Shown here one piece after another: positions 1 through 64,000 of a DNA stretch of 64,000 nucleotides. The number at the start of each line of letters is the position of its first letter. The first letter of the stretch is position 1. The notes under the pieces are model-generated. The model worked only from the letters and a program-made list of their open reading frames with translations. It was not told the DNA's origin and did not search any database. The position numbers and the translations under genes are program-made. Source of the DNA: Caldilineales bacterium (lineage in GTDB: Bacteria > Chloroflexota > Anaerolineae > J102); the NCBI GenBank assembly GCA_019695115.1, contig JAIBAP010000003.1, positions 62,001 through 126,000 of the forward strand. The letters are read 5' to 3'.

Positions 1-117
1 CACATACTCGGTGGCGAAGGGGTATTTGCGCCGGTCGAGCAAGATGACGGCATCCTGGCTGCGGTCGTAGCGCAGGGTGTTGAAGCGGTCGGACAAGAGA
101 GCGGGGCAGGGGCGCAT
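1..117 (-). CDS. MtnA / eIF2B-alpha-like isomerase, N-terminal fragment
   Basis: Only the first 39 codons are present, read leftwards from an ATG at 117 and running off the left edge without a stop. The peptide contains TLRYD, then ILLDRRKYP and TEYV, the strand-turn pattern seen at the start of S-methyl-5-thioribose-1-phosphate isomerases (methionine salvage) and the related eIF2B-alpha family. A TAAGAT hexamer lies about 10 bases upstream of the ATG, so the mRNA may have almost no leader. It is divergent from the transpeptidase gene that follows. The family call rests on a short stretch and could be wrong; that it is coding is more secure, because the frame is open and the composition is typical. 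Confidence 0.5.
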   Translation of the reverse strand, partial: MRPCPALLSDRFNTLRYDRSQDAVILLDRRKYPFATEYV

Positions 118-274
118 GGCGCCCCTATCTTATCACAGTTCGGGCGCGGCGTTCTTGTGGGCGCCTTCCCCACGGACACAGTGCATTGGCCTCACGGGGC
201 TGATGGATGTAAACTGCCCGCCATTGCGCCCGCCTCATCCCCCACCATCCCCCAAGCCTGCCGAGGTTTCTGTC

Positions 275-2080
275 ATGCCCGCCATTCGCCTGCTTGCAAC
301 CCCGACTGCCCAAAATGCCACCTTCGGCTTCCACCTGGCCTTCTCCGCCCCTCGCGACGATGAAGCAGCGGTCTGCTCGCCCGCTACGCTCGACTTCGGC
401 GACGGCAGCCGGGCCGATCTCGGCCTGATCTGCGCACCCACGGCCTTCACCTGGGCGACCGAACACCAGATCGCCCTGGCCGAGCACACCTACAGCGCGC
501 CCGACCATCACACCGCCCGCGTGCAATGGGGCGCGGCCACGGCGACGACCGGCGTCGCCCCTGAAGCCAGGCTCAGCGGCCATCCCCAACCCGACCTGCC
601 GGTGTTTGCAGCCAGTGTGACCGAGCCGCTGGTGGCTGTGGTACAGGTCAAGGTCGCCAACCTGGGCGCCGACCAGCGGCTGCGGCTGGATGGCGGGGCA
701 GGACAGATTTTCGAGCTGGCGGGCGCCGGCGGCCCTGACCAGGAAGCGACCTGGACGCTGGGCTATCCCAAGCCGTCCGTCTACACCCTGACCCTGGCCC
801 TGCTCGACCAGGAAGGCTTCTGGCTGGCCGACCTGGCCCAGACGACGGTCGAGATCGCCGACCCCATCGCCGACCCCGCCACCCTTTCCCAACTGCTGGC
901 CGCGGCCGATGTCCCCACTTTGCCCGAAGTCGCGGCGGCGGCCGTCGATCCGTGGCTGCCCTACCGCTACGCCTATCCGCTCTGGGCCTGGGCACGCACC
1001 TACACCACCCCGGGTGGGACGGCCGTCTCGCGCAGCCTGGCCCCTGGCGCCTACCTGGCCATCGACGCCGAGACCTGGGCCGGCGGCGGCTTTTGGTATC
1101 GCACCCTGGGCCGCGACTGGATCCCGGCCTCGTCGGTGGGGTTTTTCCGACCCTCCGCCTTGCGCGGAACCGAGCTGGGCGAGGCGCCGCCGCCGCCCCC
1201 TCCCCCGCCGCCGCCCGGCCGCCGTGGGATCGTTACGGCCGACCGCCTGAATGTGCGCGCCCGGCCCGGCGCCACGGCCAACAACCCGCCCATCGATTCG
1301 CTGCTCCGGAACACCGAGGTCGCCATCTACGAAGAGGCGCGCGCCAGCGATGGCTTGTGGTACCGGATCGGCGTCAACCGGTGGGTGCACAGCAAATGGG
1401 TGCAGGTGCTGGCCAGCGCGACTGCCGGCGCCGAGGCGGCGTCCACGGCTGCCACCACCGCTGCCGTCTCGTTGCCGGTGGGATGGGTCTTTGCCAGCTC
1501 GCTGGCCGTGCGCGCCCGACCCGGCGCCGCCGCCGACAACCCGCCCATCGACCAATTGACCCGCAACCAGATGGTCAGCGTGCTGGAAACAGGCGCGGTT
1601 GGCAGCGAAACCTGGCATCGCATCGGCGCCGACCGCTGGCTGAACGGCCAATGGCTGCGCCTGGCCCGCTCCCGCGCCCGGCCCGCCGCCATCGGCGCCT
1701 CGGAACGGTGGGTGGGCGTTAGCCTGAGCACGCAAACGGCCATCGCCTATGAAGGCGACCGACCCGTCTATGCCGCCATGATCGCCTCCGGTCTGCCCGG
1801 CACCCCCACCGTCCAGGGCATCTTCCGCACCTGGGCGCGGCTACCCTCCACCAAAATGTCGGGCGGGCGACCGGGCCAGGGCTACTACTATCTGGAGGGC
1901 GTGACCTGGACGTGCTATTTCTATCGCGGCTATGCTCTGCACACCGCCTACTGGCACGACGCCTTCGGCGCGCCGCGCAGCCACGGTTGCGTCAACCTCA
2001 GCCCCTATGACGCCTGGTGGATCTTCCAGTGGAGCGCGGCCGGCGGAGCGCACAGCCCGGCGGTGTATACGTACTGGTGA
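275..2080 (+). CDS. SH3-domain L,D-transpeptidase (YkuD family)
   Basis: Predicted 601-residue cell-wall enzyme. The C-terminal ~125 residues form a YkuD domain with the SHGC-VN catalytic motif (His570, Cys572), which would cross-link peptidoglycan stem peptides or attach proteins to them. Before it lie two clear bacterial SH3 repeats (about residues 315-380 and 402-462, each with an LNVRARPG- or LAVRARPG-like start and a W-H/R-IG core), a third weaker SH3-like segment (about 232-292) and a run of prolines at nucleotides 1186-1215. The frame stays open upstream to 77, but ATG 275 is chosen because the residues before it are low-complexity and shadow-like. No signal peptide or membrane helix is evident at this start, which is odd for a wall enzyme; a different start or an unconventional export route is possible. 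Confidence 0.85.
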   Translation: MPAIRLLATPTAQNATFGFHLAFSAPRDDEAAVCSPATLDFGDGSRADLGLICAPTAFTWATEHQIALAEHTYSAPDHHTARVQWGAATATTGVAPEARLSGHPQPDLPVFAASVTEPLVAVVQVKVANLGADQRLRLDGGAGQIFELAGAGGPDQEATWTLGYPKPSVYTLTLALLDQEGFWLADLAQTTVEIADPIADPATLSQLLAAADVPTLPEVAAAAVDPWLPYRYAYPLWAWARTYTTPGGTAVSRSLAPGAYLAIDAETWAGGGFWYRTLGRDWIPASSVGFFRPSALRGTELGEAPPPPPPPPPPGRRGIVTADRLNVRARPGATANNPPIDSLLRNTEVAIYEEARASDGLWYRIGVNRWVHSKWVQVLASATAGAEAASTAATTAAVSLPVGWVFASSLAVRARPGAAADNPPIDQLTRNQMVSVLETGAVGSETWHRIGADRWLNGQWLRLARSRARPAAIGASERWVGVSLSTQTAIAYEGDRPVYAAMIASGLPGTPTVQGIFRTWARLPSTKMSGGRPGQGYYYLEGVTWTCYFYRGYALHTAYWHDAFGAPRSHGCVNLSPYDAWWIFQWSAAGGAHSPAVYTYW

Positions 2081-2096
2081 GGGGTCTGCGCCGGCC

Positions 2097-2129
2097 GGCC
2101 TGGGTCAGCTTCATGGTCAGAACCAGGCC
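2097..2129. terminator. possible weak bidirectional hairpin between convergent genes
   Basis: A 7-bp inverted repeat (GGCCTGG at 2097-2103, CCAGGCC at 2123-2129) lies in the 59-base gap between the convergent transpeptidase and ECF genes. There is no T-run, so the terminator call is weak. Confidence 0.2.
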
Positions 2130-2139
2130 CGCCGCCCCC

Positions 2140-2952
2140 TCACCCCACCACGAACTGAAACCGCTGCTCATACCTTCGCAGCAACCGCAGGATGGGGGCG
2201 CCGAACAGCAGGATCAGGGCGGCGTTGCCCACCCCGCGCCATACATCCCAGACCAGCGAGGTCGCAGCATAGAAAAGGGCATAGCTGCGCAGGGTGGCGA
2301 TCAGCCCTTCGCCCGGCTGCCAGTACAAATCCGCCTGGGTGGGCCGCGCGACGAAGGGCCAGAACCAAAGGTTCATCACCGCGCCGTAGGCCAGGCCCAG
2401 CAAAAAACCTGCCACGGCCAGCTGCACAATCTCGCGCCGCCTGTTGGCCCTTGCCCCAGGCAACAGACCGGCCGCCGCCCCCACCCAGCCGCTGGCGAAC
2501 ATCTGATACGGCAGCCACGGCCCCACCCCACCGGTGACGAAGGCCGAGGCCAAGAGCGTGATCAGCCCGACCAGAAAGCCGAACTGGGCGCCAAAGGCAT
2601 AGCCGGCCAGGATGGGGAGGAAGAAGACGGCCGAGAAGCCCGCCGGCCCCGGCACGAAGCGAAGCACCGACCCGACCGCGGCCAGCGCGCCCAACACGGC
2701 CAGGTTCTTGGACGAGATCTGCCCCGCCTGCAGGTTGGCGACGATGGCCGCCAATGCCAGCAGGCTGACCAGGCTGAGCACGAGCAGGGCATCGTTCCCG
2801 TGCGCCATCGCCACCCCGCCCCCCTGTGGCGTCGCCCGGCCAAAAAACGGCGACAGGAACGCCGCCAACCCCAGCAGGCTGGCCAGGATCAGGATCAGGG
2901 CGGGCAGATGGGGCGGACGAGCGCGGGGCGCAGGGCGTGAAACAGAAGTCAT
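2140..2952 (-). CDS. ECF transporter S-component-like membrane protein
   Basis: Predicted 270-residue integral membrane protein with about six hydrophobic helices. The block GYAFGAQFGFLVGLITLLAS followed by FVTGGVGPWLPYQMFASGW resembles substrate-binding S components of energy-coupling factor vitamin transporters, which capture a vitamin or metal complex and work with a shared EcfA/EcfT energising module. No EcfA or EcfT gene is in the window. The start at ATG 2952 is chosen because the longer open frame would overlap the upstream regulator out of frame. It lies 13 bases downstream of the Crp/Fnr gene on the same strand, so the two are probably cotranscribed. The substrate cannot be told from sequence; cobalamin- and riboflavin-type S components are candidates. 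Confidence 0.7.
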   Translation of the reverse strand: MTSVSRPAPRARPPHLPALILILASLLGLAAFLSPFFGRATPQGGGVAMAHGNDALLVLSLVSLLALAAIVANLQAGQISSKNLAVLGALAAVGSVLRFVPGPAGFSAVFFLPILAGYAFGAQFGFLVGLITLLASAFVTGGVGPWLPYQMFASGWVGAAAGLLPGARANRRREIVQLAVAGFLLGLAYGAVMNLWFWPFVARPTQADLYWQPGEGLIATLRSYALFYAATSLVWDVWRGVGNAALILLFGAPILRLLRRYEQRFQFVVG

Positions 2953-2965
2953 CGACGACTTCGGC

Positions 2966-3649
2966 TCAATCGTACACCGCGCCGGCCATCTGCCCCAGCG
3001 CCGTGGGATTGAGGATAGTGATGCGCCGATAGCCCAATTCCACCCAATTCTCGCGCTTGAAATCGCGCAGAATGGCGCTGATCGTCTCGCGATAGGTGCC
3101 CAGGGTGTCGGCCAGCGCCTGATGGCTGATGCGAATCTGATCATCGCCGGCCAACCGGCTTTGGCGGACGATCTCCCCGGCCAGGCGTTCGGGCAAGCGC
3201 CGATAGGCCACATCTTCCAGCCGATTCTCGACTTGCGCCAGCCGCCGGCCAAAGGTGCGCAGCAGCCCTAGCCCGATGACGGGGTGACGTTCGATGAAGC
3301 CAGACGCCTGTTCGCGACTGAAGCGCCACACCGTACACGGCTCGATCGCCTGCACACAGACCTCGGCGGTAGGGCCTAGATCGACGATGGCATCCTCGCC
3401 AAAGACGGCGCCGGGCAACAGACGGGCCGTCACCATGCTGCGGCCTTCCTTGCTCGACACCACCAGTTGCACCATCCCGGCCACCAAGATGTAGAGGTGT
3501 TGTCTCAGTTCTTCAGGCGTGGCGATGCAATCACCCGGCGCCACCCGCAGGTTCGTCAGCGCCCGACCAAAGGCGGGGTCTTCGGCCGGAAGTTGGGCAA
3601 ACAAATCGGAGATCTGTTCGTTTGAAATCGTGTTGGTGAGGTCTTTCAT
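2966..3649 (-). CDS. Crp/Fnr family transcriptional regulator
   Basis: Predicted 227-residue regulator. Residues about 20-140 form a cyclic-nucleotide-binding-type beta barrel (LRQHLYILVAGMVQL, then GAVFGEDAIVD). The C-terminal winged helix-turn-helix carries ISHQALADTLGTYRETISAIL, the usual Crp recognition-helix arrangement. No cysteine cluster of the Fnr type is seen at the N-terminus. ATG 3649 gives a normal family length; an ATG at 3730 would add 27 residues and sits close to the predicted transcription start, so it cannot be excluded. The next gene is an ECF S component, so a role in sensing a transported metabolite or redox state and controlling uptake is plausible, but this is inference. 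Confidence 0.9.
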   Translation of the reverse strand: MKDLTNTISNEQISDLFAQLPAEDPAFGRALTNLRVAPGDCIATPEELRQHLYILVAGMVQLVVSSKEGRSMVTARLLPGAVFGEDAIVDLGPTAEVCVQAIEPCTVWRFSREQASGFIERHPVIGLGLLRTFGRRLAQVENRLEDVAYRRLPERLAGEIVRQSRLAGDDQIRISHQALADTLGTYRETISAILRDFKRENWVELGYRRITILNPTALGQMAGAVYD

Positions 3650-3749
3650 AGTCAGACGATAGCTGCTGAACGGAAGGAGGATAGACGGCCGAGTTGCCAC
3701 ACAGGCAATGGGCGTCGAACACCGGCCCATCAATGGAATCTTAATTCCT

Positions 3750-3777
3750 ATGATACTCTGCTTGTCAGTTTTGTCAA
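3750..3777 (-). promoter_or_regulatory. sigma-70-type promoter for the Crp/Fnr gene
   Basis: On the minus strand a perfect TTGACA (3777-3772) is followed after 16 bases by TATCAT (3755-3750). The predicted start near 3743 leaves a leader of about 94 bases to ATG 3649, or about 13 bases to the alternative ATG 3730. Confidence 0.7.
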
Positions 3778-3808
3778 GCGCGCTGGACGCAGGACAGAGA
3801 TTGGGATT

Positions 3809-3836
3809 TTGGCAGGGCGCGCGGTTCTGCTAAGCT
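3809..3836 (+). promoter_or_regulatory. possible promoter for the 135-residue orphan gene
   Basis: TTGGCA (3809-3814), a 16-base spacer and TAAGCT (3831-3836) precede the gene starting at 3887. The match is moderate. Confidence 0.35.
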
Positions 3837-3886
3837 ACTTGTTCTGACGCCCAGAAGAAGGCGATTTCTTACCGAGGTGAACCAGC

Positions 3887-4294
3887 ATGGCCAATGCCGC
3901 AATGTTCGAAGGACTGGTAGTGGACCCTCAGGGCCGGCGCCTGGAGGTGGGCTGGGTTGGCGCCGATGCCTGCTACATCATCGATGACGCCGGTTTCCGT
4001 CGCCATATCGACGCTGCCAGCGTCGACCGGCAGGTGTTGGCTTTTTTGCAGGAACAGGTGGAAGCGCAGAAAGATGTGGCCGTGCGCGGCATCCTGCAGA
4101 TGATGGGCAAGGACGACGTCTTCAGCAAGACGGCCGTGGAGTACTCGATCAGACACCTGGATGAAAACCTGGGCCAGCCTCTGCCACCGCAAGCGCGCGA
4201 TGTCCTGGGGATGATGGGCTTTCGCATCGAGATCGACGAGCACGGAGACCTGCTGACCATCAGAATGCCGGAGATGGGCGCCGAGGACGAGTGA
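3887..4294 (+). CDS. conserved-looking small acidic protein of unknown function
   Basis: Predicted 135-residue soluble protein that I do not recognise. ATG 3887 is preceded by a good ribosome-binding site (GAGGTGA, 8 bases upstream). The chain is acidic, ends in EMGAEDE, and contains two methionine-rich helices (GILQMMGKDDVF and DVLGMMGFRIEIDEHGD). There is no signal peptide, membrane segment or cysteine motif. It stands alone between a divergent regulator and a separately promoted membrane protein, so context gives no function. Ribosome-binding site, composition and length support real coding. Confidence 0.7.
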   Translation: MANAAMFEGLVVDPQGRRLEVGWVGADACYIIDDAGFRRHIDAASVDRQVLAFLQEQVEAQKDVAVRGILQMMGKDDVFSKTAVEYSIRHLDENLGQPLPPQARDVLGMMGFRIEIDEHGDLLTIRMPEMGAEDE

Positions 4295-4350
4295 GCGTGC
4301 AGACCAGGCGGCACTGTCGGCGCGCCTGAAGCCGCAAGGCGGGCGAACGA

Positions 4351-4379
4351 TTGATCGCTGCACGGCCCCAGTATACAAT
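4351..4379 (+). promoter_or_regulatory. promoter upstream of the 222-residue membrane protein
   Basis: TTGATC (4351-4356), a 17-base spacer and TACAAT (4374-4379; overlapping TATACA at 4372-4377) lie 65 bases before ATG 4445. Confidence 0.6.
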
Positions 4380-4444
4380 GTCATCGTCCACACAAAAAAT
4401 ACCGCTTCCAACACCTGCGCCGCCCTGCTGACGAGACTCGACCC

Positions 4445-5113
4445 ATGCCCCACCATCCCTTCGCCTCCCTCCCTCCACGCGCCCTGCTGCGGCTGTTCTG
4501 GCTCGTCTTCGCCGGCACCGTCGCGGCCATGATCGTCATGCAGATGATCGGCCGCCCCTTGCAGACTTCAGCCGCCCCCATGGGCATCATCTCCTTCGAA
4601 TTCGCCCGCACCCCGGCCAACGCCCAGGCGATGGTGGACAGTTGGGACGCACTCGCCCGCACCCGCGCCGGCTTCAGCCTGGGCTTCGACTATCTGTTCA
4701 TGCCCCTCTACAGCACTGCCATCGGCCTGGCCTGTCTGTGGGCTGGGCGGGTGCTGCACCGTCGCGGCTGGCGGCTGGCCGGGCTGGGCGGCTGGCTGGC
4801 CTGGGGCCTGTGGCTGGCGGCCCTGTGCGATGCGGTCGAAAACCTGGCCCTCTGGCGGCTGCTGATCGCCCCGGCCGTCCCGCCCTGGCCCACCCTGGCC
4901 TGGTGGATGGCGACGGTCAAGTTCGCCCTCATCGCCCTCGGCTTCCTCTACTATCTGTTTGCCCTCCTCGCGCGGTTGGGGGGAGGGAAGACAGGTAGAC
5001 AAATAGACAGGTCGCAAGTCGCAAGTCGCAGGTCGCAAGTCGCAAGTCGCAGGTCGCAAGTCGCAAGTCGCAGAGCCTGTCCCTTCGCTCGGCTCAGGGC
5101 AGGCTCTGAGTGA
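4445..5113 (+). CDS. four-helix membrane protein with a repeat-derived C-terminus
   Basis: Predicted 222-residue membrane protein of unknown function. Four hydrophobic helices are visible (starting near LFWLVFAGTVAAMIV, YLFMPLYSTAIGLACL, LGGWLAWGLWLAALC and FALIALGFLYYLFALL). The last ~40 residues are not typical protein: SQVASRR occurs three times and is followed by ACPFARLRAGSE. This tail is the translation of a 7-bp tandem DNA array and of a palindromic repeat just after it (5011-5110), so the ancestral stop was probably close to 5000 and the reading frame now runs on into repeat DNA until the TGA at 5111. Confidence 0.7.
   Translation: MPHHPFASLPPRALLRLFWLVFAGTVAAMIVMQMIGRPLQTSAAPMGIISFEFARTPANAQAMVDSWDALARTRAGFSLGFDYLFMPLYSTAIGLACLWAGRVLHRRGWRLAGLGGWLAWGLWLAALCDAVENLALWRLLIAPAVPPWPTLAWWMATVKFALIALGFLYYLFALLARLGGGKTGRQIDRSQVASRRSQVASRRSQVASRRACPFARLRAGSE
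5011..5073. repeat. 7-bp tandem array GTCGCAA/GTCGCAG (9 units)
   Basis: Nine heptamers in perfect register. Every third unit is GTCGCAG rather than GTCGCAA, which creates a 21-bp higher-order period. The array encodes the SQVASRR tail of the membrane protein. The same unit family recurs in reverse complement at 24281-24322. Confidence 0.95.
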
Positions 5114-5121
5114 AACGAAGG
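5071..5121. repeat. palindromic element interrupting the heptamer array
   Basis: CAGAGCCTGTCCC (5071-5083) pairs with GGGCAGGCTCTG (5097-5108) with one bulged base, followed by GAGTGAAACGAAGGA. Heptamer DNA of the same family is found on both sides (ending at 5073, resuming at 5122), so the element looks inserted into the array. Its translation (ACPFARLRAGSE) is a pattern I associate with a widespread dispersed bacterial repeat; that recognition is from memory and untested. Confidence 0.75.
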
Positions 5122-5208
5122 ATCGCAAGTCGCAGGTGGCAGGTGGCAGGAATAACCAATAACCAATAACTGACGCCAAATCCGCAATCCGCATTTCGCA
5201 ATCCGCAC
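5122..5208. repeat. composite heptamer arrays upstream of the MoxR gene
   Basis: Three unit types follow one another: ATCGCAA-GTCGCAG-GTGGCAG-GTGGCAG (5122-5149), AATAACC three times (5151-5171), and TCCGCAA-TCCGCAT-TTCGCAA-TCCGCAC (5181-5208). The last type recurs at 10472-10520 and 45290-45310, each time upstream of a plus-strand gene. Confidence 0.9.
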
Positions 5209-5221
5209 TTCCCCCTTTCCC

Positions 5222-6157
5222 ATGCTCCAAGACTTCGCCCGCACCCTGCGCGCCAACATCGCCCGCGCCGTCATCGGCAAAGAGAATGTGGCCGATCTGG
5301 CCCTCATTGCCCTCCTCTGCGAAGGCCACATCCTGTTCGAGGACGTGCCCGGCATCGGCAAAACCACGCTGGCCAAAGCCCTGGCCCGCTCGTTGGCCTG
5401 CTCCTTCGCCCGCATCCAATTCACGCCCGACCTCCTGCCCTCGGATGTCACCGGCATCGCCTGGTACAATCAAAAGGCCCAGGAATTCGAATTCCGGCCC
5501 GGCCCCATCCTGGCCCAGGTCGTCCTCGCCGACGAGATCAACCGCGCCACCCCGCGCACCCAGTCGGCCTTGCTGGAAGCCATGCAAGAGCGCCAGATCA
5601 CCGTCGACCGCGAGACCTACCCCCTCCCTCGGCCCTTCCTCGTCCTTGCCACCCAGAACCCGATCGAGTTGGAGGGCACCTTCCCCCTGCCCGAAGCCCA
5701 ACTCGACCGCTTTCTGATCAAAGCCTCGCTCGGCTACCCCAGCGAAGCCGAAGAAAACACCATGCTACGCGAGTACGAACGCAGCGACCCCCTGACCGAC
5801 CTGGAGGCCGTTGTCAGCGCCGCTGAGGTCGTGGCGGCACAGCAGGCGGTGCGCGAAGTGCAGGTGGACGACGCCGTGCGCGATTATCTGGTGCGGGTGG
5901 TGCGCGCCACCCGCCAGCACCCAGCCGTCGATCTGGGCGCCAGCCCGCGGGGGACGCTGGCCCTCTTTCGCTCCTGCCAGGCTCGCGCCGCCCTCTCTGG
6001 CCGCAGCTATGTCCTGCCCGACGACGTGAAAGCCATGGCGCCCCATGTCCTCACCCATCGCCTGCACATCAGCCCGCAAACGCGGCTGCGCGGTCGCACC
6101 GCGCCCGAGGTGGTGGCCGAGGTGGTGGGCGAAGTGCCCACACCGGTGTTCAGTTGA
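5222..6157 (+). CDS. MoxR-family AAA ATPase
   Basis: Predicted 311-residue cytoplasmic ATPase of the MoxR clade of AAA+ chaperones. The Walker A motif is GIGKTT (44-49). The Walker B region VVLADEINRATPRTQSALLE is characteristic, followed by the sensor segment LATQNPIELEGTFPLPEAQLDRF and a C-terminal helical lid ending near RLRGRTAPEVVAEV. MoxR proteins are thought to help mature or activate partner proteins, often with the DUF58 (VWA-like) protein encoded next door. The DUF58 and DUF4129 genes follow with a 2-base gap and a 4-base overlap, so the three form an operon. Confidence 0.97.
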   Translation: MLQDFARTLRANIARAVIGKENVADLALIALLCEGHILFEDVPGIGKTTLAKALARSLACSFARIQFTPDLLPSDVTGIAWYNQKAQEFEFRPGPILAQVVLADEINRATPRTQSALLEAMQERQITVDRETYPLPRPFLVLATQNPIELEGTFPLPEAQLDRFLIKASLGYPSEAEENTMLREYERSDPLTDLEAVVSAAEVVAAQQAVREVQVDDAVRDYLVRVVRATRQHPAVDLGASPRGTLALFRSCQARAALSGRSYVLPDDVKAMAPHVLTHRLHISPQTRLRGRTAPEVVAEVVGEVPTPVFS

Positions 6158-6159
6158 CC

Positions 6160-7557
6160 ATGAGCAGCGGCCAGAGCGAACCGCCCCCGGCCAACCCCGG
6201 TCTGCGCCAGGTGTTCGGGCAGCGGCGGATCGACGTCGCTATCGAAGAACAATTCAGCGCCGCCTGGTTTGCCATTGCCCTGCTGCTCACCGTGGCCGGG
6301 CTGGCCCTGCGCCTCGATGCCCTGTTGACCATCGCCGCCGCCCTGCTGACCATTGCCGGCGTCAGTTGGTTGTGGAACCGGCTGGCCTTCTTTGGTCTGG
6401 ACTACCGGCGGCGCTTCTCGTTGCGCCGGGCCTTCGTCGGCGAAACGGTCGAGCTGGAACTCTCGGTCGCCAACCGCAAACTCCTGCCCCTCACCTGGCT
6501 GAGGGTGGCCGACATCTTCCCCACCGACCTGCCGCTGGCGGGAGCGACCATCGTCCGGCGGCACGACACCAACCTGGGCGAGATGAGCAGCTTTTGGACG
6601 CTGAAATGGCGCCAGCGGGCCAAACGCACCTTCTCCATCCAGGCCGTGCAGCGCGGCCTCTACCGTTTTGGCCCCTCCCGATTGGAAACCGGCGACCTCT
6701 TCGGGCTTTTCCACTCCGTGCACAAGCTGGATGACGAACAGACCCTGATCGTCTACCCCCAGGTCTTGCCCCTGACCCGCTTCGGCCTGCCGGCCAAAGA
6801 AGCCTTTGGCAATCTCCATTCCCCCCGGCTGACTTTCCCCGACCCCCTGCGCACCATCGGCGTGCGCGACTACCATCCCGAAGACGACTTCCGCCTGCTG
6901 CACTGGAAAGCCAGCGCCCGGCGGCAAGAACTTCAGACCAGGGTGCTGGAACCGGCCACCGCGCACAACCTGCTGGTGGCGCTCAACGTGGCCACCCTCG
7001 CCCAACACTGGCAGGGCATCCTGCCCGATGTCCTGGAGCAGACCATCAGCATCGCCGCCTCGGTCTGCTACTACGGCCTGGAGCAACGTTGGCCCACCGG
7101 CCTCATCGCCAACGGCGCCCTGCCTCGCTCCGACCAACCCCTCCGCCTGCTGCCCGGCCGCTCCCCCGGCCAGATCACCGCCATCCTGGAGATGCTGGCC
7201 GTGATCACCCCCTTCGTCACCGCCCCCATCGAAGACATGATCGCCGCCGAAAGCGCCCGCCTGCCCTGGGGCAGCACCCTGGTCGTGATCAGCGCCCTGG
7301 TCTCGCCCGCCCTGGCTGCCACCCTCTTCGACCTCAAACGCCGGGGACGGCGGCTGGTCCTGATCAGCCTCGACCCCGCCCCCTTGCCAGCCGACCTGCA
7401 CGACCTCCTCGTCTACCGCCTCGGGCGCGGCCGAGCAGAGACCATCGACCTCGGCCTGCCGGCGGTCGGGGCGAGCGAACTGCTCAGCCCCGCCCAGCGC
7501 CAACAACAGGCCATTCACGCCGCCGCCGTCCTCCTGGCCGGCTCATCCTCGTCATGA
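6160..7557 (+). CDS. DUF58 domain protein
   Basis: Predicted 465-residue protein with two N-terminal membrane helices (about residues 25-70), a beta-rich segment, and the DUF58 signature around RDYHPEDDFRLLHWKASARR. The C-terminal half resembles a von Willebrand A-like fold. DUF58 proteins are the usual partners of MoxR ATPases; the biochemical role is unsettled. A TTG at 6154 overlaps the moxR stop, but ATG 6160 is preferred. The 3' end overlaps the following gene by the ATGA sequence at 7554-7557, which suggests translational coupling. Confidence 0.93.
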   Translation: MSSGQSEPPPANPGLRQVFGQRRIDVAIEEQFSAAWFAIALLLTVAGLALRLDALLTIAAALLTIAGVSWLWNRLAFFGLDYRRRFSLRRAFVGETVELELSVANRKLLPLTWLRVADIFPTDLPLAGATIVRRHDTNLGEMSSFWTLKWRQRAKRTFSIQAVQRGLYRFGPSRLETGDLFGLFHSVHKLDDEQTLIVYPQVLPLTRFGLPAKEAFGNLHSPRLTFPDPLRTIGVRDYHPEDDFRLLHWKASARRQELQTRVLEPATAHNLLVALNVATLAQHWQGILPDVLEQTISIAASVCYYGLEQRWPTGLIANGALPRSDQPLRLLPGRSPGQITAILEMLAVITPFVTAPIEDMIAAESARLPWGSTLVVISALVSPALAATLFDLKRRGRRLVLISLDPAPLPADLHDLLVYRLGRGRAETIDLGLPAVGASELLSPAQRQQQAIHAAAVLLAGSSSS

Positions 7558-9014
7558 CCCCGTCCTCCCTGCTCGCTTTCAGCCGCTCCCTCCCCTGGCA
7601 GCGTCTCGGCATCTTGCTGGCGCTGGTGGGGATGGAGGTCTCGTGGCTGACGCCGCTGGTGTTGGGCTTCCAGCGCCAGCGTTGGGGCGTCCCGCCGGGC
7701 TGGTATCTGCTGGGGATGGCGGCCTTGATGCTGCTGATGATCGTCATCGCCGCTTTCCTCTCCTCGCGCCAACTTCAATCGCCCCGCTACGAGCTGACCA
7801 TCCTGGCCAGCCTCGTCCTCCTCGGCCTGGTCGTACTGCGGCTGTATGTCTTCTGGGGCGAACCGGCGCTGAGCCTGCGCTGGCTGGCCGACGCCTTCAT
7901 CACCAACAACCCGCGGCGCCTCGACTCCCTCCTCGTCCTGGCCACGCTCGGCTACCTGTGGTGGCGCAGCATCACCTTCTTGCAGCGCGAAGTCGGTTTC
8001 TTCACCATCGGTTACGATTTTCGCAAAGGCGTCTTGGGGCTGGCGGTCGGCGTCGCCGTCTACAACACCCTGGCCGGGCGCTCCGCCGCCGCCTTCGTCT
8101 ACAGCTTCTTCTTCTTCGGCCTGATCGCCATTGCCGCCGGCCGAGCCGAGGACAAAGCCCAGGTCAGCAGCCGCGGCCAGGCCTGGGGGCCAGGCTGGAT
8201 GGGCCTCGTGGCCGCGGCCAGCCTGGCCATGACCCTTCTCATCGCCCTCTTGCATCAGGCCTGGAGCCTGGCCGGTTTCACTCGCGCCGGCCGGGTCGCC
8301 GGCCCGGCCCTCCTCGCCCTCGCCCGCCTCCTGACCCCGGTCATCCTCTTCCTCCTCGGCCTGCTCGAACCACTGCTAGAGGCGCTGGTGGCCTTCCTGC
8401 AGCGGCTGCTCGGCCCCTTGTTCGCCGCCGCCGGCCAGATGCTGCCGACGGACCTAGCCGAAGGGCAGGCCATCGTCGTAGCCGAAGGCGAGGCGGCCAC
8501 ACGCTCGTTCGCCTGGCTGGAGCCGCTGTTTCTGGTCGGGCTGCCCTGCCTGCTGCTGGCCGGATTCCTGGTCCTGCTCGTCCTCCTGCTCCAACGCCGC
8601 CGCGCTCGCCGCCTGGCCGAAGTCGAAAACGAGGGCCGGGAAAGCGTCGCTGGCGCCGAAGCCGATGGCCTGGCCGGGTGGATGCAAGCCCGCTGGCGAC
8701 GCCTGCAAGAACTGGCCGGGCTGCTGGCCCGCTACGGCCCCGGCCGGCGCTTCTACGCCGCCCTCTCGGTGCGCCACATCTACGCCAACTTGCAGCGCCT
8801 GGCCGCCGCGCGCGGCTTCCCCCGCGACGAAGCCCAAACCCCCAACGACTACCTGCCCACGCTTCTGGCCGCCTTCCCCGGCCAAACCGGGGCCATCGCC
8901 CACATCACCGCCGCCTACAACGCCTTCGAGTACGGCCATGTCGCGGCCGGCGATGACGAAGTGGCCCAACTCCACGCCGCCTGGGAGTCCATCCGGCGGG
9001 CCGGGAGAGGATAG
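7554..9014 (+). CDS. polytopic membrane protein with C-terminal DUF4129 domain
   Basis: Predicted 486-residue protein. About seven hydrophobic helices occupy residues 10-260, another pair lies near 310-350, and the C-terminus is a cytosolic DUF4129-type domain (FYAALSVRHIYANLQRLAA through the AYNAFEYG segment). In many bacteria this domain is attached to a transglutaminase core; here the transglutaminase domain is absent, leaving a membrane anchor plus DUF4129. It is the third gene of the MoxR-DUF58 operon and starts inside the DUF58 stop codon. A role in envelope or secreted-protein maturation is likely but unproved. Confidence 0.88.
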   Translation: MTPSSLLAFSRSLPWQRLGILLALVGMEVSWLTPLVLGFQRQRWGVPPGWYLLGMAALMLLMIVIAAFLSSRQLQSPRYELTILASLVLLGLVVLRLYVFWGEPALSLRWLADAFITNNPRRLDSLLVLATLGYLWWRSITFLQREVGFFTIGYDFRKGVLGLAVGVAVYNTLAGRSAAAFVYSFFFFGLIAIAAGRAEDKAQVSSRGQAWGPGWMGLVAAASLAMTLLIALLHQAWSLAGFTRAGRVAGPALLALARLLTPVILFLLGLLEPLLEALVAFLQRLLGPLFAAAGQMLPTDLAEGQAIVVAEGEAATRSFAWLEPLFLVGLPCLLLAGFLVLLVLLLQRRRARRLAEVENEGRESVAGAEADGLAGWMQARWRRLQELAGLLARYGPGRRFYAALSVRHIYANLQRLAAARGFPRDEAQTPNDYLPTLLAAFPGQTGAIAHITAAYNAFEYGHVAAGDDEVAQLHAAWESIRRAGRG

Positions 9015-9020
9015 CGCCCG

Positions 9021-10325
9021 ATGTCCGACCTTCACGACCGCCTCGAACGCCTGCGCCAGGCCGGCCGCCTGAACCGCCACCCGTCGCCGCCGCCAGCGCC
9101 GCCGCCAATGGCGCCGCCAGCGCCGCCCTCCCTCTCGCCTCGGCCCTTGTCCCCTGCCGCGCGCCCTCTGCCGCTCTCGGCCCTGACCGATCTGCCGGGA
9201 ACCGAGGTGGTGCAGGGTTCGGGCGGCAATTTTTTGCTGCGGACGGTGCGGCACGAGCTGGGGCACAGCCAGGGGCGGGTGCGGGTGGGCGACCTGCTCG
9301 ATCTACCGGGCGAGTACGGCGCCATCGCCGCCAACGACCCCGAGATGACCGGGCTGGACTTTCGCCGCATGGTCTTCATCGACACCGAAACCTCCGGGCT
9401 GGCGGGCGGGACCGGCACCATCGTCTTCCTCACCGGCGTCGGCCGCTTCGAGGAGGATGGCTATGTCGTGCGGCAGTATTTCGCCCGCACCCCCGCCGAA
9501 GAACCGGCCTATCTGCCCCACCTGGCCGCGCTGCTGAAGGAGGCAACTGGCCTGGTCAGCTTCAACGGCAAAGCCTTCGACCTGCCCCTGCTGCGCACCC
9601 GCTACCTGATGGCCGGCCTGCGTCCCCCCAACCTGACCCTGCCCCACCTGGATCTGCTGCACCCCGCCCGCCGGCTGTGGCGCCTGCGACTGGGCGCCTG
9701 CAACTTCGGCCGGCTGGAGGCCGAAGTGTTGGGTCACGAGCGGGGTGGCCAGGATGTGCCCTCGTGGCTGATCCCCGACCTCTGGTTCCGTTTTGCCGCC
9801 GGCGAAAACAACGTCGACGACATGGCCCAGGTCCTCTACCACAACCTGCACGACATCCTCAGCATGGCGCCGCTGGCGCATGTGCTCTGCGCCACCTTCG
9901 GCGGGGCGATCGACCCCCACCCCGGCGACTTGCTGGCCCTGGCCCACAGCCACGCCGCCCGCGGTCGCCACACCCAGGCCGAGGCGGCCTATCGCCGCGC
10001 CCTGGCCGATCCACTCCGCCCCGAACAGCGCCCGGTCGCCCTGGCCGGGCTGGCGGCCAGCCTCAAGCACCAGGAGCGACAGGACGAGGCGGCCGTCTGG
10101 TGGCAGGCGCTGGCCGAGTTGGAGCCGCCGGAGGTCGAGCCGTACATCGAACTGGCGAAATATTACGAGTGGGAGAGCAAGGACCTGGCCGCCGCCCTGG
10201 CCTGGACGCTGAAAGCCGGCGCGGCGGTGCAACAATGGCGGCCCGGCTATCAGCGCGCACAGGCCCTGGCCGAGATCGAGCATCGGCGCGAGCGGCTGGC
10301 GCGGAAATTGGGGGAAGAGGGGTAG
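9021..10325 (+). CDS. YprB-like ribonuclease H-fold nuclease with TPR-like tail
   Basis: Predicted 434-residue protein. After a proline-rich linker (about residues 20-50) comes a DEDD-type exonuclease core: VFIDTETSGL (Asp121, Glu123), SFNGKAFDLPLLRTR, HLDLLHPARRLWR and a NVDDMAQVLYHNLHDILSM segment that supplies further acidic residues. This matches the YprB 'ribonuclease H-like' family. The C-terminal ~120 residues form alpha-helical repeats of TPR type (ALAHSHAARGRHTQAEAAYRRAL). It lies 6 bases after the DUF4129 gene and is probably cotranscribed, though a functional link to MoxR is not obvious. The nucleic-acid substrate is unknown. Confidence 0.88.
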   Translation: MSDLHDRLERLRQAGRLNRHPSPPPAPPPMAPPAPPSLSPRPLSPAARPLPLSALTDLPGTEVVQGSGGNFLLRTVRHELGHSQGRVRVGDLLDLPGEYGAIAANDPEMTGLDFRRMVFIDTETSGLAGGTGTIVFLTGVGRFEEDGYVVRQYFARTPAEEPAYLPHLAALLKEATGLVSFNGKAFDLPLLRTRYLMAGLRPPNLTLPHLDLLHPARRLWRLRLGACNFGRLEAEVLGHERGGQDVPSWLIPDLWFRFAAGENNVDDMAQVLYHNLHDILSMAPLAHVLCATFGGAIDPHPGDLLALAHSHAARGRHTQAEAAYRRALADPLRPEQRPVALAGLAASLKHQERQDEAAVWWQALAELEPPEVEPYIELAKYYEWESKDLAAALAWTLKAGAAVQQWRPGYQRAQALAEIEHRRERLARKLGEEG

Positions 10326-10328
10326 GGG

Positions 10329-10465
10329 GGACGGAGAGAGGGAGGGACGGAGGGACGGAGGGACGGAGAGAGGGAGGGACGGAGGGACGGAGAGAGGGAG
10401 GGACGGAGGGACGGAGGGACGGAGGGACGGAGGGACGGAGAGACGGAGAGACGGAGGGAGGGAAA
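10329..10465. repeat. 8-bp purine-rich tandem array (GGACGGAG type)
   Basis: GGACGGAG/GGAGGGAC octamers with GAGAGAGG variants run for about 135 bases directly after the YprB-like stop codon. The strand is almost entirely purine apart from one C per unit. Unlike the other arrays the period is 8, not 7. Confidence 0.9.
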
Positions 10466-10471
10466 GGGGGC

Positions 10472-10520
10472 TTCGCAATCCGCAATCCGCAATTCGGAAT
10501 TCGCAATCCGCACTCCGCAC
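10472..10520. repeat. 7-bp tandem array TTCGCAA/TCCGCAA (7 units)
   Basis: Seven heptamers in register (TTCGCAA, TCCGCAA twice, TTCGGAA, TTCGCAA, TCCGCAC twice) then TTCC. The end (TCCGCAC-TTCC) is identical to the end of the array at 5181-5212. Confidence 0.9.
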
Positions 10521-10560
10521 TTCCTCATGGAACCTCGGCGGGGGATGGGGCGTCATCTGG

Positions 10561-10593
10561 GGTGCAGGGCGAGACCTGCACCGGTCAGGTCTC
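10561..10593 (+). promoter_or_regulatory. two overlapping, mutually exclusive hairpins upstream of the SIMPL gene
   Basis: GGTGCAGG (10561-10568) can pair with CCTGCACC (10575-10582). Alternatively GAGACCTG (10571-10578) can pair with CAGGTCTC (10586-10593). The two 8-bp stems share bases 10575-10578 and cannot form together. The region lies about 70-100 bases before ATG 10662. It could be a switchable leader or simply a decayed palindromic repeat. Confidence 0.4.
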
Positions 10594-10661
10594 TCCCGTC
10601 TGCGCACCCAAACCCATCAACCCCGCGCCGCAAGGCGCTTTCTGAATCAGGAGATCACCCC

Positions 10662-11435
10662 ATGAAACGCTTCACCCCCCTGCTTGCCTTCGCCGCCCTC
10701 AGCCTGGTCGCCGTCCTCGCGGCCGGCTGCGCCGTCCCGGCGGCGGCAGGCGGCGGCCCCTCCACCACCAACACCGCCGCCCTCCTCGCCGCCCAACAGG
10801 CGAACGCCGAAGCCCTGCCCCGCACGATCTCGGTTAACGGCAGCGGCGTCGCCAGCGCCGCGCCCGATGTGGCCTACGTCGCCCTCGGCGTCGAGACCGT
10901 GAACGCCGACCCGGCCCAGGCTGTGGCCGGCAACAACTCCAACATGACCGCGGTCATCGCCGCGCTCCAGGCCCTGGACATCGCCGCCGCCGACATCCAG
11001 ACCGTCAACTACACGATGTGGATCGAACAGGTGGTGGATCGCGAGGGCGTCCCCACCGGCGAGACAAAATACCATGTCAGCAACCAGGTGCGGGTCAAAG
11101 TCAGCGACTTCGACAAGACCGGCGAGGTGTTGCAGGCGGCCCTGGCCGCGGGCGCCAACACGGTGGCCGGCGTCGAGTTCGCCATCTCGGACCCGATCAG
11201 CCTGCAACAACAGGCGCGCGACAAAGCCATGGCCGACGCACAGGCCAAGGCCGGCCAACTGGCGACTGGTTTCAGCGTCAAACTGGGCGCCGTGCGCAAT
11301 GTCAACGAGTTCAGCGGCGTCATCCAGCCGGCGGCCATGTCCGCGGGCATCGGCGGCGGCGGGGCGACGCCGATTTCGGGCGGCAGCTTCAGCATCACCG
11401 TCGAGGTTCAGGTCGTCTACGACATCGCCGACTGA
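10662..11435 (+). CDS. SIMPL (DUF541) domain lipoprotein
   Basis: Predicted 257-residue exported lipoprotein. The N-terminus is a lipoprotein signal (charged MKR, hydrophobic core, then lipobox VLAAGC with Cys23). The mature part matches SIMPL/DUF541: ISVNGSGVASAAPDVAYVALGVE at its start, conserved alternating strands and helices, and a C-terminal GSFSITVEVQVVYDIAD strand. Family members are periplasmic or surface proteins of poorly defined role, some linked to oxidative stress. ATG 10662 is preceded by AGGAG at good spacing, which decides the start over the longer open frame. A strong terminator follows, so the gene is probably monocistronic. Confidence 0.93.
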   Translation: MKRFTPLLAFAALSLVAVLAAGCAVPAAAGGGPSTTNTAALLAAQQANAEALPRTISVNGSGVASAAPDVAYVALGVETVNADPAQAVAGNNSNMTAVIAALQALDIAAADIQTVNYTMWIEQVVDREGVPTGETKYHVSNQVRVKVSDFDKTGEVLQAALAAGANTVAGVEFAISDPISLQQQARDKAMADAQAKAGQLATGFSVKLGAVRNVNEFSGVIQPAAMSAGIGGGGATPISGGSFSITVEVQVVYDIAD

Positions 11436-11459
11436 GAACAGCACAGCGGACGGGCCAGC

Positions 11460-11493
11460 AACGGCGGGCGGGAACCTCCCCCCGCCGTTTTTG
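11460..11493 (+). terminator. Rho-independent terminator after the SIMPL gene
   Basis: A 9-bp GC-rich stem (AACGGCGGG at 11460-11468 with CCCGCCGTT at 11481-11489), a 12-base loop, and a T-run continuing to 11492. Confidence 0.85.
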
Positions 11494-11546
11494 TTGGCCA
11501 GCAACCGGCCATCACCCCGGCCCACGTTCACCCTCCCACTCCAGCT

Positions 11547-11575
11547 TTGACACACTCCCCCCGCCCCATTACGAT
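11547..11575 (+). promoter_or_regulatory. promoter of the dehydrogenase-xpt region
   Basis: TTGACA (11547-11552), exactly 17 bases, then TACGAT (11570-11575). The predicted start near 11582 leaves a leader of about 30 bases. Confidence 0.75.
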
Positions 11576-11612
11576 CCCACCATCCACCCCATCCCCACTC
11601 GGAGCGCTGCCC

Positions 11613-12698
11613 ATGTCTCTTGCCCCCACCCCCACCATCGTCGTCATGGAAGGCGACCAGACCGGCCAGGAATTGCTGCTCGAAGCCCTGCGCGTACTCG
11701 ATCCGGCCGTCACCGGCGTCCCGCTCGACTTTCTGCGCTTCGACCTCAGCCTGGCCAACCGCCGCCTCACCCAAAACCAGGTCGTATTCGAGGCCGCCGC
11801 CGCCATGCGCGACGCCGGTTACGGCCTCAAGGCGGCGACGATCACCCCGGAGACGGCGGGCGATGTCGGCAGCCCCAACGCCATCCTGCGCAAAGAAGTC
11901 GATGGCAACGTCATCGTCCGCACCGGCCGGCGCATCCCCAACATCCGCCCCACGGCCGGCGTCCACGCCCCCATCACCGTCGTGCGCATGGCTGTGGACG
12001 ACGCCTACGGGGCCGAAGAATGGCGACAACAGAGCGATGGCGACGAATGGGCCTACCGCACCGAGAAAATCAGCCGCAAAACCTGCCGGGCCGTGGCCGA
12101 ATACAGCTTCTATCACGCCCGTCGCACCGGGGCCAAAGTCTTCGGCGGCCCCAAATACACCGTCTCGCCCATCTACGAAGGCATGTTGAAGGAAGAGATG
12201 GACGCCGCCGCCCGGCGCTACCCCGGCGTCCGCTATGAACCCCAACTGATCGACGCCACCTACGCCCTGCTGATCACCAACGCCGGCGAAGCGATGGTCA
12301 TCCCCGCCCTCAACCGCGACGGCGACTGCCTGAGCGACCTGGTGTTGCAGATGTTCGGCTCCATCGCCGGCTCCGATTCGCTCCTGCTGGCTTTCGACGC
12401 CGATTTCAGCGTCAAGGTGGTCATGGCCGAGGCCCCGCACGGCACCGCCCCCTCGCTCCAGGGCAAAGACCTGGCCAACCCCATGGCCATGATCCTGGCC
12501 GGGGCCACCCTGCTCAACTACATCAACACCCCCGCCAGCCAGCGGGCCGCACGGGCCATTGTCGAGAGCACGATGGAAGCCGTCTACGAAGACGTGCGCA
12601 CCTTCGATTTGGGCGGCCACGCCAGCACCACCGAATTCACCGACGAAGTCATCCGCCGCGTACGCACCAAACTGGAAGTGTGGGCGGTGATCGGCTAA
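11613..12698 (+). CDS. isocitrate/isopropylmalate-family dehydrogenase
   Basis: Predicted 361-residue NAD(P)-dependent beta-decarboxylating dehydrogenase. The family signature is in the C-terminal half: DLVLQMFGSIAGSDSLLLAF followed by AEAPHGTAPSLQGKDLANPMAM, the helix and cofactor-loop segment of this family. The N-terminal VVMEGDQTGQELL replaces the usual GDGIGPE strand. The substrate (isocitrate, 3-isopropylmalate, homoisocitrate or tartrate-like) cannot be assigned by eye: the NIRPTAGVHAPITVVR region is not a typical leuB or icd sequence. ATG 11613 lies downstream of a near-consensus promoter, and xpt follows after a 54-base gap containing a hairpin. Confidence 0.9.
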   Translation: MSLAPTPTIVVMEGDQTGQELLLEALRVLDPAVTGVPLDFLRFDLSLANRRLTQNQVVFEAAAAMRDAGYGLKAATITPETAGDVGSPNAILRKEVDGNVIVRTGRRIPNIRPTAGVHAPITVVRMAVDDAYGAEEWRQQSDGDEWAYRTEKISRKTCRAVAEYSFYHARRTGAKVFGGPKYTVSPIYEGMLKEEMDAAARRYPGVRYEPQLIDATYALLITNAGEAMVIPALNRDGDCLSDLVLQMFGSIAGSDSLLLAFDADFSVKVVMAEAPHGTAPSLQGKDLANPMAMILAGATLLNYINTPASQRAARAIVESTMEAVYEDVRTFDLGGHASTTEFTDEVIRRVRTKLEVWAVIG

Positions 12699-12700
12699 CG

Positions 12701-12733
12701 GACCCGTCGGGTGTGGCGAACACCCGCTGGGTC
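12701..12733. repeat. palindrome between the dehydrogenase and xpt
   Basis: A 14-base arm (12701-12714) faces a nearly complementary 14-base arm (12720-12733), with one wobble and one mismatch, across a 5-base loop. There is no T-run, so it is not a typical terminator. The arm resembles the GACCTGACAGGTGT arm of the palindrome at 27895-27943. Confidence 0.7.
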
Positions 12734-12752
12734 TCTCAGCAAGAGGCCAACA

Positions 12753-13370
12753 ATGTACCTGCTAGAACGCATCAACGACATGGTGCGCGAACAAGGCCGG
12801 GCCGTGGGGACGAGCATCGTCAACGTCGATACCCTGCTCAACCATCGCATCGACTACACCTTCAGCGCCTATGCCGGCACGACGCTGGCCCGCGTCGTCC
12901 AGAACCAGAAGATCGACGTGATCTTCACCGCCGAGGCGTCGGGGATCAGCGTGGCGGTGTTCACGGCCATGACGGTGAACAACGAACAATGGCCGCACGC
13001 CGCCAGCGTCGTCTTTGCCAAGAAAAGCCGGCCCATCACCCTGCCCGACGGCGGTTTCTACGAGATCGATTCCTTCAGCCGCACCAAAAACCGGCCGATC
13101 AAACTCTACCTGGGCAGTCATGTCATCCCCGCCGGCGCCCGCGTCTTCATCGTCGATGATTTCCTGGCCCAGGGCGATACGCTGGCGGCGCTGGCCGAGC
13201 TGGTGCTGCGGGCCAACGCCCACATCGTCGCCTTCGGCGTCGTGGTCGAGAAGACCTTCGAGCCGGGCCGCGCCGCCCTGGCCCACTACCAGGCCCCGGT
13301 CTACTCCCTGGTCAAGATCACCGGGCTGAGCGATGGCCGCCTGCACCTGGCCCCGCCCAGCCTCTCCTGA
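12753..13370 (+). CDS. xpt: xanthine phosphoribosyltransferase
   Basis: Predicted 205-residue cytoplasmic enzyme that converts xanthine and PRPP to XMP in purine salvage. The PRPP-binding loop is VFIVDDFLAQGDTLAAL, followed by GVVVEKTFEPGR, both typical of Xpt. The N-terminus (LLERINDMVREQG, then VNVDTLLNHRIDY) also matches the short Xpt family. The length is normal. ATG 12753 is chosen by homology; the ribosome-binding site is a modest AAGAGG. No guanine riboswitch is recognisable upstream. The nucleoside-type ABC importer at 24-29 kb may feed the same salvage pathway. Confidence 0.92.
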   Translation: MYLLERINDMVREQGRAVGTSIVNVDTLLNHRIDYTFSAYAGTTLARVVQNQKIDVIFTAEASGISVAVFTAMTVNNEQWPHAASVVFAKKSRPITLPDGGFYEIDSFSRTKNRPIKLYLGSHVIPAGARVFIVDDFLAQGDTLAALAELVLRANAHIVAFGVVVEKTFEPGRAALAHYQAPVYSLVKITGLSDGRLHLAPPSLS

Positions 13371-13398
13371 CCAAAGCCGTTTCCAAAGGGTGTTCGTA

Positions 13399-13428
13399 TT
13401 GCTCTGCCGCTCCTCGGCGTCGTATACT
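13399..13428 (+). promoter_or_regulatory. promoter giving a near-leaderless methyltransferase mRNA
   Basis: TTGCTC (13399-13404), an 18-base spacer and TATACT (13423-13428). The -10 box ends 13 bases before ATG 13442, so the leader would be at most a few bases. Confidence 0.5.
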
Positions 13429-13441
13429 TGGAACTTCTACC

Positions 13442-14140
13442 ATGTACGACGCCCTTGCACCCTACTACCGCAAATACTCGGCGGGCAAAGCCAGCTATCT
13501 CGACGCCATCGATGACCTGATCATCGCCCGCATCCCGCCCGGCGCCCGCTCGCTGCTCGACATCGGCGCCGGCGACGGCGTCCGCGCTGCTAAGATCGCA
13601 CACGCCCGCGACATCCCCACCCTGGTGCTGGTCGAACCCAGCCAGCCCATGCGCCAGCTCTGCCAGCTGCAAAACCCGACCGAGATCTGGCCGCTGGAGG
13701 CCCAGCACCTGCCCGATGATGGCCCCCGCTTCGATGTCATCACCTGCCTCTGGAACGTGCTCGGCCACATCCCCAGCTTCGACGAGCGCCAGCTGGCCCT
13801 GCAGAAGATGGCCGGGCTGCTGAACCCGGCCGGTGTGCTGTTCTTCGATGTCAACAACCGCCACAACGCCGCCTCCTATGGTTGGCGCCGGGTGACGAAA
13901 AACTACATCAGCGACCTGCTCTCGCCGGACCCCAGCCACGGCGATGTCAGCTTCCAGTGGTCGATCAACGGCACGACCATCGCCGCCATGGGCCACCTGT
14001 TCACGCCGGACGAGGTGGCAAAGCTGTTGGCCGGGGCCGGGTTGCGCATCCGGCGGCGGGCGGTGGTCGATTATCGCCACGGGCGCGAGGGGCGCTTCGT
14101 TTTCCAGGGCCAGTTGCTCTACGAAACCGGTCTTGGCTGA
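13442..14140 (+). CDS. class I SAM-dependent methyltransferase
   Basis: Predicted 232-residue methyltransferase. Motif I is LLDIGAGDGVRAAK, preceded by a YDALAPYYRKYSA N-terminus typical of small-molecule methyltransferases. The acidic residue at the end of strand 2 is in LVLVEPS, and the motif IV region is FDVITCLWNVLGHI. The substrate is unknown. It ends 3 bases before the convergent glycosyltransferase gene and has its own promoter, so it is not part of the polysaccharide cluster on the opposite strand. Confidence 0.88.
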   Translation: MYDALAPYYRKYSAGKASYLDAIDDLIIARIPPGARSLLDIGAGDGVRAAKIAHARDIPTLVLVEPSQPMRQLCQLQNPTEIWPLEAQHLPDDGPRFDVITCLWNVLGHIPSFDERQLALQKMAGLLNPAGVLFFDVNNRHNAASYGWRRVTKNYISDLLSPDPSHGDVSFQWSINGTTIAAMGHLFTPDEVAKLLAGAGLRIRRRAVVDYRHGREGRFVFQGQLLYETGLG

Positions 14141-14143
14141 CCG

Positions 14144-15001
14144 TCACAACGCCCACAGCCGCTGCCTCAGACTGGCGCGCAGCCGGCCCCACCGCCAGCC
14201 CGCCTGCCACAGCCACCGGGCCAGGTCGGCCTGGCTGCGGATGAATGGCAGGCGCCGGAGCAGGCGCCCCCAGCCCTCCAACCCCGCCCGCCGCGAAAGC
14301 TCCGGCATCCCCAGCGGGCGATACTTTTTGTAGAGCGCGACATTGCCCTCGCCCCAGGTGCGGCCCTGTCTGAAGATGCCCTTCAAGGTCGTGCGGTGGC
14401 GGACATAGACCACCGCCTGGGGGACGAAGTGGAGGTCGTGGCCGGCCAGTTGCAGCCGCCAACAGAGATCGGTGTCGATCAGATAGAGGTCGGGGTCGAA
14501 GCCGCCTAGCTCGATGAACACCTGCCGCCGGATGCCCATGGTGCTGCCGCCGGCGTGGGGCAGGAAGGGCGGGTAGTGATAGGGCTGCAAGCCCGAAACC
14601 TGGGTGTTGCTATGCGCCGCCCGCACCCAGCCCTGGTTCAGCCGCTCCATATCGCAGCGGGCGGCCACGGCGGCGTGCTCGGCCAGGGCCGCGGCCATCG
14701 CCCGGAGATAGCCCTCGCCCACCACGTCGTCGGCGTCACAGAAGATCAGGGCGTCGCCGGTGGCGGCGGCGGTGGCAGTCAGATAGGCAAAGGTGGCCCC
14801 GCGCTGGGCCGAGGCATCCACCAGGCGCAGGGGCAGGCGATCCTGGTAGCGCTGGGCGACGGCGACGGTGTCATCGGTCGAGCCATTGTTGGCGACGATG
14901 ACCTCCCACTCGCCCGGCCAGTCCTGCCCGGCCAGAGCCTCGAGCTGAGCGCCCAGGGTGTCGGCGGCGTTGTAACAGGGGATGATGATGCTGAGTTTCA
15001 C
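14144..15001 (-). CDS. family 2 glycosyltransferase
   Basis: Predicted 285-residue GT-A-fold glycosyltransferase. The start MKLSIIIPCYNAADTL, the nucleotide-binding NNGSTDDT and the metal-binding FCDADDVVGEGYL (DxD) are standard GT2 features, and IDTDLCWRLQLAG supplies the ED-type acceptor motif. It would transfer a sugar from a nucleotide-sugar during synthesis of a surface polysaccharide or glycolipid. It starts 3 bases after the polysaccharide deacetylase stop and belongs to the same minus-strand cluster as the Wzm/Wzt-type exporter. Confidence 0.93.
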   Translation of the reverse strand: MKLSIIIPCYNAADTLGAQLEALAGQDWPGEWEVIVANNGSTDDTVAVAQRYQDRLPLRLVDASAQRGATFAYLTATAAATGDALIFCDADDVVGEGYLRAMAAALAEHAAVAARCDMERLNQGWVRAAHSNTQVSGLQPYHYPPFLPHAGGSTMGIRRQVFIELGGFDPDLYLIDTDLCWRLQLAGHDLHFVPQAVVYVRHRTTLKGIFRQGRTWGEGNVALYKKYRPLGMPELSRRAGLEGWGRLLRRLPFIRSQADLARWLWQAGWRWGRLRASLRQRLWAL

Positions 15002-15004
15002 TGC

Positions 15005-15745
15005 CTATGCCACCGGCTGAAGTTGGGCCATGAACGCCGGGTCGGCGGGTTTCTGCCAGATGCGCAACTGGGCGCGACCGTAGCGCAGCAAGTCGGGCAG
15101 GGTGACGAAGCGAAAGCGGCCGGAGAGGGAGGCCAGCAGCTCGTCCACCGCGGCCAGCATCGGCCCACGGTCGGCCCAGCCCTGGTCGAGCGTCATCCAG
15201 GCGGCGTCGTGCAGGAGGATGATGCTGCCGGGCCGCAACTGATCGCGGATATTCTGGCTCAGCCAGGCGGGGTCGTGATCCAGCCAGTCGTAGCCGGTGA
15301 TGTTCCAGGCGGCCACGGTGTAGCCCAGCAGCCGCAGATCGAGATGGCAGCGGCGGTCGAGATGGCCGTAGGGCGGGCGGAAGAGCCTGCTGCCGTAGGG
15401 CGCCAACGCCGCCTGGGTCTGCCGCACCTGCCGCCATCGCTGTCGCCGACCGAGCGCGGGAAACGAGGGGTGATCCCAGCTGTGGTTGCCGATGGCGCAG
15501 CCGGCTTCGGCCACCCGCCGCACCACCTGCGGATGGCGGGCGGCAGCCTGCCCGACCATGAAAAACGTCGCCCGCGCCCCGCGCTTGGCCAGGATGTCGA
15601 GCAGCCGGGGCGTGAACTCAGGATGGGGGCCATCGTCGAAGGTCAAGGCCGCCACAGGCTCGGTGGTGGCGACCGAGATCACGGCTCCCTCCAGCCGGTG
15701 CCAGAAGGCGTAGTAGAGGCGGGTGTGGGGGCGCTGCTGGGGCAT
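15005..15745 (-). CDS. polysaccharide deacetylase (NodB homology domain)
   Basis: Predicted 246-residue carbohydrate esterase family 4-type enzyme. Motif 1 is LTFDDGPHPEFT (catalytic base and metal aspartates), motif 2 is NHSWDHPSF (two metal-binding histidines), motif 3 is RLFRPPYGH, and a late LLHDAA motif is present. It probably removes N- or O-acetyl groups from a surface glycan. ATG 15745 is preferred; the frame stays open upstream, but that extension translates 15-bp tandem repeats (SPRPG units) and is unlikely to be real. It sits between the wzt-like gene and the GT2 gene. Confidence 0.9.
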   Translation of the reverse strand: MPQQRPHTRLYYAFWHRLEGAVISVATTEPVAALTFDDGPHPEFTPRLLDILAKRGARATFFMVGQAAARHPQVVRRVAEAGCAIGNHSWDHPSFPALGRRQRWRQVRQTQAALAPYGSRLFRPPYGHLDRRCHLDLRLLGYTVAAWNITGYDWLDHDPAWLSQNIRDQLRPGSIILLHDAAWMTLDQGWADRGPMLAAVDELLASLSGRFRFVTLPDLLRYGRAQLRIWQKPADPAFMAQLQPVA

Positions 15746-15770
15746 GGCTGAAAGACGGGCGGGGGGGCAC

Positions 15771-15942
15771 GGGCGGGGAGAGACCGGGCGGGGAGACCCT
15801 GGGCGGGGAGACCCTGGGCGGGGAGACCCTGGGCGGGGAGACCCTGGGCGGGGAGACCCCGCCCCTACGGTGGGGGGGGCCACAGGCGGGGGATCGTGGG
15901 CGGGGAGACCCTGGGCGGGGAGACCCTGGGCGGGGAGACCCC
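15771..15942. repeat. 15-bp tandem arrays GGGCGGGGAGACCCT
   Basis: About six units at 15771-15860 and three more at 15898-15942, separated by 37 bases. Both blocks end in the same CCCCGCCCCTACGG sequence, so a whole block has been duplicated. The second copy runs up to the stop codon of the wzt-like gene. Confidence 0.95.
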
Positions 15943-15946
15943 GCCC

Positions 15947-17212
15947 CTACGGGTGGGGGATGGAGGCGGTGAGTGTGGCCACGGTGTCGGCATCATAGGG
16001 CTGGAAGTCGGTGTTCCAGGCCAGCATGGGGCGGACGGCGGCATCCATGCGCCCGACCCAATCCCCGCGCGCCGAATCGCCCTCTACCGGGTCCACCACC
16101 TGGAAGGTGACGACGTTGCGCTCCCAGAACTGTGAGATCACCGGTTCGAGGGTGACGAGGGCGGCTTCGACATACATCATGCCCTCGCCCATGAAGTTGC
16201 CGGGGAGGTGGACGAGGCTGCGATAGCGACCGGGCGGGCGGGGCCGGCGCCGCCATTCGGGGTCACTATCGATCGATTCGAAGGCCAGCACGCCTTCTTC
16301 GTGATAGAAATGGTAGTGGGGGAGGAGGGCGTAGCCGGGCCGGAGCACGTCGAATTCCATCTCGATGCTCACCGGCTGGCGGATGTCCACGGTCTCGGCC
16401 ACGCGGCCATCTTGCCCGCGCACGCGCACGGCCCGCAGCCGGACGATGTCACCGCCGGGGGCCTGGGCCAGGTTGGGCCACTCGCGAGCGGCGGCCGTGT
16501 CCATGCCCGAATTCAGGTAGGCGTTGACGACTTCCGGCGAGGGGGCGTCCATCAGCAGGCCGCCGTCGATCAGGATCGAGCGCGGGCACAACCGGGTGAC
16601 GGCGGGCATGTTGTGCGAGACGAAGAGGACGGTGCGCCCCAGGTGTCCGACATCCTCCATCTTGTTCAGGCATTTGCGCTGGAAACGGGCGTCGCCAACG
16701 GCCAGTACCTCGTCCACCAGCAAGATCTCCGGCTCCAGGTGGGCGGCGACGGCGAAGGCCAGGCGCACGGTCATGCCGGTGGAATAGCGTTTGACAGGCG
16801 TATCGAGGAAGCGTTCGACCTCGGCAAAGGCCACGATCTCGTCGAATTTGCGCTCGATCTCGGCCTTTTGCATACCCAAGATGGCCCCGTTCATAAACAC
16901 GTTCTCGCGGCCGGTCAGTTCAGGGTGGAAGCCAGTGCCTACCTCCAGCAGGCTGCCCACCCGCCCCCGCACGCCCACCCGCCCGCGCGTGGGTTTGGTG
17001 ATGCGCGAGAGGATTTTGAGCAAGGTGGTCTTGCCGGCGCCGTTGCGCCCGACCACGCCCAATACCTCGCCCTCCTTGACCTCGAACGAGAGATCGTGGA
17101 GCGCCCAAAGGATTTTCGGTTCGTCGCCGGGGCGAGGGCCGGGGCGGGGGCGGGGGGCGGCGATCCGGTACATTTTGCCCAGATCTTCGACGCGGATCAC
17201 GGTTCGGGTCAT
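15947..17212 (-). CDS. polysaccharide ABC exporter ATPase, Wzt type
   Basis: Predicted 421-residue ATPase. The nucleotide-binding domain covers about residues 5-250: Walker [10 protein letters not shown] (55-63), signature region [13 protein letters not shown], Walker [13 protein letters not shown] and the switch histidine in FVSHN. The spacing and the [15 protein letters not shown] segment are typical of TagH/Wzt O-antigen or teichoic-acid exporters. The C-terminal ~165 residues form a beta-sandwich Wzt-C-like domain, which in relatives binds the non-reducing end of the exported glycan. It pairs with the permease just upstream, 67 bases away, across a palindrome. Confidence 0.93.
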
Positions 17213-17230
17213 GGTTTCTGTCTATCCTAC

Positions 17231-17263
17231 AGACCCTAAAGGTTTTGGAAACCTTTAGGGTCT
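17231..17263. repeat. perfect 15-bp palindrome between permease and ATPase genes
   Basis: Arms AGACCCTAAAGGTTT (17231-17245) and AAACCTTTAGGGTCT (17249-17263) flank a 3-base loop. TTAGGGTCTAGATCACA occurs twice in direct orientation (17256-17272 and 17273-17289); the second copy contains the permease stop codon. Confidence 0.9.
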
Positions 17264-17279
17264 AGATCACAATTAGGGT

Positions 17280-18167
17280 CTAGATCACATCGGCAAAGGT
17301 CAGTTCCATCTTCTTGAAATAGAGCAGACCGCCCACCAGCAGCGCCGCCACCGCCGCGGCGCTGATCGCCACCGCCGTCCAGTTGGGGGTGATGTTCCCC
17401 AGCAAGGCCCAACGAAAGCCCTCGATCACGCCAACCATGGGGTTGAGGCTGTAGACGAGCTGCCACTGTTCGCGCACGGCGCTGGCCGGATAGGCCACCG
17501 GCGAAACGAAGAGGCCGAATTGCACCAGGAAAGGCACGGCGTGGCGCACGTCGCGATAGCGGACGTTGATGGCCGAGAGCCAGAGGCTGATCGCCAGCGA
17601 GGAGGCGAAGGCCAGGCCGAGGAAGATGGGGAGGGTGGTCATCCGCCAGGTGGGGGTGATGCGATACCAGGCCATCATGACCAGGAGGATGACGAAGGCG
17701 ATGGCGAAATCGACGATGGGGGCGATGGCGGTGGCAATGGGCAGGATCAAGCGGGGGAAGTAGACCTTGGTGATCAGTTGGGCGTTTTCCACCAGGCTGG
17801 AACTGCTGCGGCTGACCCCTTGGGCGAAGAAGTTCCAGGGCAGCAGGGCGGCGTAGGAGAAGATGGGGTAGGGCGCGCCGTCGGACGCGACTTTGGCCAG
17901 CCCGCCGAAGATGAGCGTGAACACCACCATGGTCAGGAGCGGCTGCAAGATCGCCCAGCCCGCACCCAGGGCCGTCTGTTTGTAGCGGATCTTGATGTCA
18001 CGCAAGAACAGGAAGTAGAGCAACTCGCGAAAATGCCAGAGGTCGCCCAGGTCGAGGTCGAAGAAGCCGCGGTCGGGGCTGTAGTAGTGGAAGTCATCCG
18101 CTTCCGGCTCGTCTCTGACCGGCATAGGGCCGTCCGGCGCCATGCCGGCGCCTGGCGACAGGCTCAT
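17280..18167 (-). CDS. polysaccharide ABC exporter permease, Wzm / ABC-2 type
   Basis: Predicted 295-residue inner-membrane protein with six hydrophobic helices after an N-terminal cytosolic segment. HFRELLYFLFLRDIKIRYKQTALGAGWAILQP is the characteristic start of Wzm/TagG permeases; SPVAYPASAVREQWQLVYSLNPMVGVIEGFRW is the conserved C-terminal motif. With the Wzt-like ATPase it would export a lipid-linked polysaccharide. ATG 18167 is chosen; two other methionines lie 8 and 14 codons downstream, so the exact start is uncertain. LigA ends 114 bases upstream on the same strand. Confidence 0.92.
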   Translation of the reverse strand: MSLSPGAGMAPDGPMPVRDEPEADDFHYYSPDRGFFDLDLGDLWHFRELLYFLFLRDIKIRYKQTALGAGWAILQPLLTMVVFTLIFGGLAKVASDGAPYPIFSYAALLPWNFFAQGVSRSSSSLVENAQLITKVYFPRLILPIATAIAPIVDFAIAFVILLVMMAWYRITPTWRMTTLPIFLGLAFASSLAISLWLSAINVRYRDVRHAVPFLVQFGLFVSPVAYPASAVREQWQLVYSLNPMVGVIEGFRWALLGNITPNWTAVAISAAAVAALLVGGLLYFKKMELTFADVI

Positions 18168-18281
18168 AGCAGCCCCCGCCGGGTCGAATGTCGCCCAAAA
18201 AGTAAATCGATCATGCCCAAAATCGTGCTCGCACTCATGGAGTGCCGGGATCGTGCCACAAGAGGGCGGGCGGCGCAAACT

Positions 18282-20572
<2,291 letters not shown>

Positions 20573-20576
20573 CTCC

Positions 20577-21263
20577 TCACCGACTCGCCGGTTGCAAGTT
20601 GTCCTCCGCCGCCCAGCCGATGGCCCCACCGGCGGTCTGCAAGCGCCACCAGGTGAAGCCGTCCACCGTCTCCGGGCCGCCCACCACGATGAGGGTGTCG
20701 CCATCCTGCAGGATGCTGGTGGTGACATAGCTGAGGCCGGGGCCGGTGCGGAAGCGCACGCCCTCGCCTTCGGTGCCCGCGACCTGCACCTGTTGGTTGA
20801 TGGCAAACTGGCCGCCGGTAGGCCCAGGCAGAGGCGTGGCGACACTCAGGGTCGGCGAGAGAGAGACGGTGGCCGTGATCGGAACTGCGGCCAGGGTGGG
20901 GGTGTAGGTGGGTTGCGGGATGCCGCCGGCAGGGGTGGCCGTGGCCAGGGGGGTGGTCTGGGCGCCGGGGGCAGGCGTCGGCCGCGAAGTACACGCCCGC
21001 AGGACCAGGAAGAGGACGATCACCAGCAACACGGCCACGATGATCAGCCGCAACAGGTTGGCATTGGTCCAGGGTCGCTCCCCTCCACCCGGCGATTCGA
21101 CCTCCCTATCCGTCAGCAACGCATACGGCGGGTCGTACATCCCTTCATCAGAGGTCGCCGATGGGGTGGCGCCGGCGTCGTACTGCGCCTGCCACCTCGC
21201 CATTTCATCGGCGGCAGCGGGGTCATCCTGCGGCATCGAAGGTCGGGTCGGGTCGTTGGTCAT
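20577..21263 (-). CDS. membrane-anchored SH3-domain protein
   Basis: Predicted 228-residue protein with a cytosolic N-terminus, one membrane helix (LLRLIIVAVLLVIVLFLVLRAC, about residues 70-91), a Thr/Pro/Ala-rich linker and a C-terminal bacterial SH3 domain (about 160-225: GVRFRTGPGLSYVTTSILQDGDTL, then WWRLQ and GWAAEDNL). The SH3 domain would face outside and may bind cell-wall peptides. The plus-strand gene at 275 also encodes SH3 domains. The gene is transcribed towards ligA and is divergent from the cyclodeaminase gene. Confidence 0.88.
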   Translation of the reverse strand: MTNDPTRPSMPQDDPAAADEMARWQAQYDAGATPSATSDEGMYDPPYALLTDREVESPGGGERPWTNANLLRLIIVAVLLVIVLFLVLRACTSRPTPAPGAQTTPLATATPAGGIPQPTYTPTLAAVPITATVSLSPTLSVATPLPGPTGGQFAINQQVQVAGTEGEGVRFRTGPGLSYVTTSILQDGDTLIVVGGPETVDGFTWWRLQTAGGAIGWAAEDNLQPASR

Positions 21264-21385
21264 GTCGCCACCATCCTGATCAGAGACAAAGCAAAGGTCG
21301 CCGCCTGTGGGCGAACGGCGAACCGGCGTCAGACAGTCCTTCCTCGGCAGGAAAGACCGCTTACGAACACTCGTTCTGCCTGGCG

Positions 21386-21417
21386 ATTATACCATCCGGC
21401 CCCCAGCCTGCTATAAT
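21386..21417. promoter_or_regulatory. divergent -10 elements
   Basis: Two perfect TATAAT hexamers face away from each other: minus strand at 21391-21386 (towards the SH3 gene) and plus strand at 21412-21417 (towards the cyclodeaminase). Neither has a convincing -35 box, so an extended or activator-dependent promoter is possible. Confidence 0.55.
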
Positions 21418-21474
21418 CACCCTTATAGCGCGCCGACGATGGGCCGGTCACGGCCAACGACTCCCCTCCTGACT

Positions 21475-22110
21475 ATGACCATGCTTAGCGAATTGTCTGT
21501 GCAACACTTTCTCGATGCCCTGGCGAGTGGGGAACCGGCCCCCGGCGGCGGCTCAGCCGGGGCGCTGGCCGGGGCGCAAGGGGCGGCACTGATCGGCATG
21601 GTCTGCAACCTGACGGTGGGGCGCAAAAAGTACGCCGCAGTGGAGGCCGAGCTGCTGGCGGTGCGAGCACAGGCTGAGGCCCTCCGCGCCCGGCTTATCG
21701 CCCTGATCGACCGCGACACCGCCGCCTTCGAGACGGTGATGGCAGCCTACAAACTACCCAAAGAGACGCCCGCACAACTGGCGGCGCGGACGGCGGCCAT
21801 CCAGTCGGCCCTGCAATCGGCCACCCTCACCCCGCTAGAGACGTTGGCCGCCTGCGTCGATGCCCTGGAACTCTGCCCGACCATCCTGGAGAAAGGCAAC
21901 CCCAACACCGCCAGCGACGCCGCCGCCGGGATGTTGTCGGCCCACGCCGGGATGCACGTCGCCGCCCTCAATGTGCGCGCCAACCTCACCGCCATCGCCG
22001 ACGCCGACTTCGTGGCCGCAACCTCCGCCCGCCTGTCCGAGCTGCTGGCCCGCGGCGAGGCCGCCCGCGGCGCCGCCTGGCAACTGATGGAACAGACCCT
22101 GGCGAGGTAG
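21475..22110 (+). CDS. formiminotransferase-cyclodeaminase family protein (FchA-like)
   Basis: Predicted 211-residue soluble helical protein matching the FTCD C-terminal/FchA family of 5,10-methenyl-THF cyclohydrolases or formimino-THF cyclodeaminases. The characteristic start is FLDALASGEPAPGGGSAGALAGAQGAAL followed by MVCNLTVGRKKY, and the C-terminal NPNTASDAAAGMLSAHAGMHVAALNVRANL segment is also typical. It acts in folate one-carbon metabolism. ATG 21475 or 21481 could be the start. The next gene begins 3 bases after its stop, so the two are likely cotranscribed. Confidence 0.92.
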   Translation: MTMLSELSVQHFLDALASGEPAPGGGSAGALAGAQGAALIGMVCNLTVGRKKYAAVEAELLAVRAQAEALRARLIALIDRDTAAFETVMAAYKLPKETPAQLAARTAAIQSALQSATLTPLETLAACVDALELCPTILEKGNPNTASDAAAGMLSAHAGMHVAALNVRANLTAIADADFVAATSARLSELLARGEAARGAAWQLMEQTLAR

Positions 22111-22113
22111 CAG

Positions 22114-24207
22114 GTGGCGAGCGGCAGTCTGATCCCGCCGCGGCGTCGGGGGCAGGGCCGGGGCCGAGCAGAGGATAGCGGACGAGAGACCGCGCCCCTC
22201 GCCTCCCTCCTCTTCTTCCTCGCCTCCACCCTCTTCCTCACCTGGCCGCTGGCCCGAACACCCGGCAGCGCCATCCCCGGCGACGCCTTCGACGGCTGGC
22301 AGAACCTGTGGAACCTGTGGTGGGTGCGCAGAGCTTTGCTGGAACTGCACACCCCCCCCTACTTCACCCCCGAACTCTACCACCCTACCGGCGTTTCACT
22401 CTGGTTCCAGACCCTGAACGGCTTCAACGGGCTGGTCGGCTTGCCCATCCAACTGGCGGGCAACCTCTTTTGGGCCTACAACGCCATCGTCCTGTTCAGC
22501 TTCACGCTGGCCGGCTACGGCGCCACACTGCTGGCGCTTTTCGTCCAGCGACGTTCCGGCGCCGTCGCTGGCTGGCGACTTTGGGCGGCGGCCCTGGCCG
22601 CGGGCGCCATCTTCACCTTCTCGCCCTTCCACTTCGCCCACCTGCTCGGCCACATGCAGGTCTTCAGCCTGGAATTCGCGCCGTTCTACATCCTGTACCT
22701 GTTGCGGGCGCTATCACCCGGCCCTGCCACGCCGCGCCGCCGCGACGCCCTCCTGGCCGCCTTCTTCCTCATCCTCTGCGGGCTGTGTGACTGGTATCTC
22801 GTCCTCTACCTGGTCTTCTTCAGCCTGATCTACGCCCTTTGGCTGCTGGCCGGGCGCAGGATCAGCCGCCGCCATGTCGCCGCCCTGGCCCTGATCTTCG
22901 GCCTCTTCCTGCTCGTCACCGCCCCCCTCACCCTGCCGATGATAGCCGAGAGCCTGCGCTACGACTTCATGCGCCCGCCCCCCGGCCAGGTCGCCGACCT
23001 CAGCGCCGACCTGCTCGGCTTCATCCTTCCTTCGGGCCAGCACCCGCTCTGGGGCGATTGGGCCGCCCGGCTGCGCACACACCTGCCCGCCAGCCCCTCC
23101 GAAAACACCGTCTACCTGGGCCTCGTCCCCGTCCTCCTGGCCGTCTACGGCCTCTGGCGGCGCAAGGTGCGGTTGGGATTCTGGGCCGTCGCCGCCCTCC
23201 TCTTTGCTGTCTTCGCCCTCGGCCCGGTGCTGCACCTCGGCGGCCGGGTGATTTCCCTGCCCGATGGCCGCCCCCTGCCCCTACCCTACGCCCTGCTGCT
23301 GCGGCTCCCCTTCCTCGACATCGCCCGCACCGTCGCCCGCTACGACCTGGTGGTGACGCTCTGCCTGGGTCTGCTGGCCGGGGGTGGACTTTACACCCTG
23401 CTGCTGGCCCATCCCCGGCGCTGGCTGCCAGCCCTGGTCATCGGCCTCATCCTGTTCGAGTACGCCCCCCTGCCCTACCCCATCAGCCTGCCCGACACCC
23501 CGGCCTGGTACCGCACCCTGGCCGCCGACCAACGGCCGGGCGCTGTGCTCAACCTGCCGCTGACCTGGGACCGCCCCAACTACCTCCTTTTCCAGACCGT
23601 CCACGCCAAACCCCTCACCGCCGGCTACATCAGCCGCACCGACCCCCGCACCCTCCCCGAACGCATCCCCATCCTCTCCGACTTCCGCCACGGCCGCCCC
23701 GACATCAACGCCGTCGATCCGGCCCAGTATGCGCCCACCATCTTCGCCTTTGCCGACATCCGCTGGGTGGTGGCCGACCGCTACCAGATGCCCGCAGGCG
23801 ACGAACGAGAACAGGTCGATGCCCTCGTCCAGGCCATCTTCCAGGGCCGGCCGCCGGTCTACGAAGACAACCGCCTGAGCGTCTACGAAACCTGGGCGCC
23901 CTCCGCACCGTTGCCCTTCATCGAACTCGGCTATGACTGGGGGCCGCTGCTCCCCGGCCCGGCCCGCCAGGTGGGCGAGGCCGCCACCCTCATCATCCAC
24001 AGCCCCGTCGCCGCCCCTGGCTCACTCGCCATCACCCCCGGCCCCGCCTCTCCCTCCTACCGCCTTCTGGATGCGAACGGCCAGGAGATCGGCGCCAGCA
24101 ACGGCCAGGCAGCCACCTTCACCCTCTCCCTTCAGCCCGGCCCCAACACCTTCACCCTCGCCCCCGCCGGCGCGGGCATGGTGGTGGAGGGAGTGAGGGT
24201 GGAGTAG
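22114..24207 (+). CDS. large multi-pass membrane protein, possible GT-C-type glycosyltransferase
   Basis: Predicted 697 residues from a GTG at 22114; the true start may be a little further in, since the first ~25 residues are Arg/Gly-rich. About eleven membrane helices fill residues 30-470, followed by a soluble extracytoplasmic C-terminal domain. After helix 1 the loop GDAFDGWQNLWNLWWVRRAL has the acidic and aromatic pattern of GT-C enzymes that use polyprenyl-linked sugars, and HPTGVSLWFQTL follows. No family signature is decisive, so the enzymatic call is tentative. Confidence 0.7.
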   Translation: MASGSLIPPRRRGQGRGRAEDSGRETAPLASLLFFLASTLFLTWPLARTPGSAIPGDAFDGWQNLWNLWWVRRALLELHTPPYFTPELYHPTGVSLWFQTLNGFNGLVGLPIQLAGNLFWAYNAIVLFSFTLAGYGATLLALFVQRRSGAVAGWRLWAAALAAGAIFTFSPFHFAHLLGHMQVFSLEFAPFYILYLLRALSPGPATPRRRDALLAAFFLILCGLCDWYLVLYLVFFSLIYALWLLAGRRISRRHVAALALIFGLFLLVTAPLTLPMIAESLRYDFMRPPPGQVADLSADLLGFILPSGQHPLWGDWAARLRTHLPASPSENTVYLGLVPVLLAVYGLWRRKVRLGFWAVAALLFAVFALGPVLHLGGRVISLPDGRPLPLPYALLLRLPFLDIARTVARYDLVVTLCLGLLAGGGLYTLLLAHPRRWLPALVIGLILFEYAPLPYPISLPDTPAWYRTLAADQRPGAVLNLPLTWDRPNYLLFQTVHAKPLTAGYISRTDPRTLPERIPILSDFRHGRPDINAVDPAQYAPTIFAFADIRWVVADRYQMPAGDEREQVDALVQAIFQGRPPVYEDNRLSVYETWAPSAPLPFIELGYDWGPLLPGPARQVGEAATLIIHSPVAAPGSLAITPGPASPSYRLLDANGQEIGASNGQAATFTLSLQPGPNTFTLAPAGAGMVVEGVRVE

Positions 24208-24242
24208 AGGGGGGAAGGAAACAAGGAAACAGGCAGAAACAG

Positions 24243-24322
24243 TCAACAATCAACAATCAACAATCAACAATCAACGAAGAACTTGCCACCTGCCACTTGC
24301 CACTTGCCACCTGCGACCTGCC
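24243..24322. repeat. two 7-bp tandem arrays between convergent genes
   Basis: Five TCAACAA-type units (24243-24277), then six ACTTGCC/ACCTGCC/ACCTGCG units (24281-24322). The second type is the reverse complement of the GTCGCAA/GTGGCAG arrays at 5011-5149. Confidence 0.93.
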
Positions 24323-24327
24323 CCTCC

Positions 24328-25203
24328 CTACTCCTTTACATACGGCTCGCCCAGGGCTTCCGGCCGGGCGGCGCCCCACTTGGCCCGGAACCACTTCGTT
24401 GACATCAAGAGCAGGACGGCCAGGGTGACGACAAAGGGCACCGTCCGCCAGATGTAACGGGACAAAAGGCCGGGGAGCACCAGCTGCGGGTTGAGCGAAA
24501 GCTGCCAGAGCGTGCCAAAGAGCAGCGATCCACCCAGCAGAATCCAGGGATTCCACAACGAGAAGAAGACCAGGGCCAGGGCGATGAAGCCCCAGCCCAT
24601 CAGCAGGTTGTAGCTCCAGACGGGGTTGTAGTCGAGGGCGTAGATAGCGCCGGCCAGCCCCATCAGCATCCCGGCCGCCACGACGCAAAGATAGCGCGTG
24701 CGGGACACACTGATGCCAGAGACCGCGGCCACCGATGGGTTCTCGCCCACCGAACGGATGCTCAGCCCCAGGCTGGTCTTGGCCAGCACAAACCAGATGG
24801 CGAGCACCATCACCAGGCTGAGATAGAAGAAGGGCGAGACGCCGAAGATGGCGGGGATGCGTTCCATGCCCAGGGGGCCGGTGAAGGGGCTGCCGATGTA
24901 AGTGGTGAGGCCAAAGCCCATGATCCAGATGCCCATGCCGCTCACCACCTGGTCGCCGCCCAGGGTGATGGAGAAAAAGCCGTGGAGCAGGCCGAGCAGG
25001 GCGCCGATGGCGATGCCCACCGCCAGACCGACCACATAGCTATCGGTAGCCTGGCCGGCGATGAAGCCCAGGGTGGCGCCAAACAACATCACACCTTCGA
25101 TGCCGACATTGAGCACGCCCGAACGCTGCCCGACCAGTTCGCCGAGGGCGGCAAAGGTAAAGATCGTCGAAGCCTCCAGACTTCTAGCCAGGAATTCGGG
25201 CAT
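24328..25203 (-). CDS. nucleoside-type ABC transporter permease (second subunit)
   Basis: Predicted 291-residue inner-membrane permease with about eight helices, of the branched-chain/nucleoside permease superfamily associated with BMP lipoproteins. FAALGELVGQRSGVLNVGIEGVMLFGA near the N-terminus and SLGLSIRSVGENPSVAAVSGI (the ATPase-coupling EAA-like loop) are characteristic. ATG 25203 has AGGAG 8 bases upstream and lies 20 bases inside the preceding permease gene, so translation is probably coupled. It is the last gene of the importer operon. Confidence 0.93.
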   Translation of the reverse strand: MPEFLARSLEASTIFTFAALGELVGQRSGVLNVGIEGVMLFGATLGFIAGQATDSYVVGLAVGIAIGALLGLLHGFFSITLGGDQVVSGMGIWIMGFGLTTYIGSPFTGPLGMERIPAIFGVSPFFYLSLVMVLAIWFVLAKTSLGLSIRSVGENPSVAAVSGISVSRTRYLCVVAAGMLMGLAGAIYALDYNPVWSYNLLMGWGFIALALVFFSLWNPWILLGGSLLFGTLWQLSLNPQLVLPGLLSRYIWRTVPFVVTLAVLLLMSTKWFRAKWGAARPEALGEPYVKE

Positions 25204-26317
25204 CGAGTGGCTCCTTTGCGCTTGATTTCAACACGATTTGATAGCGATAGAAGAATTGAAAGGCCACGAGCGTCACCATCAGCACCCCCAGCAGGGCGTA
25301 ATCCAGGCCAAAGCTCATGTGCAGCTTGCCCTGGGCGTAGCGACCGCCGACCGACAAACCGCCGAAAAGCAGCGCCACCGGGATCGCCGCCACTGGATTG
25401 CCCAGCGCGATCAGGCCGCAGATGATGCCGTAGAAAGCGAGATCGCCGAAATAGCCGTAGTTGACGGTGATCTTGTAAACGCCAGGCACAGCGGCGAAAT
25501 AGTGATAGCCGGCCAGCCCTGCCAACGCCCCGCCCATGAGGAAAACCAGCAATGGAATCCTGAAATCATCGATGCCTGCATAACGCGCTGCCGCCGGGTT
25601 CTTGCCAAAGGCCCGAATCTGGAAGCCGATCTTGGCCTTGGTGAACATGAAGTAGAGCAACACTGCCACGACCAAAGCGATGATCAAGGTGTAGGGAACG
25701 CCCAAGAGCAACGGGCCAGCCAGCACTTCGGGCAATTTGAAACTCTCGCCCTCGCCTCCCCCGCCCATCAACGGCCCCCCCTCCTTGATCATGAACGCAA
25801 CCAGCCAAAAAGCGATGAAGTTCAGGATCATCGTCACCACGATCTCGTTGATCTTGTACTTCCCGCGCAGGAAACCGGCGATGGACGCATAAGCGGCGCC
25901 GCCGATCACGGCGGCCAACACCAAGAGCGGGAGCACCAGAAGAGGAGACAGTTTGGCTGAACCGGCCTCCTTGCCGCCGAACAGCAGCATGACCGAAAAA
26001 ACGGCCAACGTGCCGATGTAGAGCTGCCCCGTCATGCCGATGTTCCATAACCCCGCCCGATACGGGATCATGAAGGCATAGGTGCAGAGCAAAAGAAAGA
26101 CAAAACGACTGATCGTCAACGGCAGGCCATAGGGATTGAAAAAAGCATAGCTGATGATTTCCCGGTAGGCGACCAGAGGATTGATGCCGGACAGCATGAA
26201 CAAGACGCTGAAAAGCAAGAGGGCGACCAGGATCGCCAAAAGCGAAATCCGTGCCGCCTGCCAACCCGACAGCGCCGGCCGCATCTCGAGCCTCAACTCG
26301 CGGCTGCCAATCCTCAT
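25184..26317 (-). CDS. nucleoside-type ABC transporter permease (first subunit)
   Basis: Predicted 377-residue inner-membrane permease with 9-10 helices. The segment IPYRAGLWNIGMTGQLYIG corresponds to the conserved periplasmic-face motif of this family, and AKIGFQIRAFGKNPAAARYAGID is the cytosolic loop that contacts the ATPase. It overlaps the ATPase stop codon by the ATGA sequence at 26314-26317 and overlaps the next permease by 20 bases. With its partners it should import purine or other nucleosides. Confidence 0.94.
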   Translation of the reverse strand: MRIGSRELRLEMRPALSGWQAARISLLAILVALLLFSVLFMLSGINPLVAYREIISYAFFNPYGLPLTISRFVFLLLCTYAFMIPYRAGLWNIGMTGQLYIGTLAVFSVMLLFGGKEAGSAKLSPLLVLPLLVLAAVIGGAAYASIAGFLRGKYKINEIVVTMILNFIAFWLVAFMIKEGGPLMGGGGEGESFKLPEVLAGPLLLGVPYTLIIALVVAVLLYFMFTKAKIGFQIRAFGKNPAAARYAGIDDFRIPLLVFLMGGALAGLAGYHYFAAVPGVYKITVNYGYFGDLAFYGIICGLIALGNPVAAIPVALLFGGLSVGGRYAQGKLHMSFGLDYALLGVLMVTLVAFQFFYRYQIVLKSSAKEPLDARIPG

Positions 26318-27870
26318 ACTCCCTGCCCTCCCGGCCGCAGACCGGCCATCATCGCGCCCACGCCTTCGCGCTCGACCTCGTTGGCAGCAATCACACCCAT
26401 GAATTCGCCCTCGTAGATGGGCGCCACCCGGTCGCTCAGAGCCAACACCTCATCCAGATCTTCGGAGATGAGCAGCACTGCGGCTTTGGCCTTCTTGGCC
26501 TCGATGATCCGGTTCTGCACGAACTCGGTCGCGCCCACATCCAGCCCTTGTGTGGGCAGATTGGCGATCACCAGGCGAGGCTTGCGCGCCAGCACCCGCG
26601 CCAAGATGAGCTTCTGCAGGTTGCCGCCTGAAAGGGCGCGGGCCTTAGTGTCGGCGCTGGGCGTCGCCACGCCATAGTCGGCGATGAGGCCCTCGGTCAG
26701 CTTGCGGATAGTGCCATAATCGACAATCCCCCGCCGTGCATAGCCATCGTCGAAATAGTAATTCATGGTCACATTCTCGACCAGCGAGAAATCGCCGATC
26801 GACCCCACTTCGTTGCGCTCGGCCGGAATATAGCCCATACCCAGCTGCCATCGCTCCAGGCTGGAAGCCTGCGTGATGTCTTTGCCATCGAGCAACACCC
26901 GGCCCTGCTCCGGTTTGCGCAATCCGGCCAGCACCTCGGCCAGCTCGTGTTGTCCGTTGCCCGACACCCCGGCGATGCCGAAGATCTCGCCTTCGTACAC
27001 CGTGAACGACACGCCCTTGAGGGCGAGGAAGCCGCGATTGCTCAGGGTCGAGAGGTTTTCGACCTGCAACACCGGCTTGCCCCGCTCGACCTGCGGCCGC
27101 TCCAGCCTGAATAGGACCTCGCGCCCCACCATTTCCTTGGCCAGGCCTTGCTCGGTCGTGTTTGCTGTCTCCAACCGGGCGGTCACTTTGCCGCGGCGCA
27201 GCACCGTCACCCGGTGGCTGGTGGCCAGGACGATGGGGAGCTTGTGGGTGATGAAGGGGATGATCGCCAGTTCATCACGGGCCATCGCCTCGACCGAGGT
27301 CAACAGCTTCTCGGTTTCCGGCGGCGCCAGGGCCGAAGTCGGCTCATCGAGGATGAGGATCTTGGCCCCGCGATAAAGCGCCTTCAGGATCTCGACCACC
27401 TGCTTCTCGCCCTCTGAAAGCTGCCAGACCGTGGCCTTGAGGTCGATCTTGAACCCATAGCGGTCGCACAGCTCGGTGATGTCCTCCTCCGCCCGTTTCA
27501 GGTTCAGCACCCGTCCCGCCCGCGGATGCCCCAGGATGATGTTTTCCAAGACCGTGTGGGCATTGACCAGCTTGCGATTCTGGTGCACCATGCCGATGCC
27601 AAGATCGATGGCATCCTGCGGCGACTGCAGCTTGACCTTCTGGCCGCCGATGTAGATGTCGCCCTCGTCGGGCTGCATCAGCCCGTAGAGGATTTTCATC
27701 AGCGTGGTCTTGCCGGCGCCATTCTCGCCCAGAATGGCATGGATTTCGCCCGCCCGCATCTCGAAATCGACCCCGTCATTGGCGACGACGCCGGGGAAGC
27801 GTTTGGTGATCCCGCGCGCCTCCAAGATCGTATCCCCGCGCTTGACCCCTTCCATCAGGTCTCGTGGCAT
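26314..27870 (-). CDS. nucleoside-type ABC transporter ATPase (double nucleotide-binding domain)
   Basis: Predicted 518-residue ATPase with two fused nucleotide-binding domains. Domain 1 has Walker A GENGAGKTT, signature-type LSEGEKQVVEILKAL and Walker B ILILDEPTSAL. Domain 2 has a degenerate Walker A (GVSGNGQHELAE, without the lysine) and signature ALSGGNLQKLILARVLA, the asymmetry normal in sugar and nucleoside importers of the XylG/NupO type. ATG 27870 has AGAGGAAG upstream. A palindrome in the 85-base gap separates it from the binding-protein gene. Confidence 0.95.
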   Translation of the reverse strand: MPRDLMEGVKRGDTILEARGITKRFPGVVANDGVDFEMRAGEIHAILGENGAGKTTLMKILYGLMQPDEGDIYIGGQKVKLQSPQDAIDLGIGMVHQNRKLVNAHTVLENIILGHPRAGRVLNLKRAEEDITELCDRYGFKIDLKATVWQLSEGEKQVVEILKALYRGAKILILDEPTSALAPPETEKLLTSVEAMARDELAIIPFITHKLPIVLATSHRVTVLRRGKVTARLETANTTEQGLAKEMVGREVLFRLERPQVERGKPVLQVENLSTLSNRGFLALKGVSFTVYEGEIFGIAGVSGNGQHELAEVLAGLRKPEQGRVLLDGKDITQASSLERWQLGMGYIPAERNEVGSIGDFSLVENVTMNYYFDDGYARRGIVDYGTIRKLTEGLIADYGVATPSADTKARALSGGNLQKLILARVLARKPRLVIANLPTQGLDVGATEFVQNRIIEAKKAKAAVLLISEDLDEVLALSDRVAPIYEGEFMGVIAANEVEREGVGAMMAGLRPGGQGV

Positions 27871-27894
27871 CGCTTCCTCTTGGCGGACGAATGT

Positions 27895-27943
27895 ACACCT
27901 GTCAGGTCTGGCGATGCAGAGCAGCGCACGACCTGACAGGTGT
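27895..27943. repeat. perfect 14-bp palindrome between BMP and ATPase genes
   Basis: Arms ACACCTGTCAGGTC (27895-27908) and GACCTGACAGGTGT (27930-27943) flank a 21-base loop. Such intercistronic hairpins after a binding-protein gene can protect its mRNA 3' end and keep it more abundant than the transporter mRNA, as known for malE-malF. The arm resembles parts of the palindromes at 12701 and 10571. Confidence 0.85.
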
Positions 27944-27955
27944 GAACGCAGTAAC

Positions 27956-29221
27956 CTACTCCAGAATGTTCATGCCTTGCAGGTCGAAGTTGAACTTGGC
28001 CAGCAAGAATTCATCTGTCGCTTTCTCGCCGGCCGGCTTGACAACCGCACCCGCAGCCGGGATCGGCAGGCCATCGAGTTCCAAACCCGTGCCATTGCTG
28101 ACGAACTCGTGCTCGGTGAAGGGATCCCACTCGCCCTTCATCATCTGCTCGCGGCGCTGCTTGACCAGATCGACGATCTCTTGCGGGAGCAGGGGCAGGG
28201 CCTTGGGGCTGATGGCGTCGACGCCCACCTTGCCATCGTTCATGATGTCCACAGTCGCTTCTTCGGCGCCGTCGGCCAGGGTCATGCTCGATTCCAGGCC
28301 CAGGTAGAGGACGGTGGGGGCCGCTTGGCCGGCCATCATCGCCTGGATGATCTTGTCATACAGCACTTCCCAGCGGGTGTCGAAAGAAACGGCCACGGTG
28401 TCGGTGTTCGACCAACCATACTCGCCGACGATGTCCATGTCCTTGCCCACGAACCAGATGCCCTTCTCTGTCGCCACATCCAGCGGCGAGCTGGAGTCGG
28501 TCTGCTGCGTGATCACATCCACCTTGTACTGATCGACCAGGGCGGTGGCGATATCGCGCTCTTCCTGCGGCTTATACCAGTCGCCCGCATACTTGACGTA
28601 GACCTTGACATCTTTCTTCAACAGGGCCGCCGCATCCTGCACCCCCAGATAGAAACCGGCCGTGCGCCGGATCACCTGGACATTGGGGAAGGCGGAGACG
28701 ATGCCGATGTTGCCCGTCTTGGTCAGAGCGCCGGCGATCAAGCCTTCCAGATACAGGGCCTGATATTGGCGGGGGAAGACGCGCAGGAAGTTGGGCTTGG
28801 TGCTGAGGTCGCTGGCGATGATCGAGATGAAGTTGACATCGGGGTACTTGTCGGCGATGTCCTTGAGGGGCAGGCCCATGAACTCGGCGTTGCCCACAAC
28901 GATGTTGGCGCCATCTTTGATCATTTCTTCGGCGAACGGCACCGACTGATCGGGGGCCACTTCCTCGCGATAGACGTACTTCACATTCGGGTACTTCGCG
29001 GCCAGCCGCTTGCCTGCCCGGTCATGCGCGCCCGACCAGGTCGTGCCCTTGATGACGCTAAAGTGCTCGATAGCCAGCGTGATGTCTTTGGCCGCGGGCG
29101 CGGCGGTGGCGGCAGGGGCGGCCGTGGGCTGAGGGGCCGGCGTTGCGGCCTGTTGGCAGGCGGCCAGCAACAGGCTGGCGACCACGAACAGGGCCAACAA
29201 CAGACTGAACTTCTTACTCAT
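27956..29221 (-). CDS. BMP-family substrate-binding lipoprotein
   Basis: Predicted 421-residue lipoprotein with a signal peptide and lipobox LLAAC (Cys22), followed by an Ala/Pro/Thr linker. The mature part is a BmpA/PnrA/Med-type periplasmic-binding fold: HDRAGKRLAAKYPNVKYVYREEVAPDQS, then EEMIKDGANIVVGNAEFMG, ISIIASDLSTKPNFLRVF and a late WDPFTEHEF segment. PnrA-type relatives bind purine nucleosides; the exact ligand is unknown. ATG 29221 is fixed by a strong AAGGAGAAG ribosome-binding site. It is the first gene of the importer operon and has its own consensus promoter. Confidence 0.93.
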   Translation of the reverse strand: MSKKFSLLLALFVVASLLLAACQQAATPAPQPTAAPAATAAPAAKDITLAIEHFSVIKGTTWSGAHDRAGKRLAAKYPNVKYVYREEVAPDQSVPFAEEMIKDGANIVVGNAEFMGLPLKDIADKYPDVNFISIIASDLSTKPNFLRVFPRQYQALYLEGLIAGALTKTGNIGIVSAFPNVQVIRRTAGFYLGVQDAAALLKKDVKVYVKYAGDWYKPQEERDIATALVDQYKVDVITQQTDSSSPLDVATEKGIWFVGKDMDIVGEYGWSNTDTVAVSFDTRWEVLYDKIIQAMMAGQAAPTVLYLGLESSMTLADGAEEATVDIMNDGKVGVDAISPKALPLLPQEIVDLVKQRREQMMKGEWDPFTEHEFVSNGTGLELDGLPIPAAGAVVKPAGEKATDEFLLAKFNFDLQGMNILE

Positions 29222-29312
29222 GAACTTCTTCTCCTTTTGAGTTTGTAGGTGGGGCGGACGATCAGACGACGATGATGATCGCTCATGCGGTGCTACTACC
29301 ACTCGACGTAAG

Positions 29313-29329
29313 GCAAGCTGCCGGCTTGC
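29313..29329. repeat. short palindrome in the BMP mRNA leader
   Basis: GCAAGC (29313-29318) and GCTTGC (29324-29329) flank five bases. The rest of the 301-base gap between kdpE and the BMP gene shows only the promoter listed separately and no further gene. Confidence 0.5.
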
Positions 29330-29396
29330 GCTATGCTCCTACTCTTCTGGGCATGAACCAACCGACCAAAATGGCCCTCATAGGGCAACCGGCACG

Positions 29397-29424
29397 ATTA
29401 TAGCGATCACCGGGTGCTTGTCAA
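29397..29424 (-). promoter_or_regulatory. consensus sigma-70 promoter of the BMP importer operon
   Basis: On the minus strand a perfect TTGACA (29424-29419), a 16-base spacer and a perfect TATAAT (29402-29397). The predicted start near 29390 gives a leader of about 170 bases with a small hairpin. No known riboswitch is recognisable in it. Confidence 0.88.
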
Positions 29425-29522
29425 AGCGAAGGACGAGGTTGACAGAGCCGCACATGCGGCGCCAGCGCCCAGCTCGCATGCTTTTGGAGCTTGAGCAGAA
29501 TCCCCCTCAGCATCGATTCCCC

Positions 29523-30260
29523 TCAGCCAGGCGCGCCGCCTACTTGTTCGAGGGGCGCGTCGCGCAACTCGGCCCGCAACCGATAGCCCACCCCCGGCTC
29601 GGTGATCAGATAGCGCGGCCGCGCCGGGTCGGCCTCCAGCTTGTGGCGCAACTGCCCGATGTAGACGCGCAAATAGTGGCTTTCGTCGGCATAGCCAATC
29701 CCCCAGACCTGGCGCAGCAGTTGTTGATGCGTGATCACCTTGCCGGCATGCTGCACCAACGCCACCAGCAGCTTGTATTCGATCGGCGTCAGATGCACTT
29801 CCACGCCGGCCACGAACACCTGCCGCACCGCCAGATCCACCCTGAGCTCGCCGATCTCGAAGAGCGGGCTTTCCGCCCCTGTTGCGGTAGGCGTGGCATG
29901 ACGCAAGGCCACGCGGACGCGCGCCATCAGTTCAGGCATGCCAAAGGGCTTGGTCAGGTAGTCGTCGGCGCCGGCGTCCAGCGCCATCACCTTCTCGCCC
30001 TCCTGATGCCGCGCCGAAAGAATGATGATCGGAACCGACGACCAGCTGCGCAACTGTCCGATCACCGCCAGGCCGTCCAGATCGGGGAGGCCGAGGTCGA
30101 GGATCACCAGGTCGGGTTGGCGCGTGGCGGCGGCGATGCCTTCTTGAGCCGTGGCAGCCTCGAACGAACGATAGCCGCCGGCGGCAAGACCAGCCCGTAA
30201 AAAGCGGCGAATGGGCGCTTCGTCCTCGATAATCAAAATGAGCGGCGATAGGTCAGACAC
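29523..30260 (-). CDS. kdpE: KdpE-type response regulator
   Basis: Predicted 245-residue OmpR/PhoB-family regulator. The receiver domain has IIEDE acidic residues, phospho-acceptor Asp55 in LVILDLGLPD and Lys in YLTKPFG. The winged-helix output domain carries LTPIEYKLLVALVQHAGKVITHQQLL and the YLRVYIGQLRHKLE recognition segment followed by GVGYRLRAE. The start is GTG 30260 with CGGAGG upstream. It lies 16 bases after the kdpD stop. KdpE normally activates kdpFABC; no such genes are in the window, and the neighbour is instead a KimA-like transporter. Confidence 0.92.
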   Translation of the reverse strand: MSDLSPLILIIEDEAPIRRFLRAGLAAGGYRSFEAATAQEGIAAATRQPDLVILDLGLPDLDGLAVIGQLRSWSSVPIIILSARHQEGEKVMALDAGADDYLTKPFGMPELMARVRVALRHATPTATGAESPLFEIGELRVDLAVRQVFVAGVEVHLTPIEYKLLVALVQHAGKVITHQQLLRQVWGIGYADESHYLRVYIGQLRHKLEADPARPRYLITEPGVGYRLRAELRDAPLEQVGGAPG

Positions 30261-30276
30261 GGCGTGGCCTCCGAAT

Positions 30277-33021
30277 TTAGGTAGGAGCTTGTGCGGGCAG
30301 GACGAAGTCTTCTACTGCAAGCGAGTCAGGGGCCAGGGTAGGGGGCTCACCGGCGATGGGCAGATGGAAACGAAAGGCGGCGCCGCCCTGGGTGCGGTTC
30401 AGCGCCCAAATGCTACCGCCATGCGCTTCGACGATGCCACGACAGATGGCCAGGCCCAAGCCCACGCCCGCGGCCCCAGTGTGGGCGCGGTAGAATTTCT
30501 CGAACACGCGTTGCTCGTCGCCGGCAGCAAGGCCCGGCCCGCTATCGGCCACTTCGATCACGATGCCGCCCTCGACCGCCCAGGCTGAAAGCTCGATGGG
30601 GCTGCCAGCGGGCGTGTACTTGAGAGCGTTCTCCAGGAGGTTGACCAGCACCAACTCGATCGAGACTTCATCGAGCAGCACCAACGACAGGTCGGCCGGC
30701 AGATCGACGGTCACCGTCCGGCCTGCCAGCGCCCGTTCTTTGCGCGTCAGGGCGGCGCCGATCACTTCCTCAAGCGGCTGCCAGGCTTTGCGGACACGGA
30801 TAGCGCCCGATTCGAGCCGTGTCATGTCAAGCAAGTTGCGCAGCAATGCATTCAGGCGGTCGGCTTCTTCGTAAATGCTCTGGGTCAGGTCTCGTCTGGT
30901 TTCGGCGTCGAGCGCGGCGCCGTCGGCCATGAGGCTGCTGGCGGCGCCGGTGATGGTTGCCAGCGGCGTGCGCAGATCGTGAGAAACGGAACTGAGCAAC
31001 AGGCTACGCATGCGCTCTGTCTCGATTTGGACGCGTGCGCGCTCGGCTTCCTCGGCCAGATGGGCGCGCTCGAGCGCCAGCGCCGCCAGACTGGCAAACG
31101 CCTCCAACAGGCGTCGCTGGTCGGGTGATAGATGCGTGCTCGGGTCGGCCGGTTTGACGCCAAGCACGCCGATGCAGCCGCGGGCGACATTCAGCGGCAA
31201 ATAGCGCGCTTGGGCGTCGGGGAGGGTGGCGGTGCCGCGACCGGCCGGCAGACCGTGGCGAAAGGCCCAGTCTGCCACGGCCTGCTCGTGTTCGTTCAGA
31301 ATGAAACCGGCGCCAGGCGACCGGACTTTCAGGCCCTCGTTCGCGGCAGTGTCTGGCAGCAAGATGGCCACTTCGCGGCCGAACACTTCGGCGATATTGT
31401 CGACGATGGCCTTGAGGATGGCATCCCGGTTGCCGGCCGCGGCCAGATCACGGCTGAGGGCATTGAGCGTCGCCGTCTCGCTAGCCCGGCGTTCGCTTGT
31501 CTGCACCTGAAAGCGATAACGGGAGGTGAGACTGCTGATCACGACACCCACGACAAACAGGCCCAGCATCGTCAGCAAATACTCGGTATCGTCGATGGCG
31601 AGCGTGCGGTAGGGGGGCACAATGAAGAAATCAAAGGTCAGCGCTCCCAGGATGGAAGCAAGCATCGCCGGACCGCGTCCCAGGGCCAGAGCAGAGAGGA
31701 CCACTGCAAACAGGTAGATCATCAGCAGGTTGGGGGTCGAGAGCGTGGCGCGCAGCCATTCGCTCAGCAACGTGGCACCCGCTACGAGCGTTACGCTGAT
31801 GGCGTAATGCCACCACGGGCCGGCCGGGGTCAAAGCCGGGCTACGCGCAGGTAGAGGCGATCCGGATCTGCCGCCGATGACATGGACATCGATGGGACCG
31901 CTCTGACGGATAATCTGATCCACGACCGAGCCGCGCAGAAGTCGGCGCCAACGCGATGGCAGGGGTTTGCCGATGATGATCTTGGTGATGTTATGGCCGC
32001 GGGCATATGCCAGCACCGCTTCGGCCACATTCGCCCCCGAGACCGTGATAGCGCGCGCCCCCAATTCCTCGGCCAGGCCGAGCGTGCGAGACACCTGGGC
32101 GCGAAACTCGGCTGAAGCCTGGGCCTGATCAGGCGTCTCTACGAAGATGGCAAACCAGGCAGCATTGAGCTTGTCGGCCAGGCGGCGCGCTGCCCTCACC
32201 AAACGCTCGCCCAAAGGATTGGGGCTGATGCAGACGAGCAGGCGTTCACGCGCTGGCCAGGGGCCGGCGATTGCCTGTGTCCGCATATAGGCTCGCATCT
32301 GCCCATCCAGGCGATCGGCCGTCCAGCGCAACATCATCTGGCGCAAAGCGATGAGATTGCCGGGCCGGTAGAAACGGGGCGCGAATGCCTCGATCGTGGT
32401 GGTCATGCGGATCTTGCCCTCACGCCAGCGCCGGAGCAGCTCTGCCGGAGGCAAGTCGACGACCTGAATGTCGTGGGCTTCATCAACAAGTCGGTCAGGA
32501 ACCGTCGTCTCGGCCAGGGGTGCGCCGGTGATCTGGGCGGCCAGGTCGCTGAGGCTTTCGATTTGGGCGATGTTGAGCGTGGCGTAGACATCGATGCCCG
32601 CAGCCAACAACTCCTCGACATCCTGGTAGCGTTTGGGATGGCGACTACCGGGAACGTTGGCATGGGCCAGATCATCGACCAATACCAACCGAGGGTGACG
32701 CGCCAGCAAGTCATCCAAATTCATCTCGCCGGGTCTTTCGCGCCAGCGACGCTGCTGCGGTTGCGCTATGCCCTCCAATCTGGCAGCCAGGTCCTGAACT
32801 TCCACTGATTCCTCAGGGGCGCGACAGCCAATGATGACGTCCAGGCCCTCCTCTGCGCGCCGGCAGCCTTCTGCCAGCATAGCGTTGGTTTTTCCCAACC
32901 CAGGGGCGTAACCCAGGAAGATCGTGAGTTTGCCCACAGCCTGATCTTGGTTCGCCGGGTAATAGGTCGCTGCCGGCGTTGATTCCTGCCGGGAGGTAGC
33001 ATCATTTGCGCTCGAGTCCAC
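30277..33021 (-). CDS. kdpD: KdpD-type sensor histidine kinase
   Basis: Predicted 914-residue sensor. In order: N-terminal KdpD domain with a Walker A-like GYAPGLGKT (about 37-45), the GCRAPEESVE and LVLVDDLAHANVPGSRH motifs, a universal-stress-protein-like domain (RLLVCISPNPLGERLVRAARRLAD), four membrane helices (about 400-500), a GAF-like domain, the phospho-acceptor SVSHDLRTPL (His681), and an ATPase domain with NLLENALKYTP and DSGPGLA. The full set of KdpD domains is present. The start is GTG 33021, with its own promoter in the gap after the KimA-like gene. KdpD senses potassium limitation or ionic strength and phosphorylates KdpE. Confidence 0.94.
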   Translation of the reverse strand: MDSSANDATSRQESTPAATYYPANQDQAVGKLTIFLGYAPGLGKTNAMLAEGCRRAEEGLDVIIGCRAPEESVEVQDLAARLEGIAQPQQRRWRERPGEMNLDDLLARHPRLVLVDDLAHANVPGSRHPKRYQDVEELLAAGIDVYATLNIAQIESLSDLAAQITGAPLAETTVPDRLVDEAHDIQVVDLPPAELLRRWREGKIRMTTTIEAFAPRFYRPGNLIALRQMMLRWTADRLDGQMRAYMRTQAIAGPWPARERLLVCISPNPLGERLVRAARRLADKLNAAWFAIFVETPDQAQASAEFRAQVSRTLGLAEELGARAITVSGANVAEAVLAYARGHNITKIIIGKPLPSRWRRLLRGSVVDQIIRQSGPIDVHVIGGRSGSPLPARSPALTPAGPWWHYAISVTLVAGATLLSEWLRATLSTPNLLMIYLFAVVLSALALGRGPAMLASILGALTFDFFIVPPYRTLAIDDTEYLLTMLGLFVVGVVISSLTSRYRFQVQTSERRASETATLNALSRDLAAAGNRDAILKAIVDNIAEVFGREVAILLPDTAANEGLKVRSPGAGFILNEHEQAVADWAFRHGLPAGRGTATLPDAQARYLPLNVARGCIGVLGVKPADPSTHLSPDQRRLLEAFASLAALALERAHLAEEAERARVQIETERMRSLLLSSVSHDLRTPLATITGAASSLMADGAALDAETRRDLTQSIYEEADRLNALLRNLLDMTRLESGAIRVRKAWQPLEEVIGAALTRKERALAGRTVTVDLPADLSLVLLDEVSIELVLVNLLENALKYTPAGSPIELSAWAVEGGIVIEVADSGPGLAAGDEQRVFEKFYRAHTGAAGVGLGLAICRGIVEAHGGSIWALNRTQGGAAFRFHLPIAGEPPTLAPDSLAVEDFVLPAQAPT

Positions 33022-33126
33022 GTGGTCGCCTGACCCTTCCGCACGGTCGAGTAGTCTGCCCGGCGCAGGCCGGACAAGGAGAGCAAAGGCAGGTCGCGAG
33101 GGTGCGGTTCTCGCGTTCCGATGCTC

Positions 33127-33155
33127 ATTGTAGGCACTCGACGGATCAGGGTCAA
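33127..33155 (-). promoter_or_regulatory. promoter of kdpDE
   Basis: On the minus strand TTGACC (33155-33150), 17 bases, TACAAT (33132-33127), lying between the KimA-like stop (33169) and the kdpD start (33021). The predicted leader is about 100 bases. Confidence 0.75.
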
Positions 33156-33168
33156 TTGCCGGGCAATG

Positions 33169-35109
33169 CTACTTGGCGATCTGATAGGGCACATCCATGA
33201 TCACAATGCCGGGTTTCGAACGTAAGGCAATCCTCAGCAAGAAGGCAGCCTGGGTGTGAAGCAGGTTATGCCAGGAGTGCCGGGGCACGAATTCGGGCAC
33301 GACGACGGTGATGACGTCGTTGGGATGGCGCGTGGCGTCGATCTTGTTGATGTATTGCAGCAAAGGTTCAAGCAGAAGACGATAGGGCGAGTCGAGAATG
33401 ACCAAACGCACGCCATCACCCCACGTCTCCCACTTCTGGCGTACACGTTCGACTTCTATGGGGTCGGTCGAGACATGTACGGCCGTAATATCGGGCGAGA
33501 GGGTGCGAGCGTAGTTCAGGGCGGCCAGGGTGCCGCGATGGACGCCGCTGATCGGTACGATGACGCGTTGGTTGCGGATGCGGAGTGGGGGGAGATAGTT
33601 TTCGAGGGAAAGGCTGGCGGCAAGATCCTTGTAGTGATGATGAATCCGAAAGAAGATGGTGACGAGCAAAGGCACCAGCAGAATGATGATCCAGGCGCCT
33701 TCGTGGAATTTGGTGATAGCGAAGACGACCATCACCACGGCCGTGGCGACGGCGCCCATACCATTGATCACGAGCTTGAGCTTCCACCGCGGGTCGTATG
33801 TTACTGTCGAGCCTGGTTCCGTCAGCGTCTGGCCAGGCTCCAGATGACCGGATTTCCACCAACGTCTGGCCATGCCCGTCTGCGAAAGCGTGAAGGACAG
33901 GAAGACGCCGATGGCGTACAGTGGGATCAGGGAGGTAACGCTGGCTTTGAAGACGATAATGAGGGCGCATGCAATCAAGGCCAAAGCGACGATCCCGCGC
34001 GAATACACCAGGCGGCTGCCTTTGAACGTGAGCTGGCGGGGCAGGAAGCCATCGCCGGCGGTCAGGGCGCTCAGCCGCGGGAAATCGGCAAAGGCCGTGT
34101 TGGCGGCCATCATCAGGATCAGGGTGGTGGCAACGATGGTCAGCAGATAGCCCAGCCCCTGCCCACCGTAGGTTGTGCGCGCCAACTGCGAAATGACGGT
34201 TTCACTTTCCGATGGTACGGCCCCGATATGGACGCTCAGGAAAGTAATGCTGAGGAAGAGTGCGCCCAGGATGGCCGACATCCAGACCAGGGTGACGCCG
34301 GCATTGCGGCTCTTGGGTTCGCGGAAAACGGTAATGCCGTTGGAAATCGCTTCCACCCCGGTGAGGGCGCTGGTGCCGTTGGCAAAGGCGTGCAGGATGA
34401 GGAAGAGTGACAACGACGGGATGACTGCTGTCGCATGCATTGGTGGTGGGTTCTCGACCATGCCTAAGGCGCCTGTCAGATAGCGGAAGAAGGCCACACC
34501 CACGGTTGTGACCATGAGCGCCAGGAAGAAATAGGTGGGGATGGCAAAAGTCACGCCCGATTCTCTGACGCCGCGCAGGTTGATCAACGTGACGAAGATG
34601 ACGATTGCCACCGCTATCTCGACTCGCCAGGGAAAGATCGATGGAAAGGCCGAGGTGATCTGCGCCACACTCGATGACACCGACACAGCAACCGTCAGGA
34701 TATAGTCGGTCAGCAGGGCCGCTCCGGCGGTTTGGGCGGGCAACTCGCCCAGGTTGTCGCGGGCAACGATATAGGCGCCGCCGCCGCCCGGATAGGCGTG
34801 AATGGTTTGCTCGTAAGAGATGGTAACGATTGCCAGCAGAATAACGATGCCGATAGCGATCGGAAACGCCAGACTGAAGGCGATGACCCCCACCGCGGCC
34901 AAGACGCCCAGGATTTCCTGTGTAGCGTAGGCAGTCGAGGATAAAGCATCGGAAGCGAAGACCGCCAGGCCGACCGTTTTACCAATGGTCTGGTGCGGGG
35001 CGTCGGCGGTCGGCAAGGGTCTGCCCAACAGCCATGTGCGCCAGGATCGCCGCGGGTGATGATTGGCCTCCAAATGGATGACGGTTGACTTGTCTGATTC
35101 GATGATCAT
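33169..35109 (-). CDS. KimA/YdaO-like APC-superfamily potassium transporter
   Basis: Predicted 646-residue transporter with about 12 membrane helices (residues 45-480) and a cytosolic C-terminal domain. The N-terminal block TIGKTVGLAVFASDALSSTAYATQEILGVL and the AYPGGGGAYIVARDNLG segment are characteristic of the group formerly called amino-acid permease YdaO and now represented by KimA, a high-affinity potassium/proton symporter regulated by c-di-AMP. The C-terminal RVIVPISGVHRGTLAALNYAR resembles a universal-stress-protein fold. ATG 35109 is chosen; an upstream in-frame extension is low quality. Its position directly before kdpDE supports a potassium role. No ydaO-type riboswitch is evident upstream. 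Confidence 0.82.
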   Translation of the reverse strand: MIIESDKSTVIHLEANHHPRRSWRTWLLGRPLPTADAPHQTIGKTVGLAVFASDALSSTAYATQEILGVLAAVGVIAFSLAFPIAIGIVILLAIVTISYEQTIHAYPGGGGAYIVARDNLGELPAQTAGAALLTDYILTVAVSVSSSVAQITSAFPSIFPWRVEIAVAIVIFVTLINLRGVRESGVTFAIPTYFFLALMVTTVGVAFFRYLTGALGMVENPPPMHATAVIPSLSLFLILHAFANGTSALTGVEAISNGITVFREPKSRNAGVTLVWMSAILGALFLSITFLSVHIGAVPSESETVISQLARTTYGGQGLGYLLTIVATTLILMMAANTAFADFPRLSALTAGDGFLPRQLTFKGSRLVYSRGIVALALIACALIIVFKASVTSLIPLYAIGVFLSFTLSQTGMARRWWKSGHLEPGQTLTEPGSTVTYDPRWKLKLVINGMGAVATAVVMVVFAITKFHEGAWIIILLVPLLVTIFFRIHHHYKDLAASLSLENYLPPLRIRNQRVIVPISGVHRGTLAALNYARTLSPDITAVHVSTDPIEVERVRQKWETWGDGVRLVILDSPYRLLLEPLLQYINKIDATRHPNDVITVVVPEFVPRHSWHNLLHTQAAFLLRIALRSKPGIVIMDVPYQIAK

Positions 35110-35387
35110 CTCGTTCTTTCGAGTCCTTCTGGCGCCATGCGCTCGACCAATTTCGGCCTGAGAGTGCTGAAGAAGCTCGCATCCGCCCCGCAGTGTTGGC
35201 GGCGCGAATTGCTTCATAGCCAACAATAGGACAGAAGATGTCAGGGGAACGAAAAGAACTGCCTTCAGGGTGTAAAGAAAGTATCAAGATCGAGTCCCAA
35301 GTTGAACTGAGAGGCATGGTCAAAGTCTCTGTCGGCGGCGTCCCCAGTCACCGGTTGCCGCGGTGAGCTTGAGCGCCTCCCTATCGC
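35110..35387. other. divergent intergenic region, no gene seen
   Basis: The gap between the KimA-like gene (minus) and the SNF2 gene (plus; promoter at 35388) holds no convincing small gene. A GATACT hexamer on the minus strand near 35277-35282 could be a -10 for the transporter, but no good -35 box accompanies it. Confidence 0.4.
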
Positions 35388-35416
35388 TTGTCGGCCCTGC
35401 CCCGGCGGTGTATCAT
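35388..35416 (+). promoter_or_regulatory. promoter for a leaderless SNF2 mRNA
   Basis: TTGTCG (35388-35393), exactly 17 bases, then TATCAT (35411-35416). The GTG at 35424 begins 8 bases after the -10 box, about where transcription should start. Confidence 0.6.
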
Positions 35417-35423
35417 CTTCGCC

Positions 35424-37202
35424 GTGCCTACCCCTGCTGCGACGCTCGCACCCCAAACCCGTCTGGCGCCGGGCGCCAACGCCATCCTGGCAGATGTGGC
35501 TGCCGGTCATCTGAGTCCGCTCGACGCTTACCAGCTCAAGCTTATGGCCTATCGCCTGCAGCTGGCCGCAGGCTTCGATGACCTGTTGGCGCTGGATGCT
35601 CTCGATTTCCAGCCCTTCGACTATCAGATTCGGGCCGCGCGCACGGCGTTGCGGCGGTTTCGCGGGCGGGGGATGTTGTGCGACGAGGTGGGGCTGGGCA
35701 AAACCATCGAGGCCGGCCTGGTGTTGAAGGAATATCTGCTGCGGCGAATGGTCGAGCGCGTGCTCATCCTCACCCCGCCGGGGCTGGTGGAGCAATGGCG
35801 CGAGGAACTGGCGACCAAGTTCGGGCTGAGCGATTTCGTCGCCAGCAGCGACGAAGCCTTCCGCAGCCTGGGCGCGGGCGCCTGGGCCAGCTTCCCGCGC
35901 GTCATCGCCTCGCTGGCCACCGCCCGGCGCAGCGAACACCGCCAGGCCATCACCACCCAAACCTACGATCTGGTCATCGTCGATGAGGCCCACCATCTCA
36001 AGAACCGCGCCTCGGCCTCATGGAAGCTGGTCAATGAGCTGCAAAAGCAATACATCCTCCTGCTCACGGCCACGCCGGTGCAGAACAGTCTGGCCGAGCT
36101 TTATAACCTGGTGACGGTGCTCAAACCCGGCCAGTTGAAAAGCCCCAGGGAGTTCAGCAAGCAATTCGTGGTGCGCGGCGACCCCCGGCTGCCCAAGAAT
36201 CGCGGCCACCTGCGCGAACTACTGAGCGATGTCATGGTGCGGCACTCGCGCGGGCAGATCAGCCTGCAACTGCCCCCGCGCCGCGCCCACACCGTGCATT
36301 TGCGGCTGCACGCCGACGAACACGCCCTTTACGACCGCATCAGCGGCTTCACGCGGGGGATGATGCGCGACGAGGGCCTGGCCAGCGCCCATCGCTTTGG
36401 CCTGCGCACCCTGTTGCACGAGGCCGGCAGCAGCGCCGCCGCCACCCGCTCCACCCTGCTCTCGTTGGCCGAGGTGTCGGGCCTGGCCGCGCACCGCCGC
36501 GAGCTGATGGACATGGCCGGGCAAGCGGCGGCGGTGCAGACCTCGGCCAAGGCCGAAGCATTGAAGAAGGTTTTGGAGGCGCAGGCCAAAGGGGCGGGTC
36601 AGCACGAGAAGGTCATCGTCTTCACCCAATTTCGGGCCACCCAAACCATGCTGGCCGCACAGATGGCCGCCTGGGGCATCGATTTCGCCCTCTATCACGG
36701 TGGCCTCACCGCCGCCCAAAAGGATGCCGCCATCCGCGCCTTTCACGACCACCAGCCGGTGTTGCTCTCGACCGAGGCCGCCGGCGAGGGCCGCAATCTG
36801 CAATTCTGCCGGGTGATGATCAATTTCGACCTGCCCTGGAATCCGATGCGGATCGAGCAGCGGGTGGGCCGCATCCATCGCGTGGGCCAGGATCGACCGG
36901 TGGACATCTTCAATCTGGCCGCGGAAGACACCATCGAAGACGATGTGCTCCAGATCCTCGACCGCAAGCTCAACATGTTCGAGCTGGTCATCGGCGAGAT
37001 GGACATGATCCTGGGGCAGATGGCCGATGAGCGGGATTTCGAGGACATCATCCTCGATATCTGGACACAGGCTCAGACCCAGCAGCAGTTCTCGGAGGAG
37101 ATGGCGGCGCTGGGCGAGGCGCTGGTGCAAGCCCGCAGCGAGTATCAGCAGGTGAAAGACTACGACGAAGCCTTGTTCGGGGAGGATTTCAGCACCGAAT
37201 GA
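35424..37202 (+). CDS. SNF2/RapA-like DEAH-box ATPase
   Basis: Predicted 592-residue superfamily 2 ATPase. Motif I is CDEVGLGKTIEAG (Gly-Lys-Thr at 92-94), motif II is DEAH (187-190), motif III LLTATPVQNSL, and the second RecA fold has VIVFTQF, LSTEAAGEGRNLQ and QRVGRIHRVGQ. These are SNF2-family motifs closest to RapA/HepA, without the N-terminal Tudor-like domains of E. coli RapA. Such proteins translocate on double-stranded DNA and remodel or recycle protein-DNA complexes such as stalled RNA polymerase. GTG 35424 is chosen because of the promoter spacing. The stop overlaps the next start (ATGA, 37199-37202), implying coupled expression. Confidence 0.93.
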   Translation: MPTPAATLAPQTRLAPGANAILADVAAGHLSPLDAYQLKLMAYRLQLAAGFDDLLALDALDFQPFDYQIRAARTALRRFRGRGMLCDEVGLGKTIEAGLVLKEYLLRRMVERVLILTPPGLVEQWREELATKFGLSDFVASSDEAFRSLGAGAWASFPRVIASLATARRSEHRQAITTQTYDLVIVDEAHHLKNRASASWKLVNELQKQYILLLTATPVQNSLAELYNLVTVLKPGQLKSPREFSKQFVVRGDPRLPKNRGHLRELLSDVMVRHSRGQISLQLPPRRAHTVHLRLHADEHALYDRISGFTRGMMRDEGLASAHRFGLRTLLHEAGSSAAATRSTLLSLAEVSGLAAHRRELMDMAGQAAAVQTSAKAEALKKVLEAQAKGAGQHEKVIVFTQFRATQTMLAAQMAAWGIDFALYHGGLTAAQKDAAIRAFHDHQPVLLSTEAAGEGRNLQFCRVMINFDLPWNPMRIEQRVGRIHRVGQDRPVDIFNLAAEDTIEDDVLQILDRKLNMFELVIGEMDMILGQMADERDFEDIILDIWTQAQTQQQFSEEMAALGEALVQARSEYQQVKDYDEALFGEDFSTE

Positions 37203-39067
37203 GCAAACTGAAGACGCCTGCCGCGCCCACGCACGAACGCCTGGATATCCCCGGCTTTGTCCTCGGCTACCTGGAAAGCCAGGACAGCCTGGTCGCGCCC
37301 CCGGCTTTCGGCGTCTACGAGGTGGTGATGCCCGACGCCCTGGCCGCCGGCTTCGGTCTGGCGGCCTACCAGCGGCTCAGTTTCGAGCAGACCGAGGCCG
37401 AGGATGTGCTGGCGGTCGGCGTCGGCCATCCCCTGCTGGAAACGATTGCCGAACGCCTGACGGCGCAGCCGGCCAATGCCCAGGGTTTCCTGAACAGTGT
37501 GCGCCTCGACAAGAAGGGGCTGGCAGCGTTGGCCCAGAAGACCTTCACCTTCCCCAACGCCCGCCTTGTCCCCAAGCCCAACGCCATCGAGCAGGCGGCG
37601 CTGCACCACTATCTGCGCTTCAATTTCAAGGTCACGTTCGACAGCGAGGAAAAGCAGGAGCAACTGGCGGCGGCGGTGATGGATTTGCAGGGCGGGTGCG
37701 CGGTGCGCCAGGCCGAAGTGCTGGCCCGGTTGAATACCTTCGAATCGGAGCCTGGCTTTGGCGACCTGGCGGTGGCGGCGCCGCGCTGGCTGGGCGCGGG
37801 CAAAGCACTGGCCCCCGACACCCTGGCTGCACTCTTGTCACGCGCCGAGACTGCCCTGCGCGCCGACCTGGCCGACCGCTTGCAGGCGCTGCAAGCGCGC
37901 ACGCAACGACACCTGGACCTCGACCTGGCCCGCATTGGCGACTATTTCGATGACCTGGAAGCCGACCTGCATCGCCGTCGTCAGCGCCTGCCGCCGGAGG
38001 AGCGCGAACGAGAAGGCGGCAGCGATGACAAGCTGGCGGCGTTGCAGGCCGAGCGCGCGGCCAAGCTGGCGGATGTGACCGGCCGCTATCACCTGCGCCT
38101 GACGCTGGAATTGGTCAATGTCCTCATCCTCGTCCAGCCCAAACTGCTGACGCCGGTGGAGATCGGCAACCGCACGGTCACGGTCAGCCGCGTGGTGGTC
38201 TGGGACCCGCTGGTGCATCGGCTGGAGCCGCTGCTCTGCGATGTGTGCGGCGAGCCGGGCGAAGGGCTGCATCTGTGCACGGGCGGCCATTTGGCCCACG
38301 GCGGCTGTCTGGCGCCGCAGTGCATCGACTGCAAGCGCGTCTATTGCCGGCTGTGCCGCGAGCAGATGCGCCAGTGCGCCGTCTGCGAGCAGCCGGTGTG
38401 CCAACACAGCCTGATCACCTGCCCCACGTGCAAACGCGGGACATGCCGCGAACACCAGAACTTGTGTCATGCGGCGGATGGCGAGCCGGCCCGCCTGCCG
38501 GCTGCGGCTCCCAGTAGCCCGCCACCCCCGCCATCCCCACCGCCGCCACCCGCGGCCAGGCCGCCCACCACGGCCGCCAAACCCACCCCACCCCCCGCCG
38601 CCCGCGGCCGGACGCCGCCCAAAACGGTCAAACCGCCGCCGGCAGCGACCGCGGCGCCGGTGACGAAAGGGGTGCGGCTCAATGTCGATATCTTCGAAGA
38701 TCGGCCGGAAATCGTTGCCTATGTGATGCGCACAACCAATCGCTCCCTGGCCATACGCACCTTCACCCTGACGCACGAAGGCATCCGCGTCGAGTGCGAG
38801 TGCGAAAAAGGCCTTTGCCGGGCCAATGGCATCATTCACCGGCCGGCCAACGCCCAGCACATCAGCGAGCAGATCAACAGCTTTCTCGCCGACCTGCGCC
38901 AGGAGTATCTGGTGCCATCTCGACACACGAGCTATTTCTACATCCTCGGCCAGCGTCTCCGCGAGGGGCAGACTTTTGTGTTGCCGGCGGTGTGGCGGGC
39001 GGAAGAGCGTCTGCACGCGGCGGAGGCGGGCTTCGAGGCGCTCCTGAAGCGGCGGCAGGGGCGGTGA
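37199..39067 (+). CDS. coiled-coil and cysteine-cluster protein coupled to the SNF2 ATPase
   Basis: Predicted 622-residue protein without a family name I can give. Residues 1-210 are globular, 213-300 form a charged coiled coil (RAETALRADLADRLQALQAR onwards), and about 300-345 are beta-rich (ELVNVLILVQPKLLTPVEIG). Residues 347-423 hold 15 cysteines in several CxxC pairs (347/350, 375/378, 383/386, 393/396, 408/411), suggesting RING- or B-box-like zinc sites. A proline-rich linker (about 436-487) leads to a C-terminal domain. The coiled-coil and beta region resembles segments I associate with RapA-type helicases. The gene starts inside the SNF2 stop codon, so the two products probably act as a complex. 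Confidence 0.85.
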   Translation: MSKLKTPAAPTHERLDIPGFVLGYLESQDSLVAPPAFGVYEVVMPDALAAGFGLAAYQRLSFEQTEAEDVLAVGVGHPLLETIAERLTAQPANAQGFLNSVRLDKKGLAALAQKTFTFPNARLVPKPNAIEQAALHHYLRFNFKVTFDSEEKQEQLAAAVMDLQGGCAVRQAEVLARLNTFESEPGFGDLAVAAPRWLGAGKALAPDTLAALLSRAETALRADLADRLQALQARTQRHLDLDLARIGDYFDDLEADLHRRRQRLPPEEREREGGSDDKLAALQAERAAKLADVTGRYHLRLTLELVNVLILVQPKLLTPVEIGNRTVTVSRVVVWDPLVHRLEPLLCDVCGEPGEGLHLCTGGHLAHGGCLAPQCIDCKRVYCRLCREQMRQCAVCEQPVCQHSLITCPTCKRGTCREHQNLCHAADGEPARLPAAAPSSPPPPPSPPPPPAARPPTTAAKPTPPPAARGRTPPKTVKPPPAATAAPVTKGVRLNVDIFEDRPEIVAYVMRTTNRSLAIRTFTLTHEGIRVECECEKGLCRANGIIHRPANAQHISEQINSFLADLRQEYLVPSRHTSYFYILGQRLREGQTFVLPAVWRAEERLHAAEAGFEALLKRRQGR

Positions 39068-39077
39068 AGCCGGGGAT

Positions 39078-39105
39078 AATTTTTATGAAACCTTTCATAA
39101 AAATT
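39078..39105. promoter_or_regulatory. AT-rich perfect palindrome next to the radical SAM promoter
   Basis: Arms AATTTTTATGAAA (39078-39090) and TTTCATAAAAATT (39093-39105) flank two bases, touching the first base of the -35 box. It is one of the most AT-rich spots in the window. It could be a repressor operator (TGAAA-N-TTTCA resembles LacI-family sites), an upstream promoter element, or a terminator for the SNF2 operon. Confidence 0.6.
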
Positions 39106-39133
39106 TGACCTCCCCCCTCCTCGCCCCTATAAT
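39105..39133 (+). promoter_or_regulatory. near-consensus promoter of radical SAM gene 1
   Basis: TTGACC (39105-39110), exactly 17 bases, then a perfect TATAAT (39128-39133). The predicted transcription start is about 39140, the first base of the heptamer array. Confidence 0.85.
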
Positions 39134-39139
39134 CCCGAA

Positions 39140-39286
39140 GGTCGGAGATCGGAGATCAGAGATCGCCTCACGCCTCACGCCTCACACCACACGTTTCACG
39201 CCTCACGTTTCACGCCTCACACCACACGTTTCACGTTTCACGTTTCACGCTTCACGGAATACGGAACACGGAACACAGAACACGCC
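39140..39286. repeat. 21-unit 7-bp array forming the 5' leader of radical SAM gene 1
   Basis: Twenty-one consecutive heptamers in unbroken register. The unit changes along the array from GATCGGA (first units) to TCACGCC/TCACGTT/TCACACC (middle) to ACACGGA (end), always keeping the period of 7. Related units occur at 63726-63863 and 50658-50678. Confidence 0.95.
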
Positions 39287-39303
39287 TCCCCACCTGCCCC
39301 CCC

Positions 39304-40806
39304 ATGCGCATCATCCTTGCCAGCCCCGAAGCCAAAGTCTGGTCCGAACGCAAACACATCCCGCTCGGCCTGGGCTACCTTGCCGCCGTCCTGCGCGACG
39401 CCGGCCACCAGGTCATGATCTATGACGCCGCCATCGAAGACGACCCGGTCGATTTCTACATCGAGCAGGCCGCAACCGCCGGCAAGCCATTCAAGCTCAT
39501 CGGCATCACGGCGGCCACACCGCTGATCGGCGACGCCTGGAAGATGGCGAAGACGGCCAAAGGCTATGGCCTGACCACCATCCTCGGCGGCCCCCATCTC
39601 ACCATCCTCCCCGGCGAATCGCTCGGCCCCGAACACCCCTATGTGGACTACACCTTCAAGGGCGAGGCCGAAGATGGCATCCTCACCTTCGTGGAGGCGC
39701 TGGAGCGAGGCGAGAAGCCGGAGGACAGAGACATCCCCGGCCTCAACTTCCGCCGCGGGGATGAGATCGTCGTCTCGCCGATCTCGCCGATGATCGAAGA
39801 CCTGGACAGGCTGCCCTTCCCTGCCCACGACCTGTTCAAGATCGACAGGTACACCAACTTGCAGCCGCTCACCGACGGCCTGGACACGCACGCCCGCTCG
39901 TTCACCATCATCACCAGCCGCGGCTGCCCCTACAAGTGCACCTTCTGCTCGAAGCCGGTCACGGGCGACACCTGGCGCGGGCGCAGCGTCGAGAATGTGG
40001 TCAAAGAATGGCGCTGGCTGGTGCAAGAGTTGGGCGCCACCGAGATCGGCGTCACCGACGACATCTGGAACCTGAAGCTGCCGCGGGCGAAGGAACTCTG
40101 CCGGAGATTGGTGGAGGAAGGGCTGAATACCGTGCCCTGGGTGACGGTGCACGGGATGAAGGTCAATCACACCGACCCCGAATTGTTCCACCTGATGAAG
40201 GCGGCCGGGGCCAAGCGCGTGGGTTTTGGCGTCGAGAACGGCGACCCCTGGATGCTGAAGAACGTCATCCGCAAGGGCCAGACGCTGGACATGGTGCGCG
40301 ACGCCTTCCGTTGGGCCAAAGCCGCCGATTTGCAGACCATGGGCTTCTTCATCTTCGGAATGCCGCGCGACACCGCGGAGACGATGGAGAAAACGATCCA
40401 GCTTGCCCTGGAACTGGACCCCGACCTGGCCAATTTCATGCTGGCGGCGCCCTTCCCCGGCACCAAGATGTGGGATATGATCAAGGAAGGCGGCGAGGTC
40501 TTCGCCCACGAGTGGCCCGACTACGCCATCCACGACCAGAAGGCGCGCTTCACCATGCACGACGGCGCCTACGACCCCGACCTGGTGGTGCGCAAGTGGC
40601 GCGAGGCGTACCGTCGCTTCTATCTCTACCGGCCCAAGCGCGTGTGGGAGAAGATGTCGAAGAAGAGCTTCTGGACCGAGCTGCCGAGCACCGTCAGCAA
40701 TGCCCGCCGCTTCTTCATCGGCCGCCAGGATCAGCACGCCCCTGCCCGCGTCAACCCCGAAGAGCCGGTGACGAGTATGAAGGGGTTGATCGAGCGGACG
40801 TTGTGA
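39304..40806 (+). CDS. B12-binding-type radical SAM protein 1
   Basis: Predicted 500-residue enzyme. The N-terminal ~130 residues have the Rossmann-like cobalamin-binding fold ([43 protein letters not shown]), although the classic cobalamin DxHxxG motif is not clear. The radical SAM core carries CxxxCxxC as CPYKCTFC (Cys208, 212, 215), then FGVENGD and [16 protein letters not shown]-terminal ~90-residue extension follows. Relatives perform methylations, ring rearrangements or other radical reactions in cofactor, lipid or natural-product pathways; the reaction here is unknown. A second such enzyme is encoded 1 kb downstream beyond a toxin-antitoxin insertion. Confidence 0.92.
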
Positions 40807-40814
40807 GTTTAGTC

Positions 40815-40843
40815 TTGACTCTTGTTCTAACTGTGCATACAAT
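40815..40843 (+). promoter_or_regulatory. promoter of brnTA (leaderless)
   Basis: TTGACT (40815-40820), exactly 17 bases, TACAAT (40838-40843). ATG 40851 lies 8 bases after the -10 box, so the mRNA should begin at or next to the start codon. BrnTA operons are normally autorepressed by BrnA. Confidence 0.8.
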
Positions 40844-40850
40844 TTGACTG

Positions 40851-41120
40851 ATGGAAATCGAGTTCGATCCAGCCAAGAACGAGAAGAACATTCTCGAACG
40901 CGGCTTGCCGTTTACGCTGGCGCACGAATTCGATTTCACAACAGCCTTACTTGATATAGACGTTCGGAAAGACTACGGCGAAACTCGTTACCGAGCACTT
41001 GGTTTACTCAATGGCAGGCTACACGTCTTGATTTTTGTGGTGACGACCGTAGGTATCCGCGTCATAAGCTTGCGCAAAGCGAACAAACGCGAGGTGGGCT
41101 TTTATGAATCACGAACCTAA
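40851..41120 (+). CDS. brnT: BrnT family toxin
   Basis: Predicted 89-residue type II toxin with a RelE-like fold. [28 protein letters not shown] and the late [16 protein letters not shown] are the family landmarks; BrnT is a ribonuclease that blocks translation. The DNA is more AT-rich than the flanking radical SAM genes, consistent with acquisition. It overlaps brnA by 17 bases, the usual toxin-first brnTA order. Confidence 0.93.
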
Positions 41121-41382
41121 CCCCGAATTGATAGACGACGAAAATCCGGAATGGACAGAGGAAGAGGTGCGTGCTGCGATTCCTTTCACTATGTTGCCGG
41201 AATCGTTGCAGCTAAAGCTCGCGCCCCGAAAACGCGGCCCTCAGAAAGAGCCGATCAAAGAACGCATCACTATCCGCTTGTCGCGCGACGTTGTGGAGCA
41301 ATTTCGCGCGACGGGCGAAGGGTGGCAGACGCGCGTGGACGTTGCTCTACGGGAGTGGCTCAGAACCCACCAACCTGCGTGA
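41104..41382 (+). CDS. brnA: BrnA family antitoxin
   Basis: Predicted 92-residue antitoxin. After an acidic N-terminus (PELIDDENPEWTEEEVRAA) the chain has KERITIRLSRDVVEQFRATGEGWQTRVDVALREWL, the ribbon-helix-helix DNA-binding fold of BrnA. It neutralises BrnT and represses the shared promoter. It overlaps the end of brnT. Confidence 0.92.
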   Translation: MNHEPNPELIDDENPEWTEEEVRAAIPFTMLPESLQLKLAPRKRGPQKEPIKERITIRLSRDVVEQFRATGEGWQTRVDVALREWLRTHQPA

Positions 41383-41401
41383 TTGCCTGACATCGCCCCT
41401 T

Positions 41402-41812
41402 ATGCCTGAACTCGAAAGGCGTCGTTTGGTCATTGAAACAGAACTTGCTCTGGCATCTGCCGTAAAAGTCACCGACGATGATGTGATCCTCGAACTCAGC
41501 GATGGTCGCACCGTGTCCGCTCCGTTGGCCTGGTACCCGCGACTGCTGATTGGAACGCCACAAGAGCGCGAAAACTGGCGTTTGATCGGCGGCGAAGAAG
41601 GCATCCACTGGCCGGATCTCGACGAAGATATCAGCGTCGAGAATGTCTTGTTCGGCAGGCCCTCCGGTGAAAGCCAACCCTCTTTCAAACGCTGGTTGGA
41701 AGATCGGACGATGGTCGCTGAATACGACCTCACAACAGCAAAGCGCGGCAAGTTCTATCGCCCCGACGCCGAGTTTACCTTCCTCTCCGACCGCGATAGC
41801 AGCCCTGACTGA
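41402..41812 (+). CDS. DUF2442 protein with an extra C-terminal segment
   Basis: Predicted 136-residue protein. Residues 10-100 match DUF2442 (DDVILELSDGRTVSAPLAWYPRLL, then GIHWPDLDEDISVENVLFGRPS), a family often found as an antitoxin-like partner of small toxins. The family normally ends near KRWLEDR. Here the frame continues through MVAEYDLTTAKRGKFYRPDAEF, which looks like the beginning of a separate small antitoxin-type protein, and stops soon after. It lies 19 bases after brnA. Confidence 0.8.
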   Translation: MPELERRRLVIETELALASAVKVTDDDVILELSDGRTVSAPLAWYPRLLIGTPQERENWRLIGGEEGIHWPDLDEDISVENVLFGRPSGESQPSFKRWLEDRTMVAEYDLTTAKRGKFYRPDAEFTFLSDRDSSPD

Positions 41813-41830
41813 TCTGGGAGTTCCTGCGAA

Positions 41831-43228
41831 GTGCCCTTTTTCTCATCCCGACCCCAAAAACAATCCCACATCCTCTGGCTCGACCTGGGCGATTTGGGCG
41901 ATCTCGTCCACCCCGGCGGGCCGCACGAACAGTGGCAGGACCACGGCCTCGGCTTGTTGCGCACCATCCTGCACCAGAACGGCATCCAGACCGACCTGGC
42001 CTCGACGCGGGCCGTGACCTCGTGGGATGAGCTGATCCCGCAGCTGCGCGGCTACGACATGCTGATCATGAACGTGCGCAGCTACACCTATCCCCCGGCC
42101 CTGCACGCCGCCCGGCTGTTCAAGCAGATCAACCCCAACAGCATGGTGCTGACGGGCGGCATGCACGCCACCGTCGCCCCGGATGAGATGGAGGCGGTGC
42201 CGGAGTTCGACCGCATCTGCATCGGGCCGGGCGAGAAAGTGATCGTCGATCTGGTCAAGAATCCGGGCGATTTCACGCGCGTGTTCCGGGCCGAGGGCGC
42301 CAAATCGATGGCCGAATGGCCGCACATCGACCGCCAGCTATGGCCCAAGCCGCGCGGCTGGCGGATGCAACGGCGCTGGAAATGGAAGTGGCCGCTGGAG
42401 CCGGAATGCGGCTGGGGGCCGGGGCCGGTGGCGACGCTGATCACCAGCCGGGTGTGCCCGTGGCAGTGCGTGTTCTGCAACGAGAACTCGTACATCCCCA
42501 ACATGGGCCGCAAACCGGTCGACCAGGTCATCGACGAACTGAACTATCTCGACCGCAAATACGGCGTCGGCTCGGTTGTCATCCATGACTCCATGTTCTT
42601 CCAGAACCCGAAATGGCTGAAGGAATGGATCGAGAAATACCCGCGCCAGACCAAACGCTGGACCTACTGGGCCGCCGGCCGCGCCGATACGGTGAAGCAG
42701 TGGCCGGATCTGTTCGAGGCGCTGGTCAAAGAGACCAACTGGCGCACGATCTCGATCGGCTTCGAGTCGGGCAGCGACCGCATCCTTAAGCTGCTGAACA
42801 AAGAGTGCACCGAGGAGGACAACTACTTCACCATCGATCTGGTCAATCGCCTGGCGGCAGAACTGAAGGCAAAGGGCGAGCAGCCGCCGGTGTTCTGGTC
42901 GAACATCATGCTCGGCATCCCCGGCGAGACCCATGAAGATGCGTTCAAGACCATGCGCATGCTCAAGCGCATGGAATCGGTGATGCCCTCGATCTCGTTC
43001 TATGCCCCGTACCCTGGCTCGGCCCTGGGCTACCAGCTCATCGCCGAAGGCAAGAGCCTGATGAGCAAGGACAACTATCACCGTTTCCCCGACGACGAAA
43101 AGGTGAAGGGCATCGATTATCAGTTCTACCGCGACCTGATCAAGGGCAAATACGATGCCGAGGTGAACCGCGGTCTATCCGGCGCTCGTGGGGCGGATGT
43201 GTATCAGGGTGCGTTGGTCAAGGCATAG
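41831..43228 (+). CDS. B12-binding-type radical SAM protein 2
   Basis: Predicted 465-residue enzyme of the same broad class as the gene at 39304 but clearly divergent. The N-terminal cobalamin-type fold has LIMNVRSYTYPPALHAARLF and SMVLTGGMHATVAPDE. The radical SAM cysteines are CPWQCVFC (Cys209, 213, 216), followed by SIGFESGSDRILKLLNKECTEED and MLGIPGETHEDAFKTMRMLKRM. The start is GTG 41831, with GGGAG 12 bases upstream. The two radical SAM genes were probably adjacent before brnTA and the DUF2442 gene entered between them. The substrate is unknown. Confidence 0.92.
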   Translation: MPFFSSRPQKQSHILWLDLGDLGDLVHPGGPHEQWQDHGLGLLRTILHQNGIQTDLASTRAVTSWDELIPQLRGYDMLIMNVRSYTYPPALHAARLFKQINPNSMVLTGGMHATVAPDEMEAVPEFDRICIGPGEKVIVDLVKNPGDFTRVFRAEGAKSMAEWPHIDRQLWPKPRGWRMQRRWKWKWPLEPECGWGPGPVATLITSRVCPWQCVFCNENSYIPNMGRKPVDQVIDELNYLDRKYGVGSVVIHDSMFFQNPKWLKEWIEKYPRQTKRWTYWAAGRADTVKQWPDLFEALVKETNWRTISIGFESGSDRILKLLNKECTEEDNYFTIDLVNRLAAELKAKGEQPPVFWSNIMLGIPGETHEDAFKTMRMLKRMESVMPSISFYAPYPGSALGYQLIAEGKSLMSKDNYHRFPDDEKVKGIDYQFYRDLIKGKYDAEVNRGLSGARGADVYQGALVKA

Positions 43229-43242
43229 GCTAGAGGATTCCA

Positions 43243-43560
43243 GTGGACATCGAAGCCATTGGCGATGCCATACGCGGTGGTCGGATTCGTATCACCGACC
43301 ACGCGGATGAGGAGGCGCATGCCGACAACCTTTCGTTCGATGAAATCTACCTCAGCGTTTTTCGTGGCGAAATTATCGAAGATTACCCGGACGACAAACC
43401 CTATCCAAGTTGCCTGATTTACGGCAGCACTTTTGCCAATGAGCCAGTGCATAGTGTTTGGGCGTATAATCGGGATGTTCGCTGGGCCGTACTCATCACA
43501 GTCTACAGGCCAGACCCACGCCGGTGGATAAACTGGCGCAACAGGAGATCAAAGAAATGA
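43243..43560 (+). CDS. DUF4258 protein, probable toxin of a toxin-antitoxin pair
   Basis: Predicted 105-residue protein starting at GTG 43243. The pattern IRITDHADEEAHADNLSFDEIYLSVFRGEIIEDYPDDKPYPSCLIYG, then VHSVWAYNRDVRWAVLITVYRPD, matches DUF4258, a RelE-superfamily-like fold. The last bases overlap the next gene (ATGA type), and the partner is a YgiT-type zinc-finger protein, a common toxin-antitoxin arrangement. Base composition is more AT-rich than in the radical SAM genes. Confidence 0.85.
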   Translation: MDIEAIGDAIRGGRIRITDHADEEAHADNLSFDEIYLSVFRGEIIEDYPDDKPYPSCLIYGSTFANEPVHSVWAYNRDVRWAVLITVYRPDPRRWINWRNRRSKK

Positions 43561-43802
43561 TGCCATTCACAAAATGTCCAGTTTGTGGAGGCGAAATCAT
43601 CGAGAAGGAAGTTGAAAAACTGTTACGCGGTGGCGCCAACACAGCCGTGCTAAAGGTCCACGCCGAGGTCTGTCTTCGCTGCGGCGAACGGCTTTATCCT
43701 CAAGAAACAGTCAGGCGCTTCGAGCAAATCCGTATGCAACTGGAACGCCAGGACGTGCTTGGTTTTCAACCTCTCGGTCAGTCGTTTCAAGTGGCCGTGT
43801 GA
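43557..43802 (+). CDS. YgiT-type zinc-finger protein, probable antitoxin
   Basis: Predicted 81-residue protein. The N-terminal zinc finger has CPVCGGEIIEKEVEKLL and a second CLRCGE pair, as in the N-terminal domain of MqsA/YgiT. The C-terminal helix (ETVRRFEQIRMQLERQ) is short, without a full Xre-type DNA-binding domain. ATG 43557 (or 43560) follows AGGAG and overlaps the DUF4258 stop, so the pair is translationally coupled. Confidence 0.88.
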   Translation: MMPFTKCPVCGGEIIEKEVEKLLRGGANTAVLKVHAEVCLRCGERLYPQETVRRFEQIRMQLERQDVLGFQPLGQSFQVAV

Positions 43803-43807
43803 TCGCT

Positions 43808-44014
43808 ATGAGCAGCTTTAGCAACCCCCACTACATGTACCTGTTCGATCTCAAGAACGGCAAGCAGAAGCTGGCCTATGGCGAGTCGCCGGAGGACGCG
43901 CTGAACATCTTGCGCATTCGCCTGGGTGAAGCGGAGATGGCTGAGATCCTGACCGACCGCTTCATCAAGATCAACCAGCGCGAGTTGCAGCAGTACGTGC
44001 ATAATTTGGGTTGA
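43808..44014 (+). CDS. small protein of unknown function in the radical SAM cluster
   Basis: Predicted 68-residue protein from ATG 43808 (a GTG at 43799 would add three residues). It contains YMYLFDLKNGKQKLAYGESPEDALNILRIRLGEAEMAEIL, an apparently structured alpha/beta sequence without cysteines, so it does not look like a typical RiPP precursor. It starts 5 bases after the zinc-finger gene and precedes a methyltransferase. It could be an accessory protein of the radical SAM enzymes; this is only inferred from position. Confidence 0.6.
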   Translation: MSSFSNPHYMYLFDLKNGKQKLAYGESPEDALNILRIRLGEAEMAEILTDRFIKINQRELQQYVHNLG

Positions 44015-44021
44015 GGTTCCC

Positions 44022-44055
44022 AGGTGCGGACGCACTTCGCAAGTGCGTCGCACCT
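44022..44055. repeat. palindrome between the small gene and the methyltransferase
   Basis: AGGTGCGGACGCACTT (44022-44037) pairs with AAGTGCGTCGCACCT (44041-44055) over a 3-base loop with one bulged G. No T-run follows. It lies directly before ATG 44062, so it could hinder ribosome access. Confidence 0.85.
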
Positions 44056-44061
44056 TCAGCC

Positions 44062-44838
44062 ATGCTCGCCCCCACCGCTCGTTTTTCCACCCGCGTCGCC
44101 AACTACGTCCGCTATCGGCCCGGCTACCCCGCCGCCGTGATCGATTGGCTGCGAGCCGAGTGTGGACTGACGCCGAACGCAGTCGTAGCCGACATCGGGT
44201 CGGGTACAGGCAAACTGGCGGAGCTTTTCCTGCAGAACGGGAACAGGGTGATCGGGGTGGAGCCGAACCGGGAGATGCGCGAGGCCGGGGAGCGGGAGCT
44301 GGCCGGGTTCCCGAACTTCGCCAGCGTCGACGGCGCGGCCGAAGCCACCACCCTGCCCGCTGCCGGCGCCGATTTCATCACCGCCGGGCAGGCCTTCCAT
44401 TGGTTCGAGCCAGAGCCAACACAGCGCGAGTTCGCCCGCATCCTGCGGCCGAGCGGCTGGGTGGCGGTGGTGTGGAATGCGCGCGCGATGGCTTCGCCCT
44501 TCCAGCAAGCCTATGAAGAGCTGCTGCTTGAGTTCTGTCCCGAATACACCCAGGTCAATCACCGCGACGTCAGCGAGGACGACCTTCGTCGCTGGCTCGG
44601 CCTGGAGCCATTCCTCAAGGCCAGTTTCGCCAACGGGCAGTCGCTCGACTTCGACGGCCTGGCCGGGCGGCTGCTGTCCTCGTCCTACGCGCCGGAACCC
44701 GGCCATGCCAATCACGCCCCAATGATGGCCGCCCTCGCCGGCCTCTTCGCCCGCTTTCAGGCCGAGGGCCGGGTGCAGTTCGCGTACGAGACGGAGGTGT
44801 ACGCGGGGCAGATGGGCGGCGCATCGAACCGCTATTGA
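44062..44838 (+). CDS. class I SAM-dependent methyltransferase
   Basis: Predicted 258-residue enzyme of the Methyltransf_11 type. FSTRVANYVRYRPGYPAAVIDWL is the typical lead-in, motif I is VADIGSGTGKLAELF, the acidic strand-2 residue is in IGVEPN, and the GQAFHWFEPEPTQREFARILRPSGWVAVVWN region is characteristic of plant- and actinobacterial-type small-molecule methyltransferases. The C-terminus VQFAYETEVYAGQM is mirrored by a remnant at 45200-45289, suggesting a past tandem duplication. Confidence 0.9.
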   Translation: MLAPTARFSTRVANYVRYRPGYPAAVIDWLRAECGLTPNAVVADIGSGTGKLAELFLQNGNRVIGVEPNREMREAGERELAGFPNFASVDGAAEATTLPAAGADFITAGQAFHWFEPEPTQREFARILRPSGWVAVVWNARAMASPFQQAYEELLLEFCPEYTQVNHRDVSEDDLRRWLGLEPFLKASFANGQSLDFDGLAGRLLSSSYAPEPGHANHAPMMAALAGLFARFQAEGRVQFAYETEVYAGQMGGASNRY

Positions 44839-44899
44839 CGACAGGTGCCAGCGAAGGTCGGCAGGTTTTCAAGATCGCTCCGCTGAAATAGGAGAAAGC

Positions 44900-45178
44900 A
44901 TGAATCCAAGAGTAGCGGCAGTGCGGGCCAATACCGATTTTTCGATTACGTTGGTGTTCACAAACGGGGAAGTGCGCCGCTTTGATGTCAAACCCTATTT
45001 GAACAAAGGTTTCTTCCGGGAATTGCAGGATATGGGCGCATTCCATTCAGTCCAGCCGTTTCTGGGAAGCATTCAGTGGCAGGGCGGGCAGGATTTTTGT
45101 CCGGATACACTGTACGAAGATAGCGCACCCGAGGTTGGCGGGCTTGAGCCAATGCCTCATGAGAGGATCGCCGCCTGA
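44900..45178 (+). CDS. DUF2442 family protein
   Basis: Predicted 92-residue protein. NFSITLVFTNGEVRRFDVKPYL-like strands (here TDFSITLVFTNGEVRRFDVK) and SVQPFLGSIQWQGGQDFCPDTLYEDS match the DUF2442 fold, a family often found in toxin-antitoxin-like pairs. ATG 44900 has AGGAG at good spacing. No toxin partner lies beside it. It sits between an intact methyltransferase and a methyltransferase remnant, so it probably arrived by insertion or recombination. Confidence 0.85.
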   Translation: MNPRVAAVRANTDFSITLVFTNGEVRRFDVKPYLNKGFFRELQDMGAFHSVQPFLGSIQWQGGQDFCPDTLYEDSAPEVGGLEPMPHERIAA

Positions 45179-45199
45179 TTCCGTTGCGGCAGCGTCCAG

Positions 45200-45289
45200 T
45201 TTCAGACCGATGGCCGGACGCAGTTCGCATATGAGACGCATCTGTTTTGTGGACGGATGGAGCTGATTGGCAGGCGGTTCATTTCACAC
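45200..45289 (+). pseudogene. C-terminal remnant of a second methyltransferase
   Basis: Translation of this stretch gives FQTDGRTQFAYETHLFCGRM and then ELIGRRF, closely matching the last residues of the intact methyltransferase (FQAEGRVQFAYETEVYAGQM). No start or catalytic motif remains. The remnant is separated from the intact gene by the DUF2442 gene. Confidence 0.7.
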
Positions 45290-45310
45290 TTCGCAATCCG
45301 AAATCCGCAA
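45290..45310. repeat. short 7-bp array TTCGCAA/TCCGAAA/TCCGCAA
   Basis: Three heptamers of the same family as 5181-5208 and 10472-10520, again upstream of a plus-strand gene, but here before the promoter rather than after it. Confidence 0.8.
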
Positions 45311-45334
45311 TCGACTCCACACACCAATTGTCGT

Positions 45335-45364
45335 TTGGCCTCCAAAGAGATTGAGGGGTAAAAT
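45335..45364 (+). promoter_or_regulatory. promoter of the MFS transporter gene
   Basis: TTGGCC (45335-45340), 18 bases, TAAAAT (45359-45364). The leader to ATG 45402 is about 30 bases. Confidence 0.55.
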
Positions 45365-45401
45365 ACAGGAGTCGCCGCCAATTCACAGAGGGGGAACTAA
45401 A

Positions 45402-46664
45402 ATGGCGTCTACTCCACAGCCGGCCGCAGCGCCAACTGGCGTCCTGCGCAGCCGGAACTACCAATTCTATATCCTCACTTTCATGGGCGTTGTCGCGCTC
45501 ATGGATCAGTATCTCACGACTGTCGAAAGCACGGCCATTCCCTATCTCCTGGCCGACTATCAGATCGAGGCCGCTGATTTCGCCAGCCTGAAGGCCCGCT
45601 TTCTGATCATCACCTTCTTCGTATTTGCGCTCAACGCCCTCAACGATCTGTTCGGGCGCAAACCGGCCATCCTGGTCTTGATCCTATTGATGGGACTGTC
45701 TTCACTGGCGCTTGTTTTCTTGACGCCCACTCTGCTGCTGTTTATGACCTTCTATGCCCTGGCCATGTTCGCCACCGTGTCGAACATGTGGACCATCGCG
45801 GTGGGTGAAGAGTCGCCAGGTCAGAAGCGGGCGCGCTACACGGCGATCGTTTTCGCCATCGGTCTGCTACCGGTACAGGCTTATTTGCCGCTGATCCTGG
45901 TGCAGCGACTGGGGTTGAACTGGCGCTGGACATACGGGGTTGCGTTCATCCTCCTGATACCGGCCCTGGGGCTGTGGCTGTTCATGAAGGAAACCGGACG
46001 CTACCGCCAGATCAGGACGGAGCGCAAGACAAGGCCGGCCTGGCGCGACCTGACCGGGTTGGGCAAGCTGGAGCGGGCAGACCTGCGCTACGTCGTCCTG
46101 GCCGCAGCCGTTGGCCTTGGCGTGCTGGTGGCCATCACGCTGGCGTTCTGGTCGGGCTACTTCTTTATGAAGGTGCGCGGGTACACACTGGCGGGGTGGT
46201 CGTCTGTTTTCTTTGGCATTCTGGCCTTTCAGATCGTGGGCAGTCTGAGCGGCGGTTGGCTGATGGACCGGGTGGGGCGGAATCGCCTGTTCATCGCTGG
46301 CGGCCTGGGCATGAGCGTGATGCTGGCTTCCTTTGGCTTCCTCCCTCCGGCGCTGCTTCCCTTCGTCTGCGCGGCAACCGGCTTCCCCATCGGGATCGTC
46401 TCGACCTGGCTCGTGGTCTACATCCCTGAGATCTTCCCGACCGAGCGGCGTGGCGTCTGCGTAGGCTGGGTGATGTCGCTGGTGCGCCTGTCCTATGTGG
46501 TTGGGCCGGCCCTGGCGGCGCTGCTGCTGCGGCGCTTCCCCACCATGGAAGGGTTCTGGGTTGCGGCCGGGTTGGTCATGCTGGTCCCGGTCGCCATCGT
46601 CTTCTTCGTGCGGCCCTTCGAGACGCGCGGCCTGGAGTTGGAGGCAATTGCCGCGCGGCGATGA
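45402..46664 (+). CDS. major facilitator superfamily transporter
   Basis: Predicted 420-residue transporter with 12 hydrophobic helices. The loop between helices 2 and 3 reads ALNDLFGRKPAILV, and its counterpart in the second half is GGWLMDRVGRNRLFI, the paired MFS motif A sequences. IPEIFPTERRGVCVGWVMSLVRL resembles the sugar/organic-acid (SP or AAHS-like) branches. ATG 45402 has GAGGGGG upstream. The substrate is unknown. A strong hairpin follows about 70 bases after the stop. Confidence 0.9.
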   Translation: MASTPQPAAAPTGVLRSRNYQFYILTFMGVVALMDQYLTTVESTAIPYLLADYQIEAADFASLKARFLIITFFVFALNALNDLFGRKPAILVLILLMGLSSLALVFLTPTLLLFMTFYALAMFATVSNMWTIAVGEESPGQKRARYTAIVFAIGLLPVQAYLPLILVQRLGLNWRWTYGVAFILLIPALGLWLFMKETGRYRQIRTERKTRPAWRDLTGLGKLERADLRYVVLAAAVGLGVLVAITLAFWSGYFFMKVRGYTLAGWSSVFFGILAFQIVGSLSGGWLMDRVGRNRLFIAGGLGMSVMLASFGFLPPALLPFVCAATGFPIGIVSTWLVVYIPEIFPTERRGVCVGWVMSLVRLSYVVGPALAALLLRRFPTMEGFWVAAGLVMLVPVAIVFFVRPFETRGLELEAIAARR

Positions 46665-46736
46665 ACAGCGACGACTGACCAAGGACCGGGGACGAAGAGA
46701 ATCGCCAGATCAGTGCTGCGTCTGGGCCAGACGCGA

Positions 46737-46774
46737 ACAGAGATGCCAACTTTCTGGAAAGTTGGCATCTCTGT
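46737..46774. terminator. 18-bp perfect hairpin after the MFS gene, possible terminator
   Basis: ACAGAGATGCCAACTTTC (46737-46754) and its exact complement (46757-46774) are separated by two bases. T-rich DNA (TTTTTGATAATTTTTTG) begins 7 bases later. It could terminate MFS transcription, or be one of the dispersed palindromes that use the same space. Confidence 0.6.
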
Positions 46775-46884
46775 CCGCGATTTTTGATAATTTTTTGATA
46801 GTTGTCTGCTACGATAGCCCTAAATCGATGCTTCCAGACCGAATATCCAGCGACAACAGTCGGGGGCAATAAGGGAGATGGACA

Positions 46885-46920
46885 GACCGGGCCGGGATCG
46901 ACCAACATCCCGGCCCGGTC
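46885..46920. repeat. 14-bp perfect GC palindrome in the uvrD upstream region
   Basis: GACCGGGCCGGGAT (46885-46898) and ATCCCGGCCCGGTC (46907-46920) flank eight bases. A TAAAAT hexamer at 46972-46977 is the best -10 candidate for the helicase gene. The remainder of the 46665-47082 gap shows no gene. Confidence 0.85.
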
Positions 46921-47082
46921 GCGTCACCGCAGGGCGCCATTTGGCCGGCGCCGAAAACGCCCCGCCTATGGTAAAATACCTCTGCCCTTTGACAACTGAG
47001 ACCCATCCCTCTTTCCGTGCCGCCACCCTTTGGCAACGACGGCGCACGGAACTTTACTTTTTCGCTGGCAGGTAGTTTCACT

Positions 47083-50000
47083 ATGACTCAATCACCCTGG
47101 CTGGATTCACTGAACGAACGACAGCTCGAAGCGGTCACACACCGGGCCTCCCCCCTCCTTGTCCTAGCCGGCCCCGGCAGCGGCAAAACTCGCATCCTCA
47201 CCCATCGCATCGCCTGGCTCATCCGGGAAAAAGGGGCGCGCCCCGAACAGATCCTGGCGGTGACCTTCACCAATCGGGCAGCCGAAGAAATGCGCGAGCG
47301 GCTGGCCTCACTCTTGGGCGACGAGGCCGGCCGTGTCTGGATCTACACCTTTCACGCCGCGGCAGTGCGCATCTTGCGGCGCTTCGGCGCCGCCATCGAC
47401 ATCGACCCTGGCTTCGCCATCCTCGATGAAGACGAACAGCGCCATGTCCTCAACCGCGTCCTCGGCCAGCTCGACCTCAGCCGTGAGGTCTTTCCCACCG
47501 GCCAGATCCTCGGCTATCTCGCCCGCTGCAAAAATGCCCTTCTCGACCCGGCCAACGCCGCCAACGAGCGCGATGAAGGCTACGCTCGCATCGCCGACGC
47601 CTACCAATCCTGGCTGCGCGAACGCAATGCCCTTGATTTCGACGACCTCATCCACCATGCCGTCCTCTTGCTGCGCCAGAACGAGGAGGTGCGCCAGCAC
47701 TACCGGCGCACACTCGTTCATGTCCTGGTGGACGAATACCAGGACATCGACGGCGCCCAGTACGAACTGCTCAAACTACTGGCGCCGGTGAGCAGCAGCA
47801 TCACCATCGTCGCCGATGACGACCAGTCGATCTACGGCTGGCGTGGGGCCAACCCCAGGCTGATCGATGACTTCAGCGACCGCTATCGCCCGCACATCGT
47901 CAAACTCGACACCAGCTACCGCTGCCCACCCAACATCCTCTACGGCGCCCAACGGTTGATCACCCACCAGCGCAGCCAGGAACGCCAACGCTTCATGCGC
48001 AGCGAAAAGGAGGGGGAAGCGCCGATCTACCATTACATCTTCAACGACCTGGCCCAGGAAAAACGCTGGCTGACGACACTGGTGCGCCGGCTGATCGACG
48101 AGCGCGGCTACAAACCCGGCGACATCGCCATCCTCTACCGCACGCACCAGTTGGGCGACTCTACCGAGCAGGCGTTGACCGAGGTCGGCTTCCAAGTCCA
48201 ACGCCTGCACAAAGACAGCTTTTTCGACCTGCCCGAACCACGCGAGATCGTCCGCTTTTTGCAGGTCATGCGCGCGCTCAGCGAAGAAAACTTCACCGCC
48301 GCCGTCAACTACCCACTCCGGCAGATCGACGAATTGACCATGATCCAATTGCGCCGATTGGCCGAGGCGCGTGGCTGCGACCTGGTCGAAGTGGCCCGCC
48401 GGCCGCACGAGTTCCCCGAACTCAGCCCCCTCACCCGCGCCCACCTGCACAACTTCCTGCAATGGGTGGACGCCCTCCCCGCCGCCGATGCCGAGGCGAC
48501 AACGGCCGTGCGCTCGCTCTTCCAACTACTGGAACAACTGCGGTCGCCCTGGCGCGGGGACGACAGCGGCCAAATCGAAGACCTGATCGCCTTCACCGAC
48601 TATGGCGCCGAGGCGCAAACGCTGGCGACCGCCATCGCCGAGTATCGCCCGATCTTCATCGTCCACCCCGCCACTCTCGACGGCCACGCCGCCGCCGCCA
48701 TCCTCCACCATGCCTTGCTGAGCTATCTGGATGCGGAGGCGCGCACCCTGACATTCGACGAACTCCGACCCGCCGCCCTGCCGCCCGCCGCCGTCGTCAT
48801 CACCCTGGGCGACTCCGCCCCCGACCTGCCGCAAACCATCCTCAGCGTTGGCAGCGGCGATGGGCCGGTGGGCCTCGCCCTGGCGGCCTGGCGTCTGGCC
48901 CAGACCCTTCTCGTCGGCTATGAAACGCTGCACAAAGGCGTCTTTGTCGTCTACGATGTCGAGACCACCGGCACCCATGCCCGTCGCGACGAGATCATCG
49001 AGCTTGCCGCCGCCCGTTATCACGACCAACGCCCTGCCGACGAGGGCTTCCGTAGCTTCGTCCGCCCCGAACGCGGCTACATCCCCCCTGCCGCCACCCA
49101 GGTGCACAACATCCGTTTCGAGGAGGTGGCCGACAGCCCCGCCATCGCCGACGTCCTGCCCCGATTTCTCGACTACGTGGGGCAGGATACGGTGGTCGGC
49201 CACAACATCGCCCGCTTCGACAACCGCTTCATCGACCGCGCCCGCGGTCTCGGCCCCGACCGGCGTGGCTTCAACCCGCACTATGTGGACACCCTGCGCC
49301 TGGCCCGGCGCCTGCTCCCCGGCGAAGAGCGACACTCACTCGAGGCCGTGCGCCGCGGCCTGGGCCTGAGCGAGGGCGTGAACCACCGCGCCGAGCGCGA
49401 TGTGGAGCAAACGGCCGAGGTTTTCTTCGCCCTGGTGCACCGCCTGCTGGCCGAAAAGGAGCGCGAAGCCCTGGCCGAGGCCCTGCCCCTGGTCGCCCTG
49501 GCGAATTCGACCCTGGACATACCCGCCGGCAGCGAACAACGCGCCCTACTGGATGGCGCCGCCCGCATGTTGGCGGCCGGGCGCGGGCAACCGCTGTTGG
49601 ATGACCTGCTGGCCACCCTCCCCGCCCCCCTGCAAGCCCCGGCCCAGGCGCAGGCGCTGACCCTGGCCGGCCATGAACCGCCCACAACCGACGAGGATGC
49701 AGCCTGGGCCGATTTGCAGCAAGCCTTCGCCGCCCATCTCGATGCCTTCCGCCGCTACAGCAGCGACCGTTCGTTGACAGCATTCATCGACTACCAGGCC
49801 CTGCTCACCAGCCTGGACACCGAAGCCCACACCCAGGACGAAGACCGGATCACGTTGATGACCCTGCACAACGCCAAAGGCTCTGAGTTCCCGGTCGTGA
49901 TCATTACCGGCGTCGAACACGAACATCTGCCGCTGTGGCGCGCCCTCGACGACGCCGAGCAGATGGCCGAGGAGCGCCGCGTCTTCTATGTGGGCCTGAC

Positions 50001-50151
50001 GCGCGCCCAAGAAGCCGTCTATCTCTTCTCTGTGCGCGACCGCGAGGACGGCTTCAACCGCTCCCCCTCGCGTTTCACCTTCGAGATCCCCTCCCCCTAC
50101 ATCCGCCACTTCAACGTCGACGCCCAAAACCGGATGCGGGAGATGAAATAA
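47083..50151 (+). CDS. UvrD-family helicase with an internal DEDDh exonuclease domain
   Basis: Predicted 1022-residue superfamily 1A helicase. N-terminal motifs: Q motif LNERQLEAVTH, Walker A AGPGSGKT (29-36), motif Ia AVTFTNRAAEEM, motif II LVDEYQD (216-221), motif III ADDDQSIYGWRGA. The C-terminal motifs are displaced: TLMTLHNAKGSEFPVV and EERRVFYVGLTRAQ lie at about 923-976. Between them, about 618-790 is a complete DnaQ-type 3'-5' exonuclease (VVYDVETTG, VVGHNIARFDNRF, HRAERDVEQT). A further ~100-residue segment (about 515-615) is unassigned. The protein could unwind and degrade DNA in repair. ATG 47083 is chosen as the start of the helicase fold. Confidence 0.93.
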   Translation: MTQSPWLDSLNERQLEAVTHRASPLLVLAGPGSGKTRILTHRIAWLIREKGARPEQILAVTFTNRAAEEMRERLASLLGDEAGRVWIYTFHAAAVRILRRFGAAIDIDPGFAILDEDEQRHVLNRVLGQLDLSREVFPTGQILGYLARCKNALLDPANAANERDEGYARIADAYQSWLRERNALDFDDLIHHAVLLLRQNEEVRQHYRRTLVHVLVDEYQDIDGAQYELLKLLAPVSSSITIVADDDQSIYGWRGANPRLIDDFSDRYRPHIVKLDTSYRCPPNILYGAQRLITHQRSQERQRFMRSEKEGEAPIYHYIFNDLAQEKRWLTTLVRRLIDERGYKPGDIAILYRTHQLGDSTEQALTEVGFQVQRLHKDSFFDLPEPREIVRFLQVMRALSEENFTAAVNYPLRQIDELTMIQLRRLAEARGCDLVEVARRPHEFPELSPLTRAHLHNFLQWVDALPAADAEATTAVRSLFQLLEQLRSPWRGDDSGQIEDLIAFTDYGAEAQTLATAIAEYRPIFIVHPATLDGHAAAAILHHALLSYLDAEARTLTFDELRPAALPPAAVVITLGDSAPDLPQTILSVGSGDGPVGLALAAWRLAQTLLVGYETLHKGVFVVYDVETTGTHARRDEIIELAAARYHDQRPADEGFRSFVRPERGYIPPAATQVHNIRFEEVADSPAIADVLPRFLDYVGQDTVVGHNIARFDNRFIDRARGLGPDRRGFNPHYVDTLRLARRLLPGEERHSLEAVRRGLGLSEGVNHRAERDVEQTAEVFFALVHRLLAEKEREALAEALPLVALANSTLDIPAGSEQRALLDGAARMLAAGRGQPLLDDLLATLPAPLQAPAQAQALTLAGHEPPTTDEDAAWADLQQAFAAHLDAFRRYSSDRSLTAFIDYQALLTSLDTEAHTQDEDRITLMTLHNAKGSEFPVVIITGVEHEHLPLWRALDDAEQMAEERRVFYVGLTRAQEAVYLFSVRDREDGFNRSPSRFTFEIPSPYIRHFNVDAQNRMREMK

Positions 50152-50642
50152 CCCGACCCCAGGCGCTGCCCTGCGCCCCGCCGGTCGCCCTCCACCTGTG
50201 CGAGCGACGATGGCGCCGCCAGGAGCAGGATGGCCCCGGTCAGAGCCGCGTCCTCGCCCACGTTGACGCCGGTGGTATGCGCCCGCCACACCAGCCCGGC
50301 CAGAAACAGACACACAAAGGCATACAGCGCCTGCTCGCGCTCACCCTCGATCTTGCCCGACGCAAACGAAAAAGCGGCCGGCAGGGCGATGACCGTGAGG
50401 ATGCCGTAGAGGATGTGCATGGCCGGCCGGACGAGCACGGCATCGCGGTTCAGGAACAGCCACATATACGCGCCCACCAGCCCCTGCGCGATCAGCAGGA
50501 GTTCGCCGACGAGCAACAAACCGCGATAGCTGGCATCGACGCTGCGGTGCTGCCGCCAGCGCCACAGGCCCCACACCCCGGCGATGAGCATGAACAAAAG
50601 CGCAGAATTACCGATCCGGACATGAAATTGGTCGATTGGCAT
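50097..50642 (-). CDS. four-helix membrane protein
   Basis: Predicted 181-residue membrane protein of unknown function with four or five helices (ALLFMLIAGVWGLW; LLLVGELLLIAQGLVGAYMWLF; HILYGILTVIALPAAFSFAS; YAFVCLFLAGLVW). AMHILYGILTVIALP resembles cytochrome-b561-like or DUF-type small heme-associated membrane proteins, but no clear heme ligand set is assigned. ATG 50642 has AAGGAA upstream. The last 55 bases overlap the 3' end of the convergent helicase gene, so the tail residues may be a recent extension. Confidence 0.75.
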   Translation of the reverse strand: MPIDQFHVRIGNSALLFMLIAGVWGLWRWRQHRSVDASYRGLLLVGELLLIAQGLVGAYMWLFLNRDAVLVRPAMHILYGILTVIALPAAFSFASGKIEGEREQALYAFVCLFLAGLVWRAHTTGVNVGEDAALTGAILLLAAPSSLAQVEGDRRGAGQRLGSGYFISRIRFWASTLKWRM

Positions 50643-50657
50643 CAAAAAATTCCTTCA

Positions 50658-50678
50658 ACACGGAACACGGAACACGGA
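50658..50678. repeat. short 7-bp array ACACGGA (3 units)
   Basis: Three perfect heptamers in the 43-base gap between the metallopeptidase and membrane-protein genes. The same unit ends the array at 39140-39286, and its reverse complement forms the ligA-upstream arrays. Confidence 0.85.
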
Positions 50679-50685
50679 ACACTCC

Positions 50686-51072
50686 TCAATACCCCAACCT
50701 CTGCAACTGCCCCTCATCCAGGCCGAAATGGTGGCCGATCTCGTGCAAGACCGTGCGGCGCACCTGATCCTGGATGGCTTCGGCGGTGCGATGGTAACGC
50801 ACCATCGGGTACATGAAGATCGTGATCCGGTCGGGCAGGATGAGGTTGTAACCCTGTGTGCGCCCGGTGAGGGGGATGCCCTCGTAGAGGCCATACAACG
50901 CCTCGCCGGGGCGCATGCGCATGGCCTGACGCTGGGCCGGGCTGGGCCATTCCGCCACCGTCACGGCCACATTTTCCATGCGCTGGGCAATGGCCGGGGG
51001 CAGGGTGGTCAGGGCGGCTTCGACCAGTTCGGCGAAGGCGTCGAGGCTGAGGGGGGCGGGGACTTCGGGCAT
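50686..51072 (-). CDS. Zincin_1-type metallopeptidase
   Basis: Predicted 128-residue minimal zinc metallopeptidase. The C-terminus carries VLHEIGHHFGLDE (His110, Glu111, His114), matching the small 'metallopeptidase family protein' group, and ILPDRITIFMYPMVRYHRT precedes it as in that family. Relatives are short cytosolic proteins of unknown substrate. ATG 51072 gives the usual family length; the frame upstream is low-complexity. It is cotranscribed with the membrane-protein gene that follows. Confidence 0.9.
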   Translation of the reverse strand: MPEVPAPLSLDAFAELVEAALTTLPPAIAQRMENVAVTVAEWPSPAQRQAMRMRPGEALYGLYEGIPLTGRTQGYNLILPDRITIFMYPMVRYHRTAEAIQDQVRRTVLHEIGHHFGLDEGQLQRLGY

Positions 51073-51296
51073 GGGAGTGAGGAGAGCAGGGGAGTGAGGG
51101 GAGAGTATCACAGAAAGCCCCAACTCCCAAGCCCCACCTCACCCCGCTTCTGCCGCCCGCGCGATTGTTGTCGATATTTCTTGGTCTTTCTATAGACAAA
51201 AGTGTGACAAAATACTGAAGCCCGTCAGATTGATGTGCTATGATCGCCGTACTACCTCACTCGACCGCACATCTCCCCCTGATTGCACACCCAACC

Positions 51297-52211
51297 ATGA
51301 AAGGCAAACACGTTCTCATCTCCGGCGGCACCTCCGGCATCGGCAGGGCCACGGCCCTGGCCCTGGCCCACCAGGGCGCCGTCGTCACCATCATCGGCCG
51401 GAACGAGCACAAAAGCCGGGAAACGGTGGACGCCATCCGCGCCCAGACCGGCAACCCGCAAGTGGCCTACCTGCTGGCCGACCTCTCCTCCACAGCCCAG
51501 ACCCTGGCCGCCGCCCAGGAATTCAGGCGCCAACACGATCGCCTGGACGTGCTGATCAACAACGCCGGGGCCATCTTCTTTGCCCGCGGCGAGAGTGCGG
51601 ATGGGATCGAAAACACCTTCGCCCTCAACCATCTGGTCGGCTACTTCCTGCTGACCCAACAATTGCTCGACCTCCTGCGTCAGAGCGCCCCCGCCCGCAT
51701 CATCAATGTCTCTTCAGGCGCGCACGAGGCCGCGAAGATGGCTTGGGACGACCTCGAACTGCGTTCCGGCTACTCCGGCTTCCGCGCCTATGCCCAGTCC
51801 AAGCTGGCCAATGTCCTCTTCACCTACGAACTGGCCCGGCGGCTGCACGGAACCGATGTGACCGTGAATGCCTTGCATCCTGGTGTGATCGCCACCAACT
51901 TCGGCGCCACCAACAACAATCGTTTCTTCCAACTGGGTCAGAAGCTGTTCAAGCCTTTCCTGACCAGCGTGGACAAAGGCGCTGCCACCAGCGTCTTCCT
52001 GGCCTCCGCCGCCGAGGTGGAGGGCGTGACCAGCAAATATTTCCAGGATAAGCGCGCCCGATCCTCGGCGCCGGCCAGCGACGACGAAGCCAGCCAGCGA
52101 CGCCTGTGGCAGATGAGCGAGGACCTGTTGGCCCCGTTCCTGGAGCGCCCTGCACCTGCCGTTTTCGCGCCAACGGCCGCCCCCCTCCCTACCGCCCTGG
52201 CTCCGATCTGA
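51297..52211 (+). CDS. short-chain dehydrogenase/reductase, retinol-dehydrogenase-like
   Basis: Predicted 304-residue SDR. The cofactor motif is SGGTSGIG (residues 9-16), then NNAGAIFF, the catalytic serine region IINVSSGAHEA and the YAQSK catalytic Tyr-Lys pair. ENTFALNHLVGYFLLTQQLLDLL and HPGVIATNFG are typical of the retinol-dehydrogenase-like branch. The C-terminal ~40 residues are Ala/Pro-rich and atypical. ATG 51297 is chosen because the Rossmann fold begins there. A TATGAT hexamer at 51239-51244 is a possible -10. The DUF427 gene follows 4 bases after the stop. Confidence 0.9.
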   Translation: MKGKHVLISGGTSGIGRATALALAHQGAVVTIIGRNEHKSRETVDAIRAQTGNPQVAYLLADLSSTAQTLAAAQEFRRQHDRLDVLINNAGAIFFARGESADGIENTFALNHLVGYFLLTQQLLDLLRQSAPARIINVSSGAHEAAKMAWDDLELRSGYSGFRAYAQSKLANVLFTYELARRLHGTDVTVNALHPGVIATNFGATNNNRFFQLGQKLFKPFLTSVDKGAATSVFLASAAEVEGVTSKYFQDKRARSSAPASDDEASQRRLWQMSEDLLAPFLERPAPAVFAPTAAPLPTALAPI

Positions 52212-52215
52212 TCCG

Positions 52216-52713
52216 ATGATGAAACCACAACCCATCCCACCCCAACCCGGCCAGGAGTCTGTCTGGGACTATCCCCGCCCGCCCCGCTGCGAGCCGACGT
52301 CCAAACGGATCGTGGTCGTGTTTGCTGGCGTCACCATCGCCGACACGGTGGCGGCCAAACGTGTGCTCGAGACCAGCCACCCGCCCGTCTATTACATCCC
52401 CACCGCCGACATCGACATGCGCCACCTGCGCCGGGCCGCCGGCGGCTCAGTGTGCGAATGGAAGGGGCTGGCCGAGTATTATGATGTGGTGGTGGGGTCG
52501 CGGGTGGCCGAGCAGGCCGCCTGGGCCTATCCGCTACCGACGCCCGCCTTTGCGGCCATCGCCGGCCACCTGGCCTTTTATGCCGGCCTGATGGACGCCT
52601 GCACGGTGGCTGGCGAGCGGGTGCGGCCTCAGCCCGGCGGCTTCTATGGCGGCTGGATCACGAGCGACCTGGCCGGCCCCTTCAAGGGCGAGCCGGGGAG
52701 CATGGGCTGGTAG
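52216..52713 (+). CDS. DUF427 family protein
   Basis: Predicted 165-residue protein matching DUF427: ESVWDYPRPPRCEPTSKRIVVVFAGVTIADT, then LETSHPPVYYIPTADIDMRHLRRA and the ending RPQPGGFYGGWITSDLAGPFKGEPGSMGW. DUF427 proteins are small beta-rich proteins of unknown function, often encoded near redox enzymes. It starts 4 bases after the SDR stop, so the two are an operon. Confidence 0.92.
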   Translation: MMKPQPIPPQPGQESVWDYPRPPRCEPTSKRIVVVFAGVTIADTVAAKRVLETSHPPVYYIPTADIDMRHLRRAAGGSVCEWKGLAEYYDVVVGSRVAEQAAWAYPLPTPAFAAIAGHLAFYAGLMDACTVAGERVRPQPGGFYGGWITSDLAGPFKGEPGSMGW

Positions 52714-52757
52714 GCGACGCCAATTCCATCGCCGGCTGGCGTCGGAAGCAGAAGGGT

Positions 52758-52815
52758 GGGGTGTTGGATCGTAGATGGGCAGCGGAGGGCCGCTCCAGCC
52801 ACGAACCAACACCCC
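52758..52815. terminator. inverted repeat between convergent DUF427 and GH16 genes
   Basis: GGGGTGTTGG (52758-52767) and CCAACACCCC (52806-52815) form a perfect 10-bp stem with a 38-base interior. It may act as a bidirectional terminator; no T-run is present. Confidence 0.45.
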
Positions 52816-52830
52816 AAGAGGATCCACGCG

Positions 52831-55800
52831 TCAGGGAATGTAGACGACCGTGAGCGTGGCCGGCTGGGCCTGATAGCTTTCCAGGCTATCCATGTTCACA
52901 CGGCCGGCGGGGCCGCTGGTTTGGATGGCCAGGTAGCCCCGGCCGTCCCCCGGGTAGCCCCGGCCGTCCCCCGGGTAGCCCCGGCCGTCCCCCGCAGCCC
53001 AGGCCGCGACCTGCGACCGGGCATCGACCACAACCGTGGCCGGCGTGCTGGGCACGGCCAGGGCGGCGCCGGGGTTGTAGAAGCTCAGGGCTCCGGCGAG
53101 CACGTCGGCGCCGGTGACTGTGAGCGGGTCGAAGGCGCTGACGTTGGCCACCTGCACGGTCTTGCCCAGGGCGCCGCTCTTGTTCTCGACCCTGTGCAGG
53201 GTCAACTGGGCCGAGAGCAGCTGCACGCCGGCGGGCAGCTGGCTGCGGTCGAAGGCGAGGAGGATGTTGTCCAGCCCGGTGGTGCGGGAGGTGAGGATGG
53301 CGGCGGTGTTGTAGTTCACCAGGGGGGCGCCGGTGTTGACCCAGGTATCGGCCAGCAGCGGCAGGGTGATGGCGGCCGTCTCGACCACGGGCAGGGTGTT
53401 GGAACTGAAGGTTCCCTGCGGGGTGATCAGGCGGTGCTGCACGGCCCCGGCGCGGGCGCTGACCTCGACCTGGAAGCTGAAGGAGGCCGTCTGCTGATCG
53501 GCGATCTCCCCGGCCCAGGCCACGGCCACGACGCCAGGATGGGTCGCCTGCGCGGCCAGATCGTAGCCCATGGCGGCCAGTTGCCCGGCCGTGAGCGGGA
53601 AGGCGCCGTTGCTGGCGCTGCCGGCCACGTATTGCACCTCTGTATCCAGCGGCACGAGCAAGAAAGCGTCGTAGGCGGCGCCAGAGTAGTTGGTGGCTGC
53701 GGCCGCGACTGTGATCGTAGAGCCGGTGACCAGCGGGTCGGCGTCGGTGTGCTGGCTGATGCTGCCCAGCCAGGCCGGAATGGCGAGTTCTTCTTCCAGG
53801 CGCACCTGGTCGAGCCTGAACATGCCGGCGGCGCCATCGGGCAGGTCGAAGCCGTAGCCATGCACGGCGGTGAGGTCGAGGCCGTCATCGGGCGCGCCAG
53901 CGGGCTGCGCGGCGCTGCGATGGAAGAAAGCGAAGGGGAGTTCCACTTTCTGCCAGCCGGCCACATCATCCACGAAACTGGCCTGGAAACGCTCGGCCGT
54001 GTCCGCGGCCTGGTAGACGCGTACGTAATCGACCGCCAGGTTCTGCGGGAAGGTCATCCCCTCGGCGATGGGGCCGCCGAAGTTGCCGCCGATGGCCAGG
54101 TTGAGGATGAGATAGAAGGGATGGTTGTAGACCCACTCGTGCGGGGCCACGTCGGCGGGGGTGGCGTTGTGATAATTGACGCCATCGACGAACCAGTGGA
54201 TCTCGTCCGGCCCCCACTCCACGGCGAAGGTGTGGTAGTTGCCGGCCACGCCGCCGGGGAGGTTGAGCGTGGCGCCGAAGCCGGAGCCGCCGGAATAGCC
54301 CGGCCCGTGGATGGTGCCGAACACGTCGTTCGGGAACTTGCTGACGTATTCCATGATGTCGATCTCGCCCGATTGCGGCCAGCCGACTTCGTCGATATTC
54401 GTGCCCAGCATCCAGAAGGCGGGCCAGAGGCCGGCGGGGCCGGGCGGAACCAGGGCGCGGGCCTCGATGCGGCCATATTCGAATTCGTTCTTCTGGGCCG
54501 AGATCAGGCGGGCGGAGGTGTAGTCGCAGGGGCCGTACCAGCATTGGCGGGCGTCGCCATCGGCGGTCTCTTGCAGCGAGAGGATGAGGTTGCCGGCGCC
54601 ATCGTTGCTGGCGTTAGCCGGGTCGTCGCTGTAGAACTGGAATTCGCCGTTGCCCCAGCCGGGGATGCCGTACATGGTGCCATCGCCGATCTGGTGCGTC
54701 CACTTGTTCGGGTTGGGTGGCGTCCCCGCTGGCCCGTCGAATTCGTCGCTCCAGACCATGACCCAATCGGTGGCGGGCGTCTCGCCAGTGCTGGCGGCGA
54801 CGTTGTCCTGCAGTTCCACCGTGACCCGCTCGCCGTTGCCGGCGCCGTAGTACCAGAAGCTGAGACCGTCGTGGGCGCTCCAGTCCTGCGGCTGGGTGAA
54901 GGTGCGGGCGAAGCTGGCCGGCGCGGCGGTGGTATCGAACTCGCCGCTGAGCACGCCTTCATAGGCGTCCTGGCCGGGCCGGGCGGCGGCATCCCCAGCC
55001 ATCAACTCGCTGGCGGCCAGCGTCACATCGCCGGCGGCGGTGAAGGGCTGCCAGCCCTCGAAATCATCGATTAGGGTGGGGTCGACGGGGTCGTTGTCCT
55101 CGATTGTTACCAGCGCCCGGATCGAGAAGCCCAGGTCGGCGCCGGCAGGGTTGCGGAGGTTGAGCATGAGAGCGCGGTCGCCATCGTGCTTGCTGTTGTC
55201 GAAGCTGGCGACGCTGAAGCTGGCCTCGCTCTCGCCCGGCGCGAAGGTCAGTGTGCCGCTCACGGGCGTGAAGTCGCGACCGGGCCGGGCCGTGCTCTCG
55301 GCGGAAACGTAATCGACGCTGACGGTCTCGGTGGCGGCCCTGCTCAGGGCCACGGTCACATCCACGCTGGCGCCCTCGACCACGCTGTAGCTAATGGCCC
55401 CGAATTCGATTTCCAGCGGCGTGTCGCCGTCGCCGACCTTGCCGTAGAGGGTGACGTCATCGACGAAGTAGCTCTGGCTGCCCATATCCACCGCGCCAAA
55501 GCCGCCGATGGCGTAGCCCCAGACCTCATCCAGGGTCAGGCCGTCGTTGGGGGCGCCGTTGCCGATCTCTTTGCGGTGGAACTCGGAGAAGGGGATGGTG
55601 AAGAACTTCCAGCCCGTGAAGGTGTCGGGGATGTCCACCGACCAGCGTTCGGCGTCGTCGCGGGTGGAGCCAGGGTTGCGGTTCTCGGCGATGTCGACGA
55701 AGAGGACGCCGCCGGTGTTGTTGCCGTACAGCCAGAAGCAGATGCCTTCATAGCTCGACCAGTCTTGCGCCACCCAGGTATCGGCGGCCTCGTTGCTGAA

Positions 55801-58107
55801 GGCGTGGGTGGTGCCCGCCCACTGGCCGGAGCCGATGGTCAGGTCGAGTTGCAGCACAGTGTTGGGGTCGCTTGCGCCGGGCACGACGGCAGGCGGGGCC
55901 GTGGTCACGGTCACGGCCGCCGAGGCGGCAGGGTGATTCCAGGTCACAAAGCCGACGCCGTTGCCATCCGCATCTGTGCCCGCGGGCAGTTCGGCCAACT
56001 CGAAATCATCGACGACAGTGGTGCGCACGAGCAGGCCGACGTTGTCGACGAAGTAGCTCTGGCTGCCCATATCGACCGCGCCAAAGCCGCCGATGGCGTA
56101 GCCCCAGACCTCGTCCAGGGTCAGGCCGTCGTTGGGCGCGCCGTTGCCGATCTCTTTGCGGTGGAACTCGGAGAAGGGGATGGTGAAGAACTGCCAGCCG
56201 CTGAACGTGTCGGGGATGTCCACCGACCAGCGTTCGGCGTCGTCGCGGGTGGAGCCGGGGTTGCGGTTTTCGGAGATATCGACGAAGAGCACGCCGCCGG
56301 TGTTGTTGCCGTAAAGCCAGAGGCTGAGGCCCTCGTAGCTCGACCAGTCCTGCGCCACCCAGGTATCGGCGGCCTCGTTGCTGAAGGCGTGGGTGGTGCC
56401 CGCCCACTGGCCGGGGCCGATGGCCAGGTCGAGTTGCAGCACGGTGTTGGGGTCGGGCAAGCCGGGCACGGCGGCAGGCGGGGCAGTGGTCACGGTCACG
56501 GCCGCGGAGGCGGCGGGGTGATTCCAGGTGACGAAGCCGACGCCGTTGCCGTCCGCATCCGCGCCCGCGGGCAGTTCGGCCAGCTCGAAGTCATCGATCA
56601 GGACCGACTTGCCGGAGAGGATGGGGGCGTCGTTGTCGGCGATGGTGAGCGTGGCCTCGCTGCGAGCGCCCAGGCTGGCTCCGTTCGGATTGGCCAGGGT
56701 GACGACCACGGTCTCGTCCTCCTCCTCGCTGGCGTCGTCGATGGCGGCGAGGACAAGGGTCTGCTCGGTGACGCCGGGCGGGAAGGTGAGGGTGGAAACC
56801 GGCGGGGTGGTGAAGTCATCGCCGGCGGTGGCCGTGCCGCCCGTGACTGCGAAATCAACCGTCACGGTGGTGGCGCTGGCGGCGCTGAGGGCGACAACCA
56901 GGCTGGCCTCGCCGCCTTCCTCGACCGCGTAGTCGCGTTGGGCGAAGCCGACGGTGAGGGCCGGTTGGCCGTCACCGAAGAGGGCGACATGGTCGAGATA
57001 GGTGGTGCGCTGGCCGCCGGGCAGGGCCAGGGCGTAGGCTTGCACCTCGGTGAGGGTGAGGCCGTCATCAGGCGCGCCGCCGGGTTGGTAGGCATAGTCG
57101 CGGAAAAAGGCCGCCCAGGGAAGGCTGAGGAAGCGCCAGCCGGCGAAGTTGTCCACGAATTCGTAGGCGAAGCGCTCGGCGGAGTCGCCGGGCACAGCCG
57201 GATTGGGGTTGTCGCTGAGGATGAGGCGATACGTGCCGCCGCTGTTGCCGCCTCTGAACCAGAAGCCCAGGCCGTTGTAGCCGCTCCAATCCTGGCCGCC
57301 GAGGTTGTTGCCGGCGCCCGCGCCCCAGCCGGCGGAGTTGTAGGCGATCTCCAGCACGTTGTTGGGTTTCAGGCCGGGCACGGTGTCGGTGGGCACGATG
57401 GTGGTGTTGACGAAGGTTCCGCTGCCGTAGTCGCCGTATTGGAACCAGGTGGGGGGCAGTTCCTGTTCGAAATCGTTCACCGCCTGGAATGTGACCAGGC
57501 GCACCTCGTCGAGGGCGATGGTGGCGGCGCCGTTGGGTAGGGCCAGGGCGTAGGCCTGCACCTCGGTGAGGGTGAGGCCGTCGTCGGGGGCGCCGCCGGG
57601 CTGGTAGGCCCAGTCGCGCACAAACGCACCCCAGGGGATGAGGATGTGCCGCCAGCCAGCGCTGTTGTCGGCAAATTCGTGGACGAAGCGCTCGGCCGAG
57701 TCGCCGGGCACGGCGGGGTTGGGGTTGTCGCTGAGGATGAGGCGGAAGGTGCCGCCGCTGGCCGCGCCGCGGAACCAGAAGCTGAAGCCGTCATACTGGC
57801 TCCAATCCTGGCCGCCGAGGTTGTTGCCCGTGCCCGCGCCCCAGCCGGCGGAGTTGTAGGCAATCTCCAGCACGTGGTTGGGATTCAGGCCGGGCACGGT
57901 GTCGGTGGCGACGATGGTGGGGTTGATAAAGGTTCCGCTGCCGTAGTCGCCGTATTGGAACCAGGTGGCGGGCAGGCCGCTCTCGAAATCATCGAGGACG
58001 GGGGGATCGCCGGCAGGCTGGGCGAGGGCGAGCGGGCCGGCCAGGGCCAGCAGCAGGAACAGGCCGAACAACAAGGAAAGGAAGAGGAGGCGATGGCGCT
58101 GAGGCAT
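52831..58107 (-). CDS. secreted multi-module GH16 beta-glucanase with glucan-binding repeats
   Basis: Predicted 1758-residue secreted protein with a signal peptide (cleavage near ALAQPAG, about residue 30). Modules in order: two similar CBM11/CIA30-like jelly rolls (about 35-205, 209-380), Calx-beta (383-492), two nearly identical jelly rolls (503-690, 698-888), Calx-beta (897-1006), and a fifth jelly roll (1010-1438) interrupted at about 1115-1366 by a GH16 catalytic domain with GEIDIMEYV (Glu1248 nucleophile, Glu1253 acid/base) and LWPAFWMLG. Then come a beta-rich linker domain and a DNRLRE-like domain (about 1565-1758) containing three GDGRGYP-type repeats. GH16 members of this type cut beta-1,3- or mixed-linkage glucans such as laminarin. 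ATG 58107 is set by the signal peptide. No sortase or other cell-wall anchor is seen. Confidence 0.92.
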   Translation of the reverse strand: MPQRHRLLFLSLLFGLFLLLALAGPLALAQPAGDPPVLDDFESGLPATWFQYGDYGSGTFINPTIVATDTVPGLNPNHVLEIAYNSAGWGAGTGNNLGGQDWSQYDGFSFWFRGAASGGTFRLILSDNPNPAVPGDSAERFVHEFADNSAGWRHILIPWGAFVRDWAYQPGGAPDDGLTLTEVQAYALALPNGAATIALDEVRLVTFQAVNDFEQELPPTWFQYGDYGSGTFVNTTIVPTDTVPGLKPNNVLEIAYNSAGWGAGAGNNLGGQDWSGYNGLGFWFRGGNSGGTYRLILSDNPNPAVPGDSAERFAYEFVDNFAGWRFLSLPWAAFFRDYAYQPGGAPDDGLTLTEVQAYALALPGGQRTTYLDHVALFGDGQPALTVGFAQRDYAVEEGGEASLVVALSAASATTVTVDFAVTGGTATAGDDFTTPPVSTLTFPPGVTEQTLVLAAIDDASEEEDETVVVTLANPNGASLGARSEATLTIADNDAPILSGKSVLIDDFELAELPAGADADGNGVGFVTWNHPAASAAVTVTTAPPAAVPGLPDPNTVLQLDLAIGPGQWAGTTHAFSNEAADTWVAQDWSSYEGLSLWLYGNNTGGVLFVDISENRNPGSTRDDAERWSVDIPDTFSGWQFFTIPFSEFHRKEIGNGAPNDGLTLDEVWGYAIGGFGAVDMGSQSYFVDNVGLLVRTTVVDDFELAELPAGTDADGNGVGFVTWNHPAASAAVTVTTAPPAVVPGASDPNTVLQLDLTIGSGQWAGTTHAFSNEAADTWVAQDWSSYEGICFWLYGNNTGGVLFVDIAENRNPGSTRDDAERWSVDIPDTFTGWKFFTIPFSEFHRKEIGNGAPNDGLTLDEVWGYAIGGFGAVDMGSQSYFVDDVTLYGKVGDGDTPLEIEFGAISYSVVEGASVDVTVALSRAATETVSVDYVSAESTARPGRDFTPVSGTLTFAPGESEASFSVASFDNSKHDGDRALMLNLRNPAGADLGFSIRALVTIEDNDPVDPTLIDDFEGWQPFTAAGDVTLAASELMAGDAAARPGQDAYEGVLSGEFDTTAAPASFARTFTQPQDWSAHDGLSFWYYGAGNGERVTVELQDNVAASTGETPATDWVMVWSDEFDGPAGTPPNPNKWTHQIGDGTMYGIPGWGNGEFQFYSDDPANASNDGAGNLILSLQETADGDARQCWYGPCDYTSARLISAQKNEFEYGRIEARALVPPGPAGLWPAFWMLGTNIDEVGWPQSGEIDIMEYVSKFPNDVFGTIHGPGYSGGSGFGATLNLPGGVAGNYHTFAVEWGPDEIHWFVDGVNYHNATPADVAPHEWVYNHPFYLILNLAIGGNFGGPIAEGMTFPQNLAVDYVRVYQAADTAERFQASFVDDVAGWQKVELPFAFFHRSAAQPAGAPDDGLDLTAVHGYGFDLPDGAAGMFRLDQVRLEEELAIPAWLGSISQHTDADPLVTGSTITVAAAATNYSGAAYDAFLLVPLDTEVQYVAGSASNGAFPLTAGQLAAMGYDLAAQATHPGVVAVAWAGEIADQQTASFSFQVEVSARAGAVQHRLITPQGTFSSNTLPVVETAAITLPLLADTWVNTGAPLVNYNTAAILTSRTTGLDNILLAFDRSQLPAGVQLLSAQLTLHRVENKSGALGKTVQVANVSAFDPLTVTGADVLAGALSFYNPGAALAVPSTPATVVVDARSQVAAWAAGDGRGYPGDGRGYPGDGRGYLAIQTSGPAGRVNMDSLESYQAQPATLTVVYIP
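52934..52996. repeat. 21-bp coding tandem repeat (3 copies) in the GH16 gene
   Basis: Three in-frame copies of a 21-bp unit encode GDGRGYP, GDGRGYP and GDGRGYL inside the C-terminal DNRLRE-like domain. The first two are identical at DNA level, indicating recent slippage or duplication. Confidence 0.9.
55444..56601. repeat. near-identical duplicated module (about 0.57 kb x2) in the GH16 gene
   Basis: The DNA for residues 503-690 (56601-56038) and 698-888 (56016-55444) is almost identical, including long shared blocks such as the TWNHPAASAAVTVTTAPPA and EFHRKEIGNGAPNDGLTLDE codons. This is a recent internal tandem duplication. Confidence 0.9.
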
Positions 58108-58189
58108 GGGTGAAAATCCTTGAGTGATGGGGGATGGTGGAAACAAGTCGGATGGAAGTCGGCGGCGCCAATAGAGGCACGGCGCGCGG

Positions 58190-59149
58190 CTACGCCGGTT
58201 CGGTCGCATCGATCTGTTGCATGAACGCTTTGGGCCGGCGATTTTCATCGTACAGGCCCCAATGCTTTTCAGGTTCCAGGGCGTCGGGGGAGCCTTTCCA
58301 GGGTTCATCGAAGGCTTCGAAGATGAAGGTCAAGATCCTGTCTGCCTGCGTCCACTGCCTGAGTTGCTGAAGGTAACTGGTTTGTAGCGCCTCGGAGGCG
58401 TTCGTGGGGTCGATGCCGCGCCCATTGGAGGCCGTGGGCCACCCTGCTTCGGTGATGATCACAGGCTGGTCGGGATAGCGCCTGGCAACCGCGTCGTAAT
58501 TGGCCTTGCTATAGTCGAGCGCCTCGGCAATCGTGCGATACTCCCACACGGGATAGGTGTGCACCGAGATGAAATCCAATTCCGCCGCCAGCGGGCCGAG
58601 CTTGGTGATCCAGGGGACATAGTTGTCGCAAAATGTCACCGGCTGCCCGACGGCAGCCTTGATCCGGCGAACATAGCCGATCAGGCTGTCCACCGAGACC
58701 AGGTGATCGCTCCATTCCACCGCCGCTTCATTGCCGGCGGAGACCGAAAAGACACTATCGGGATAGCGCCTGGCCAGATCGATGAGCCGGTCGACTTGTC
58801 TGCTGTTTGCCCGGCGATTGGCGCGCAACGTGCGCGGGCTGAAGTCTGCTCCCCACGGGCAATTGGGGTTGCTCATTTCCGCCGCCATGTCCACCCCCAA
58901 CATGACCCGCATGGCCAGGCCTTCGTCCTGGATGACTTGCAGCGTTTTCTCGGCGTGCTCGCTGCAATCATACAAGCGGATCAAGGACCAGTTTTTGGCC
59001 AATAGCAGCAGATCTTGTCTGATTTCTTCATAACTTGGATAGATGGCCTGGCGAGGGTCCTGGCCATCACGATAGCCGGAATAGCAGATCGCCCAACCAT
59101 CGGAGATAATTGCCGAAATTGGTGTCTTTTCTGCCAACGAACTAGACAT
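58190..59149 (-). CDS. GH17-like glucanase/transglycosidase (second copy)
   Basis: Predicted 319-residue (beta/alpha)8-barrel enzyme of GH17 type. The acid/base is in VSAGNEAAVEW (Glu141) and the nucleophile in VIITEAGWPTASNGRG (Glu234). LIRLYDCSEHAEKTLQVIQ and FISVHTYPVWE are typical GH17 strands, and the EAFDEPWKG ending fits. GH17 enzymes cleave or rearrange beta-1,3-glucans. No signal peptide is seen, so it is probably cytosolic. ATG 59149 overlaps the preceding GH17 gene by 8 bases, implying coupling. It is clearly diverged from its neighbour, so the pair may have different products. Confidence 0.88.
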   Translation of the reverse strand: MSSSLAEKTPISAIISDGWAICYSGYRDGQDPRQAIYPSYEEIRQDLLLLAKNWSLIRLYDCSEHAEKTLQVIQDEGLAMRVMLGVDMAAEMSNPNCPWGADFSPRTLRANRRANSRQVDRLIDLARRYPDSVFSVSAGNEAAVEWSDHLVSVDSLIGYVRRIKAAVGQPVTFCDNYVPWITKLGPLAAELDFISVHTYPVWEYRTIAEALDYSKANYDAVARRYPDQPVIITEAGWPTASNGRGIDPTNASEALQTSYLQQLRQWTQADRILTFIFEAFDEPWKGSPDALEPEKHWGLYDENRRPKAFMQQIDATEPA

Positions 59150-60065
59150 ATTTCAATCTGCCCTCCGCATCCATAAGCCCCCAATAGGCCCCTACATCGC
59201 CTTCATCAGCTGTTTTCCAGTTTTCGTCGAAAGCCGAGAAATAGAACATCTCGATGCCCTGCTCCTCGGCCCATTGATAGGCGTTGATGAAATAGCGAAG
59301 GGCGCTTTCGTAAGAAGGCGTTGCCTCGCGCTGGCCCGATCCGAGATTGGGCCAGCCTGTCTCGCTGATGACCACCTTTTTGCCTTTGGCCGCCCCGACC
59401 GCCTGCCGATACATCTCCTTCATGTAGACCAGGGCGTGCGCGGCGGGATAGCCCTCCCAGAAGGGATAGCAGTTGGCAAAAATCACATCGCAGGCAGCGC
59501 TGACGCGTGGGTGATCCACGAATAGAAAATACGCGTCCACATATCCCACCGGCACGCCCGGCGCCCCGGCTTTGGCCCGCGCGATGGCGTCGATCAGTTC
59601 ATCTTCTGGCAGCTCATCCCGCAGCAAGACTTCATTGCCGATGGCCAGCAGGTTGGCGTGTCCTGCCCTGGCAACAGCGATGGCGTTCTGTATTTCCTGT
59701 TCATTCTGGTCGCGGTCTTCTCCCAACCATGCCCCCACCAGCGTCTTCAGCCCATACGCCGTGGCCAGGCGGGGGATCAACTCATTGCCTTTGGTGCAGG
59801 AGAAGATACGGATCCAGTGGACATAGGGCTGGACAAGGCGGAGGCGTGCGCTGATCTGCGCCTCGTCGATGTGCGCGCCAGGCCCTTGTCCTTCCACGTA
59901 GGGACTGAAGCAGAGGCCATGGATTTTGCGTTCCAGGATGTCGCCCACCAGGGCTTTCAGTTCGGCGATGGAATGACTGGCGACGTCGATCCCCGCCAAC
60001 GATCGATAGGGATAGGCTCTTCTGGTCACTTCGCTTTCAACTCCGTTCTTTCTGCTGGGACCCAT
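59142..60065 (-). CDS. GH17-like glucanase/transglycosidase (first copy)
   Basis: Predicted 307-residue GH17-type barrel. The acid/base is in LAIGNEVLLRDELPEDELI (Glu145) and the nucleophile in VVISETGWPNLGSGQ (Glu235). GLCFSPYVEGQGPGA near the N-terminus and YFSAFDENWKTADEGDVGAYWGL at the C-terminus are characteristic of bacterial GH17. No signal peptide is evident. The start is uncertain: ATG 60065, GTG 60068, or a GTG about 12 codons further in (before TRRAYPYRS, with GGAG upstream). It follows a long palindrome after the phosphorylase gene. Confidence 0.9.
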   Translation of the reverse strand: MGPSRKNGVESEVTRRAYPYRSLAGIDVASHSIAELKALVGDILERKIHGLCFSPYVEGQGPGAHIDEAQISARLRLVQPYVHWIRIFSCTKGNELIPRLATAYGLKTLVGAWLGEDRDQNEQEIQNAIAVARAGHANLLAIGNEVLLRDELPEDELIDAIARAKAGAPGVPVGYVDAYFLFVDHPRVSAACDVIFANCYPFWEGYPAAHALVYMKEMYRQAVGAAKGKKVVISETGWPNLGSGQREATPSYESALRYFINAYQWAEEQGIEMFYFSAFDENWKTADEGDVGAYWGLMDAEGRLKYV

Positions 60066-60090
60066 CACCGGCAGGCATGGTTCTTGCGCC

Positions 60091-60201
60091 GTAACTGCTC
60101 AGCCTGTCTGGATTGTTGCCACGAATTGCACGAATTTGACGAATTTTGCTTATGATCATTCGTGTAATTCGTGTAATTCGTGGCAGAGGCTGAGTAGTTA
60201 C
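60091..60201. repeat. 111-base nested palindrome between phosphorylase and GH17 genes
   Basis: Outer arms GTAACTGCTCAGCCT (60091-60105) and AGGCTGAGTAGTTAC (60187-60201) match at 14 of 15 positions. Inner arms beginning TGCCACGAATT (60117) and ending AATTCGTGGCA (60185) extend the pairing with 9-bp periodic CGAATT repeats. The phosphorylase stop codon (60198-60200) lies inside the right outer arm. Confidence 0.9.
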
Positions 60202-63200
60202 CTTGCGCCTAGGCCGGTGACCTGCACGCGTACAACCTCTCCGTCGCGCTGCAAGAGATGCCGCGTCGTCGCCGCATCCAGGCAATGACTCGACATCCTG
60301 GTGGAGCGACCGTTGCGGTAGACGACTTCGATCTGTTGCTCGCCGCCACGCTGATAGACGATCGGCGTCTGGCAGAAGGTGAAGACCAGTGAGCCGGGGG
60401 GAAGCGACAGGGTGGTGGCATCTCCCTGCGGGTTGAAACAGGTGAATTCGTGCTCTGTGGGCAGGAACTCGTCTGGGTGCAGCAGGGTGGGCGCAAAGCA
60501 GAGCCGCCCTTGCTGCAATCTGACGCCCAGTTCCCCCCATCGGCTCAGGATGCCTTCCTTGACCTGGCCGGTCATCCCCGGCTGGCTGGCGCCGCCGCCC
60601 ATGGGCGTGTGCGAATAGGGATCGGTGGGGAAGGCGCCGTAGTTGAGCGGCGTCTTGTTGAAGCCGATGCCGGCGCGGATGTCATCATAGGCCGCGGCCA
60701 GGGCCTCGATCACTCCCGCCTCGGCGCCGAGGTCTACGGCTTGCTGGTAGCATTCCTGCGCGGCCAGCAACAGCTTCGAGACCATGTGCCAGTAGACGCT
60801 GCCCAGGCCCTCGTAGGCGAAGAAGGTGCCCGAACGCCCGGTGAAGGTGTGATGGTCGAAGGTGGCTTCGAACAGGTCGAGTATGAACGCCCGTTCCGCC
60901 GCGGCCGGCCCGGCGTAGGCCGGCTCCTGGGCCAGCGCATCCAACACGCGGGCCACATCGCCGGCGTTGCGAAAGGCGCCGTGGAAATGGTAGGCGCCGG
61001 CCGCATCGCGGATGAGCAGCCGCCTGTCGTTCTGGGCGGCGAGCGCTGCCACCAGGACCGAAGCGCGCACTTTTTCCGCTGGTACATGGTTCTTCTGCAG
61101 GAAGCGGGGCAACTGGCGGTGGGGGTAGAGCAGGTAGGAATGCTGGTCGGGGCGATAAAGCTCGCTCTGGCGCAGGCTGCGCAACAGGGTGAGCGCCTCC
61201 TCTGGCGCCAACATGCCGGAGGAGAGGATGGCCACCTGGCCCTCCAACATCACGTACAGGCGGCCGATGCCCGCTTCTTCTGGGCGCAGATGCAGGGTGT
61301 TGTAGCTGTGATACAGCCCATCGGCGCGGCGATTGCAGCGCAGCGTCTGCTCGATGTAGGCCAGGGCCAGGGCCAGAAAGTCGGCGAGCGTGTGGCGGGG
61401 GAGCGTCGCCTGGGCGGGGGGCAGGCCATCCCGGTAGACAGCCGTACGATAGGCGGTGGCCGCCATGCCCAGCGCATCCATCATCCCCCGCCGCTCGTGG
61501 TCGCTGAAGCCGGCGGCCAGGCTCTGCCGGCGCTGATCGAGGATGGCGTGGACATCCTCCAGCAGTTCCGCCACCGCCGCATGGACGGGGAAGGCGTCGA
61601 TCTCGGCCTGCGCCAACAACTCCTGCCAGAAAACGATGAAACGGCGCAGATAGGCCACGGTGACCACCGACAGCCCCTTGCCCACCAGGGCGTTGTTGGC
61701 GTCGTTCCATTCCGGGCGCTGCGTGTTCATCCAGATGCCGCCTTCGGGCGCCAGGTTGGTGAGCTTGGCCAGCAGCAGCGTCAGCAGTTTTTCCGTCATC
61801 GTGGCGTGGATGACGGCGCCATCGGGGCCGCGCAGCAGGCGGGCATCGGTGCCCAGGGTCGCGAGATCGGCGGTAATGGCCTCATCGCTCTCGTGATCGA
61901 ACTCGATCGTGTCCTGCCAGTTGGCCAGCATCTCGGTATAGGGGCGCAGGCGGTAGGGCACGTTGGCGTAGGCGAAGATGGGGCGGTTCCACAGCGCCGC
62001 CAGCGCGCCGGGGCGCACATGCTCGGCGATTTCCAGCAGTTTTTGCAGATAGATGATCTGGTGATCGCTCCAATAGCCGATGTTGGCCCAGGGATTGTCC
62101 GGCTCCGGCGTTTCCCACTCGACGCCGTCGCGGGTGACGCGGTAGGGGTTGTAGCCATCGACGGTGGTGGCGTTGAGGAAGCGGGCCAGCATGCCCTCGC
62201 CAAAACCGGGGAAACTGAGGGCCAGCGGCTCCCAGTTCTGGAAGATATCGCGCCAGTTGCCCTGGAAGTCGAAGCGCCGCCTGCCATCCGGCTGGCGCAG
62301 GTTGATGGAGAAGCTGTTCCAGGGCCGGCTGGGGTCGCCGTGCCGCCGGCTGAAGGTCAGGGGCAGGTACTCGTAGCACAGCCGGATCAGGTCGGGCGCG
62401 CCTGCCTCGGCCGCGCGCTGGTACAGGGTCTGGATGGCCAGTTGCTTCGGCAGGGCGTCGAACCAGTCCCGATGCCGGGCCAGCACCTCGCGATTGCGCG
62501 TCTGGACGAAATCGAGCAGGTCGGCGCGGTCGATGCGATAGTTCTGCACGAAGATGCCGCCGCGCATGATGTTGAAGAGGACGTTGGCGTAGTGATAGCT
62601 GGTGGTCGTCGCCTGCGCGGTCAGTTGCAGGGCATCGGCTGCCGCGGCCAGCCGCACCAGTTCCTCGGCGCCGGCGGCGATGTCCGCTTCGATCGCGGCG
62701 GCGATCTGCGATGGCTCCTGGCCCAGGAGCTGGCGCAGGGCGGCGATGGCGGCGCTGTCCTGGTTCACATCGGCGACCAGTCGCCACTGGCGTTCCTGCA
62801 CCGCCGGCAAGACGAAATCGGCCTGGACGAAGTAGGCGCCGGCCCTCCCGCACACATCCTCCTCCGGCCTGATCGCTCCGCCCTGCCGGAAGGCATCGAC
62901 CTGTTCCGGGCTGAGCAGATGCCGGGCATTCTCCAGCCCCGTCTGCCAGACCACGGTCGCTTGCAGCGATTCGCTCGGCTCGGCCCGGTCGGTGAGGGTG
63001 GCGCTGAGGGCGAAGAGGCCCAGCCCGGTGGCGGGGTCGAGTTCGTTGCGTTTGTAGGCGTTCAGCAGGTTGCTGAGGGTGTTTTGCAACAGCGGGGTGG
63101 CGCCAAAAGGCAGGATGTTTTGCAGGCCGTCCAGCAGCTCGACCTGGCAATCCTCCCGCCCCTGGTTGTGCAGCCAGCAGGCGCGGACGAAGCCGAAGCG

Positions 63201-63671
63201 CTCGCCGGTGTGCCAGGCGCTGCGCAGCCGCAGTTGCAGATCGTGGTTGATCTCCTCGAAGACCAGTTTGTTGCCGTAGATGTTCTTATAGAGATGGCGT
63301 TCGCAGCGGTAGACGCCGGCGTAGCGCGGCGAAAACGGCTCCCACAGGTAGGTGCGCCCCTGCCGGGTCAGGCGCAGGATGGTTTTGGGGCCGGTCAGCT
63401 CGGCATGGGCGGTGATCTTGTCCACCGTTTCGTAGGGAAACAGGGCCGAGTCGGCGTTGACCCGCCCGGCCGAGAGGCCGCCGGAGCTGGAGATGAACAG
63501 CCAGTGGTCGCCGCTGCTCACCAGGCTCATGAAAAAGGGCGGCATCTGGTCATAGTGCGAGATGCGGTAGTAGGTCTCGCCGAACAGCTGCACGAACTCC
63601 CCCGTCACCGTTTTGGACTTGTCGATCAGCGGCGTGTTGCCGATCCAGAGTGGGGTGGTTGCGTGGGTCAT
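60198..63671 (-). CDS. clan GH-Q (GH94/GH149/GH161-like) beta-glucan phosphorylase
   Basis: Predicted 1157-residue cytosolic enzyme. The N-terminal ~330 residues are beta-rich (YYRISHYDQMPPFFMSLVSSGDHWLFISS and SAGRVNADSALFPYETVDKI), followed by a helical (alpha/alpha)6-type barrel: YHYANVLFNIMRGG, FQGNWRDIFQNWEPLALSFPGF, GYWSDHQIIYLQKLLEIAE and PEWNDANNALVGKGLSVV. The WND (655-657) corresponds to the catalytic-aspartate region of GH94 phosphorylases, making Asp657 the candidate acid. The large size fits GH149 or GH161 beta-1,3-glucan phosphorylases better than cellobiose phosphorylase. It would release glucose-1-phosphate from beta-glucan oligosaccharides. ATG 63671 has GAGGA upstream. The neighbouring GH17 and GH16 genes support a beta-1,3-glucan substrate. 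Confidence 0.85.
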   Translation of the reverse strand: MTHATTPLWIGNTPLIDKSKTVTGEFVQLFGETYYRISHYDQMPPFFMSLVSSGDHWLFISSSGGLSAGRVNADSALFPYETVDKITAHAELTGPKTILRLTRQGRTYLWEPFSPRYAGVYRCERHLYKNIYGNKLVFEEINHDLQLRLRSAWHTGERFGFVRACWLHNQGREDCQVELLDGLQNILPFGATPLLQNTLSNLLNAYKRNELDPATGLGLFALSATLTDRAEPSESLQATVVWQTGLENARHLLSPEQVDAFRQGGAIRPEEDVCGRAGAYFVQADFVLPAVQERQWRLVADVNQDSAAIAALRQLLGQEPSQIAAAIEADIAAGAEELVRLAAAADALQLTAQATTTSYHYANVLFNIMRGGIFVQNYRIDRADLLDFVQTRNREVLARHRDWFDALPKQLAIQTLYQRAAEAGAPDLIRLCYEYLPLTFSRRHGDPSRPWNSFSINLRQPDGRRRFDFQGNWRDIFQNWEPLALSFPGFGEGMLARFLNATTVDGYNPYRVTRDGVEWETPEPDNPWANIGYWSDHQIIYLQKLLEIAEHVRPGALAALWNRPIFAYANVPYRLRPYTEMLANWQDTIEFDHESDEAITADLATLGTDARLLRGPDGAVIHATMTEKLLTLLLAKLTNLAPEGGIWMNTQRPEWNDANNALVGKGLSVVTVAYLRRFIVFWQELLAQAEIDAFPVHAAVAELLEDVHAILDQRRQSLAAGFSDHERRGMMDALGMAATAYRTAVYRDGLPPAQATLPRHTLADFLALALAYIEQTLRCNRRADGLYHSYNTLHLRPEEAGIGRLYVMLEGQVAILSSGMLAPEEALTLLRSLRQSELYRPDQHSYLLYPHRQLPRFLQKNHVPAEKVRASVLVAALAAQNDRRLLIRDAAGAYHFHGAFRNAGDVARVLDALAQEPAYAGPAAAERAFILDLFEATFDHHTFTGRSGTFFAYEGLGSVYWHMVSKLLLAAQECYQQAVDLGAEAGVIEALAAAYDDIRAGIGFNKTPLNYGAFPTDPYSHTPMGGGASQPGMTGQVKEGILSRWGELGVRLQQGRLCFAPTLLHPDEFLPTEHEFTCFNPQGDATTLSLPPGSLVFTFCQTPIVYQRGGEQQIEVVYRNGRSTRMSSHCLDAATTRHLLQRDGEVVRVQVTGLGAR

Positions 63672-63725
63672 GGGAGGAATGTCCTCATTGATAGGTGTCT
63701 GGCTAAAGAGATAATCCTCGGTCCT

Positions 63726-63816
63726 GAAACGTGATGCGTGAGGCGTGAGGCGGGAGGCGTGATGCGTGAGGCGTGATGCGTGAGGCGTGAGGCGTGAGGC
63801 GTGATACGTGAGGCGT
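63726..63816. repeat. 7-bp array GAGGCGT/GATGCGT (13 units) upstream of the phosphorylase
   Basis: Thirteen heptamers in register (minus-strand reading TCACGCC). In sense orientation they match the middle part of the 39140-39286 array, and both lie in the presumed 5' leader of their gene. Confidence 0.93.
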
Positions 63817-63835
63817 GAAAATCGCCGCCGTTTTC

Positions 63836-63878
63836 TCACGTTTCACGCTTCACGCTTCACGGTTTATGACCTTCATAA
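63836..63878. repeat. inverted heptamer block followed by TTATGA-CCT-TCATAA palindrome
   Basis: Four units (TCACGTT, TCACGCT twice, TCACGGT; 63836-63863) in the opposite orientation to the previous array, so the two can pair. TTATGA (63864-63869) and TCATAA (63873-63878) follow; the same arms occur within the palindrome at 39078-39105. Confidence 0.8.
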
Positions 63879-63882
63879 CAAA

Positions 63883-64000
63883 TCAACCTATGCCCGTCAC
63901 CCGAACCCAATCGACCGCCAGCCGCACCTGGTCTTGCTGGATCAGGCGCACGGTGGCGGCGGGCAGGCCGAAGGCGGGGCTGTGTAGGCCGTTGGTTTTG
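63883..64000 (-). CDS. C-terminal end of an upstream gene (partial)
   Basis: The last 38 codons of a minus-strand gene enter from the right edge and stop at TGA 63885-63883. The peptide ends in a strand reading QVRLAVDWVRVTGIG, similar to the final beta strand (VDYVRVY type) of GH16-like or other carbohydrate-active jelly rolls. It lies 211 bases upstream of the phosphorylase gene and may be another member of the glucan locus. Its family cannot be fixed from this fragment. Confidence 0.6.
   Translation of the reverse strand, partial: KTNGLHSPAFGLPAATVRLIQQDQVRLAVDWVRVTGIG

Follow-up and report, generated by a model that had tools for sequence, protein, structure and literature searches.

A conserved two-gene SNF2 module with a cysteine-repeat partner, found from haloarchaea to cyanobacteria: a putative split HmaA/RapA-type translocase

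The window, that is, the whole 64,000-nucleotide stretch of DNA that was analysed, carries a gene for an SNF2/RapA-type ATPase followed on the same strand by a gene for a cysteine-rich partner protein (Table 1), with a permease, a KdpD-like kinase and radical SAM genes, named by eye, as neighbours. The two genes share the four-base ATGA overlap reported in a preliminary description of this DNA, an arrangement suggesting that their translation is coupled. The single promoter proposed there for both genes is only loosely supported: two sigma-70-like matches were found in the searched stretch against 0.5 expected, a weak one lies directly before the GTG start of the SNF2 gene, and the scan found none before the partner gene.

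Table 1. Features of the SNF2–partner locus, in window positions
Feature	Position	Strand	Remarks
Segment missing at the matching place in a congener	35110–39077		alignment matches up to 35109 and again from 39078
Weak sigma-70-like promoter match	35388–35416	+	9/12 match; directly before GTG start
SNF2/RapA-type ATPase subunit	35424–37202	+	592 aa, GTG start
Walker A, GLGKT	about 35691–35705	+	sequence reading
DEAH box	about 35982–35993	+	sequence reading
ATGA overlap, SNF2 stop/partner start	37199–37202	+	
Partner (accessory) subunit	37199–39067	+	622 aa, ATG start, 19 Cys
Predicted counterpart of the one-chain HmaA/DrmD/RapA-type C-terminal half	37199–38236	+	partner residues 1–346; hhalign, aligned reach 11–287
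Predicted helical hairpin/coiled coil	37814–38134	+	partner residues 206–312; single-sequence model
Zinc-ribbon-like start and three C-x2-C-x4-C-x2-[C/S/H] units	38237–38470	+	partner residues 347–424; units at 375, 393, 408
Proline-rich linker	38486–38659	+	partner residues 430–487
C-terminal CxCEK domain	38657–39064	+	conserved in nine long partners

The SNF2 subunit matched the Pfam families PF00176 (E 1.5e-37) and PF00271 (E 1e-23), and its Walker A motif, DEAH box and helicase C motifs read as intact. Motor relatives within the genome's family are 70–73% identical. RapA structures are the best solved relatives, and the match to 6bog starts at SNF2 residue 65 and RapA residue 155. About 64 residues thus precede the match, against 154 in RapA, which bears out the earlier statement that the N-terminal RNA-polymerase-binding domains of RapA are missing. 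The best library matches of the motor were DISARM DrmD, BrxH, HmaA and DpdE, all below curated cut-offs where such exist; the top NCBIfam match was DrmD (E 4.7e-81) and the top PADLOC match the model BrxHI|BrxHII (E 3.4e-81). Despite the similarity of its SNF2 core, the motor is not DrmD, because it scored 273.5 bits against a cut-off of 610 for NF038317 (263 against 950 for NF038318); the RapA model NF003426 was likewise missed, at 206.2 against 576 bits.

The partner had no known domain family above cut-off in Pfam, NCBIfam, PADLOC or PHROGs, and eight of its relatives had none in Pfam; since no library named the partner, the module is without a model in those used. A profile search of PDB sequences with the partner did not recover RapA; its best match, a tape-measure protein (E 0.001), falls in the coiled coil and was discarded as unrelated.

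Profile–profile comparison gave a clearer result. A profile of 18 partners trimmed to residues 1–345 was aligned by hhalign with the regions that follow Walker A in E. coli RapA and in one-chain helicases taken from plasmids or from the same class. With 15 one-chain rows as template, partner residues 11–259 aligned with template positions 583–798 (probability 97, E 1.1e-10, score 91.4), and against 11 Hma/DrmD-like rows residues 11–287 aligned with 582–839 (score 89.5). Reversed profiles scored 19–20, 100 column shuffles at most 25.2 and 100 ten-column block shuffles at most 40.6. Single comparisons with E. coli RapA (711–793, E 0.015) and with a Nostoc HmaA-like protein (709–795, E 2.3e-4) were weak and fell in the same place as the profile match. 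Nine one-chain proteins were assigned by PADLOC, six as HmaA and three as DrmD.

These alignments show, at the level of sequence, that the first ~290 residues of the partner have their homologue in the C-terminal half of one-chain HmaA/DrmD/RapA-like helicases, so that the pair would be one helicase architecture split over two genes. The alpha+beta and coiled-coil domains that follow the core in RapA and HmaA would accordingly be supplied in trans. An HPL(V/L) motif lies at partner residue 77, and the hairpin (residues 206–263/275–312) is the only confident part of the single-sequence partner model, with block pLDDT up to 91 and a whole-model mean of 41.6. The coiled coil, the cluster of 15 cysteines and the separate C-terminal domain described earlier were all found again. 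The earlier suggestion that the partner is a targeting factor needs revision: its first ~290 residues correspond to a helicase C-terminal half and are no unrelated add-on, and the cysteine cluster and the last domain stay as targeting candidates.

The 15 clustered cysteines lie between residues 347 and 423. Scanning for the unit C-x2-C-x4-C-x2-[C/H/D/S] found three units, laid out as in the window, in 10/10 long partners, zero in the short partners (333–397 aa; L023–L025, L032–L035 and L041), and two overlapping matches in L030. Haloarchaeal arrays are expanded, with eight strict units in the Halocatena partner (44 Cys), 25 in that of Halorhabdus (1095 aa, 115 Cys), where most spacings are 15 residues or multiples of 15, and 33 in that of Haloferax lucentense (1245 aa, 146 Cys). 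The stretch before the units is similar in the window and Halocatena (tblastn, residues 292–428, E 4e-5). The ligand pattern suggests that the units bind zinc. A Planctomycetota record (L002) with a match to the cysteine pattern (34% over 56 residues) was set aside. On plasmid pSVX82-3 the Haloferax lucentense partner ORF (L040:9572-13309) is unannotated, and the table there has only small opposite-strand genes.

The C-terminal CxCEK domain had no Pfam match above cut-off and none among PDB sequences in a profile search, and is absent from the short partners and from L022. By eye it had been considered a nuclease; this was dropped, as the PD-(D/E)XK-like spacing is not conserved.

Examination of partner-bearing loci shows that the two genes travel together. 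Relatives of the partner occur in 4/20 family, 10/60 class and 3/61 phylum-sample genomes. Counting the window's own, these amount to 14 different genomes, and in 14/14 the gene immediately upstream, on the same strand, encodes a split-type SNF2 protein. In a plasmid collection 982 records matched the motor; nine of 12 places opened carry the pair (in Nostoc, Oscillatoria, Chondrocystis, Rhodovastum, Halocatena, Halorientalis, Natronorubrum, Halorhabdus and Haloferax lucentense) and three encode one-chain SNF2 proteins. The pair is therefore kept as neighbours in 23/23 loci examined (14 chromosomal, 9 plasmid), in hosts that include bacteria, cyanobacteria and haloarchaea, and the proposal of a conserved two-protein SNF2 machine stands. 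By coordinate reading, the intergenic gap is at most 82 bases, and 10 of the 23 pairs have the four-base overlap. A literature search gave no recognised account of a split RapA-like pair or of the haloarchaeal cysteine-repeat partner.

Searching in reverse, with the motor first at E 1e-60, matched 11/60 genomes. One of these, G048, was without a partner match and has broken partner pieces downstream, array included; assembly errors have perhaps broken the frame. The SNF2 protein at that locus (L177:4582-8580), where the partner frame is in pieces, has an added N-terminal CxxC ribbon. G040 holds one extra motor fragment that runs off the contig end. Viral scans returned no partner relatives and at least 80 SNF2 loci; the five inspected had no pair, and two (L073 and L077) encode one-chain proteins, 1194 and 1197 aa long, with other genes alongside.

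In a tree of 35 motor cores (20 split and 15 one-chain rows, 200 bootstrap trees), one branch separated all 20 split motors from all 15 one-chain motors, with 98/98 support, and was recovered in 96% of bootstrap trees. The split rows were picked by similarity to the window's motor and several one-chain rows are long-branched, so the tree shows one group of split motors and not its age. E. coli RapA is long-branched and not a member of the split clade.

The module is accessory: a congener (G019, 98% complete) lacks the pair and has an empty site, at which the two flanking genes are direct neighbours, the permease lying at 88924-90879 (80% identical) and the radical SAM gene occupying 91249-92748 (91%). 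About 3.97 kb in the window corresponds to ~190 bp in the congener, reflecting either gain in the window lineage or loss in the congener.

This patchy presence, the empty site and the plasmid copies are unlike a housekeeping factor, and bear on whether the pair could be a RapA-like machine for the release or recycling of stalled RNA polymerase or of some other transcription complex, in which the partner replaces the N-terminal contact of RapA. We consider such a role unlikely. RapA structures are the closest solved relatives of the motor, RapA has the same layout, and the accessible part of PMC12839542 draws a parallel between BrxHII and RapA; against this, the N-terminal part of RapA is absent from the SNF2 subunit, and RapA itself branches outside the split clade.

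Neighbouring genes were scanned with PADLOC (E 1e-15 or better) at 11 of the 14 chromosomal loci (58 ORFs, 74,058 bases), leaving out L014, L023 and L029 (two short contigs, and L029, later found to lie beside JetA); the genes taken in the window included 39304-40803. Controls were 59 ORFs in 74,046 bases of the same genomes, from one fixed contig per genome, two of the stretches being shorter than 600 bases. Neighbours matched 78 models, coming from few proteins, against two in the controls, both generic. Defence genes were found at 4/11 loci: Wadjet JetA/JetC/JetD at L028, AbiEi/AbiEii at L021 and L022, and a PglX-like methylase upstream of the pair at L020; a general ATPase at L008 was not counted as defence. 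The contrast with 0/11 control stretches (~0.05, one-sided) is suggestive only. Some of the loci were scanned before the controlled comparison was designed. Defence genes, with which the preliminary description proposed to look for clustering, adjoin the pair at these four loci and at L029, a twelfth locus outside the comparison; the scanned neighbours in the window include none. Several relatives' loci sit among housekeeping genes. Haloarchaeal pairs occur near an HmaB-like methylase, an Mrr-like nuclease or PbeA-like helicases. At L028 and L029 the pair directly adjoins the Wadjet genes, co-directional in one and divergent in the other.

The Wadjet genes at these two loci, together with the plasmid copies of the pair, would fit a genome- or plasmid-maintenance remodeller that clears proteins from DNA or aids SMC-type complexes for the chromosome or the carrying plasmid. 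We regard this as quite unlikely: Wadjet adjoins just 2/14 chromosomal loci, and plasmid neighbours vary from case to case. It is very unlikely that the pair is an incomplete leftover, or a component, of some larger DISARM, BREX-related or Hma system whose methylase and ATPase have been lost in the window. DUF1156 methylases and AAA ATPases (HmaB match) do adjoin some haloarchaeal pairs, and L020 has its PglX-like methylase. Most pairs, however, have no such methylase or ATPase (the scan of the window's neighbours showed none of the DUF1156 type), the two genes by themselves stay intact across large distances, and the split motors form a clade apart from the 15 one-chain rows.

On balance, and with modest confidence, we favour a split HmaA/DrmD/BrxHII/RapA-type DNA-translocating machine that acts as a mobile guard against foreign DNA. 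Among the targets named earlier (stalled polymerase, a nucleoid complex or foreign DNA), foreign DNA is best supported because of the accessory distribution, the empty site, the defence neighbours and the closest relatives, which belong to defence systems; RNA polymerase or a nucleoid complex is a less likely target. Counting against the putative defence role are the absence of defence genes from the window's scanned neighbours, the housekeeping surroundings of several relatives, the slight neighbour contrast (4/11 against 0/11) and the commonness of AbiE.

Comparison with known systems places the pair close to HmaA, of the Hma or DUF499-centred BREX-related systems, which has a collinear SNF2 core followed by alpha+beta and coiled-coil domains and which gave the strongest profile match to the partner. 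HmaA, however, is a single chain of about 1150-1200 aa accompanied by HmaB/HmaC, whereas the pair has two genes, no methylase or DUF499 ATPase, and an extra zinc array and CxCEK domain. BrxHII of type 3 BREX has the same domain order, as far as given in the accessible part of PMC12839542, but is one chain with an N-terminal Tudor domain and BREX genes, none of which the window pair has. E. coli RapA shares the SNF2 core and a C-terminal half of equal layout; unlike the pair it is a single gene with N-terminal domains, and its direct sequence link to the partner is weak. A precedent for a helicase divided into a core and a zinc-bearing part is DISARM DrmA/DrmB, described in the accessible part of PMC12458937 as a YprA helicase core and a zinc-bearing C-terminal part that are encoded by adjacent genes and form a complex, although they belong to another helicase family (YprA/DUF1998).

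In the favoured translocase model, the SNF2 subunit would be an ATP-driven motor moving on double-stranded DNA and bound to the partner, which would provide in trans what comes after the motor in one-chain relatives, namely two alpha+beta domains and a coiled-coil hairpin, and would add the zinc-knuckle array and, in the window's lineage, the further C-terminal domain. The array may form an extended arm reading a DNA, RNA or protein target, recognition being shared with the last domain. By stripping or stalling invader complexes, the module would keep out phages or plasmids, either by itself or next to Wadjet, AbiE or methylase systems. Neither protein was found to contain a nuclease or effector, so any cutting would have to come from a neighbour or from the C-terminal CxCEK domain.

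A more specific version, put forward tentatively, makes the pair a mobile defence system in its own right, made up of just two genes and present in both bacteria and archaea. In this split HmaA/RapA-type translocase the array of 15-residue zinc units, with 3 to 33 strict copies, would read the target and evolve in length like a recognition module. Whatever its function, the pair shows that the helicase architecture common to several anti-phage systems and RapA also occurs in a conserved two-gene form, with members ranging from haloarchaea to cyanobacteria, in which the non-motor half is free to evolve. The expandable zinc array offers a direct idea of how such motors may choose their targets.

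Further features lie downstream of the pair. A palindrome, TTTTTATGAAA..TTTCATAAAAA, is followed by a near-consensus promoter (TTGACC-17-TATAAT) at 39078-39133, before the radical SAM gene; both are kept in the congener (L196), and the palindrome is likely an operator. Short near-repeats (CACGTTTCACGCCTCA-like) occupy 39141-39290, in the gap that separates the pair from the radical SAM gene. By eye, and with no PADLOC match, a BrnT/BrnA-like toxin–antitoxin pair was recognised at 40851-41382 and a YgiT-like zinc-finger antitoxin at ~43524-43802.

Follow-up and report, generated by a model that had tools for sequence, protein, structure and literature searches.

The window, by which is meant the whole 64,000-nucleotide stretch of Caldilineales DNA that was analysed, contains the tail-end gene of a same-strand cluster that encodes, in order, a hybrid sensor-regulator, an ABC solute-binding protein, two permeases, two GH16 proteins, a phosphorylase, two GH17 proteins and the multidomain protein described below (52831-58308, minus strand, 1825 aa). 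The adjacent upstream gene encodes a GH17 family protein (58190-59149, minus strand, 319 aa), and beyond it on the same strand are a second GH17 family protein (59142-60068, 308 aa) and a homologue of beta-1,3-oligosaccharide phosphorylase of the GH149 type (60198-63674, 1158 aa), which matches the solved enzyme 6hq6 with 1165 bits. A phosphorylase homologue is also located near relatives of the multidomain gene in five other genomes (L126 and L039, which belong to one genome, L041, L042, L046 and L048). The hybrid protein (1193 aa; L119:13511-17092 on contig C3, outside the window) combines a LacI-type sugar-binding domain (Peripla_BP) with histidine kinase, receiver and AraC domains, and is likely to be the regulator of the cluster. 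The presence of beta-1,3-glucanases, a phosphorylase and an importer together points to beta-1,3-glucan as the substrate, and from its gene content the locus looks like a putative beta-1,3-glucan utilisation operon. Very long antisense orfs on the plus strand (52756-55074, 55186-57540 and 60450-63734, of 772, 784 and 1094 aa) were not counted as genes because they are expected in GC-rich coding DNA.

The probable true start of the multidomain protein is Met68 at 58107, directly followed by a hydrophobic leader that resembles a signal peptide, and on this reading the protein is probably exported. Residues are numbered here from the beginning of the longest orf; the numbering of the first-pass annotation starts at Met68. 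The domain order is CBM11-CBM11-Calx-beta-CBM11-CBM11-Calx-beta-[CBM11 N-half / GH16 / CBM11 C-half]-tail, and a Pfam search of the whole orf returned CBM_11 (295.7 bits in six stretches), Calx-beta twice and Glyco_hydro_16. All domains being on the minus strand, CBM11 module 1 (residues 103-275, 57484-58002) is supported by Pfam, an AlphaFold2 model and a fold match, and modules 2 (residues 276-445, 56974-57483), 3 (residues ~569-764, 56017-56604) and 4 (residues ~765-970, 55399-56016) by Pfam and self-BLAST; these four are intact. The two Calx-beta domains (residues ~446-562, 56623-56973, and residues ~971-1077, 55078-55398) were placed by Pfam. Module 5 consists of an N-half (residues 1078-1177, 54778-55077) with strands up to residue 91 of the model described below, an inserted GH16 catalytic domain (residues 1178-1434, 54007-54777) with the motif GEIDIMEY at 54346-54369, and a C-half that begins with ADTAERF (residues 1435-1508, 53785-54006). 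The C-terminal tail (residues 1509-1825, 52834-53784) includes a DNRLRE-like domain (residues ~1653-1774) that scores slightly under the NCBIfam cut-off, and a short repeat, GDGRGYP, occurs in three copies (the last being GDGRGYL) in this region, at 52831-53000 of the window.

The first-pass annotation had described four intact CBM11 modules and a fifth that is split around a complete GH16 domain, and two kinds of search agree with it. When the modules of the protein were compared with each other by BLAST, residues 1-95 of module 1 matched module 5 before the GH16 domain and residues 103-171 matched it after the GH16 domain (53% identity, E 4e-17), such that just ~7 loop residues of the intact module are exchanged for ~267 residues and the two halves of module 5 are complementary, without overlap. 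The Pfam CBM_11 model matches module 5 in two stretches with 70.0 bits (gathering cut-off 27), and all 30 of the 30 nested relatives searched match it at E 0.01 or better. On the minus strand the GH16 domain ends at 54007 and the C-half starts at 54006; the interval originally given for the arrangement (54010-55080) covered the N-half and the GH16 domain but left the C-half outside.

The nested module (434 residues) was modelled with AlphaFold2 on the basis of 30 aligned natural sequences; the model has a mean pLDDT of 92.2 and a pTM of 0.89, with both CBM11 halves mostly above a pLDDT of 90. Strands at 71-79 and 83-91 are followed by the GH16 domain (~106-356) and then by strands at 362-370, 373-381, 405-411 and 417-428. 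The corresponding model of intact module 1 (pLDDT 82.7, pTM 0.82), which matches the CBM11 of Clostridium thermocellum (CtCBM11, 6r31) with a Z score of 17.1 in a fold search, has strands at 72-80 and 85-92, a loop at 93-103, and strands at 104-111, 115-123, 148-155 and 160-170; the hairpin loop thus has 11 residues in module 1 and ~270 in module 5. The match list of a fold search with the nested module was taken up by GH16, and the likeness of the split module to CBM11 is one of strand order and strand lengths shared with intact module 1 rather than of superposed structures. In the model, GH16 takes the place of a single hairpin loop and the strand order of the CBM11 jelly roll is kept, so that a single, uninterrupted jelly roll of CBM11 type is predicted for the two halves together. 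A predicted structure in which the halves do not form one jelly roll had been named beforehand as the outcome that would speak against a catalytic domain seated in one loop of its own binding module; the model shows the opposite. The linkers at both ends of GH16 are short and confidently ordered (pLDDT about 95-97), from which the orientation of the catalytic domain is probably fixed, provided that the protein is as rigid in solution as in the model.

The inserted domain scores 74.5 bits with Pfam Glyco_hydro_16 (cut-off 22) and about 241 bits with laminarinases of Thermotoga, and endo-beta-1,3-glucanase 2hyk is at the top of its matches to beta-1,3-glucanases (Z 36.6). The catalytic motif E-x-D-x-x-E is present as GEIDIME, and all 30 nested GH16 domains that were aligned have both glutamates and the aspartate, so an active enzyme is to be expected from the sequence. 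Mixed-linkage glucan can also be cut by enzymes of subfamily GH16_3. The subfamily motif is WPA...WXX...WPX, and WPAFWMLGTNIDEVGWPQ of the sequence fits it apart from a Q at the third X, which is outside the residues listed (PMC6827312). The nested protein is probably an endo-beta-1,3-glucanase that acts on laminarin-like polymers.

A search for other CBM11-GH16-CBM11 proteins, which the first-pass annotation had recommended, revealed the same nesting in the same loop of 36 distinct proteins after removal of duplicates, including the one in the window (34 from Anaerolineae and two from Agromyces), and such recurrence excludes chance. Full-length matches with 48-88% identity extend across many families of Anaerolineae (a relative from another Caldilineales MAG, L039, has 87% identity) and are also found in Agromyces luteolus, Agromyces bracchium and one actinobacterial MAG. 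A further nested copy beyond the 36, in the actinobacterial MAG UBA1383 (L048), is broken within GH16 over two overlapping frames (4477-6768 and 6689-8437), which may be due to a sequencing error or indicate a pseudogene. The C-terminal junction is near-constant among the nested relatives, and the C-half has the conserved features FxRSxxQPxGAPxDGL and VWGYGF. One subclade (L034, L035, L036, L045, L046 and probably L037) has a C-half that is missing the AERF strand motif and GAPxDGL and is otherwise kept, indicating that the host module is still undergoing remodelling there.

The host modules form one clade with respect to 59 intact modules from the same proteins (support 100/98), and the nested GH16 domains likewise fall into a single clade (SH-aLRT 96). 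This clade is joined, with a support of 94, by one further Chloroflexota GH16 and by the GH16 domains of other Anaerolineae (L120-L124) that follow intact CBM11 arrays in tandem order. Nesting therefore probably originated once, and repeated independent insertions are unsupported. Separate trees of the N-half and the C-half, which bear on an origin from two modules, had weak resolution. As the trees are unrooted, the direction of change is our inference; the simplest history is that the tandem order gave way to the nested order, followed by vertical descent and transfer to Actinomycetota. Convincing flanking CBM11 halves were found, even with lax thresholds, for none of the 78 other GH16 orfs of loci L049-L118 (the nearest case, L057, reaches 4.4 bits only), in a scan of genome contigs that retained the 80 best loci and may have missed rarer nested cases. 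Two loci of this set (L053 and L054), from MAGs that carry the labels Competibacteraceae and Longilinea, hardly differ in their GH16 sequences, which probably reflects a misbinned contig.

Module 5 is classed as CBM11 by descent and fold, and its binding of glucan is putative. Members of the CBM11 family bind beta-1,3-1,4- or beta-1,4-glucan, and in CtCBM11 we take Tyr22, Tyr53 and Tyr129 to be the aromatic residues of the ligand cleft. In a sequence alignment, the equivalent positions are occupied by Tyr, Trp and Tyr in modules 1 and 2, and the Trp at position 53 is also present in modules 3 and 4; in module 5 they read Ala, Pro and a gap, with no aromatic. Of 57 intact modules, 56 have an aromatic residue at position 53; of 28 full-length host modules none does, or five if slippage by one residue is allowed. 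The intact modules are themselves very diverse at positions 22 and 129 and differ from CtCBM11 at several of its ligand positions, so the argument rests on position 53. The loss by the host of a cleft aromatic that its intact sisters retain favours a role as a mount, with binding by the upstream modules: module 5 may be a scaffold rather than a glucan binder, and glucan is probably bound by modules 1-4. The idea that nesting fixes the active site relative to a bound glucan, put forward in the first-pass annotation, thus holds in one part, the fixed orientation of GH16 suggested by the linkers of the model, and lacks support in the other, binding by the host.

The reading that we favour with fair confidence is that the protein is the endo-beta-1,3-glucanase of the operon, that its GH16 domain occupies a loop of module 5 through an event of single origin, and that the host module serves mainly as a rigid mount. 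The four intact CBM11 modules would keep the enzyme on glucan while the nested GH16 domain cuts what is presumed to be beta-1,3-glucan, and the oligosaccharides would be processed by the GH16 and GH17 proteins, the ABC importer and the phosphorylase of the operon, in an order and at cellular locations that are conjectural. The ancestor would have had a related GH16 domain after a CBM11 array, which a single move brought into nested order, and the nested gene would then have passed to some Actinomycetota. The host module has since lost its cleft aromatics, and its main function now is most likely to give GH16 a rigid hold where the binding array ends.

Alternatively, the host may be a mere clamp for folding or stability that arose by a chance intragenic rearrangement and brings no gain over tandem CBM11-GH16. 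This seems rather unlikely: a single origin is compatible with a neutral event, and the tandem relatives L120-L124, of the same class and with a related GH16 domain after intact CBM11, persist, but the nesting has been kept across many families of Anaerolineae and in Actinomycetota with its C-terminal junction hardly changed. Another explanation, which we consider unlikely, is that the cleft of the host module still binds glucan and that nesting sets the distance of GH16 from the chain that is held, so that the same chain is bound and cut. One end of the insertion loop adjoins, in the alignment, the position of CtCBM11 Asp99 (presumably a ligand contact), which would place it on the edge of the cleft, the linkers are short and ordered in the model, and the conserved motifs of the C-half may include new ligand contacts; the host may even carry a new binding surface. 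Against binding in the ancestral cleft are the uniform absence of the position 53 aromatic from the full-length hosts, the absence from module 5 of the equivalents of Tyr22 and Tyr129 that modules 1 and 2 possess, and the shortening of the C-half in one subclade. That the split is an artefact, either a chimeric assembly (conceivable a priori with repeated modules in one gene) or unrelated CBM11 fragments beside GH16 that do not form one domain, is scarcely credible and practically ruled out by the fact that 36 distinct proteins, taken from separate assemblies, share these junctions, by the complementarity of the halves and by the confidence of the model.

Some host modules contain a second insert in another loop of the N-half, either a helical-looking segment (L042 at 5395-6153, L029 and apparently L022) or a different segment of ~100 residues (L030 at 2476-3075, L023 and L031); a Pfam search of these extra inserts of L042 and L030 gave no match. 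Inserts in two loops of one module suggest that this CBM11 lineage is tolerant of insertions. It is a tentative and somewhat doubtful extension of the rigid-mount reading that the jelly roll has changed from a binding module into a dedicated mount for inserts, with GH16 in one loop of every member and a second, unrelated domain in another loop of some members. In this state it would build a composite surface beside the GH16 cleft and alter the action of GH16 on polymeric beta-1,3-glucan.

CAZyme annotation views modules as beads on a string, an order that this family breaks, and split CBMs are liable to be miscounted as fragments by annotation tools. Once formed, the nested order was maintained in different families and on both sides of a phylum boundary. 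The nested GH16 domains and their tandem relatives of the same class are a natural pair with which the effect of rigid CBM-enzyme geometry on polymer degradation could be tested, and the design of insertion fusions could take the nested architecture as a ready-made template.

Among known systems, the GH16_3 laminarinases 2hyk, 3atg, 3azx and 4dfs share the fold, the catalytic motif and close sequence with the insert, but their solved chains are lone catalytic domains; to our knowledge none of them is an insert in a CBM. CtCBM11 (from Lic26A-Cel5E of C. thermocellum; 1v0a, 6r31) belongs to the same family as the intact modules and the host halves and has their fold, whereas in the host module GH16 breaks the sequence in two and the cleft aromatics are gone. 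The tandem proteins L120-L124 of Anaerolineae have one or more intact CBM11 modules and a closely related GH16 domain, but GH16 follows the last CBM11. Discontinuous nesting is likewise found in SusG (CBM58 inside GH13) and in Xyn10C/Pm25 (CBM4 domains inside GH10), with the roles reversed, since there it is the CBM that is inserted in the catalytic domain (PMC7848910). A survey of GH16 subfamilies names neither CBM11 nor insertions (PMC6827312), and no report of GH16 inside CBM11 was found in the open-licence literature, though subscription papers may exist; to this extent the first-pass annotation was right to regard the arrangement as undescribed. There is nevertheless a direct precedent for the principle in BoPDA of Bacteroides ovatus, in which crystal structures show a CE4 domain inserted in a CBM, the two sequence pieces of a beta-sandwich CBM folding as one domain around the catalytic domain (PMC11713874), and the same relationship is found here by sequence and predicted structure. 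BoPDA differs in that its enzyme class is another, its CBM, assigned to CBM2b, has ~84 aa, no activity was detected in the assays of that study and the arrangement was called unique to that enzyme (PMC11713874), whereas here a GH16 domain with an intact catalytic motif lies in a CBM11 module throughout a conserved protein family. Insertion of a catalytic domain in a CBM is therefore already known from BoPDA; what appears to be new is the conserved nesting of GH16 in CBM11.
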